A DNA stretch of 38,884 nucleotides from positions 1 through 38,884 of the forward strand of contig CANGJI010000020.1 in NCBI GenBank assembly GCA_947454135.1, read 5' to 3'. The first letter of the stretch is position 1; every line of letters starts with the position of its first letter. Origin of the DNA: Sphingomonadaceae bacterium. Its GTDB lineage: Bacteria; Pseudomonadota; Alphaproteobacteria; Sphingomonadales; Sphingomonadaceae. The notes under the pieces are model-generated. The model was not told where the DNA came from, did no database searches, and was given only the letters and a program-made list of their open reading frames with translations. The position numbers and the translations under genes were made by a program. This document shows positions 1 to 38,884 of the stretch, piece by piece.

Positions 1-15
1 AGGGCTCTTTCCATC

Positions 16-579
16 ATGAAGATCAGCGGCGTGGACATCCGTCCGGGCAATATCCTGGAATACGAAAAGGGCATCTGGAAGGTTGCCAAGACCCAGCATA
101 CCCAGCCCGGCAAGGGCGGCGCGTTCATGCAGGTCGAGATGAAGAACCTCGTCGATGGCCGCAAGACCAACGTGCGCTTCCGCAGCGCCGATACGGTCGA
201 GCGCGTGCGCCTCGACACCAAGGACTTCCAGTTCCTCTACAAGGAAGGCGACGACCTGATCTTCATGGACGTTGAAACCTACGACCAGATCACGCTGCCG
301 GCCGATCTCCTTGGTGACGCCGTGGCCTTCCTGCAGGACGGCATGACCGTGCTGCTCGAAATGTGGGAAGAGCGCCCGATCTCGGTGCAGCTGCCCGAGC
401 AGGTTGAAGCCACGATCGTCGAAGCCGACGCCGTCGTGAAGGGGCAGACTGCCTCGTCCAGCTTCAAGCCCGCGATCCTCGACAACGGCGTGCGCGTGAT
501 GGTGCCGCCGCATATCGCCAGCGGGACGCGCATTATTGTCGACGTCTACGAGCGCACTTACGTCGGCAAGGTGGGCTGA
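16..579 (+). CDS. efp: Elongation factor P
   Basis: EF-P binds ribosomes stalled on polyproline stretches and stimulates peptide-bond formation in the cytoplasm. The 187-residue product has the normal family length and starts [12 protein letters not shown]. The N-terminal KOW-like domain carries the loop [10 protein letters not shown], in which Lys33 sits where family members are often post-translationally modified. The two OB domains follow, and the C-terminal motif [17 protein letters not shown] is the standard EF-P ending. No lysine-modifying enzyme gene is visible nearby. The phosphatase gene starts 5 bases after the stop, so the two are probably co-transcribed. The upstream promoter lies outside the window. 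Identification is by direct family recognition and is secure; whether Lys33 is modified is unknown. Confidence 0.97.
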
Positions 580-584
580 ACCAG

Positions 585-1409
585 ATGTCAGCAATATCCG
601 GCCTGATGCGGGTGATGGAGAAGGCGGCCCGCAAGGCCGGCCAGCGGCTGCGCCGTGACTTTGGCGAGGTCGAACATCTCCAGGTGAGCCGCAAGGGGCC
701 GGCGGACTTCGTTTCGAAGGCCGATCAGGCCGCCGAGCGGACGCTGTGGGACGAGCTGCGCGCGGCGCGACCCGGCTGGGGCTTCGAGCTCGAGGAAGGC
801 GGCACGATCGAGGGCGAGCCCGGCAAGCCGCGCTTCATCATCGACCCGCTCGATGGCACAAGCAACTTCCTGCACGGCATTCCGCACTTCGCGATCTCCA
901 TCGCGGTGCAGGAGCCGACGCTGGACGGCAAGGGCTGGGGCGAAGTGACCGCAGGGCTGGTCTATCAGCCGATCACCGACGAGAGCTTCTGGGCCGAAAA
1001 GGCGCGCGGTGCGTGGTTGCAGGACCGCCGCTTGCGTGTCTCTGCCCGGCGCAACCTCGATGAAGCCCTGATCGCGACGGGCATCCCGTTCTCGGGCCGG
1101 GGCGACATGGGCGAGTGGACGCGCATCTACCACGAACTCGGCCCGCGCGTAGCGGGCATTCGCCGCCATGGTTCGGCTGCGCTGGATCTCGCCTGGGTTG
1201 CCGCCGGACGGTTCGACGGGTTCTGGGAAAGCTCGTTGCAGCCGTGGGATACGGCGGCGGGCTGCCTGCTGGTACGCGAGGCGGGCGGGTTCGTTTCGGA
1301 CTACCGTGGCCGTTCGCACCCGGTCTGTGCCGATACGGTTCTGGCCGGCAACGACGCGCTGCATTCGAAGCTTCACAAGCTGGTCGTCGGCGCGATCAAG
1401 ACGGCTTGA
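585..1409 (+). CDS. suhB: Inositol monophosphatase family protein (SuhB-like)
   Basis: This is a Mg2+-dependent, Li+-sensitive-type phosphatase that hydrolyses inositol-1-phosphate or related sugar phosphates; in some bacteria SuhB also acts in rRNA transcription antitermination. The 274-residue protein shows the metal-binding motif DPLDGTSNFLHGIP near residues 88-101 and the second motif WDTAAGCLLVREAGG near 221-235. These are the two PROSITE-type IMP signatures. A glutamate pair that would supply the first metal ligand is visible in FELEEGG around residue 67. It follows efp by 5 bases. A GC hairpin at 1421-1440 closes the unit before the tRNA. The substrate cannot be told from sequence, so the symbol is by family resemblance. 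Confidence 0.9.
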   Translation: MSAISGLMRVMEKAARKAGQRLRRDFGEVEHLQVSRKGPADFVSKADQAAERTLWDELRAARPGWGFELEEGGTIEGEPGKPRFIIDPLDGTSNFLHGIPHFAISIAVQEPTLDGKGWGEVTAGLVYQPITDESFWAEKARGAWLQDRRLRVSARRNLDEALIATGIPFSGRGDMGEWTRIYHELGPRVAGIRRHGSAALDLAWVAAGRFDGFWESSLQPWDTAAGCLLVREAGGFVSDYRGRSHPVCADTVLAGNDALHSKLHKLVVGAIKTA

Positions 1410-1420
1410 TGCCATTGGCC

Positions 1421-1440
1421 GGGGCGGGTAAGTCCGCCCC
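1421..1440 (+). terminator. GC hairpin after suhB
   Basis: GGGGCGG (1421-1427) and CCGCCCC (1434-1440) form a perfect 7-bp stem around the loop GTAAGT, between the suhB stop and the tRNA. There is no T-tract, so it is at best a weak intrinsic terminator or a processing structure ahead of the tRNA. Confidence 0.4.
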
Positions 1441-1444
1441 AAGT

Positions 1445-1528
1445 GCCCCTGTGGTGGAATGGTAGACGCGACCGACTCAAAATCGGTTATCGAGAGATGT
1501 GCCAGTTCGAGTCTGGCCAGGGGCACCA
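1445..1528 (+). tRNA. tRNA-Leu(CAA)
   Basis: A class II tRNA with encoded CCA. The acceptor arms GCCCCTG (1445-1451) and CAGGGGC (1518-1524) pair perfectly, followed by discriminator A and CCA. The anticodon stem ACCGA/TCGGT encloses the 7-base loop CTCAAAA, giving anticodon CAA, which reads UUG leucine codons. A long variable arm precedes the T-arm, whose loop is TTCGAGT. All expected arms are intact. It lies alone between suhB and radA, and no integrase or attachment duplication is visible beside it. Confidence 0.96.
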
Positions 1529-1593
1529 TTCTCGAAACAATTGACGGCATGGCGGGGCTTGCGTTCCCGCTATGTTCGCATTAGGCCTCACCC

Positions 1594-2961
<1,368 letters not shown>

Positions 2962-2973
2962 ATTTCAAACGCT

Positions 2974-3597
2974 ATGACCGGCTTCGATTATGTTGTTTTC
3001 CTGATCGTTGCGGTCTGCGCGATCGGCGGCTTCTTCCGCGGCTTCGTGGAGGAAGTGCTCTCGCTGCTGGCGTGGTGCGTCGGGCTGTTCGCCGTGCGCT
3101 ACGGTCACGAACCGCTGACCTTGCTGCTCACGCCCTACCTCAAGAACGAAACCGGCGCCGGCGTTCTGGCCTTCGCCATCCTTACCATCGTGCCCTATTT
3201 CGCGGCGAAGATGATCGCCTCCTCGGTCGGCAGCGCAAGCCGCAGTTCGGTGCTTGGCCCGATCGACCGGGTGCTCGGCTTCGGGTTCGGCGCGATCAAG
3301 GGCTTTGTCATCATGGTCCTCGGCTTCTCGCTGCTGGTCTTCGGTTATGACATCGTGTGGGGCGCCGACGGACGCCCGACCTGGATCACCGCAGCGCGGA
3401 CCTATCCCTTCCTCAATGCCGCGAGCGAGGAACTGATGACAGTCCTCGACCAGCGCCGCGCCGAAGCCGCCAAGGCTGCGAAGGATGCTGAGGACGACAA
3501 GGACAGCGAACTTGAGACGGCGACCCGCAACGCGGCCAAGAAGGCGGCGCGCCGGGAATTGCAACGGCGGCTGAGCAAGGCGGCGGACGGCGAATGA
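2974..3597 (+). CDS. cvpA: CvpA family membrane protein
   Basis: This 207-residue inner-membrane protein belongs to the CvpA (colicin V production) family, whose E. coli founder is needed for colicin V export; its general biochemical role is unsettled. Four hydrophobic stretches are visible near residues 5-27, 30-50, 56-75 and 100-125. The glycine-rich motif DRVLGFGFGAIKGF near 94-107 is a family hallmark. The C-terminal 60 residues are highly charged and Ala/Lys/Glu-rich, probably a cytoplasmic helical tail. It sits 12 bases after radA and overlaps the next start by 4 bases (ATGA at 3594-3597), indicating translational coupling. Confidence 0.9.
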   Translation: MTGFDYVVFLIVAVCAIGGFFRGFVEEVLSLLAWCVGLFAVRYGHEPLTLLLTPYLKNETGAGVLAFAILTIVPYFAAKMIASSVGSASRSSVLGPIDRVLGFGFGAIKGFVIMVLGFSLLVFGYDIVWGADGRPTWITAARTYPFLNAASEELMTVLDQRRAEAAKAAKDAEDDKDSELETATRNAAKKAARRELQRRLSKAADGE

Positions 3598-4025
3598 ACA
3601 CGCCGCAGCGCGCCCCGGCACGCACGCTCTATACGCCCGAGATCCTTGGTGCCGCGACGGCTCTGGCGGGATTTGCGTGGGATGACAGTCTGCCGTTGAA
3701 GGGCGATGCGCGCTCGCGCCGCTGCGGCAGCACCTTGTCGCTGGGGCTAGCGGCGGATGCCGAAGGGCGGATCAGCGCAGTGGGGCTGCGAGCCCATGCC
3801 TGCGCGATCGGGCAGGCGGCGGCCTATGCCTTTGCCAGCGCGGCCAAGGGCCGCAGCAAAGACGAAATCGCCGCTGCGCGCGCTGCCCTTGCCGAATGGC
3901 TGGCCGGGACGGGACCGGTTCCCGATTGGCCGGGGATTGCGCTGGTGGAGCCGGCGCTCGGCTATCCGGCGCGGCATGATGCCATCATGCTTGCGTGGGA
4001 TGCGGCGCTCGCTGCGCTTGCGTGA
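3594..4025 (+). CDS. NifU/IscU-like iron-sulfur scaffold homologue with incomplete cysteine set
   Basis: This 143-residue protein matches the NifU N-terminal (IscU) fold. IscU assembles Fe-S clusters on three cysteines. Here Cys44 in the context RRCGS and Cys70 in HACAIG line up with the first two. At the third position the protein reads PARHDAIML, keeping the neighbouring histidine (His128) but with Asp129 in place of cysteine. The IscU aspartate two residues after the first cysteine is Ser46. It could bind a cluster with Asp/His ligands or be a carrier or regulatory paralogue rather than a canonical scaffold. No iscS, sufS or hscA neighbours are present. It is coupled to cvpA by a 4-base overlap. 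Family placement is fairly secure; function is inferred. Confidence 0.75.
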   Translation: MNTPQRAPARTLYTPEILGAATALAGFAWDDSLPLKGDARSRRCGSTLSLGLAADAEGRISAVGLRAHACAIGQAAAYAFASAAKGRSKDEIAAARAALAEWLAGTGPVPDWPGIALVEPALGYPARHDAIMLAWDAALAALA

Positions 4026-4216
4026 TGCACGGGCAGCGCGTTTGGCCGCTCTCCATTGCGTCGCCACTGCACCCCGCACAATGACGAGGCAAATGCGCGG
4101 ATTTCTTTGTATCGGCGCACTTTCCCGGCGCGCTTTGCTTCGCTACAGCCGCCACTTCGAGGGATCATGCCGGACGGATCAAAGTCTGCCGGCACGGGGA
4201 TGGGAAAAATCAGGGC

Positions 4217-5842
4217 ATGCATGAGGTGAATGGAGCACCGGAACCGACTGCGGCGGAAATCCGCCTCGTGGTCGCGGCCTCTTCGGTCGGCACCGTGTTC
4301 GAATGGTACGACTTCTTCATCTACGGCACGCTCGGCGCGATCCTGTCCAAGGCCTTCTTCCCGACCGGCAATGCCACGCTCGAGATGCTGCTGTTCTGGC
4401 TGGTCTTCGCGGTCGGCTTCGGTTTCCGCCCGCTGGGCGCCGTCCTGTTCGGCTATCTCGGCGACCGGCTGGGCCGCAAGTACACCTTCCTCGTCACCGT
4501 GACCCTGATGGGTATCGCGACTGCGGGCGTCGGGCTGATCCCGCCAGCATCGCAGATCGGCTACGCCGCGCCGGTGCTGGTGATCCTGCTGCGCGTGCTG
4601 CAGGGCCTTGCGCTGGGCGGCGAATATGGCGGCGCGGCGGTCTATGTGGCGGAACATGCTGCGCCGGCGCGGCGCGGGTTCTTCACCAGCTTCATCCAGT
4701 CCAGCGTGGTGGGCGGCTTCGTGCTCAGCCTCGTCGTCGTGCTGGCGTGCAAGGGCGCGATGAGCAAGGAGATCTGGGAGGCATGGGGCTGGCGCGTTCC
4801 GTTCCTGCTGAGCCTCGCGCTGCTGGCGGTTTCGCTGTGGATGCGCCTCAAGCTTTCGGAAAGCCCGGTGTTCAAGGCGATGAAGGAAAGCGGCGAGGTG
4901 GCCGGCAATCCCTTCATCGAGAGCCTGACCTACCCCGGCAACGGCAAGCGCCTGTTCATCGCGCTGTTCGGCGTGGCGGCGGGGCTGACGGTGATCTTCT
5001 ACACCTCAATGTTCACCGGCCTCTCGTTCCTCAAGGGACCGATGCGGGTGGACGACATGACCGCCGAGCTGATCGTCGGTCTGTCCTGCGTGATCGGCAT
5101 GCCTTTCAGCGTGGTGTTCGGGCATATTTCCGACAAGGTGGGGCGCAAGCTTCCGATCGTGCTGGGCTATGTGGTGACGCTGGCCGTCCTGTTCCCGGTC
5201 TTCTGGATGATCGGCAGTGCGGCCAATCCCGGCCTTGCCGAAATGGCGCGGCGCGAGCCGGTCGTGGTGAGCGGGCCTGATTGCAGCTACAACCCCTTTG
5301 CCGCCGAGCAGGCGACCAATTGCGGCAAGCTGCTGGCCGATCTCTCGGCTTCGGGCGTGCGCTATTCGCTGCGTGAGGCTCCGGTGCTGGTCATGACGAT
5401 CGGCCCCGCAACAGCACCGCTGGCGGACTATCCGTGGGCTGAAAAGAGCGCATCGCGCGGCAAGGAACTGCAGGCCATGCTGGCAGGGGCGGGCTATGAC
5501 TTCGCCAAGGTGAAGCCGAGCTTCGGCAACGCGGCCATCATCGTGTTCGGGCTGGTGGTGCTGATGGCGCTGACGGGCGCGACCTACGGACCAGTTGCCG
5601 CCGTGCTTTCAGAAATGTTCCCGGCGCGCATCCGCTACAGCTCGATGTCGATCCCCTACCACATCGGCACCGGCTATCTTGGCGGGTTCCTGCCGCTGAT
5701 CTCGTCGCTGATCGTGGCCAAGTCGGGCGATCCCTACGCGGGACTGTGGTACACTTGGGTGGTGGTCTTCGTTGCGCTTGTGGTCTCGGCGTGGGGCCTG
5801 AAGGGCGGTCCACCGAAGGACTTTGCCCACGATGAAGCCTGA
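4217..5842 (+). CDS. MFS transporter, metabolite:H+ symporter (MHS) type
   Basis: This 541-residue inner-membrane protein has the major facilitator signature between helices 2 and 3 (GYLGDRLGRKYTF near 76-88). Its N-terminus reads SVGTVFEWYDFFIYG, typical of the MHS subfamily (ProP/KgtP/ShiA relatives). A second, C-terminal-half repeat of the signature, GHISDKVGRK, lies near 303. About 12 membrane helices can be counted. An unusual hydrophilic insertion of roughly 100 residues (about 333-437) separates two late helices and includes two cysteines. The substrate is unknown; the subfamily carries carboxylates and compatible solutes. The start ATG has only a poorly spaced AGGG just before it. Its stop overlaps the following alr start by 11 bases. 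Confidence 0.9.
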   Translation: MHEVNGAPEPTAAEIRLVVAASSVGTVFEWYDFFIYGTLGAILSKAFFPTGNATLEMLLFWLVFAVGFGFRPLGAVLFGYLGDRLGRKYTFLVTVTLMGIATAGVGLIPPASQIGYAAPVLVILLRVLQGLALGGEYGGAAVYVAEHAAPARRGFFTSFIQSSVVGGFVLSLVVVLACKGAMSKEIWEAWGWRVPFLLSLALLAVSLWMRLKLSESPVFKAMKESGEVAGNPFIESLTYPGNGKRLFIALFGVAAGLTVIFYTSMFTGLSFLKGPMRVDDMTAELIVGLSCVIGMPFSVVFGHISDKVGRKLPIVLGYVVTLAVLFPVFWMIGSAANPGLAEMARREPVVVSGPDCSYNPFAAEQATNCGKLLADLSASGVRYSLREAPVLVMTIGPATAPLADYPWAEKSASRGKELQAMLAGAGYDFAKVKPSFGNAAIIVFGLVVLMALTGATYGPVAAVLSEMFPARIRYSSMSIPYHIGTGYLGGFLPLISSLIVAKSGDPYAGLWYTWVVVFVALVVSAWGLKGGPPKDFAHDEA

Positions 5843-6887
5843 AGCGGGAGCGCTGCCACCCGCCGCGCTGCGGCTTCGGCTTGACCATGCTGCGCTCGCG
5901 GCAAACTGGACTGCCCTCGATGCGCTGTCCGGCGGGGCGCGGGCAGGGGCGGCGATCAAGGCGGGCTGCTACGGCCTTGGCGTGGCGGCGGCGGTGCCGA
6001 CCCTCGTCGCAGCCGGATGCCGTGACTGGTTCGTGGCGCACTGGCAGGAAGCCGCCGAGGCAGTGCGGTTTGTGCCGGCGGAGCAGGTTTCCGTTCTGCA
6101 TGGGCCGATGACGGATGCGGAGGCCTGCTATGCCCGCGTGCTGGGCGTTCGTCCGGTGCTCAATTCGCTCAGCCAGGTGCGGCGCTGGCTGGCCGCTGGG
6201 GGCGGACCCTGCGACCTGATGATCGATACCGGGATGAGCCGTCTTGGCCTGCCCTTGTCGGAAATCGGCGCGCCCGAGGTGGGCCAGCTCGCAATCGAGA
6301 CTTGCATGAGCCATCTGGCCAGTGCGGACGAGGATTGTGCGCAAAATGCGGCGCAGCTTGCGCGCTTTCGCGATGTAACCCGCGCAGTGCCGGCGCGGCG
6401 CTACAGCCTCGCCAACAGTGCCGGGATCGCGCTGGGGGCCGACTACCATTTCGATCTGACGCGGCCGGGTCTGGCGCTTTATGGCGGTGTCCCGCGACCG
6501 GAACTGGCAGGCCGGATCGCGCAGGTCGCCTATCCCGAGGCCGCGGTGATCCAGGTCCGCGAGCTCGAGGCAGGCGCCTGCGTAGGCTACAACGCGACCT
6601 TTACCGCACCTGCACCCATGCGCGTCGGGATCATCTCGATGGGTTACGCGGATGGCTATCTGCGCTGCTGGTCGGGGCGGGGGCAGGTACACTGGCAGGG
6701 CAAACGGCTGCCGGTGCTGGGCCGGGTTTCGATGGACATGACGATCATCGACCTCTCAGCCGCAGAAAACTGCGGCGAAGGCGATTGGGTGGGCCTCGAA
6801 TACGCGCTGCCTGAAGCTTCAGCGACAAGCGGACTGTCGCAATATGAACTGCTAACGCTGCTGGGCCGGAGGCTTGACCGAGCCTAA
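5832..6887 (+). CDS. alr: Alanine racemase
   Basis: This PLP enzyme interconverts L- and D-alanine for peptidoglycan precursors. With the ATG at 5832 the product is 351 residues; a TTG three codons upstream is possible but less likely. The PLP-binding lysine is Lys43 in AAIKAGCYGLG, a variant of the usual KANAYGHG motif. The catalytic tyrosine is Tyr253 in CVGYNATFTAP. GYADGY near 271 and GRVSMDM near 303 are further family motifs. It overlaps the transporter gene by 11 bases, so the two are co-transcribed and the transporter may move a related small metabolite, though that is only inference. Confidence 0.93.
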   Translation: MKPEAGALPPAALRLRLDHAALAANWTALDALSGGARAGAAIKAGCYGLGVAAAVPTLVAAGCRDWFVAHWQEAAEAVRFVPAEQVSVLHGPMTDAEACYARVLGVRPVLNSLSQVRRWLAAGGGPCDLMIDTGMSRLGLPLSEIGAPEVGQLAIETCMSHLASADEDCAQNAAQLARFRDVTRAVPARRYSLANSAGIALGADYHFDLTRPGLALYGGVPRPELAGRIAQVAYPEAAVIQVRELEAGACVGYNATFTAPAPMRVGIISMGYADGYLRCWSGRGQVHWQGKRLPVLGRVSMDMTIIDLSAAENCGEGDWVGLEYALPEASATSGLSQYELLTLLGRRLDRA

Positions 6888-6920
6888 TGGACTGCTGTTG
6901 TACATGTAAGGTTTATTGCG

Positions 6921-6939
6921 CTGCACATACTGCATCTGC
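6921..6939 (+). promoter_or_regulatory. TGC-rich candidate PhaR operator
   Basis: Upstream of phaR the sequence holds CTGCA at 6921-6925, CTGCA at 6930-6934 and CTGC at 6936-6939, with more TGC/GCA triplets just outside (TTGCG at 6916-6920, GCAC and TGCA near 6945-6953). PhaR proteins of Paracoccus and Rhodobacter bind TGC-rich sites and repress their own gene. The position 39-57 bases before the ATG suits autoregulation. The assignment is inferred from composition and position only. Confidence 0.4.
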
Positions 6940-6977
6940 TAAACGCACATGCATAATCCCAACAGGGCGCGCAAATA

Positions 6978-7544
6978 ATGGCAAACGCAGGCAAGGACGG
7001 CGATACCGTCATCATCAAGAAGTACGCTAACCGGCGGCTCTACAACACGCGTACCTCAAGCTACATCACGCTCGACCACCTCGCCCAGATGGTCAAGGAA
7101 AACATTGAATTCAAGGTCTTGGATGCCAAGACCGGTGCTGATCTGACGCACACGATCCTCACGCAGATCATCATGGAGGAAGAGGCGAGCGGCGAGCAGA
7201 TGCTGCCGACGAACTTCCTGCGCCAATTGATTTCCATGTACGGCAACTCGATGCAGGCGCTTCTTCCGGGCTATCTGGAAGCCTCGATGGAGCACTTCCG
7301 AGAGAACCAGGTCAAGCTGCGCAAGGCGATCGAGGACAGCATCGGCGCCAATCCGCTGGCCCAGATCGCGCAGCGCAACATGGAATTGTTCAAGGCTGCG
7401 ACGGCTGCGTTCGTTCCCGGCGCGGTTCAGGCAGCCGAGGCGGAAAAGACCGCTGCCGCTGCCGCTCCGGCCGACGATGAACTCGCCGTGCTGCGCAAGC
7501 AGATGGCCGACATGCAGAAGAAGCTCGATCAACTCGCAAGGTGA
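6978..7544 (+). CDS. phaR: Polyhydroxyalkanoate synthesis regulator PhaR
   Basis: PhaR represses phasin and PHA-related genes and is released when it binds nascent PHA granules. The 188-residue protein opens with the PHB/PHA accumulation DNA-binding domain, recognisable from VIIKKYANRRLYNTRTSSYITL (start near residue 11) and the following LAQMVKENIEF segment. The central part is helical. The C-terminus ends in a leucine/lysine heptad-like helix (LRKQMADMQKKLDQLAR) likely to be a coiled coil. No PHA synthase or phasin gene lies in this window. The 90-base upstream gap carries TGC-rich repeats that may be its own operator. A hairpin follows at 7557-7575. Confidence 0.93.
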   Translation: MANAGKDGDTVIIKKYANRRLYNTRTSSYITLDHLAQMVKENIEFKVLDAKTGADLTHTILTQIIMEEEASGEQMLPTNFLRQLISMYGNSMQALLPGYLEASMEHFRENQVKLRKAIEDSIGANPLAQIAQRNMELFKAATAAFVPGAVQAAEAEKTAAAAAPADDELAVLRKQMADMQKKLDQLAR

Positions 7545-7556
7545 ACCGCGCGCAAG

Positions 7557-7575
7557 CGGGATTGCCCGAATCCCG
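7557..7575 (+). terminator. Hairpin after phaR
   Basis: CGGGATT (7557-7563) pairs perfectly with AATCCCG (7569-7575) around the loop GCCCG. A G-T and an A-T pair extend the stem by two. Only TTAT follows, so termination would be weak. It lies 12 bases after the phaR stop and 21 before proS. Confidence 0.45.
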
Positions 7576-7596
7576 TTATCGCCCTAACCGGCGCGC

Positions 7597-9147
<1,551 letters not shown>

Positions 9148-9170
9148 CCTTTGGGGCAGGCGCGGCGCCC

Positions 9171-9199
9171 GGTGTCTCGACTTCGCTCGACACGAACGG
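9171..9199. repeat. REP-like palindromic intergenic repeat
   Basis: The gap between proS and the peptidase gene holds an imperfect palindrome. GTGTC (9172-9176) and GACAC (9189-9193) flank TCGACTTCGCTC, followed by GAACGG. I recognise this as like the short palindromic repeats scattered between genes of sphingomonads. Only one copy was found in this window by eye, so repeat status rests on memory rather than on a count. Confidence 0.5.
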
Positions 9200-9209
9200 A
9201 GGGTGGGGT

Positions 9210-10541
9210 ATGGATTGTGGCATGAAAAAGCTCCTTCCGTTCGCTCTCCTCGCTGTGCCTGCTGCTGCATTTGCGGCGCCGGACGAAGCCGTCTCGCAAA
9301 GCCGGCTCGAAGCCGATGTTGCGCGGCTTGTCGCCTTCGGGACGCGCCATACGCTGTCCTCGCAGGATGATCCCAAGCGCGGGATCGGCGCGGCGCGCAA
9401 ATGGGCGGAGGCCGAGTTCCGCAAGACCAGTGCGGCGTGCGGCGGGTGCCTCGAGATCGTGCTCCCCGAAACCATGGTGCAGGGCGAGCGCGTGCCGACG
9501 CCGGTGCGGCTCGTGGATGTTGTCGCGATCCAGCGCGGGACTGAGCGGCCGAATGAGGTCGTAATCGTGCAGGGCCACATCGACAGCCGCAATTCCGACG
9601 CGATGGACGCCAAGGGCGAGGCGCCGGGCGCAAACGACGATGGCTCCGGCACGGCGCTTGTGCTGGAAGCGGCGCGGGCGCTGGCGTGCAGGAAGTTTGC
9701 CGGGACCATTGTCTACGCCGTGCTCTCGGGCGAGGAGCAGGGGCTCTATGGCGGCAAGCTGCTGGCGGACTACGCCAAGGCGCAAGGCTGGACGGTCAAG
9801 GCCGTGCTCAACAACGACATCGTCGGCAATTCGCGCGGGTCGGACGGGCTGACCGACGATACGCACGTGCGGGTGTTCTCCGAAGGGCCGCGCGACGATG
9901 CGAGCGATCGGACGCGGGCCGCGCAGCGCGCCATCGGGGGCGAGAACGACAGCCCCTCGCGCAATCTCTCGCGCTGGCTGGCGGGGCTGGGGGATGACGG
10001 GCTCTCGGTGCGCCAGGTCTGGCGCGCAGACCGGATGGGGCGCGGCGGTGACCATCTGCCGTTCCAGGAAATGGGCTATCCGGCGGTGCGCTTTACCGTG
10101 GCGGTGGAGAACTACGAACGGCAGCACCAGAATGTGCGGACCGAGGCCGGTCGTCCGTTTGGCGATACGATGGAGGCGATGGACTTTGCCTATCTCGCCA
10201 AGGTGACCCGGATCAACGTGCGGGCACTCGCGAAGCTGGCGGCGGCGCCGATGCCGCCTGCGGCCAAGGTCACGGCGGCGGTGCAGACCTATACCGATGT
10301 CGACTGGAGCGCCGTTCCGGGGGCGGCGCGCTATCGTGTGTGGCAGCGGCGGACCGACGCGGCGGGCTGGGACGCGAAACCCGTCGCCGAGACCGCCGGA
10401 ACGCATGTCAGGCTCGACAGCGTGCGCGGGGATGACTGGTTCTTCGGCGTCAGCACAGTCGCGGCGGATGGATCGGAGAGCCCGATCGCTTCAGCGGTGC
10501 CCGGCGGGGCCTATCTGCCGGAGACGGCGGCCAAGCCCTGA
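9210..10541 (+). CDS. Secreted M28 family zinc aminopeptidase
   Basis: This 443-residue protein has an N-terminal signal peptide (positive MKK, then FALLAVPAAAFAAP), placing it in the periplasm or outside the cell. The M28 co-catalytic zinc site is visible: His123 in QGHIDSR, Asp143 in GANDDGSG, the Glu175-Glu176 pair in SGEEQGLYG, Asp203 in LNNDIVGNS, and a histidine in YERQHQNVRTE. The last 90 residues resemble a fibronectin-like beta domain. GGAGGG at 9198-9203 is well spaced for the ATG at 9210, although an ATG at 9222 would also give a good signal peptide. The substrate is unknown. Confidence 0.9.
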   Translation: MDCGMKKLLPFALLAVPAAAFAAPDEAVSQSRLEADVARLVAFGTRHTLSSQDDPKRGIGAARKWAEAEFRKTSAACGGCLEIVLPETMVQGERVPTPVRLVDVVAIQRGTERPNEVVIVQGHIDSRNSDAMDAKGEAPGANDDGSGTALVLEAARALACRKFAGTIVYAVLSGEEQGLYGGKLLADYAKAQGWTVKAVLNNDIVGNSRGSDGLTDDTHVRVFSEGPRDDASDRTRAAQRAIGGENDSPSRNLSRWLAGLGDDGLSVRQVWRADRMGRGGDHLPFQEMGYPAVRFTVAVENYERQHQNVRTEAGRPFGDTMEAMDFAYLAKVTRINVRALAKLAAAPMPPAAKVTAAVQTYTDVDWSAVPGAARYRVWQRRTDAAGWDAKPVAETAGTHVRLDSVRGDDWFFGVSTVAADGSESPIASAVPGGAYLPETAAKP

Positions 10542-10578
10542 TCTTGTATTTGCGGCCTGCAGCGCCCAGAGGTCTGTG

Positions 10579-12873
10579 ATGGCAATTCGCAAGCAGACAC
10601 CGAACGGGCCGGACGGTCTTCCCACGCGCCAGCAGGTGCTCGATTTCATCACGCAGAGCGAGGAGCCAGCGGGCAAGCGCGAGATCTCCAAGGCGTTCGG
10701 ACTGAAGGGCACCGAGAAGATCGCGCTCAAGGCTCTGCTCAAGGATATGGCCGAGGAAGGCCTGATCGACGGCAATCGCAGCGCGTTCCACCGGCTCGGC
10801 GGCGTACCGCGCGTGACGGTGCTGCGCGTGCTGGAGATCGAGGATGGGCAGCCCCTCGCGATCCCCGACAGCTGGCAGCCCGATGACGGCGCGCCGCCGC
10901 CGCGCATTCGCATCATCGAACCGAGGGGCAAAGGACGCGCTCAGGCCGCACTCAAGGTGGGTGACCGGGTGCTGGCACGCACCGAGGAAGCGGGCCGGGG
11001 CCTGATCGCCCATGTCATGAAGAAACTGCCGACGCGGACCGAGCAGGTGCTCGGCGTCGTCGAGTTCGACGGGGCAGGCAAGCCGTGGCTCGCGCCTGTG
11101 GACAAACGTGTGCGCAACGCCGTGGCTATCGCAGATCTGGGCGGGGCGGCAGAAGGCCAGTTGGTGCTGGGCGAACCGGTCAGCAAATCACCGCGAGCAG
11201 GCCTGAAAGTCACCGAAGCGCTTGGCGATCCGCTGGCACCGCGCGCGTTCAGTCTGATCGCTATCCACAAGCACGGCATTCCCTTCGTGTTTCCGCAGGA
11301 AGCGCAGGACGAGGCCGCATTGGCGGCAAAGATGCCGCTCTCGGAAGATGCGCGCGAGGACCTGCGCCACCTGCCGATCGTCGCCATCGATCCGACCGAC
11401 GCGCGCGATCACGACGATGCGATCTGGGCTGAGCCGGATGGCGAGGGCGGTTTCCGTGCCGTCGTCGCGATTGCGGACGTCAGTTTTTATGTGCGGCCGG
11501 GCGGTGCGGTTGACCGCGAGGCGCGCAAGCGCGGCAATTCGGTCTACTTCCCGGACCGCGTCGTGCCGATGCTGCCGCATGTGCTGAGCTCGGACGTCTG
11601 CTCGCTGAAAGTGGGCGCTGACCGGGCGGCGATGGCCTGCCATCTGACGATCGACGCCGAGGGCCGCGTGACGGGTTGGCGGTTTACCCGGGCGCTGGTG
11701 CGGATCGCCGAAGTAATCGCCTATGAAGAGGCGCAGCGGCGGATCGATGCGCGGGAAGCTGCGGCGCACCTCCAGAACCTGTGGGCGGCATGGCGGCTGC
11801 TCGAGAAAGCACGGACCAATCGCGATCCGCTGGAGCTGGAGCTTCCCGAGCGGCGCGTCGTGCTGGACGAGAAGGGCAAGATTGCCGAGATCGCCATCCG
11901 CGAACGCCTCGATGCGCACCGCGTGGTCGAGGACTTCATGATCGCGGCGAATGTCGCGGCGGCCAAGGCGCTGGAAGCCAAGGTCGCGCCCGTCGTCTAC
12001 CGCATCCATGAACCGCCGAGCCGCGAGAAGCTGGTTGCGCTCAAGGACTATCTCGCCACCTTCGGGCGCAAGCTGGCGCTGGGGCAAGTGATCACGCCGG
12101 GGCTGTTCAACCGCATGCTCAAGGATGTGGCGGACGAGGCCGAGAAGGCGTTGGTGATGGAAGCGGTGCTGCGCAGCCAGACGCAGGCCTATTACGGCCC
12201 GCGCAATGCCGGGCACTTCGGGCTCGCGCTAGGGAGCTATGCGCATTTCACCTCGCCGATCCGGCGCTATTCGGATCTGCTGGTCCACCGCGCGCTGGTG
12301 GATTCGTGGCACCTGGAACAGCCGCGCCCCGAAGCGCGGGACATTCCGGCGACCTCGGGCTTGTCGGACCGCGACCGCAGCGACCTCGCACGGATCAGCG
12401 ATGCCATCTCCAAGGCCGAGCGGCGCGCGATGGAAGCGGAGCGCGAGACGATCGACCGCTATGTCGCGGCCTGGCTGGCGGGCCGGGTCGGCGAGGTGTT
12501 CGACACCCGCGTGACCGGGGTGCAGAAATTCGGCCTGTTCGCCACGATCATCGGCCTTGGCGGCGATGGCCTCGTGCCGATCTCGACGCTGGGTGCCGAG
12601 CGCTTTGCCCATGACGAGAAGCGGCAGGTATTGGTTGGCGAGGAGACCGGCGAAGAGTTCGCGATGGGTATGATCCTCAAGCTGCGTCTGGCCGAGGCCA
12701 ATCCGCTGACGGGCGCGTTGAAGTTCGAGCCTGTCGATCTGCCGGAGGGCGCAGGGCGGATCGAGCCGCGCGGCGGGCGTCCGTTTGATCGCGGGCCGAA
12801 GAAGACTGGCGGCTATGTGCAGGGGCCGCGCGGTCGTCCGCGCAATATCCGGCATCAGGGGCGCAAGCGGTGA
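10579..12873 (+). CDS. rnr: Ribonuclease R
   Basis: RNase R is a processive 3'-5' exoribonuclease that degrades structured RNA and takes part in mRNA, rRNA and tmRNA turnover. The start is placed at the ATG at 10579, giving 764 residues beginning MAIRKQTPNG. Longer readings run back into the peptidase gene and lack homology. Domains in order are an N-terminal winged helix (about 15-75), cold-shock domains, the RNB catalytic domain with the metal-binding motif IDPTDARDHDDAIW near 271-284, a conserved HFTSPIRRYSDLLVHR block near 555, an S1 domain, and a basic Gly/Arg-rich tail. The stop is 6 bases from the convergent stress-protein gene. Confidence 0.96.
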   Translation: MAIRKQTPNGPDGLPTRQQVLDFITQSEEPAGKREISKAFGLKGTEKIALKALLKDMAEEGLIDGNRSAFHRLGGVPRVTVLRVLEIEDGQPLAIPDSWQPDDGAPPPRIRIIEPRGKGRAQAALKVGDRVLARTEEAGRGLIAHVMKKLPTRTEQVLGVVEFDGAGKPWLAPVDKRVRNAVAIADLGGAAEGQLVLGEPVSKSPRAGLKVTEALGDPLAPRAFSLIAIHKHGIPFVFPQEAQDEAALAAKMPLSEDAREDLRHLPIVAIDPTDARDHDDAIWAEPDGEGGFRAVVAIADVSFYVRPGGAVDREARKRGNSVYFPDRVVPMLPHVLSSDVCSLKVGADRAAMACHLTIDAEGRVTGWRFTRALVRIAEVIAYEEAQRRIDAREAAAHLQNLWAAWRLLEKARTNRDPLELELPERRVVLDEKGKIAEIAIRERLDAHRVVEDFMIAANVAAAKALEAKVAPVVYRIHEPPSREKLVALKDYLATFGRKLALGQVITPGLFNRMLKDVADEAEKALVMEAVLRSQTQAYYGPRNAGHFGLALGSYAHFTSPIRRYSDLLVHRALVDSWHLEQPRPEARDIPATSGLSDRDRSDLARISDAISKAERRAMEAERETIDRYVAAWLAGRVGEVFDTRVTGVQKFGLFATIIGLGGDGLVPISTLGAERFAHDEKRQVLVGEETGEEFAMGMILKLRLAEANPLTGALKFEPVDLPEGAGRIEPRGGRPFDRGPKKTGGYVQGPRGRPRNIRHQGRKR

Positions 12874-12879
12874 TCCGCC

Positions 12880-13404
12880 TCAGCTGAACGAATCGATCCC
12901 GCGCTCGTCGATACCGCCCGGCACGATCATCAGCACGCAGGGCAATTGGCCGAGGTGCGAGGTGAAGTGGGTGACGAGCGGGCCGGGATTGCCTTCCGCC
13001 GCCGCGCCCAGGACGAGGGCTGAGACTTCGGGATGCTCGGCAAGGTATTCGCGCACCACTTGCGGGCCGCTGCCCGTCCGCACCGCGACGGCCGGGCGCA
13101 GGCCTGATTCATCGGCAAGGCTTCCGGCCGCAGCGCGGGCGAGGTCTTCGGCGCGTTCGCGGGCCTCGGCCTCGATTGTTGCCTGGATGCTGCCGAACAC
13201 GACGAATTCCTGCCGAGGGACGAGCGCGAGGATATGGACCGCGCCGCCGGTGCGCACCGCACGGCGCGCAGCAAAGCGCAGCGCGCGGGCCGCTTCCTCG
13301 GTATCGTCCATGATGACGAGATAGACGCGTTGGCGCGCGCGCGCTTCTGCGCCGGGCGTGCCGTCTGCCTCGCTTGCGCTGCCGAACATGTCTGCCCCAC
13401 CCAT
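12880..13404 (-). CDS. Universal stress protein (UspA family)
   Basis: A single-domain UspA-fold protein of 174 residues from the ATG at 13404, chosen because AAGGGGG lies 5-6 bases before it on the minus strand. An ATG at 13458 would add 18 residues but has no clear ribosome-binding site. The core begins VYLVIMDDTEEAARALRFAARRA, the first beta strand and helix of the fold. The segment LVLGAAAEGNPGPLVTHFTS near the C-terminus resembles the ATP-binding G-2X-G-9X-G loop but is not a clear match. It is convergent with rnr and divergent from the E2 gene. Its role, probably in stress adaptation, is inferred from family only. Confidence 0.85.
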   Translation of the reverse strand: MGGADMFGSASEADGTPGAEARARQRVYLVIMDDTEEAARALRFAARRAVRTGGAVHILALVPRQEFVVFGSIQATIEAEARERAEDLARAAAGSLADESGLRPAVAVRTGSGPQVVREYLAEHPEVSALVLGAAAEGNPGPLVTHFTSHLGQLPCVLMIVPGGIDERGIDSFS

Positions 13405-13654
13405 GCCTGCCCCCTTGCGATAATGGTCTTTGCCCACCCTGATCGCACTGCCGGTCATACGGCAGGGTTATGCCTATTGGCCTAATTCGTATGCGGGGCA
13501 AGCGCCAAGAGGCTTGACCCGCCTCCTGCGGCTGGCGAAATGGCGCGCCATGTGCGAAGGGAAACCGTACCGGGCAGGCCAAGTTTCGGCTTCCTGAACC
13601 GGAATGACGTTCTTTATTCGCGCCCATGTAACCAAATAGGGAAATGAGCTGCCC

Positions 13655-14935
13655 ATGCCTATCCAGATCAAGATGCCCGCGCTTTCGCCCACCATGGAAG
13701 AAGGCACGCTGGCCAAGTGGCTGGTCAAGGTTGGTGACAAGGTTTCGTCCGGCGATATCATGGCCGAGATCGAGACCGACAAGGCGACGATGGAGTTCGA
13801 GGCTGTCGATGAAGGCACCGTGGTTGCCATCGAAGTCGCCGAAGGTACCGAGGGCGTGAAGGTCGGCACCGTGATCGCGACCATCGCGGGCGAGGACGAA
13901 GGCGATGCGGCTCCGGCGGCTGCGCCTGTTGCGGCGCCCGCTCCGGCACCGGTTGCCGCAGCGCCCGCGCCGGCACCAGCGCCCGTTGCTGCTCCGGCTC
14001 CCGTTGCCGCAGCACCTGCCGGCGACCGCGTCGTGGCGAGCCCGCTGGCCAAGCGCATCGCGGGCGAGAAGGGCATCGATCTCACGCAAGTGAAGGGCAG
14101 CGGCCCGCATGGCCGGATCATCAAGGCTGACCTCGATGTCACCGCCCCCGCCGCTGCGCCGGTTGCTGCTGCCGCGCCTGCACCGGCCGCGGCTCCGGTC
14201 GCTCCCCCGGCACCGGTCGCAGCAGCAGCGCCGTTCAGCACCGACATTCCGCACGAGGCGGTCAAGCTCTCGACGATGCGCAAGACCATCGCGCGCCGCC
14301 TGACCGAGGCCAAGGCGACGGTGCCGCACTACTACCTCACCGTCGACATCAGTCTCGACAAGCTGCTCAAGCTGCGCGCCGAGCTCAATTCGGCGCTGGC
14401 GGGCGAGGGCGTGAAGCTCTCGGTCAACGACCTGCTGATCAAGGCGCTCGGCAAGGCGCTGATGCTGGCGCCCGATGCCAATGTCAGCTTCGCGGGCGAC
14501 AACCTGATCCGCTACTCGCGCGCCGACATCGCGGTCGCGGTCTCGATCCCGGGCGGCCTCATCACGCCCATCGTGACGGGGGCAGACGTCAAGTCGGTCT
14601 CGGCGATCCAGAAGGACATGGCGGACCTTGCCGCGCGGGCGAAGGCTGGCAAGCTGGCGCCGCACGAGTATCAGGGCGGCACCGCCAGCCTGTCCAACCT
14701 CGGCATGTTCGGGATCAAGCAGTTCGAGGCGGTGATCAATCCGCCGCAGGGCATGATCATGGCGGTCGGCGCGGGCGAGAAGCGCCCTTACGTGATCGAC
14801 GATGCGCTCGGCATTGCCACCGTGATGTCCGCCACCGGCAGCTTCGACCACCGCGCCATCGACGGGGCGGAGGGCGCGCAGCTGATGCAGGCATTCAAGA
14901 CGCTGGTGGAAGCCCCCCTCGCACTCGTCGCCTGA
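13655..14935 (+). CDS. pdhC: Pyruvate dehydrogenase E2, dihydrolipoamide acetyltransferase
   Basis: E2 forms the core of the pyruvate dehydrogenase complex and transfers acetyl groups from lipoamide to CoA. The 426-residue protein has one lipoyl domain (1-80) with Lys43 in [11 protein letters not shown]. An Ala-Pro linker and a peripheral subunit-binding domain (about 126-163, [15 protein letters not shown]) follow, then a second Ala-Pro linker and the catalytic domain from about 205. His399 and Asp403 of the DHRAIDG motif are the active-site residues. The sequence resembles PDH rather than 2-oxoglutarate E2. The lpd gene follows, but no E1 genes are in this window. A 5' gap of 250 bases separates it from the divergent stress-protein gene. 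Confidence 0.93.
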
Positions 14936-14964
14936 ATCCGGGCCTGATCATAATGAGAGCGGCG

Positions 14965-14980
14965 CCTGCCTGCGGGCAGG
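14965..14980. other. Short hairpin between pdhC and lpd
   Basis: CCTGCC (14965-14970) pairs with GGCAGG (14975-14980) around the loop TGCG. There is no T-tract. It could stabilise the 3' end of the pdhC message or tune expression of lpd. Its 3' arm also forms a GGGCAGGG octamer (14974-14981). Confidence 0.35.
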
Positions 14981-15013
14981 GTAAAGCAGATGCCGACCTG
15001 AAGGAGCAATTTC

Positions 15014-16426
15014 GTGGCTAATCAATACGACCTCATCGTTCTCGGCTCGGGCCCCGGCGGCTATGTCGCGGCGATCCGCGCGGCGCAGCTCGGGCTCAAG
15101 GTCGGCATCGTCGAACGTGAGCTGCTGGGCGGCATCTGCCTCAACTGGGGCTGCATCCCGACCAAGGCGCTGCTTCGCTCGGCCGAAGTGTTCAACCAGA
15201 TGAAGCATGCCGCTTCGTATGGTCTGGCGGCGGACAATATCCGCGCGGATATCGATGCGGTGGTGAAGCGCTCGCGCGGGGTGGCCAAGCAGCTCAACCA
15301 GGGCGTGACGCACCTGATGCGCAAGAACAAGATCACCGTGCACATGGGCAATGGCGTGCTCAAGGGCGGCGGCCAGATCGAAGTGACCGGCGAGAAGGGC
15401 ACAGAGACGCTGTCCGCCAAGCACGTGATCGTCGCGACTGGCGCACGCGCGCGTGATCTGCCGTTTGCCAAGGCGGACGGGGATCGCATCTGGACCTACC
15501 GTCATGCGATGGTGCCGCCTGCCATGCCGACTAAGCTGCTGGTGATCGGTTCGGGCGCGATCGGCATCGAATTTGCAAGCTTCTACAACGACATGGGCGC
15601 CGACGTCACGGTCGTCGAGATGATGGACCGCATCGTGCCGGTGGAAGATGCGGATGTTTCCGCCTTCCTCGAGAAGTCGCTGACCAAGCAGGGAATCAAG
15701 ATCCTCACCGGCGCGGGCGTGGAGAGCATCACCACGAGCGCGTCGGGCGTGAAGGCCAAGATCAAGAGCAAGGACGGCGCTGCTGCCGAACACGATTTCA
15801 GCCATGTGATCGTCGCGGTTGGCATCGTGCCCAACACCGAGAACATCGGCCTCGAGGCGCTGGGCGTTGCCACCGAGCGCGGCATCATCGCCATCGACGG
15901 CTATGGCCGCACCAATGTCCCGGGCGTCTGGGCCATCGGCGACGTGACGCCTGGTCCGTGGCTGGCGCACAAGGCGAGCCATGAGGGCGTGATTGCGGCG
16001 GAAGCCATCGCGCAGGCGCTGGGCAACACCGAAGTCCACCCGCACCCGATGGACCGGCTCAACATTCCGGGCTGCACCTACTGCCACCCGCAGGTCGCAA
16101 GCGTGGGCCTGACCGAGGCGAAGGCCAAGGAAGCGGGCCACGAGGTCAAGGTCGGCACGTTCCCGTTCATCGGCAACGGCAAGGCCATCGCGCTGGGCGA
16201 GGCCGAGGGCTTCATCAAGACGGTGTTCGATGCGCAGACCGGCGAGCTGCTCGGCGCGCACATGATCGGCGCGGAAGTGACCGAGCTGATCCAGGGCTAT
16301 GTCGTGGGCAAGACGCTCGAAACCACCGAGGCCGAGCTGATGCACACCGTGTTCGCGCACCCGACGCTTTCGGAAATGATGCACGAGAGCGTACTCGCGG
16401 CTTACGGGCGCGCGATCCATATCTGA
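15014..16426 (+). CDS. lpd: Dihydrolipoyl dehydrogenase (E3)
   Basis: E3 is a FAD enzyme that reoxidises dihydrolipoamide with NAD+ for the pyruvate and related dehydrogenase complexes. The 470-residue protein starts at GTG 15014, supported by AAGGAG at 15001-15006. The FAD dinucleotide motif GSGPGGYVAA is at 11-20, the redox-active disulfide is Cys42/Cys47 in GGICLNWGCIPTK, the NAD motif GSGAIGIEFAS lies near 180, and the C-terminal His449/Glu454 pair is in FAHPTLSEMMHE. It lies 78 bases after pdhC in the same direction and is presumably its partner. Confidence 0.96.
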   Translation: MANQYDLIVLGSGPGGYVAAIRAAQLGLKVGIVERELLGGICLNWGCIPTKALLRSAEVFNQMKHAASYGLAADNIRADIDAVVKRSRGVAKQLNQGVTHLMRKNKITVHMGNGVLKGGGQIEVTGEKGTETLSAKHVIVATGARARDLPFAKADGDRIWTYRHAMVPPAMPTKLLVIGSGAIGIEFASFYNDMGADVTVVEMMDRIVPVEDADVSAFLEKSLTKQGIKILTGAGVESITTSASGVKAKIKSKDGAAAEHDFSHVIVAVGIVPNTENIGLEALGVATERGIIAIDGYGRTNVPGVWAIGDVTPGPWLAHKASHEGVIAAEAIAQALGNTEVHPHPMDRLNIPGCTYCHPQVASVGLTEAKAKEAGHEVKVGTFPFIGNGKAIALGEAEGFIKTVFDAQTGELLGAHMIGAEVTELIQGYVVGKTLETTEAELMHTVFAHPTLSEMMHESVLAAYGRAIHI

Positions 16427-16436
16427 TCCGGCAGCC

Positions 16437-17630
16437 ATGGCGCCCACGCATGACGTCCCCACGCATGACGTCATCGTGCTGGGCGCCGGTGCGGCGGGGC
16501 TGTTCTGCGCTGGGCTGGCCGGGCAGCGCGGCAAGCGCGTGGTGCTGCTCGATCATGCCGATGCGCCCGGCAAGAAGATCCTGATTTCGGGGGGAGGGCG
16601 GTGCAATTTCACCAATCTCCAGACCGCGCCGGACCGCTATCTCTCTGAAAATCCACATTTCGCGCGCTCCGCGCTGAGCCGTTACACGCCTGCCGATTTC
16701 CTCGCACTGGTCGAGCGCTATGGCATAGCCTGGCACGAAAAGACGCTGGGGCAGCTGTTCTGCGATGGCTCGGCCAAGCAGATCGTGGCGATGCTGCTCG
16801 AGGAATGCCGCGCTGGCCGCGTAGACCTGCGCTGCGGCGAGCCAGTCGGCGCTGTGGAGCATCACGGCGGGCTGTTTCACGTCGCTTTCGGCGGCGAGAC
16901 GGTTGTCGCACCCGCACTGGTCATTGCGACGGGCGGCCCCTCGATCCCCAAGATGGGCGCGACCGGCTTCGCCTATGATCTGGCGCGCAAGTTCGGCCTC
17001 AAGGTGGTGCAGCCGCGCCCGGCGCTGGTGCCGCTGACGCTCTCCGGCGATGATGTGCTGTTCCGCGAACTCTCCGGCGTCTCTGCTGAAGTCGTCGCGC
17101 GCGCCGGCAAGGCTGCGTTCCGCGAGGCGGCGCTGTTTACCCATCGCGGGCTTTCGGGGCCGGCGATCCTGCAGATCTCGTCGTACTGGCGGTCGGGGGA
17201 AAGCGTCTCGATCGATTTCCTGCCCGATGCGCCGCACGACTGGCTGCTCGCCGCAAAGCGTGAACGGCCCCGCGCGGGAATAGCCCGGGTGCTGGGCGCC
17301 GCGCTCCCGGAGCGGCTGGCGGGGCGGCTCGCCGAGAGTGTCGGCGTGGCGGGTGAGCTTGGCCAGACGCAGGACAAGGCTCTGCGCGCGGCGGAAGCGA
17401 AGCTGCGGCGATGGGCATTCACCCCAAGCGGTAGCGAGGGCTTCGCCAAGGCGGAAGTCACCGCAGGCGGGATCAGCACGGCATGCCTTTCCTCGCGCAC
17501 CATGGAGGCCAAAGCGGTGCCCGGGCTTTATGCCATCGGCGAGGCGGTGGACGTGACGGGCTGGCTCGGCGGGTACAACTTCCAGTGGGCCTGGGCGAGC
17601 GCCCATGCGGCAGCCACCGCCTTGGCGTAA
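16437..17630 (+). CDS. BaiN/HI0933-type FAD-dependent oxidoreductase
   Basis: This 397-residue cytoplasmic flavoprotein has the Rossmann motif VIVLGAGAAGLFCAGLAGQ near 12-30 and the family signature GKKILISGGGRCNFTN near 45-60. The ending GEAVDVTGWLGGYNFQWAWASA is typical of the HI0933/BaiN family (aminoacetone oxidase-like). The physiological substrate of most members is unknown. The N-terminus contains a perfect 15-bp tandem duplication (16443-16457 and 16458-16472) encoding PTHDV twice before the Rossmann strand. The gene starts 10 bases after lpd and is probably co-transcribed with it. Confidence 0.88.
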   Translation: MAPTHDVPTHDVIVLGAGAAGLFCAGLAGQRGKRVVLLDHADAPGKKILISGGGRCNFTNLQTAPDRYLSENPHFARSALSRYTPADFLALVERYGIAWHEKTLGQLFCDGSAKQIVAMLLEECRAGRVDLRCGEPVGAVEHHGGLFHVAFGGETVVAPALVIATGGPSIPKMGATGFAYDLARKFGLKVVQPRPALVPLTLSGDDVLFRELSGVSAEVVARAGKAAFREAALFTHRGLSGPAILQISSYWRSGESVSIDFLPDAPHDWLLAAKRERPRAGIARVLGAALPERLAGRLAESVGVAGELGQTQDKALRAAEAKLRRWAFTPSGSEGFAKAEVTAGGISTACLSSRTMEAKAVPGLYAIGEAVDVTGWLGGYNFQWAWASAHAAATALA

Positions 17631-17677
17631 AATGGTTGAGCCGGACGGCTGCCGTCGGCGTGATCGCTGGGCGAAAT

Positions 17678-17767
17678 TGGCGGACAGGGTGGGATTCGAA
17701 CCCACGGTGAGCTTCCACCCACGGCGGTTTTCAAGACCGCTGCCTTAAACCACTCGGCCACCTGTCC
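17678..17767 (-). tRNA. tRNA-Ser(UGA)
   Basis: A class II tRNA read on the minus strand with encoded CCA (17680 to 17678). The acceptor GGACAGG pairs with CCTGTCC, followed by discriminator G, which is typical of serine tRNAs. The anticodon stem GCGGT/ACCGC encloses CTTGAAA, giving anticodon TGA for UCA/UCG codons. A long variable arm follows, and the T-loop is TTCGAAT. It stands alone between the flavoprotein and transglycosylase genes. Confidence 0.96.
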
Positions 17768-17911
17768 GCAGCGTCGCTGCGCTGAAGAGCCGATAGCGGG
17801 CCTGGTTGTCCGCGCAAAGGGGTTTTGCGTCCGTCATGCACAGCGCTTCCCACGCGATTCATCGATTGAGGGATTCCCAGCTTGGCTGCGCTGTGCGACT
17901 GTCGGCTCACG

Positions 17912-18970
17912 ATGCAGTTGCCGATCCGAATTCGTGTGCCCCAGACCATTGGCCTTATCAGGACCGGGCTCGCCGCGCTGGCGCTCTCGCTGCTGGCAGG
18001 GCCGGCGGGCGCGCAGGGTGATGAGGCGGCGGCCGGTTTTCAGGGCTATCTCCAGTACCTCGCCGCCAAGGCGCGCGCGGAAGGTGTGCGCGAGCAGACC
18101 ATCGCCTCGGTCATCACCGGGCTGACCGAAAACCCCCGCGTGATCGCGCTGGACCGCGCGCAGCCGGGCACTTCATCGTCGATCCCGGCCTTTGCGGGCT
18201 ATCGCCGCACCCATGTCGATGCCGCCCGGATCGCCGGGGGCAAGCGGCAATACCTTGCCTCGGCCGACTACCTCGCGGGGATCGAGCAGCGCTACGGTGT
18301 GCCGCCCAAGATCGTGCTGGCGATCTGGGGGCATGAAACGAATTACGGCTCCTACACCGGCGATTTCGATCTTGCCCGCTCGCTGGCGACGCTCGCCTAT
18401 GAAGGGCGGCGGCGGGAGCTGTTTGCCGACGAGTTCATTGCCGTGCTCAAGATGGTTGATCGCGGCGTGCCCCGCGCCAAGCTGGTTGGCAGCTGGGCGG
18501 GCGCTTTCGGCAATCCGCAGTTCCTGCCCAGCGTCTACCTGCGCGTGGCGCAGGACGGCGATGGTGACGGGTTTGCCGATATCTGGTCGAGCAAGCAGGA
18601 TACGCTGGCCTCGATCGCCAACTACTTCCGCGATGCCGGCTGGCGTCCGGGCGAACCCTGGGGCGTCGCCGCAGACGTGACCTTGCCGCTGGACCGCGCA
18701 GCGCTGGGAACCGCGCTTTCCAGTCCGCGCTGCCCGCAGGTCTTTGCGCGCCATTCGAAGTGGAAGACGGTGCGCGAATGGAAGGCCCTGGGCGTGGTGC
18801 CGCGCGCGCCGACGCTGGCCGATGATACGATGGCCAGCCTGCTCGAACCTGATGGCGCCGGCCAGACCGCCTACCTGCTAACCGGAAATTATCGAGTTAT
18901 CCTCGATTACAACTGCTCGAATCTCTACGCCCTCTCGGTGGGACTTCTGGCTGATGAAATTGCCCCTTAA
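17912..18970 (+). CDS. MltB-type lytic murein transglycosylase
   Basis: This enzyme cleaves peptidoglycan glycan strands with formation of 1,6-anhydromuramoyl ends. From the ATG at 17912 the product has 352 residues; a TTG 30 bases upstream is less likely. Residues 1-35 form a signal peptide ending AGPAGAQ, without a lipobox, so the protein is periplasmic and soluble. The SLT_2 domain covers about 40-340. The catalytic glutamate is Glu142 in AIWGHETNYGSYTG, and the motif GSWAGAFGNPQFLPS near 200 is diagnostic of the MltB family (usual form GAMGQPQFMPS). The C-terminal LG-binding domain is absent. It overlaps the next gene by 17 bases. Confidence 0.93.
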   Translation: MQLPIRIRVPQTIGLIRTGLAALALSLLAGPAGAQGDEAAAGFQGYLQYLAAKARAEGVREQTIASVITGLTENPRVIALDRAQPGTSSSIPAFAGYRRTHVDAARIAGGKRQYLASADYLAGIEQRYGVPPKIVLAIWGHETNYGSYTGDFDLARSLATLAYEGRRRELFADEFIAVLKMVDRGVPRAKLVGSWAGAFGNPQFLPSVYLRVAQDGDGDGFADIWSSKQDTLASIANYFRDAGWRPGEPWGVAADVTLPLDRAALGTALSSPRCPQVFARHSKWKTVREWKALGVVPRAPTLADDTMASLLEPDGAGQTAYLLTGNYRVILDYNCSNLYALSVGLLADEIAP

Positions 18971-19931
18971 CAGGAACAGCGGCGCGCTGGCGCTCGCTAT
19001 CGTGCTGGCGCTCGGCGCAGGTCTTGCGCAGCCGGCCACGGCTCGCGGCCGCAAGGCACTGGTGCCGGACGTGTCGGGTCCAGCGGGCGACTATCCGGTA
19101 ACCCTCGGCGATCCGTTCGTGGTCGATGGCGTGACCTATACCCCCGCCGATACGCTCAACTACGATGCGGTGGGCAATGCCGTGCCGATGGCCCCGGAAG
19201 ACGGCGCGGCAGCGCGGATCAGCGGTGCCCACCGCACGCTGCCGGTGCCGAGCTATGTCGAAGTGACGTCACTATCGAGCGGCCGGACGATTCTCGTGCG
19301 GATTGACCGGCGCGGGCCGATGAGCGGCAACGGCCTTGTCGCGCTTTCACCGATGGCATGGGACCAGCTCGGCCTGCCCGGCGATGCTTCCGCGCCGGTT
19401 CGGGTGCGCCGCGTCAATCCGCCCGAGCCCGAGCGCGCGCTGCTGCGCACCGGACAGATCGCGCCGAAGCGCATGGATACGCCGCCGGGGCTGCTCGCGG
19501 CGCTCCGCCGCAAACTTGGTCTGGAGCCGCCGGTTGGCGACCTGCCGGTAACGATCCATCCCGCCGAAGCGGCGGCGCCCGCTACCAGGCCCCTCGCAAA
19601 GCCCCTCGCCAAGCCTGCGCCTGCGGCGGAAGAGCCGAAGCCCAAGCCAGCTCCCAAACCGCAAGTCGCAGTCGCTCCCAAGCCCGTCACGCCGTCTCAG
19701 CCGCCCAAGCGTCCGGCCGTCGCGGCTGGCAGGTTCTACGTGCAGATCGGCGCGTTCTCGCAGCGCGCCAATGCCGAGGCGGCAGCGCACAAGGCAGGCG
19801 GATCGGTGGTACAGGCGGGATCGCTCTGGCGCGTGCGCAGCGGGCCGTTTTCCACCGGGGATGAGGCAGATCGCGGACTGGCGAAGGCCCGCGCTGCGGG
19901 CTATGCCACTGCCCGGATCGTGCGCGACTGA
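18954..19931 (+). CDS. RlpA-like double-psi barrel protein with C-terminal SPOR domain
   Basis: This 325-residue envelope protein has a signal peptide (1-30), an RlpA-type double-psi beta-barrel (about 60-155), a Pro/Lys/Ala-rich linker (205-258) and a SPOR domain (259-324, FYVQIGAFSQRANAEAAAHK) that binds denuded septal glycan. RlpA removes naked glycan at the septum. His93 in GAHRTLPVPSYVEV is kept, but the usual NDRGP is IDRRGP, so Arg119 replaces the catalytic aspartate and Asp118 takes the asparagine position. The usual N-terminal GxASWYG segment is also absent. It may bind rather than cleave, perhaps guiding the MltB-like enzyme whose gene it overlaps by 17 bases. Confidence 0.85.
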   Translation: MKLPLNRNSGALALAIVLALGAGLAQPATARGRKALVPDVSGPAGDYPVTLGDPFVVDGVTYTPADTLNYDAVGNAVPMAPEDGAAARISGAHRTLPVPSYVEVTSLSSGRTILVRIDRRGPMSGNGLVALSPMAWDQLGLPGDASAPVRVRRVNPPEPERALLRTGQIAPKRMDTPPGLLAALRRKLGLEPPVGDLPVTIHPAEAAAPATRPLAKPLAKPAPAAEEPKPKPAPKPQVAVAPKPVTPSQPPKRPAVAAGRFYVQIGAFSQRANAEAAAHKAGGSVVQAGSLWRVRSGPFSTGDEADRGLAKARAAGYATARIVRD

Positions 19932-19974
19932 TCGTCGCCCTGACGCGGTCCCCGGATAAGCTGAGGACCTGCGC

Positions 19975-21153
19975 TTGCAATCGAGGACCCTGACCACTGT
20001 GCTGATCGCCGCGCTGGCAGCCTTGCCCGTGCGCGCAGCAGCCCCCGTGCCCGAAGCCGCCCCGGCCGCCGCGCTTCCCATGCCGCAAGTGACGGCGCCG
20101 ATCGCGCTGCTGATCGACGTCAATGGCGGGCGCGTGCTGTTCGAACGCCAGTCGCACCGGCGCTTCGTGCCCGCCTCGCTCACCAAGATCATGACGAGCT
20201 ATGTCGCCTTCGAACTGATCAAGGCGGGCAAGCTCAAGCTCGACCAGCGCTTCACGATGAACCACGAGGCGTTCAGGAAGTGGCACCGCGTTGGCAGCAC
20301 GATGTTCCTTGCCGATGGCAGCGATACCTCGGTGGCCGAACTCCTCGAAGGCATCGTCACGGTTTCGGCCAATGATGGCTGCATCGTGCTGGCGGAAGGC
20401 GTTGCCGGCAGTGTCGGCGCGTTCACCGAGCTGATGAATGCCGAGGCAAAGAAGCTCGGCATGAAGGATACCCACTACAACACGCCCAATGGCTGGATGG
20501 ACGAGGGGCAGACCTATGTCTCGGCCGCCGATCTTGCCATCCTCAGCACGGCGCTGATCACGCGCCACCCCGATCTCTACGCCCGGTTCTATGGGCACGA
20601 GCGCCTGTCCTTCCGCGGCATCGAACAGCCCAACCACAACCCGCTCTACGGCCACGTCGAAGGCGCGGACGGGGTGAAGACCGGCTTCACCAACGAAGCG
20701 GGCTACGGCCTTGTCGGCTCGGCAATCCGGGGCGGACGGCGGCTGATGATGGTCGTCGGCGGGTATGACCGCCCGGTCGACCGCACCAAGGAATCGCGCG
20801 CGTTCATCGAATGGGGCTTCGCCGCGTTCGAGGCGCATCAACTGTTCGCGCAAGGGGCCAGGATCGGCAGCGCCAAGGTCCAGGGCGGGGAGGCGCGCAG
20901 CGTCGATCTCGTGGCGCCGCATCCGCTGGCGCTCACGCTGCCGCGCGGCGGTCACGCCAACTATTCGCTCAGCCTGCGCTACAAGGGACCGCTGCGCGCG
21001 CCGATCGCCAAGGGCGATGAAGTTGCCAGCCTCGTCGTGCGCGTACCGGGTGAGAGCGAAACCCGGCTCCCGCTGGTGGCAGCAGAGGCGGTGCCTCAGG
21101 CCGGCACGCTGGCGCGGCTGCGCAATGGCCTGCTTGCGATGCTGGGGCAATGA
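19975..21153 (+). CDS. dacC: D-alanyl-D-alanine carboxypeptidase (PBP5/DacC type)
   Basis: This low-molecular-mass penicillin-binding protein trims the terminal D-Ala from peptidoglycan pentapeptides in the periplasm. The 392-residue product starts at TTG 19975, with GAGG at 19963-19966 upstream and no better ATG. A signal peptide covers about 1-22. The active-site SxxK is Ser68/Lys71 in ASLTKIM, SxN is Ser131-Asn133 in VSANDG, and KTG is at 235-237 in GVKTGFTNEAG. A C-terminal beta domain covers about 280-375. The end is moderately amphipathic (LARLRNGLLAMLGQ), as in PBP5-type membrane anchors. It overlaps tmk by 4 bases. The PBP5/6 subtype is not resolved. Confidence 0.93.
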   Translation: MQSRTLTTVLIAALAALPVRAAAPVPEAAPAAALPMPQVTAPIALLIDVNGGRVLFERQSHRRFVPASLTKIMTSYVAFELIKAGKLKLDQRFTMNHEAFRKWHRVGSTMFLADGSDTSVAELLEGIVTVSANDGCIVLAEGVAGSVGAFTELMNAEAKKLGMKDTHYNTPNGWMDEGQTYVSAADLAILSTALITRHPDLYARFYGHERLSFRGIEQPNHNPLYGHVEGADGVKTGFTNEAGYGLVGSAIRGGRRLMMVVGGYDRPVDRTKESRAFIEWGFAAFEAHQLFAQGARIGSAKVQGGEARSVDLVAPHPLALTLPRGGHANYSLSLRYKGPLRAPIAKGDEVASLVVRVPGESETRLPLVAAEAVPQAGTLARLRNGLLAMLGQ

Positions 21154-21803
21154 CGGCCGAGATGACCGGCAGGTTCGTCGTCTTCGAGGGCGGGGAAGGG
21201 GTCGGCAAATCGACGCAGAGCCGCCTTCTGGCCGAGGCGCTGCGGGGAAGGGGGCTCGAAGTCGTCACCACTCGCGAGCCGGGCGGCACCCCGGGTGCAG
21301 AAGCGATCCGCGCGCTGCTGCTGGACAGGAACGGGCCGGCCAAGGATGGTCTAGGTTGGGGCGCGCGGGCCGAAGCGCTGCTGTTTGCCGCCGCGCGAGC
21401 CGACCATGTCGAGACCCTGATCCGCCCGGCAATGGCGCGCGGGGCATGGGTCGTGTGCGACCGCTATCTCGACAGCAGCCGCGCCTATCAGGGCGGCGGC
21501 AGCGGTCTGGAGGACGTCGACATTCTCACCCTGCATCGCATCGGCAGCGCGGGGCTGCTGCCCGATTGCACCGTGCTGCTCACGCTCGATCCGGCCGAAG
21601 CGGCAGAACGCGCCCTGAAACGCGATGCCGGCGCGCTCGATCGGATCGGCGGGCGCACGGCGGACTATCACGCGCGCGTCGCCGCCGCCTTCCGCCGCTA
21701 CGCCGAAGCGGAACCGGAGCGCTTTGCTGTCGTCGCAGCAGACGGCGCGCCTAACGAGGTTCATGCCCGCGTGCTGGCAGCGGTGGACAGCCTGTGCGCC
21801 TGA
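21150..21803 (+). CDS. tmk: Thymidylate kinase
   Basis: Phosphorylates dTMP to dTDP for DNA synthesis. The 217-residue protein has the P-loop FEGGEGVGKSTQSR with Lys20, the dTMP-binding TREPGGTPGAE segment near 41-51, and the DRY motif CDRYLDSSRAYQGGG near 102-116. Length is standard. The start overlaps the dacC stop as ATGA, and holB starts inside its last codons, so expression is coupled. The tmk-holB pairing is widespread in bacteria. Confidence 0.96.
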   Translation: MTAEMTGRFVVFEGGEGVGKSTQSRLLAEALRGRGLEVVTTREPGGTPGAEAIRALLLDRNGPAKDGLGWGARAEALLFAAARADHVETLIRPAMARGAWVVCDRYLDSSRAYQGGGSGLEDVDILTLHRIGSAGLLPDCTVLLTLDPAEAAERALKRDAGALDRIGGRTADYHARVAAAFRRYAEAEPERFAVVAADGAPNEVHARVLAAVDSLCA

Positions 21804-22756
21804 TCGGCCATGACGAGCCGTGGAGCATCTGGCGCGCGGCGCGGGCCGGGCAGCGCATGCACCACGGCTGGATCCTTGCGGGGCGCGAAGGGCTTGGCAA
21901 GGCCAGCTTCGCGCGTGCGGCAGCGGCGGAACTCGTCGCCGAACCCGGCGTGCCGCAGCCTCCGCCCGAGGTTCACCCGGACATCCATGTGCTCGAGCCG
22001 CTCCCGAGCAACGACGACGAGACCAAGAAGCGCGACGAGGGCAAGGCCTATACCCGCAAGCGCAACATCAGCGTCGACCAGATCCGCGGCGTGCAGCGGC
22101 GCCTCGTCACCCGGCCCACGCTGGGTGCGCGGCGCGCGGTGATCATCGATGCGGCGGACGATCTCGAGAAGGGCGCGGTCAATGCGTTGCTCAAGAGCCT
22201 CGAGGAGCCTCCGGTCGGCACGTTCTTCCTGCTGGTGACGCACCAGATCGGGCGGCTGCTTCCTACCGTGCGCTCGCGCTGCACTGTGCTGCGCTTCCAT
22301 CCGCTCGGGCCAGACGACATGGCGCGCGCGCTTGCCGAAGCGGCACCTGATCTGAGCGGCGGCGGGCGCGAAGCGGCTATCGCGGCGGGCAGCGGCGCAC
22401 CGGGCGCGGCGCTCGCCTTTGCCGAAATGGACCTCGGCGGTGCATGGCAGGTCATGTCGCGCCTCGTGGCCGAAGGCGATCCCGATCTTGCGCTGCGGGC
22501 AGAGCTTTCAGCCGCACTCGGCCAACGACCTGACCGGGAGCGCCTGCTCGCGGCAATCGAGGCGGCGCGGCGCGTGCTGGTCGCGGCGATGGCGCAGAGC
22601 GACGACGCGGCGCGGCTGCGGATCGTCGAGGCCCATGCCGCGCTGGCGAACCTTGCCGCGCAGGCGCCGACCTACAACTTCGAACCGGCATTGCTGCTTC
22701 TGGAAATCGGCGGCTTGCTGGCATCGGTGGCGCGCACTAGGGAGAACGCGGCCTGA
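21794..22756 (+). CDS. holB: DNA polymerase III delta-prime subunit
   Basis: Delta-prime is the stator of the clamp-loader complex that places the beta clamp on DNA. The 320-residue protein starts at GTG 21794, overlapping tmk by 10 bases. The AAA+ P-loop reads GREGLGKASFA (30-40). The SRC motif is present as TVRSRCTVLRF near 155-165, supplying the arginine finger expected of delta-prime. The four-cysteine zinc module seen in E. coli delta-prime after the P-loop is absent; a charged segment (DDETKKRDEGKAYTRKR) stands in that area instead. The gene continues the cell-wall/replication operon toward metG, 45 bases downstream. Confidence 0.92.
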   Translation: MRLIGHDEPWSIWRAARAGQRMHHGWILAGREGLGKASFARAAAAELVAEPGVPQPPPEVHPDIHVLEPLPSNDDETKKRDEGKAYTRKRNISVDQIRGVQRRLVTRPTLGARRAVIIDAADDLEKGAVNALLKSLEEPPVGTFFLLVTHQIGRLLPTVRSRCTVLRFHPLGPDDMARALAEAAPDLSGGGREAAIAAGSGAPGAALAFAEMDLGGAWQVMSRLVAEGDPDLALRAELSAALGQRPDRERLLAAIEAARRVLVAAMAQSDDAARLRIVEAHAALANLAAQAPTYNFEPALLLLEIGGLLASVARTRENAA

Positions 22757-22801
22757 TCGGCCTTCCAAGCCCCAAGTTCCAGCCAAGGACAGTCGCAGCC
22801 C

Positions 22802-24364
22802 ATGGGCGAGCCCTATTACATCACGACCGCGATCAGCTACCCCAACGGCAAGCCGCATATCGGCCATGCCTATGAAGCGATTGCCGCAGACGTCATCGCC
22901 CGCTTCCAGAAAGCGATGGGACGGGACGTGCGTTTTCAGACCGGGACGGACGAGCACGGCCTGAAGATGGCGCAGAAGGCGCGTGACATGGGGATCACGC
23001 CGGCCGAGCTCGCCGATGAAATGACCAGTCATTTCATTGCAATGGCCGATGCCTTGAATGTCGATTACGATGTTTTCATCCGCACCACCGAGCCGCGCCA
23101 CCATGCCGCAACGCAGGAACTTTGGCGGCGGATGGAAGCGAACGGCGATCTCTACCTCGACCGCTACGAAGGCTGGTACTCGGTGCGCGACGAGGCCTAC
23201 TACGACGCCAGCGAACTGATCGACGGGGAAGGGGGCGAGAAGCTCTCGCCGCAGGGCACCCCGGTCGAGTGGACCGTCGAGGAAAGCTGGTTCTTCCGCC
23301 TCTCGAAGTATCAGGAACCGCTGCTTGCGCTGTTCCGCGACAATGCCGACTTCATCCGCCCGGAAAGCCGGCGCAACGAGATGATTGCGTTCGTCAGCCA
23401 GGGCCTGCGCGATCTTTCGGTCTCGCGCACCAGCTTCGATTGGGGCGTCAAGGTTCCGGGCAGCGACAACCACGTCATGTACGTGTGGGTCGATGCGCTC
23501 ACGAACTATATCACTGGCCTCGGTTTCCCCGACGAATCAGGCGATTACGCGAAGTATTGGCCGGCCGATCTGCACCTTATCGGCAAGGATATCGTGCGTT
23601 TCCACACGATCTACTGGCCCGCTTTCCTGATGAGCGCGGACCTGCCGGTGCCCAAGCAGGTGTTCGGCCACGGCTTCCTGCTGAACCGCGGGCAGAAGGA
23701 ATCGAAGTCGCTGGGCAACGTCACCGATCCGCTGGCGCTGGCCGAGCGCTTCGGCGTCGATACCCTGCGCTACTTCCTGATGCGCGACGTCGTGTTTGGT
23801 CAGGATGGCTCCTATTCGCCCGAGGCCATCGTCACGCGCTGCAATGCGGAACTGGCGAACAGCTACGGCAATCTCGTCCAGCGCACGCTTTCCATGATTT
23901 TCAAGAACATGGACGGCGAACTGGTGAAGTTTGCCAGTGTCGAGGCAGACGACAAACTGCTGGCAACCGTGTTCGAGGCTTGCCACGACGAATTGCCGCG
24001 CGAGTTCGCAGCGCTCAATTTCTCCGCCGGGATCGACGCGTGGATGCGCGCCGTGTTCGCCTGCAATCAATATGTCGACGAGCAGGCACCCTGGGCGCTG
24101 CGCAAGAGCGATCCCGAGCGCATGCGCGCCGTGCTCATGACGCTGTTCATGGCGATCCGCGATCTCACCATCGCGATCCGCCCCGTTGTACCAAATGCGG
24201 CGGACAAGGTGCTGGATCAGCTGGGTATTCCGGGAGACGAACGCGGGATCACCGCGCTTGCCAAGGCCGACTGGTTCCTCACGCGCGTCGCCAGCGGTGA
24301 GCGGCTCGCCGCGCCAGCTCCGGCATTTCCGCGGCTCGAACTGCCCGAGGAAGACGCCAGCTGA
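22802..24364 (+). CDS. metG: Methionyl-tRNA synthetase
   Basis: This class I synthetase charges tRNA-Met. The 520-residue protein shows the HIGH-box variant PHIGHAYEAIAAD at 18-30 and the KMSKS-loop variant KESKSLGNVTDP near 299-310. The connective domain lacks the zinc-knuckle cysteines of other forms (YSVRDEAYYDASEL near 130), which puts it in the zinc-free subclass common in alphaproteobacteria. There is no C-terminal tRNA-binding (Arc1p/EMAP-like) extension. The anticodon-binding helical domain covers about 360-500. The stop overlaps the tatD start as TGATG, so tatD is translationally coupled. Confidence 0.96.
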   Translation: MGEPYYITTAISYPNGKPHIGHAYEAIAADVIARFQKAMGRDVRFQTGTDEHGLKMAQKARDMGITPAELADEMTSHFIAMADALNVDYDVFIRTTEPRHHAATQELWRRMEANGDLYLDRYEGWYSVRDEAYYDASELIDGEGGEKLSPQGTPVEWTVEESWFFRLSKYQEPLLALFRDNADFIRPESRRNEMIAFVSQGLRDLSVSRTSFDWGVKVPGSDNHVMYVWVDALTNYITGLGFPDESGDYAKYWPADLHLIGKDIVRFHTIYWPAFLMSADLPVPKQVFGHGFLLNRGQKESKSLGNVTDPLALAERFGVDTLRYFLMRDVVFGQDGSYSPEAIVTRCNAELANSYGNLVQRTLSMIFKNMDGELVKFASVEADDKLLATVFEACHDELPREFAALNFSAGIDAWMRAVFACNQYVDEQAPWALRKSDPERMRAVLMTLFMAIRDLTIAIRPVVPNAADKVLDQLGIPGDERGITALAKADWFLTRVASGERLAAPAPAFPRLELPEEDAS

Positions 24365-25140
24365 TGCTGATCGATTCGCACTGCCATCTCAACTACAAGG
24401 GCCTGATCGAGACGCAGGCCGATGTGCTGGCGCGTGCGCGCGGGCGCGGGGTGCGGGGCTTCCTCAACATCTCGACCCGGCAGAGCGAATGGGATGCCGT
24501 CGTCGCCACCGCGCACCGCGAGGTGGATGTGTGGGCCAGCATCGGTATCCACCCGCACGAGGCCGATGCCCATGCCGATCTCGGCGCCGAGGCACTGCGG
24601 GAGGCCTCTGCCGACCCCAAGGTGATCGCCATCGGCGAGACTGGCCTCGACTACTACTACGACCATTCGGACCGGCAGGTGCAGCAGGACCTGTTTCGCG
24701 TGCATATCGGCGTGGCGCGCGAGACGGGGCTGCCCATCGTGATCCACACCCGCGATGCCGAAGATGACACGTTGCGGATCCTGACCGAGGAAATGGCCAA
24801 GGGCGCATTCCCCGCGCTGATCCACTGCTTCACCGCGAGCGCGGAGTTTGGCCGCGCGGTGCTCGAACTGGGGCTGACGATCTCGATCTCTGGCATCGTA
24901 ACCTTTAGAAATGCCAAGGACTTGCAGGCCTTTGCTGCCGAAGTGCCTGACGACAGGCTGCTGGTGGAAACCGATGCGCCGTTCCTTGCGCCAGTGCCGC
25001 ATCGGGGCAAGGTCTGCGAGCCGGCGTTCGTTTCGGATACCTGCGCGTTCGTTGCCAACTTGCGCGGAACGACGCCCGAGGCAATTGCGGAACAGACCGG
25101 CGAGAATTTCTTCCGCCTGTTCACCAAGGCGCGCGCATGA
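24364..25140 (+). CDS. tatD: TatD family metal-dependent hydrolase
   Basis: TatD-type hydrolases are TIM-barrel metalloenzymes; characterised members are 3'-5' DNA exonucleases or act in D-aminoacyl or quality-control roles. The 258-residue protein begins MLIDSHCHLNY, with His6 and His8 as metal ligands. Further family motifs are IGETGLDYYYD near 90-100, IHTRDAEDDT near 127-136, and LLVETDAPFLAP near 200-211. It overlaps metG by 1 base and the next gene by 4 bases. The metG-tatD-metallo-hydrolase order is common in alphaproteobacteria. The cellular substrate is not evident. Confidence 0.92.
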   Translation: MLIDSHCHLNYKGLIETQADVLARARGRGVRGFLNISTRQSEWDAVVATAHREVDVWASIGIHPHEADAHADLGAEALREASADPKVIAIGETGLDYYYDHSDRQVQQDLFRVHIGVARETGLPIVIHTRDAEDDTLRILTEEMAKGAFPALIHCFTASAEFGRAVLELGLTISISGIVTFRNAKDLQAFAAEVPDDRLLVETDAPFLAPVPHRGKVCEPAFVSDTCAFVANLRGTTPEAIAEQTGENFFRLFTKARA

Positions 25141-25904
25141 AACTGATCGTCCTCGGTTCGGGCACGTCGACTGGCGTGCCGCGCATCGGCAATGATTGGG
25201 GCGATTGCGATCCCGAAGAGCCGCGCAACCGGCGCACGCGCGTCGCCATCATGGTCGAAGGCGCGGATGGCGGGCGGATCCTGGTCGATACGCCGACCGA
25301 TCTCAGGCATCAGCTGCTTTCAACCGGCATCGGGCGGATCGATGGCGTCGTCTGGACCCACGATCATGCCGACCACACGCACGGCATCGATGACCTGCGG
25401 CCGCTGCGCATGGGGCGCGGCGCGCCGATTCCGGGCTATGCGGCCGACGAGACGGTGCGCCGGTTGCGGCAGCGTTTCGGCTATGTCTTTGCCGGGCAGC
25501 ACGGCTATCCGACGATCTGCAATCTCGACAATCTCGACCGCGTCCGCATGGTGGCGGGCATCGGGGTTTCGCATTGCCAGATGCCGCACGGGCCTGCGCA
25601 GACAACGGCGTTTCGCTTCGATCAAGACGGCAAGTCAATCGGTTACGCCACGGACTTCAGCGCGATCAATAGCGACATGGTCGCACTGTTTGACCGGGTC
25701 GACGTGCTGGTCGTCGATGCACTGCGCCGTCAGCCGCATCCGACACATGCGCATCTTGCCATGTCGCTCGAGCTGGTCGAAGCCTGCCGGGCCGGCCGCG
25801 CCGTCCTGACGCATCTCGACAAGAGCATGGATTACCGGACCCTGTGCGATGAGACGCCGGCACACGTCGAGCCGGGTTATGACGGGATGGAAATCGAACT
25901 GTGA
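25137..25904 (+). CDS. PhnP-like metallo-beta-lactamase-fold hydrolase
   Basis: A 255-residue MBL-fold hydrolase with the metal motif THDHADH (His75, His77, Asp79, His80) and the opening LGSGTSTGVPRIG typical of PhnP/RNase Z-like phosphodiesterases. Further ligands appear as HCQMPHG near 145-151, ATDFSA near 175 and THLDKSMDY near 222-230. Characterised PhnP hydrolyses cyclic ribose phosphates, but no phosphonate genes are present here, so another phosphodiester substrate is likely. It starts within the tatD stop (ATGA) and its own stop overlaps the next start as GTGA. Confidence 0.85.
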   Translation: MKLIVLGSGTSTGVPRIGNDWGDCDPEEPRNRRTRVAIMVEGADGGRILVDTPTDLRHQLLSTGIGRIDGVVWTHDHADHTHGIDDLRPLRMGRGAPIPGYAADETVRRLRQRFGYVFAGQHGYPTICNLDNLDRVRMVAGIGVSHCQMPHGPAQTTAFRFDQDGKSIGYATDFSAINSDMVALFDRVDVLVVDALRRQPHPTHAHLAMSLELVEACRAGRAVLTHLDKSMDYRTLCDETPAHVEPGYDGMEIEL

Positions 25905-26071
25905 CGCCGGACAAGTTCGTCGCGCTGATCGGGATCGTGATGGCGCTGGTCCTCGTTCTGGCGAACGGCAGGCTGCGCGGGCTCAAGCTATCGAGCGGCA
26001 TGATGATGGCGGGGGCCTGGGTGGTTATCATCCTTGCCGCAGCGCTTGCTTTTGCGGGCTACCGCCGTTGA
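25901..26071 (+). CDS. Small two-helix membrane protein (56 residues)
   Basis: A short reading frame starts at GTG 25901 inside the stop of the hydrolase gene and ends at TGA 26069-26071. The product, starting MTPDKFVALIGIVMAL, has two hydrophobic segments (about residues 6-20 and 34-52) separated by the positively charged turn NGRLRGLKL, and ends GYRR. Both ends and the loop carry basic residues, consistent with a hairpin in the inner membrane. GTGA overlap with the preceding gene and in-frame good codon use support a real gene. No function is known to me. The dif site begins 14 bases after its stop. Confidence 0.75.
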   Translation: MTPDKFVALIGIVMALVLVLANGRLRGLKLSSGMMMAGAWVVIILAAALAFAGYRR

Positions 26072-26085
26072 TGGATCGCTTCTCT

Positions 26086-26113
26086 ATTTAACATAATAAA
26101 TATTATCAAACTC
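26086..26113 (-). other. dif: Chromosome dimer resolution site dif (XerC/XerD target)
   Basis: Read on the minus strand this is an 11-6-11 recombination site: XerC arm GAGTTTGATAA (26113-26103), centre TATTTA (26102-26097) and XerD arm TTATGTTAAAT (26096-26086). The XerD arm is identical to that of E. coli dif, and the inner ATAA/TTAT bases of the two arms are inverted about the 6-bp centre as expected. It is the most AT-rich stretch in a GC-rich window. FtsK-type GGGNAGGG octamers on both sides point at it. Gene orientation switches from plus to minus just beyond mazG. XerCD would resolve chromosome dimers here, activated by FtsK. The site ends 14 bases before the mazG start. Confidence 0.85.
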
Positions 26114-26127
26114 AAGGATCGACCGAT

Positions 26128-26931
26128 ATGAGCGCCACTCCCGGGGACTCCCCCGCTGCGGAAACGGCTCGAACGCCGGGGATCGCGCGGTTGCTGGCAA
26201 TCATGGCGCGGCTGCGCGATCCGCAGAACGGCTGCGAATGGGATATTGCCCAGACGTTCGCGACGATCGCGCCGTATACGATCGAGGAAGCCTACGAAGT
26301 CGCCGACGCGATCGAACGCGACGACCTGCCAGCACTGCGCGAGGAACTCGGCGACCTGCTCCTTCAGGTCGTGTTCCACGCGCGTATGGCCGAAGAGCTA
26401 AGCGCGTTCGATTTCGATGCCGTGGCGCATGCGATCTCGGACAAGATGACCGAGCGCCACCCGCATATCTTCAGCGATGCCGCCGATGAAGGCCAATCAC
26501 GCGAAGTGCGCTGGGAAGCGCAGAAGGCCGCTGAACGGGAAGCCAAGGGCGCGACCAGTGCCCTCGACGGCGTGGCGCTGGCCCTTCCGGCGCTGATGCG
26601 CGCGGAAAAGCTCCAGAAGCGCGCGGCGCGCGTCGGCTTCGATTGGCCGGATACCGCAGGACCGCGCGCCAAGGTGATCGAGGAACTGGATGAGCTTGCC
26701 GCCGCAAAAACCGCTGCCGAAAAGCTCGATGAGGCCGGCGACCTGCTGTTTGCGGCGGTGAACCTCGTGCGCCGCTACGGTATCGCGCCCGAAGACGCGC
26801 TGCGCCATGGCAATGCCAAGTTCGAACGCCGCTTCCGCGGGATGGAAGCGCTGGCGGGCGCCGATTTCCCCTCGCTCTCGCTCGAAGCGCAGGAAGAACT
26901 GTGGCAGCAGGTCAAGGCCGCCGAACGCTGA
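26128..26931 (+). CDS. mazG: Nucleoside triphosphate pyrophosphohydrolase MazG
   Basis: MazG hydrolyses (d)NTPs to the monophosphates and PPi, cleaning the pool and lowering ppGpp under stress in E. coli. The 267-residue protein matches the usual two-domain length. The first all-alpha NTP-PPase domain has the segment CEWDIAQTFATIAPYTIEEAYEV (from about 37) and the metal motif ELGDLLLQVVFHARMAEE (73-90). The second domain has VIEELDEL and AGDLLFAAVNLVRR near 184 and 203. The ATG at 26128 lies 14 bases beyond dif, so its promoter must overlap the dif/56-residue gene region. Its stop abuts that of hflX in a shared TGATCA. Confidence 0.94.
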   Translation: MSATPGDSPAAETARTPGIARLLAIMARLRDPQNGCEWDIAQTFATIAPYTIEEAYEVADAIERDDLPALREELGDLLLQVVFHARMAEELSAFDFDAVAHAISDKMTERHPHIFSDAADEGQSREVRWEAQKAAEREAKGATSALDGVALALPALMRAEKLQKRAARVGFDWPDTAGPRAKVIEELDELAAAKTAAEKLDEAGDLLFAAVNLVRRYGIAPEDALRHGNAKFERRFRGMEALAGADFPSLSLEAQEELWQQVKAAER

Positions 26932-28269
26932 TCACATGCGCGAGTAGCGGCCCAGTTCGCGCGGGGTGAGCCGCACCGTGAGGCGCTGCACCGGGGCTCC
27001 AGTTGTATCGAGCCCTTCGCTTTCCGAGAGGACTTCACCATGCGCGTGGAGCCAGGCAAGCTTGTGCCCCTCGCTCATCGGCAGAGCGAATTCAAGCACT
27101 TGCGCCCCGCCCGTGAGCAGATCGCTGAGCAGTGTAACGAGATCCTCGACACCTTCGCCCGTCTGCGCCGAGATCGGCACGACCTTGCGGTCCGGCACCC
27201 CGGCGGCAATCAGGTCGCGGCGCATGGCGCTGTCTTCATCCGAGAGCAGATCCCACTTGTTCCACGCCTCGATGATCGGAACGAGGCTGCCCCCTTCCCC
27301 GATCACGCCTAGATCGGCGAGGATTTCCTCGACCTCGAGTTTCTGCGCCGAGGTCGCGGGATTGGCGATATCGCGAACGTGGACGATGACGTCTGCCGCA
27401 GTGACTTCTTCCAGCGTCGCGCGGAAAGCGGCGACAAGCTGGGTCGGCAATTCGGAAATGAAACCCACCGTGTCCGACAGGATCGCCTTTTCGAGGCCCG
27501 GCAGGCGGATCGCGCGCATTGTTGGGTCAAGTGTGGCGAAGAGCAGGTCTTGCGCCATCACGTCCGCACCGGTCATCCGATTGAAAAGCGTGGATTTTCC
27601 GGCATTGGTGTAGCCGACGAGCGCGATGACCGGCCACGGCGCGCGCTGGCGGCGCTCGCGGTGGAGGCTGCGCGTGCGGCGCACTTGCTCAAGCTCGCGG
27701 CGAATGCGCGCCATGCGGCCGCGGATCAGGCGGCGGTCGGCCTCGATCTGGGTTTCACCGGGGCCGCCAAGGAAGCCGAAGCCGCCGCGCTGGCGTTCAA
27801 GGTGGGTCCAGCTGCGTACGAGGCGGCCGGCCTGGTAATCGAGGTGCGCGAGTTCGACCTGCAACCGGCCTTCCGCCGTCGCGGCGCGCTCGCCGAAAAT
27901 TTCGAGGATCAACCCGGTGCGGTCGATGACCTTGCGTTCGAGCTTGTCTTCGAGATTGCGCTGCTGGATCGCGGAAAGCGCGCCATCGACGATGACAAGT
28001 TCGGCATCGGACTGCGCAATGGCGACGGCGATCTTTTGGACCTGCCCCTCGCCGAACAGCGTGCCGGGGCGAACGGTGCGGATCGGCAGTGCGAAAGCAT
28101 CGACGACATCGATGCCGATGGCGCGGGCGAGCCCCTGCCCTTCCTCAAGGCGGCTGTCCACGTCCAGCCCACCCTTCTGGCGCAAGTCGGGGAGCACGAC
28201 GACAGCGCGGGCGCCGCGCGTGACTTCCCCGACAAGCTCGGTCTCACGGCCAAATTCGAATTGGCTCAT
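26932..28269 (-). CDS. hflX: GTPase HflX
   Basis: HflX is a ribosome-associated GTPase that splits stalled or heat-damaged 70S ribosomes. The 445-residue protein has an N-terminal glycine-rich/helical HflX domain (about 1-195, with the RRGGFGFLGGPGETQIEADRR family signature starting near 163). The G domain has G1 GYTNAGKST near 220, G3 DTVGFISELP near 266 and G4 NKWD near 338. It lies 36 bases downstream of hfq in the same direction, the standard hfq-hflX arrangement. The stop is immediately adjacent to that of convergent mazG, with no spacer. Confidence 0.95.
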   Translation of the reverse strand: MSQFEFGRETELVGEVTRGARAVVVLPDLRQKGGLDVDSRLEEGQGLARAIGIDVVDAFALPIRTVRPGTLFGEGQVQKIAVAIAQSDAELVIVDGALSAIQQRNLEDKLERKVIDRTGLILEIFGERAATAEGRLQVELAHLDYQAGRLVRSWTHLERQRGGFGFLGGPGETQIEADRRLIRGRMARIRRELEQVRRTRSLHRERRQRAPWPVIALVGYTNAGKSTLFNRMTGADVMAQDLLFATLDPTMRAIRLPGLEKAILSDTVGFISELPTQLVAAFRATLEEVTAADVIVHVRDIANPATSAQKLEVEEILADLGVIGEGGSLVPIIEAWNKWDLLSDEDSAMRRDLIAAGVPDRKVVPISAQTGEGVEDLVTLLSDLLTGGAQVLEFALPMSEGHKLAWLHAHGEVLSESEGLDTTGAPVQRLTVRLTPRELGRYSRM

Positions 28270-28305
28270 TCAAATCCGCTCATGCGGTATCGGCCTTACG
28301 TTCAA

Positions 28306-28881
28306 TCAATTCGCCTCACCGTCCCATTCGCCGGACAGGTCTACGTGACCGGCGGGCTGGATGGTCGAAACGGCATGCTTGTAGGCGAGCTGCACATACC
28401 CCTCGCGCTCCAGCAGCATGCAGAACAGATCGTAGGCAGCAACGCGGCCCTGAAGCATGACGCCGTTCACGAGGAACATCGTCACCTGCACACCGGCATC
28501 ACGCACGCTCGAGAGGAATACGTCCTGCAGCAGGCGCTTCTTCGTAGCGTCGTCGTTGCCGGGGGCGAAATGCGCGGCAGCCAGCTGCTGGCCGGGCATG
28601 ATCGTCGAGATCGCATGCTTGTAGACCAGTTGCGACTGTCCATCGCGGCGCAGAAGAATGGAGAAGTTGTCAAACCAGGTGACGATGCCCTGAAGCTTGA
28701 CGCCCTTCACGAGAAACATCGTGACGGGGATCTTGTTCTTCCTGAGGAAGTTCAGGAACACGTCCTGGAGGTTCTGGCCCTTCCCGGCGACAATCGCCAC
28801 GGGGGGCGGCGAAGCGGCTTCGGAAGCGGCCGTGGTTTCGGCCTTGGCGCGCGGACGCGCGGAGAGGGTTCTGCCGGTCAT
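28306..28881 (-). CDS. hfq: RNA chaperone Hfq with two tandem Sm domains
   Basis: Hfq promotes sRNA-mRNA pairing as a ring of six Sm folds. Here one 191-residue chain carries two copies: repeat 1 at about 36-97 and repeat 2 at 116-177, offset by exactly 80 residues (LQD 38-40/118-120; YKHA 87-90/167-170). The proximal-site Gln, Lys and His are present in both. The rim patch is RKNK in repeat 1 but RDAG in repeat 2. The distal Lys62 of repeat 1 is Met142 in repeat 2. Three chains could make a pseudo-hexamer. The start is ATG 28881, with AAGGA about 10 bases before it. A basic Ala-rich arm of 35 residues precedes repeat 1, and hflX follows. Tandem Hfq has, as I recall, been noted in Novosphingobium. 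Confidence 0.93.
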
Positions 28882-29105
28882 AGGGGTATTTCCTTTCTTT
28901 CTTTTTGGTGCCCGTACGCTCTGTGGCGACAAGACACGATCTGGCAGGGCCCGCACTCACCCCCTTCAATCATCGGCAAGGACCGAATCCAGACAAGGGT
29001 TTGCGCGGCGCCACAGCCGGTCAGCAGTTGTGATCCTATGTCGGGACCACGCCTTCGTACAAGAGCCAAATTAGGCCGAGACGGACGTTACGTAACCAAC
29101 AGGCG
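28882..29105 (-). promoter_or_regulatory. hfq upstream region
   Basis: This 224-base gap, the longest between genes on the minus strand, separates ntrX from hfq and should hold the hfq-hflX promoter. A possible minus-strand element TTGTCT followed 17 bases later by ATGATT lies near 28970-29000, but the match to a sigma-70 promoter is poor. A 10-bp palindrome GTTACGTAAC lies at 29087-29096, just after the ntrX stop. No terminator with a T-tract and no credible small gene was seen. Confidence 0.35.
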
Positions 29106-30491
29106 TCAGTCTTGCTCCTCATCCTCGCGCCGGTCGGCCATGCCAAGCAGCTTGAGCTTGCGGTGAAGTGCGGAGCGTTCCATCCCGATGAAGCTCGCGG
29201 TCTTGGAGATATTGCCCGAAAACCGGCGGATCTGAACCTTGAGGTACTCGCGCTCGAAGTTCTCGCGTGCCTCACGCAAGGGAACGCCCATGAGCGCCGA
29301 CGTGCTCGAATCCCCGCCAAGGCGCGTGGTGACGATCTCAGCCGGAAGCATATCGGCATCGATCCGCGTGAGCCGTTCGCGCGGGGCGAGGATGATCGTG
29401 CGCTCGACCACATTGCGCAGCTGGCGGACGTTACCCGGCCAGTCGTAGCTCTGCATCGCGGCGATGGCTTCGGGCGAGATCGCCGGCGGCTGCACGCCCT
29501 GCTCATTGGCGTAGCGCGAGAAAAAGTGGTCAGCGAGCGCGGGAATATCCTCGCGCCGTTCGATCAGCGAGGGGATCGAGACAGGCACGACGTTGAGCCG
29601 GTAGTACAAGTCCTCGCGGAAACGGCGTTCGGCGATTTCCTTCTCGAGCGGCCGCGAAGTGGACGAGACCACGCGGACGTCGACGCGGATCTGGCGGTGG
29701 CCGCCCACGCGCACGAACGACTGCTCGGTAAGGACGCGCAGGATGCGGGCCTGGCTGGAGGCAGGCATTTCGGCGACTTCATCGAGGAAAAGCGTCCCCC
29801 CGTCCGCCATTTCGAGGAGCCCGGCCCGCACCAGCTTGCCGTCAATTTCCTCGCCGAACAGTTCCTGCTCGAAACGCTCAGGGGTGATGCGCGCGGAATT
29901 GACCGTGACGAAGGCGTGGTCGGCACGCGGGCTCCACGAATGGAGCAGGCGCGCTGCAACTTCCTTGCCGGAGCCTGCCGGGCCAGTAATGAGCAGGCGG
30001 CTGCCGGTGTTGGCCACGCGCTTGAGCGTCGCGCGGACAGTATTGATCGCCGAGGAGTTGCCGGTGAAGCCATCGGCCATCGAAAGGCCCTGCCGCAGAC
30101 GTGCGTTCTCGCGGCGCAGGCGTTCCGTGGCGGTCGCCCGCTCGACGAGGAGCAGCAGGCGCTCGGCCTCGAACGGCTTTTCGAGGAAATCCATCGCGCC
30201 GCGGCCGATGGCCGAGACCGCGGTATCGATATTGCCGTGGCCCGAAAAGATGATGACAGGCAGCTCCGGCTCACGCTTCTTGATCTCGTCGAGAACTTCG
30301 AGTCCGTCCATCGGGCTGCCGTGGAGCCAGACGTCGAGGAGGACGAGGCTTGGCCGGCGCTCGTCCACGGCGGCAAGCGCGGCGGTGCTGTCGGCCGCCG
30401 TGCGGCATCCGTAGCCTTCGTCGCTGAGCACGCCGGCGACAAGCTCGCGGATATCGCGTTCGTCGTCCACGATGAGGATATCGAGTGCCAT
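29106..30491 (-). CDS. ntrX: NtrX response regulator (AAA+ type without GAFTGA loop)
   Basis: NtrX is the response regulator partner of NtrY and controls nitrogen, redox and envelope genes in alphaproteobacteria. The 461-residue protein has a receiver domain (1-120) with Asp9, Asp10 and the phosphoacceptor Asp53 in LLDVWLHG. An AAA+ domain follows with Walker A GPAGSGKEVAAR near 167 and Walker B GGTLFLDEVAEMP near 235. A Fis-type HTH (SGNISKTASFIGMERSALHRKLKLLG) starts near 427. The sigma-54-contacting GAFTGA motif is missing; the region reads LFGEEIDGKLVRAG. That is the NtrX norm and suggests it does not activate sigma-54 directly. It starts 26 bases after ntrY. Confidence 0.94.
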   Translation of the reverse strand: MALDILIVDDERDIRELVAGVLSDEGYGCRTAADSTAALAAVDERRPSLVLLDVWLHGSPMDGLEVLDEIKKREPELPVIIFSGHGNIDTAVSAIGRGAMDFLEKPFEAERLLLLVERATATERLRRENARLRQGLSMADGFTGNSSAINTVRATLKRVANTGSRLLITGPAGSGKEVAARLLHSWSPRADHAFVTVNSARITPERFEQELFGEEIDGKLVRAGLLEMADGGTLFLDEVAEMPASSQARILRVLTEQSFVRVGGHRQIRVDVRVVSSTSRPLEKEIAERRFREDLYYRLNVVPVSIPSLIERREDIPALADHFFSRYANEQGVQPPAISPEAIAAMQSYDWPGNVRQLRNVVERTIILAPRERLTRIDADMLPAEIVTTRLGGDSSTSALMGVPLREARENFEREYLKVQIRRFSGNISKTASFIGMERSALHRKLKLLGMADRREDEEQD

Positions 30492-30517
30492 TGGTCTGGT
30501 GATCCTGAGCGTCTGGT

Positions 30518-32770
30518 CTAGCTGTTGGCGGAAATGGTGGGGGTCTCGGTCGAAACGTCAGCGGCGAGCGGATTGCGGGCGAAGCGCATGATGACCGACG
30601 TGCCGCCTGCTTCATTGGGAGCAAACGCCATCGCGCCACCATGTTCCTCGACGATCTTGTTGACGATGGCGAGGCCGAGCCCGGTGCCCTTCTCGCGGGT
30701 CGTCATATAGGGTTCGAGAATGCGGTCACGCTCGGCAGGCAGGCCGACGCCGTTGTCCGCCACGGTGACGGTGACGGCGTTGCGATCCGCAGCAAGGCTC
30801 ACCGCGATACGCCCGCGATAGGCAATGTCTTCGCCGCGCGCGCGCTGCTCGATTGCCTCGATCGCGTTCTTGAGCACATTGGTCATGGCCTGCCCGATCT
30901 GGTGCCGGTCGGCCTCGATGGGAACCTGCCCCTCGCCCTCGAACGTGAAGGTGATGTCGTTGTGCGCCACTTCCTGCAGGAACAGCGCTTGCCGCACGAG
31001 GTCGCTGGCATCCTCGGAGCGGAACACCGGCTTGGGCAGTCGGGCGAACGAGGAGAACTCGTCGACCATCTGCCTGAGATCGCCGACCTGCCGGATGATC
31101 GTGGCGGTCAGTTCCTCGAACAGTTCGGGGTCGGTCTCGATCTGACGGCGGTAGCGGCGCTTGAGACGCTCGGTCGCGAGCTGGATGGGGGTGAGCGGGT
31201 TCTTGATCTCGTGCGCGATGCGGCGGGCAACGTCGGACCAGGCGGCGCGGCGCTGGTCGAGCAGCTGGCGGGTAATGTCCTCGAACGTGATGACGTGACC
31301 ATTGCGGTCCGCCGTGACCTTGACCGCGAGGGTCAGGAGATCGCCGCCCTTGGCATAAGTAACGACGCCGCTGGGCTCACCGCCGCCAACGAACTGCGCG
31401 AACTGGGGCGCGATCTCGGCTAGCGGTGCGCCGACCGGATCGGTGCTCTCACCGCCGTCGCGCACCGGCATGAGCAGCGCTTGCGCGGAGCTGTTCATCA
31501 GGCGGATACGGCCTTCGCGGTCGATCGAGACGATCCCGGCAGTGATCGACTCGAGCACGGCCTCGATAAAGGCGCGGCGCACTTCCAGCTGGGCATTGGC
31601 GTTGACGAGTGCCTGCGTCTGCGTTTCGAGCTGCGCCGTCATGCGGTTGAACGCACGCGCGAGAAGGCCGACCTCGTCGGTGCCGTTGCCAGACTGCACG
31701 CGCATCTCGAAGTTGCCACTGCCGACATTGCGCGCGGCAGAAACAAGCTCGATCAGCGGAGCGACCTGCCGGTCGGCAAAGCGCAGCGCGACCCATACGG
31801 CCAGCGCAACGAGCGCAAGGCTGATCACCAGCAGCGCGATGTTGAAGCGCAGCTGAAGTGCGCGGGCGCGGCGGCTGAGGAAGTCGTAGGCCTTGAGCAC
31901 GCTCTGCGCGCGCTGCCACTGGTTGAGCGCGAGCGCATCGGAATTGCGCGCCACGTAGAGATAGATGCCGCGCCCACGGTCGACCGGGGTGACCGCCTCG
32001 ATCCGCGCGGCAGAGGCCGTGACGACAACCGGCTCGCCTGCATCCATCCGCGCGAGTTCGGCAGGGGTGATGCGTTCGCGCTGTTCGTTTCGGGCAGGAT
32101 CGACGATGGCGGCGGTGCGCAAGGTGCCATCAGGCCCGCGCTCGATCAGCGCTGATTCGTTGAGCTTGCGGTTGATGACCTGCCACGAATAGCCCTCGGC
32201 GAATTCCTGGCTGGTGATCGGAGCCTGCCCCAGATAGTCGCGCAAATCCCCGGCCATCGCGACGCTCTCGTTGCCGACATCGCGCAGCTTGTCTGCGTAA
32301 TAGCCCCGCGCGAGACTGTTGGCGTTTTCCAGCATGCCGCGCGAATTGTCGGAGAACCAGAATTCGACGCCGGACTGGAACAGCAGCGAGGCGAACACCA
32401 CGACGAGCAGCGTCGGGATCGCTGCGATCAGCGAAAACAGCCAGACCAGGCGGACGTGCAGCCTGCCGCTGCTTCCCAGCACGCTGCGCGCCGCCCGGCG
32501 CAGCGCGAGCCGCCGGCCGAACAGGACGATCAGCGCCATCGCCGGTACGAGGGTACCAATGAGCAAGCTGGCGGTGAGGCGCGACGGCAGCAGCTGGTTG
32601 GCATTGCCGCTGCTCGACAGCGCCATCCAGGTGATCGTGATCATCAGCGCGAGCGCCATGACCGCCGTCATTTCAAGCAAGAGAAACACGTTGGCGCGGC
32701 GCATCGAGACCAGAAGGCGGCGATACCACCTCGGTGAGCGCCGCATGCCGCGTTTGCCAGTCTGAACCAT
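30518..32770 (-). CDS. ntrY: NtrY membrane sensor histidine kinase
   Basis: NtrY senses a nitrogen- or redox-linked signal and phosphorylates NtrX. From ATG 32770 the protein has 750 residues; upstream codons lack homology, and MRRSP at 32746 is an alternative start. Three hydrophobic helices lie near 28-50, 63-84 and 106-128. A periplasmic segment covers about 130-305, and a further helix lies near 312-333. HAMP (335-390), PAS (about 400-500) and a kinase core follow. The H-box is RRIAHEIKNPLTPIQLATERLKRR, from about 526. The N-box is MTNVLKNAIEAIEQR, with G-boxes DNGVGLP and GTGLGLAIV. Both ntrC and ntrX flank it in the same direction. Confidence 0.93.
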   Translation of the reverse strand: MVQTGKRGMRRSPRWYRRLLVSMRRANVFLLLEMTAVMALALMITITWMALSSSGNANQLLPSRLTASLLIGTLVPAMALIVLFGRRLALRRAARSVLGSSGRLHVRLVWLFSLIAAIPTLLVVVFASLLFQSGVEFWFSDNSRGMLENANSLARGYYADKLRDVGNESVAMAGDLRDYLGQAPITSQEFAEGYSWQVINRKLNESALIERGPDGTLRTAAIVDPARNEQRERITPAELARMDAGEPVVVTASAARIEAVTPVDRGRGIYLYVARNSDALALNQWQRAQSVLKAYDFLSRRARALQLRFNIALLVISLALVALAVWVALRFADRQVAPLIELVSAARNVGSGNFEMRVQSGNGTDEVGLLARAFNRMTAQLETQTQALVNANAQLEVRRAFIEAVLESITAGIVSIDREGRIRLMNSSAQALLMPVRDGGESTDPVGAPLAEIAPQFAQFVGGGEPSGVVTYAKGGDLLTLAVKVTADRNGHVITFEDITRQLLDQRRAAWSDVARRIAHEIKNPLTPIQLATERLKRRYRRQIETDPELFEELTATIIRQVGDLRQMVDEFSSFARLPKPVFRSEDASDLVRQALFLQEVAHNDITFTFEGEGQVPIEADRHQIGQAMTNVLKNAIEAIEQRARGEDIAYRGRIAVSLAADRNAVTVTVADNGVGLPAERDRILEPYMTTREKGTGLGLAIVNKIVEEHGGAMAFAPNEAGGTSVIMRFARNPLAADVSTETPTISANS

Positions 32771-32888
32771 CGTTGCTGATGTACAACACTGCTGTTGCAA
32801 GATTGCAAGTCGATTCGACAAAAGCCCATCTGCGCGCGGCGAACGGCAAGGGCGGTGAAGGCACGCCGATAGAACCGGGTGCGTGCGG
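32771..32888 (-). promoter_or_regulatory. ntrC-ntrY intergenic region
   Basis: This 118-base spacer could hold a separate ntrYX promoter. On the minus strand, TTGCAA is followed 16 bases later by TTGTAC, ending 15 bases before the ATG at 32770, but both hexamers are weak and this is a guess. TTGCAA repeats (TTGCAATCTTGCAACAGC) are visible. No clear ribosome-binding site precedes ntrY, which makes its start uncertain. Confidence 0.25.
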
Positions 32889-34322
32889 TCAGCCCCGCGC
32901 GGCCGCCTCGTCCGGATCGATGGCAAGCTCGGAAAGCCGTTTGCGCAGCGTGTTGCGGTTGATGCCGAGCAGGCGCGCGGCGCGCAGTTGGTTGCCGCCT
33001 GTCACCAAGAGCGCGTGGAGGAACAGCGGCCGCTCGAACGCGGCGAGTGCAGCGCTGTAGAGCTCACCCTCTCCGGGCTGCTCCTCAGCGAGCCAGTTGG
33101 CCAGCGCCTCAGCGAAATCGGCGGAGGGCAAGGACGCGGAGGCGCCGGTTTGCGGCTGCGCGCGGTCCTGCGCGAGCAGCGGCTCGATCCCGGCGGCGTC
33201 GATCACTTCGTCACGCGCCAGCAGGGCGAGGCGATAGACGAAGTTGCGCAGTTCACGCACGTTGCCGCGCCACGGCTGACGGGCGAGCAGCGCGGCGCCC
33301 GCAGCGGTCAACTGGCGGCGGGGCAGCCCCTCCCCCGCCGCACGGACGAGGAAATGACGGGCGAGCGCCTCGATGTCATCCGCACGCTCGCGCAAGGGCG
33401 GTAGCTCGATGGGCACAACCGCGAGGCGATAGTAGAGATCCTCGCGGAAAGTTCCGGCCGCGATCATAGGTTCGAGATCACGGTTGGTGGCGGCCACGAT
33501 GCGACAATCGAGGGTGATTTCCTCGGTCCCGCCAACGCGGCGGATCCGGCCCGATTGCAGCGCGCGCAGCAGCCGGGTCTGCGCCTCCAGAGGCATGTCG
33601 CCGATCTCGTCGAGAAACAGCGTGCCGCCCCGCGCCTGCTCGAACTTGCCGATGCGGCGGGTGACGGCGCCGGTGAAGGCCCCCTTCTCGTGGCCGAACA
33701 GCTCGCTTTCGATGAGATCGCCGGGGATCGCGGCGGTGTTGACCGCAATGAACGGCCCCGAACTGCGCTTGCCGAGCTGGTGGATCGCTTCGGCGACGAG
33801 TTCCTTGCCGGTGCCGGATTCGCCGAGAATGAGAACCGTGAGATCGTTGCGCAGCACGCGCGTGATCATGCGGTAGACCGTCTGCATCGCCTGGCTGCGG
33901 CCGACGAGCGGCAAGCCGGGCGCGACGTCCTCGGCAATTTCCTCGGCCCCCGCGCTTTCGCTGGAGCCGATGGCCTGCCGCACCGTACGGACCAGTTCGT
34001 CGAGGTCGAACGGCTTCGGGAAGTATTCGAAAGCCCCGGTATCGCTGGCCCGCACCGCAGTATCGAGCGTGTTCTGCGCCGAGAGGATGATCACCGGCAT
34101 GTGCGGCGCTGCCTCGCGCACGCGGCCCAGCGTTTCCATCCCGTCGCCATCGGTCAGCACGACGTCTGTCAGCATCAGGCCATACTGGTGCCCCGCAAGC
34201 AGCAAGTCGCGGTCGGCGATCGAAGCGCAGCGGGTGACGTCATAGCCCTCAGCCTCGAGCGCGGCGGTGATGACGAGCGCGATGGAGGCGTCGTCCTCGA
34301 CGAGAAGGATACGGCGCTTCAT
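32889..34322 (-). CDS. ntrC: NtrC nitrogen response regulator
   Basis: NtrC activates sigma-54 promoters of nitrogen-assimilation genes when phosphorylated by NtrB. The 477-residue protein has a receiver domain with Asp10, Asp11 and phosphoacceptor Asp53 in LTDVVLTDGDG. The AAA+ domain has Walker A GESGTGKELVAEA near 168, an intact sigma-54-binding loop EKGAFTGAV near 214, and Walker B GGTLFLDEIGDMP near 233. A Fis-type HTH (NQLRAARLLGINRNTLRKRL) is near 446. The start overlaps the ntrB stop by 4 bases (ATGA on the minus strand). This is a complete, apparently functional activator, unlike the neighbouring NtrX. Confidence 0.96.
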   Translation of the reverse strand: MKRRILLVEDDASIALVITAALEAEGYDVTRCASIADRDLLLAGHQYGLMLTDVVLTDGDGMETLGRVREAAPHMPVIILSAQNTLDTAVRASDTGAFEYFPKPFDLDELVRTVRQAIGSSESAGAEEIAEDVAPGLPLVGRSQAMQTVYRMITRVLRNDLTVLILGESGTGKELVAEAIHQLGKRSSGPFIAVNTAAIPGDLIESELFGHEKGAFTGAVTRRIGKFEQARGGTLFLDEIGDMPLEAQTRLLRALQSGRIRRVGGTEEITLDCRIVAATNRDLEPMIAAGTFREDLYYRLAVVPIELPPLRERADDIEALARHFLVRAAGEGLPRRQLTAAGAALLARQPWRGNVRELRNFVYRLALLARDEVIDAAGIEPLLAQDRAQPQTGASASLPSADFAEALANWLAEEQPGEGELYSAALAAFERPLFLHALLVTGGNQLRAARLLGINRNTLRKRLSELAIDPDEAAARG

Positions 34323-35434
34323 GGTCTTGCGCTTCCGGCGACGGGCAGGTGGAGCCGGAAATGCGTCCAGCCCCGCACTTCGTCGCGGTCATGCGTCACA
34401 CGCCCGTTCATTTCGCGCACCAGCTTCTGGACGAGCGCGAGGCCAAGCCCCTGCCCGTTCTTCTTGCCCGTCACGAAGGGATCGAAGATGTGATCGCGCA
34501 GCGCCGGGTCGATGCCCGGTCCGTTGTCGCTGACGCGCAGCTCGATCGGCAGGCGCAGCGGTTTGCCGCCAGGCCCGGCGTGAAGCTGGATGCCGCTGGC
34601 AAAGCGCGTGCGGACAGCGATGCGCGGCTCGTGTGCGGCCTCGCAAGCTTCGCGCGCGTTGGTGAACAGGTTGAGCAGCACCTGCACCAGCGCGTCGGGA
34701 TTGGCCAGGACCGGCGGGAGCGAAGGATCGAACTCCTCCTCGACGACAAATCCGCCATGCCCCGCCGCAACCACCGCCTGCGCGCGGCGCACTGCTTCGT
34801 GAAGATTGCACGGCATATCGGGCTCGCGCCCGCGGCGGGAGAGCGACTGCATCTGATCGACCAGCTTGGCAATGCGGTCGACTTCTCCGGTGATGAGTTC
34901 GGTGAGCGCGCGGTCCGCGTCGCCCACCTTGCGGCCGAGCAGTTGCGCCGCGCCGCGAATGCCGGCGAGCGGGTTCTTGATCTCGTGCGCCAGGACTTCG
35001 GGCGCGCGCAGTGGTGTGCCCTCGCCCGCCCCCGCACCGCCGCCGTCACCCGAAAGCGCCTCGACCCCGACACCTTCGCTGAACGCGAGGATCTGCCAGC
35101 CCGGGCAATAGGCGACCGGGGAGGTCATGACGTCGATCCGGCGCGCCGGCGCGCCCAGAATGCGGACCAGCGAATCGCGCGCAAGCAGCTGCGCCTCACC
35201 CTCGGCAAGGCGGCGCAGGATAAGCGGCTCTTCGAAGCCGAAGACATCCTCGACCGGCTTGCCGACAAGACGGCGGGCGCCCTGCCCGGCGAGCTGCTCG
35301 GCGGCGGGATTGGCTGCGGAAATGGTGAGATCCGGTGCCAGCGTGAACACCGCCATCGGCAGGCTGGCCACCACGCGCTTGGGGTCGGGCCGACCGCCAT
35401 CACCCGGCTTGCGCCAGTCTGCCGGACCGCTCAT
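34319..35434 (-). CDS. ntrB: NtrB nitrogen sensor kinase/phosphatase
   Basis: NtrB phosphorylates or dephosphorylates NtrC according to PII signalling and has no membrane segment. From ATG 35434, preceded by CAGGG and 10 bases after the dusB stop, it has 371 residues. A PAS domain covers about 20-120. The H-box VLAHEIKNPLAGIRGAAQ has the phosphoacceptor His150. The N-box is LLNLFTNAREA, with G1 SDNGPGIDP, F-box FDPFVTGK and G2 GQGLGLALVQ. A glycine-rich linker (GDGGGAGAGEG, 129-139) separates PAS from the kinase core and is unusual. Overlap with ntrC by 4 bases couples the pair. Confidence 0.95.
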   Translation of the reverse strand: MSGPADWRKPGDGGRPDPKRVVASLPMAVFTLAPDLTISAANPAAEQLAGQGARRLVGKPVEDVFGFEEPLILRRLAEGEAQLLARDSLVRILGAPARRIDVMTSPVAYCPGWQILAFSEGVGVEALSGDGGGAGAGEGTPLRAPEVLAHEIKNPLAGIRGAAQLLGRKVGDADRALTELITGEVDRIAKLVDQMQSLSRRGREPDMPCNLHEAVRRAQAVVAAGHGGFVVEEEFDPSLPPVLANPDALVQVLLNLFTNAREACEAAHEPRIAVRTRFASGIQLHAGPGGKPLRLPIELRVSDNGPGIDPALRDHIFDPFVTGKKNGQGLGLALVQKLVREMNGRVTHDRDEVRGWTHFRLHLPVAGSARP

Positions 35435-35444
35435 GCGCCCTGCT

Positions 35445-36473
35445 TCACGCTGCGACCCGGCCTGCGGGGGCAGCCATGGCGCGGCCATAGAATTCCGCCA
35501 GCGCGGCCAGCACCACCTTGGGATCGTCGATGAAGTTCACCCGGTTGCGGAACTCCGCCGATCCCGGCAGGCCCTTGGTGTACCAACCGAGATGCTTGCG
35601 CGCCATGTTGACGCCGGTCATCGCGCCATAATGCTCGAGCATTGCGTGGTAATGCTCTGTTATCAAGGCGTATTGCTCGGCGATGGTCGGCTCGGGGCGA
35701 TACTCTCCGGTATCGAGCCAGTGCATGACCTGGCCGAGCAGCCACGGCTTGCCATAGGCGCCGCGCCCGATCATCAGGCCGTCCGCGCCGCTCTGTTCGA
35801 TCGCCTTGGCGGCATCGTCGATCCCGCAGATGTCGCCGTTGACGATGACGGGGATCGAGACCGCATCCTTGACCCGGCGCACGAAAGCCCAGTCGGCCGA
35901 GCCCTTGTACATCTGGTTGCGGGTGCGGCCGTGGACCGTGATCATCTGCGCGCCGAGATCCTGCGCGATGCGCGCGAGTTCAGGGGCGTTGAGGCTGTCG
36001 TGGCACCAGCCCATGCGCATCTTGACCGTGACGGGCACCTTGACCGCCTTCACCGTCGCCTCGATCAGCGCGGTGGCGAGCGGAATGTCGCGCATCAGCG
36101 CCGAACCGCAATCGCCGCTGACGATCTTGCGCACCGGGCAGCCCATGTTGATGTCGATGATCGCCGCGCCCTTGTCCTCGGAAATGCGCGCGGCCTCGGC
36201 CATCTGTGCGGGCTCGTTGCCCATGAGCTGCATCGAGACCGGCTCTTCGGTGGGATGCCACGCCGCCTTCTGGATCGACTGGCGCGTTTCGCGGATCGCG
36301 GCGGGGCTCGCAATCATCTCGGTCACGTTGAGGCCCGAGCCGAAGCGGCGGACCATCGTGCGGAACGGCAGGTCCGAGACGCCCGTCATCGGCGCGAGCA
36401 CCACGGGCTGCGCGATGCGCACGGGGCCGACCATGATCGGCTTGAGCTCGGGCGGGACGGGAAGTTCAGTCAT
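35445..36473 (-). CDS. dusB: tRNA dihydrouridine synthase DusB
   Basis: An FMN enzyme that reduces uridines in the tRNA D-loop. From ATG 36473 the product has 342 residues. It shows the FMN-barrel start [15 protein letters not shown], the signature [19 protein letters not shown] with the catalytic cysteine near 108, [15 protein letters not shown] near 173-187, and NGDICG and [12 protein letters not shown] position 25 codons upstream would also be an ATG but adds non-homologous sequence. The gene sits directly ahead of ntrB (10-base spacer), the nifR3-ntrB-ntrC operon arrangement classical for alphaproteobacteria. It is divergent from ispDF across 73 bases. Confidence 0.95.
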
Positions 36474-36546
36474 CGGAGGCTGCCTAAAAAAGAGGCATGC
36501 GCTTAGTCGATTGCGCGGTTTGCGGCAAGGACTGTAAGGGGCGGAC

Positions 36547-37716
36547 ATGAACCTGCCCTCCCCCGCCTCCGTTGCTCCTCAGGTCGCCGCCGTTGTTGTC
36601 GCCGCTGGCCAGGGCCTGCGCGCAGGCGGAACCGTGCCCAAGCAGTTCGCCCTGTGGCGCGGCAAGCCGCTGGTGCGCCACTCGGTTGAAGCACTGGCCA
36701 AGGCCGGCGTCGCGCCCATCGTGGTGGTGATCCCGTCCAACTGGGAAGAAACAGCGTCGGAAGCACTGAGCGGTGTGCCGGGCGTGCGTTTTGTCCACGG
36801 CGCGGCGAGCCGGCAGGGTTCGGTGCGCGCCGGACTCGAAGCGCTGGAAGGCAATGCGCCAGCCTTTGTCCTCATCCATGACGCCGCACGGCCCGATCTG
36901 CCCGAGGCCGTGATTGCCGCGCTGGTGGCAGCGCTGGAAAGCCAGCCCGGCGCGATTCCGGTCCTGCCGGTGGTCGACAGCGTGGTGCGCGGCGCGGAGG
37001 GCCTGCGCGGGGCTTTCGTCGACCGCGACGGGCTCTACCGCGTACAGACACCGCAGGCCTTCCGCTTCCCCGCCATCCTCGCTGCGCACCGCGCCTGGGA
37101 CGGCGCTTCCGATGCCGGCGACGATGCCGCCGTGGCCGAAGCGGCCGGGCTCGCGGTGGCGCTGGTGCCGGGCGATGAGCGGCTCAAGAAAGTGACCTTT
37201 GCCGAAGACCTGAAGGATGACAGCATGACACTTGCCTCCGTGCGCACCGGCATGGGCTATGACGTCCACCGCCTTGCCGAAGGCGAAGAGCTCTGGCTCT
37301 GCGGACTGAAGATCGAGCATTCCAAGGGGCTTGCAGGGCACTCCGATGCAGACGTCGCAATTCATGCGCTGGTTGACGCTCTCCTCGGTGCGGTAGCGGC
37401 GGGCGACATCGGCGATCACTTCCCGCCCTCCGACGCCAAGTGGCGCGGGGCGTCTTCCGACCGGTTCCTCGCCCATGCGGGAACGCTCGTGGCCGAGGCG
37501 GGTTATGCGATAAGCAACATTGACGTCACGATCATCTGCGAGGCGCCGAAGATCGGCCCGCACAAGGCGGCGATGCGGGCACGGCTCGCCGCGATTCTCG
37601 CGATTGACATCGCTGCGGTGAGCGTCAAGGCGACGACCACCGAACGGCTGGGCTTTACCGGCCGCGGCGAAGGCATTGCGGCGCAGGCCGTGGCGACCGT
37701 CATCGCAAGGACGTAA
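36547..37716 (+). CDS. ispDF: Bifunctional IspD/IspF isoprenoid enzyme
   Basis: The fusion carries out two steps of the MEP pathway: CTP:MEP cytidylyltransfer (IspD) and formation of MEcPP (IspF). The 389-residue protein has IspD in about 10-228, with [18 protein letters not shown] at 17-34, HDAARPD near 107 and VQTPQAFR near 167. IspF occupies about 230-388, with [29 protein letters not shown] and the end motif [20 protein letters not shown]. The metal ligands Asp and His of GYDVH and the GHSD histidine are present. The fusion is characteristic of alphaproteobacteria. It is divergent from dusB. Confidence 0.96.
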
Positions 37717-37757
37717 TCGCAAAGGCATGATCGCGAAGATTTGAAGGAGCGCAGGTG

Positions 37758-38315
37758 ATGTCGCTGGTTCGAAACATCTTCTGGGGGGCGGCGCTTGCCT
37801 CATTGGGGTCCGCCGATCTGGCCGCCGCGCAGGCGCCCGCCTGCCTCAGCGAACGCGAAGTGACGAGCCTCGTCACCTACGCGCTGCCGATGGTGATGAA
37901 CTCGGCCATGAAGACCTGCAGCCCGCAGCTTTCGCCGCAGGGCTATTTCGCCACGCAGGGCCCCGGCCTCGTGCAGCGCTATTCGGCCCGCAAGAGCGCA
38001 GCCTGGCCCGAGGCGAGGGCCGCACTGCTCAAGCTTGGCGGCAACGATGCCAAGATGAAGGACATCGTTGCCAATCTCTCGGACGAGGCCCTGCAACCTT
38101 TCGCCGAAGGCATCATCTCGGCCATGGTCACGCGGGGGATCAGGCCCGACCAGTGCAAGGCCATCGAACGCGGCGTGCGGCTGCTTTCGCCGCTGCCGCC
38201 GGAGAATACCGCCGAACTCGTGACCTTCGTGCTCGTGCTGGCCGACAAGCCCAAGCTGCGCGGCGCGGTGGGTGCTTCGCCCAAGTCCGACCTTCCCATC
38301 TGCCCGGCGGCCTGA
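37758..38315 (+). CDS. Secreted hypothetical protein with four cysteines
   Basis: I do not recognise a characterised family. AAGGAG at 37744-37749 supports the ATG at 37758 (a GTG one codon earlier is possible), giving 185 residues. Residues 1-24 form a signal peptide ending ADLAAAQ. The mature part is mostly helical. Its four cysteines (ACLSE, KTCSPQ, DQCKAI and PICPAA) could form two disulfides in the periplasm. A middle segment with PEARAALLKLGGNDAKMKDIV looks like an amphipathic helix pair. It lies 41 bases after ispDF and 4 before the next start. It is probably a lineage-specific periplasmic protein. Confidence 0.7.
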   Translation: MSLVRNIFWGAALASLGSADLAAAQAPACLSEREVTSLVTYALPMVMNSAMKTCSPQLSPQGYFATQGPGLVQRYSARKSAAWPEARAALLKLGGNDAKMKDIVANLSDEALQPFAEGIISAMVTRGIRPDQCKAIERGVRLLSPLPPENTAELVTFVLVLADKPKLRGAVGASPKSDLPICPAA

Positions 38316-38319
38316 GCCC

Positions 38320-38823
38320 ATGGACACCCTGCTCCCTCCCGAACTCATCGCCCTCGCCGCGCGCGTGATTGCCGAGAACAAGGCGGCTGGCCGCATGGTC
38401 GCGCTGGCTGAAAGCTGCACTGGCGGGCTTGTCGCCGCCGCGCTCACCGAGATCGCCGGTTCCTCGGCAGTGGTCGACCGCAGCTTCGTGACCTATTCGA
38501 ACGAGGCGAAGAACGAGATGCTGGGCGTCTCGACCGACCTTATAGACACATTCGGCGCCGTATCGGTCGCAGTCGCCTGGTCGATGGCGCAAGGCGCGCT
38601 GAAGCATTCGCGCGCGGATGTGGCGGTGGCCATCACCGGCATTGCCGGGCCGGACGGCGGCAGCGAACAGAAGCCGGTTGGCACGGTCGTCTTCGCCAAG
38701 GCCGAACGCGGCGAAGACCCCGAAGCGGTCAATGCCGAGTTGAAAGTGTTCGAAACCGCGAAAACCCGCGCCGAAGTGCGGCTTCAGGCGGCGCTTGTCG
38801 CGCTCGAACTCTTGCTGCCGTAG
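38320..38823 (+). CDS. CinA C-terminal-domain nicotinamide-nucleotide amidohydrolase (PncC-like)
   Basis: This single-domain protein matches the CinA C-terminal/PncC family, which deamidates nicotinamide mononucleotide to recycle NAD. From ATG 38320 the product has 167 residues, the usual stand-alone size, without the N-terminal CinA molybdopterin-binding domain. It shows the signature LAESCTGGLVAAALTEIAGSS near 29-49, VTYSNEAKNEMLGV near 57-70 and ITGIAGPDGGSEQKPVGTV near 106-124. Its last 40 bases overlap the 3' end of a convergent minus-strand gene. It follows the hypothetical protein gene by 4 bases. Confidence 0.92.
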   Translation: MDTLLPPELIALAARVIAENKAAGRMVALAESCTGGLVAAALTEIAGSSAVVDRSFVTYSNEAKNEMLGVSTDLIDTFGAVSVAVAWSMAQGALKHSRADVAVAITGIAGPDGGSEQKPVGTVVFAKAERGEDPEAVNAELKVFETAKTRAEVRLQAALVALELLLP

Positions 38824-38884
38824 AGCTTTTCCGCGCGCGTCTCGAACGCGGCGACCATCTTGCGGAAGGCGCGGTCGAGGTACT
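38784..38884 (-). CDS. Partial RatA/Coq10-family (START-like) protein, C-terminus
   Basis: The window edge cuts this gene; only 32 C-terminal codons and the stop (TGA, 38786-38784) are present. The visible product reads YLDRAFRKMVAAFETRAEKLYG and then a short Ser/Ala tail. DRAFRKMVAAFETRA-LYG is the C-terminal helix typical of the ubiquinone-binding COQ10/RatA family. The stop lies inside cinA, overlapping it by 40 bases. The identification rests on one helix, but the match is characteristic. Confidence 0.7.
   Translation of the reverse strand, partial: YLDRAFRKMVAAFETRAEKLYGSKSSSATSAA

Follow-up and report, generated by a model that had tools for sequence, protein, structure and literature searches.

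A predicted chromosomal dif site beside mazG in a Sphingomonadaceae genome and its relatives

The dif site, the KOPS motifs and the XerCD recombinases are textbook knowledge. A dif is an expected part of a chromosome, and what is new in the locus described here is its address beside mazG. The survey by Carnoy and Roten (2009), in the portion drawn on here, states that proteobacterial dif has "no apparent specific genetic environment" (PMC2731167); its Table 1 prints the E. coli XerD arm used for comparison below and lists the predicted dif of Novosphingobium aromaticivorans DSM 12444, 17.8 kb from the skew maximum. A 2026 study, in the sections considered, reports a KOPS switch at dif in most replicons of a panel in which alphaproteobacteria are represented; dif is described there as not always being the lowest-copy point (PMC13342612). 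For a dif-like site of Legionella, the relevant part of the report describes gene neighbourhoods that vary (PMC9765430). Linkage of dif to mazG or hflX, or a position of mazG at an alphaproteobacterial terminus, was not found in the open-licence literature searched, which is not proof of absence; mazG does not appear in the main-text portions considered of the 2011 dif prediction survey (PMC3025954) and of the Dinoroseobacter dif paper (PMC7901474).

The window, i.e. the whole stretch of DNA analysed, comprises 38,884 nucleotides of a Sphingomonadaceae genome. On its minus strand, positions 26086-26113 read GAGTTTGATAA-TATTTA-TTATGTTAAAT in an 11-6-11 layout (Table 1). The initial annotation had called this 28-mer a dif site, and the layout, the identity of the XerD arm with that of E. 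coli dif and the coordinates are all as it had claimed. The distances that it gave were also confirmed, with 14 bp between the end of the small ORF and dif and another 14 bp between dif and the mazG ATG (26128). The site is intergenic and GC-poor, with 4 G and no C in its 28 bases, in a window measured at 66.2% GC. At this GC content, 0.0005 exact matches to TTATGTTAAAT are expected in the window on both strands. Allowing up to three mismatches, the core ATAA-N6-TTATGTTAAAT occurs once in the window, compared with 0.01 occurrences expected from shuffles.

Table 1. Coordinates of the dif site, its neighbouring genes and the KOPS motifs in the window
Feature	Position	Strand	Remarks
dif site, 28 bp	26086..26113	-	sequence, genome search, shuffles, conservation in relatives
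XerD-side arm TTATGTTAAAT	26086..26096	-	same as E. coli dif arm
central hexamer TATTTA	26097..26102	-	
XerC-side arm GAGTTTGATAA	26103..26113	-	inner GATAA conserved, outer part variable
tatD	24364..25140	+	PF01026; XerD side of dif
MBL-fold metallohydrolase	25137..25904	+	conserved neighbour, XerD side of dif
56-aa hydrophobic small ORF, GTG start	25901..26071	+	between MBL and dif
mazG	26128..26931	+	conserved neighbour, XerC side of dif
hflX	26932..28269	-	convergent with mazG
GGGNAGGG, left flank (1..26085)	5941, 14974, 16591, 21193, 21245, 23226	+	with the next line, 6 of 7 point to dif
GGGNAGGG, left flank (1..26085)	7625	-	
GGGNAGGG, right flank (26114..38884)	27292, 28133, 28778, 33328, 34449, 35280, 36556	-	

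In six relatives, two of which (L034 and L118) appear identical at this locus, 26-28 of the 28 bases are kept, compared with 1-6 of the left-hand 14 bp and 7-11 of the right-hand 14 bp on the side of the mazG start. The strong conservation of dif next to a diverged left spacer supports a real site.

The genome itself is a draft of 3,389,002 bp in 151 contigs (93.26% complete). Its sole match with 0-1 mismatches is the site in the window; two others have 2 mismatches, and a reversed-pattern control gave 0 matches. The second or better dif that the initial annotation had named as contrary evidence was absent from the draft genome, which is 93% complete and could have a second dif in its missing sequence. 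Two Xer-type recombinases are encoded. The best equivalog of the first is XerD (265.6 bits); this protein passes the cut-off of a broader tyrosine-recombinase subfamily, and its gene adjoins an ORF named by eye as accA-like. The best equivalog of the second is XerC (269.2 bits), and both proteins score below the curated XerC/XerD equivalog cut-offs. FtsK-gamma is present, above cut-off.

KOPS polarity changes at the site. The plus/minus counts of GGGNAGGG in the window are 6/1 on the left and 0/7 on the right (Fisher P = 0.0047), so that 7/7 on the right are directed at dif. Because the gene strand changes nearby, synonymous codon shuffling was carried out on 29 window ORFs, with hfq, the small ORF and 10542-13654 left unshuffled; none of 1000 shuffles reached the KOPS polarity (mean 2.2, observed 12). 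GC skew, which the initial annotation had put forward as a whole-genome check, has the same sign on both sides within the window (left flank +0.044, right flank +0.025), and a draft in 151 contigs does not allow the ori-ter geometry of the own genome to be plotted. The switch of gene strand beyond mazG, which had been taken to fit a terminus, proved to be a weak argument, as a single-contig relative (G093; 3,118,872 bp) has mixed gene strands on both sides of dif.

Intergenic regions generally tend to be AT-rich, and the 28-mer could be read as a chance sequence of this kind. With 0.01 matches expected in the window, the conservation in relatives and the KOPS switch at dif, there is practically no probability left for this reading, which we regard as refuted by conservation and KOPS.

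In G093, 39 bp separate the start of the dif core from the mazG match. KOPS counts within 200 kb of this dif are 37/7 on the left and 1/48 on the right, and the switch falls between 2753601 and 2757916 (4.3 kb), with dif at 2755040. Across the same 400 kb, cumulative GC skew peaks 817 bp from this mazG-adjacent dif, and twenty sampled stretches place the whole-contig skew maximum within the interval containing dif. To the right of dif, 25 of the minus-strand KOPS fall within ORFs on the plus strand and 14 within ORFs on the minus strand (crude ORF calls), indicating that the polarity is not dictated by gene strand. The use of dnaA as an origin marker was dropped, since dnaA of G093 is at 770 kb and the sampled skew minimum at about 0.93-1.09 Mb.

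A second relative (G043, 14 stretches) gave KOPS counts of 46/2 and 2/51, with positive skew in 6/7 left stretches and mixed, near-zero skew on the right. A third (G057, 6 stretches) gave 5/0 and 0/16, and its skew showed no clear switch in the stretches sampled, which reach at most 60 kb to either side of dif. Pooled over 56 named loci with a mazG-adjacent core, the counts are 203/13 and 2/208.

Judged by sequence, the 28-mer is very probably the native chromosomal dif, at which FtsK-activated XerC/XerD would resolve dimers. This reading is supported because the site is single in the draft and KOPS switches there, and because dif is at the skew maximum in G093 and in the same place in relatives; on these points the initial annotation's preference for a native over an element-borne site is supported.

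The competing origin would be an IMEX-like scar, i.e. an Xer attachment site left by a mobile element or secondary replicon. Extra sites do exist in relatives: of the 82 genus genomes in which a match was found, 34 have more than one dif-like site. The additional sites often lie on another contig and differ in the central hexamer, and each secondary replicon might carry one. Further, an exact match in G046 (C1:1824308), considered as a relocated dif, was rejected since it lies away from the KOPS switch, and it adjoins Tn3-type and IS240-type transposase pieces; a better-matching dif-like site can thus be a bystander. The dif studied here is a single copy in the draft, without the duplicated flanking sites and cargo of an IMEX, and many genera have a dif at this same position, with the KOPS switch there. 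In line with the initial annotation, which had seen no integrase nearby, a Pfam scan of 29 window ORFs gave no match to integrase families or to transposase families; these ORFs are part of those in the window, and one (25849-26091) overlaps the small ORF in another frame. The scanned neighbours of dif belong to housekeeping families. Largely refuted by the position of the site, a scar is very improbable.

Beyond hflX and on the same strand follow hfq and then ntrX/ntrY/ntrC/ntrB-like genes. The Hfq of the window (28306-28881, minus strand) has 191 aa and contains two Hfq-family stretches, i.e. tandem Hfq domains; a doubled Hfq is described for Novosphingobium. The nearest named relative of MazG is from a Novosphingobium MAG (87% identical). 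The 56-aa small ORF (25901-26071) has no family match in Pfam or NCBIfam. By eye, G046 has a short hydrophobic ORF in the equivalent place, and no tblastn match between the two was found at E 0.01. No promoter or terminator signal above chance was detected in scans around dif, and Rfam detected two tRNAs only in the window.

The search of other sphingomonads suggested by the initial annotation recovered the same arrangement in many of them. In a genus set of 99 genomes (own included), 82 have a dif match with at most one mismatch and 94 have mazG. In 53/94, the own genome among them, dif precedes the mazG match by no more than 150 bp, and its strand is opposite to mazG in all 53. In the other 41, dif is within 6 kb in 6, farther away on one contig in 4 and on a different contig in 19, and 12 have no site with at most one mismatch.

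Among 80 named loci, picked as best MazG matches, 56 have ATAAN6TTATG, the core, at most 320 bp upstream of mazG, and in all 56 a copy is on the strand opposite to mazG. Elsewhere in these loci the core matches 8 times in 1.49 Mb, and the reversed pattern 5 times. Among the 24 misses are loci of Novosphingobium and Sphingomonas (e.g. L037, L048, L095), non-Sphingomonadales (L094, L106, L109) and loci for which little sequence upstream was available (L040, L087).

At the level of the class, mazG was present in 96 of 144 genomes drawn. Own genome aside, 89 of 95 were used, leaving out the six weakest mazG matches (G200, G158, G145, G171, G204, G137). The core is found within 1.5 kb upstream of mazG in 39/89 and absent there in 50/89, where some stretches truncated at contig ends count as misses. 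A subset of 29 had the core within 1.5 kb upstream in 17 and downstream in 0 (reversed control 1), and a subset of 60 had it within 1.5 kb upstream in 22 (reversed control 1). Within 9 kb, the latter subset gave 38 upstream versus 4 downstream, with 5 and 0 for the reversed control. KOPS counts over 9 kb on each side of the mazG start were 44/8 and 0/64 in the 22 near-core genomes; the 38 that lack a near core gave 37/40 and 7/72. Outside the class, none of 15 Pseudomonadota genomes, sampled from 69 with a match, had the core within 2.5 kb upstream of mazG. We conclude that dif-mazG linkage is common, not universal. At the sequence level, a tight linkage in one orientation is shown for the genus, with looser spacing in many alphaproteobacterial families.

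The genes around the site separate to different degrees. The distance between mazG and hflX is at most 3 kb in 71 of the 80 named loci, dif is linked to mazG in 56, and MBL lies within 1.6 kb of mazG in 50, all of which also have dif. Where no dif is near, hflX is still within 3 kb of mazG in 17/24. Of 30 genus dif loci, each a stretch of 3 kb or less, 15 contain mazG and MBL, 9 neither, and 6 MBL without mazG; these six all also contain tatD. One of the six (L004) was not counted as a separation, its contig ending on the mazG side. Additionally, dif and mazG were seen on one contig but 45-298 kb apart in G044, G046, G063 and G095; in G044, G063 and G095 the intervening stretches may be insertions at dif or products of rearrangement.

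In G046 the KOPS switch falls between 797148 and 799447, at a one-mismatch dif beside tatD and MBL (79% and 86% identical to those of the window), and mazG is 48 kb from this dif. Therefore, dif can leave mazG yet remain the KOPS junction. At the KOPS switch of G046, beside tatD and MBL, a pair of oppositely oriented dif-like sites was observed with a spacing of about 40 bp (C1:797533 and 797576, locus L178).

This separation bears on the idea that the native dif doubles as promoter or operator of mazG, in which case Xer binding would regulate mazG and explain the linkage. The mere 14 bp to the mazG ATG, the constant orientation relative to mazG (53/53 in the genus, 56/56 named loci) and a weak promoter-like match, TTGATG-18-CATAAT, whose -10 element is the XerD arm of dif, would fit such a role. 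The promoter-like match is, however, at chance level (1 found, 0.5 expected), the gap between dif and mazG in other families is 0.5-8 kb, enough for genes, and several relatives have mazG away from dif, which remains beside tatD-MBL there. The G046 case and the gaps of several kb argue against an operator role, which we consider unlikely, and favour mere linkage where the replichores meet.

We return to the native dif as the preferred reading. At this site FtsK would activate XerC and XerD, and these recombinases would resolve joined chromosome copies to monomers. The GGGNAGGG motifs point at dif from both sides and are predicted to steer FtsK there, and the two replichores would meet between tatD-MBL-small ORF and mazG-hflX. 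The linkage of dif and mazG may go back to an early ancestor of the Alphaproteobacteria and have been maintained by proximity, not by a regulatory role in mazG. We think it likely that dif has been held at a fixed address between tatD-MBL and mazG since early in the Alphaproteobacteria, so that mazG would mark where FtsK converges and it would be the replichore ends that move past a pinned junction, not dif. Where alphaproteobacterial assemblies are drafts or come from metagenomes, a conserved address of this kind would help to find both dif and the junction of the replichores with no need for a skew plot, and it would also serve as a reference point for studying the rearrangement of chromosome arms.

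The site shares with dif of E. coli, Vibrio and other Proteobacteria the 11-6-11 layout, low GC content, intergenic position and single copy (PMC2731167). Its XerD arm is identical to that of E. coli dif, whereas the XerC arm and central hexamer differ, and the dif of a relative lies beside the skew maximum, as in Proteobacteria. The predicted dif of N. aromaticivorans DSM 12444, of the same genus as the nearest named relative, shares the GATAA-N6-TTATG core, its XerD arm being TTATGTAAATA versus TTATGTTAAAT in the window. The orientation of GGGNAGGG toward dif from both sides is the same kind of switch as that described in the sections considered of the 2026 study (PMC13342612), here for sphingomonads from sequence only. 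Unlike the survey's statement on proteobacterial dif, as worded in the part cited, the dif of the window has a conserved address upstream of mazG, which qualifies the published claim that such sites lack a specific genetic environment (PMC2731167).
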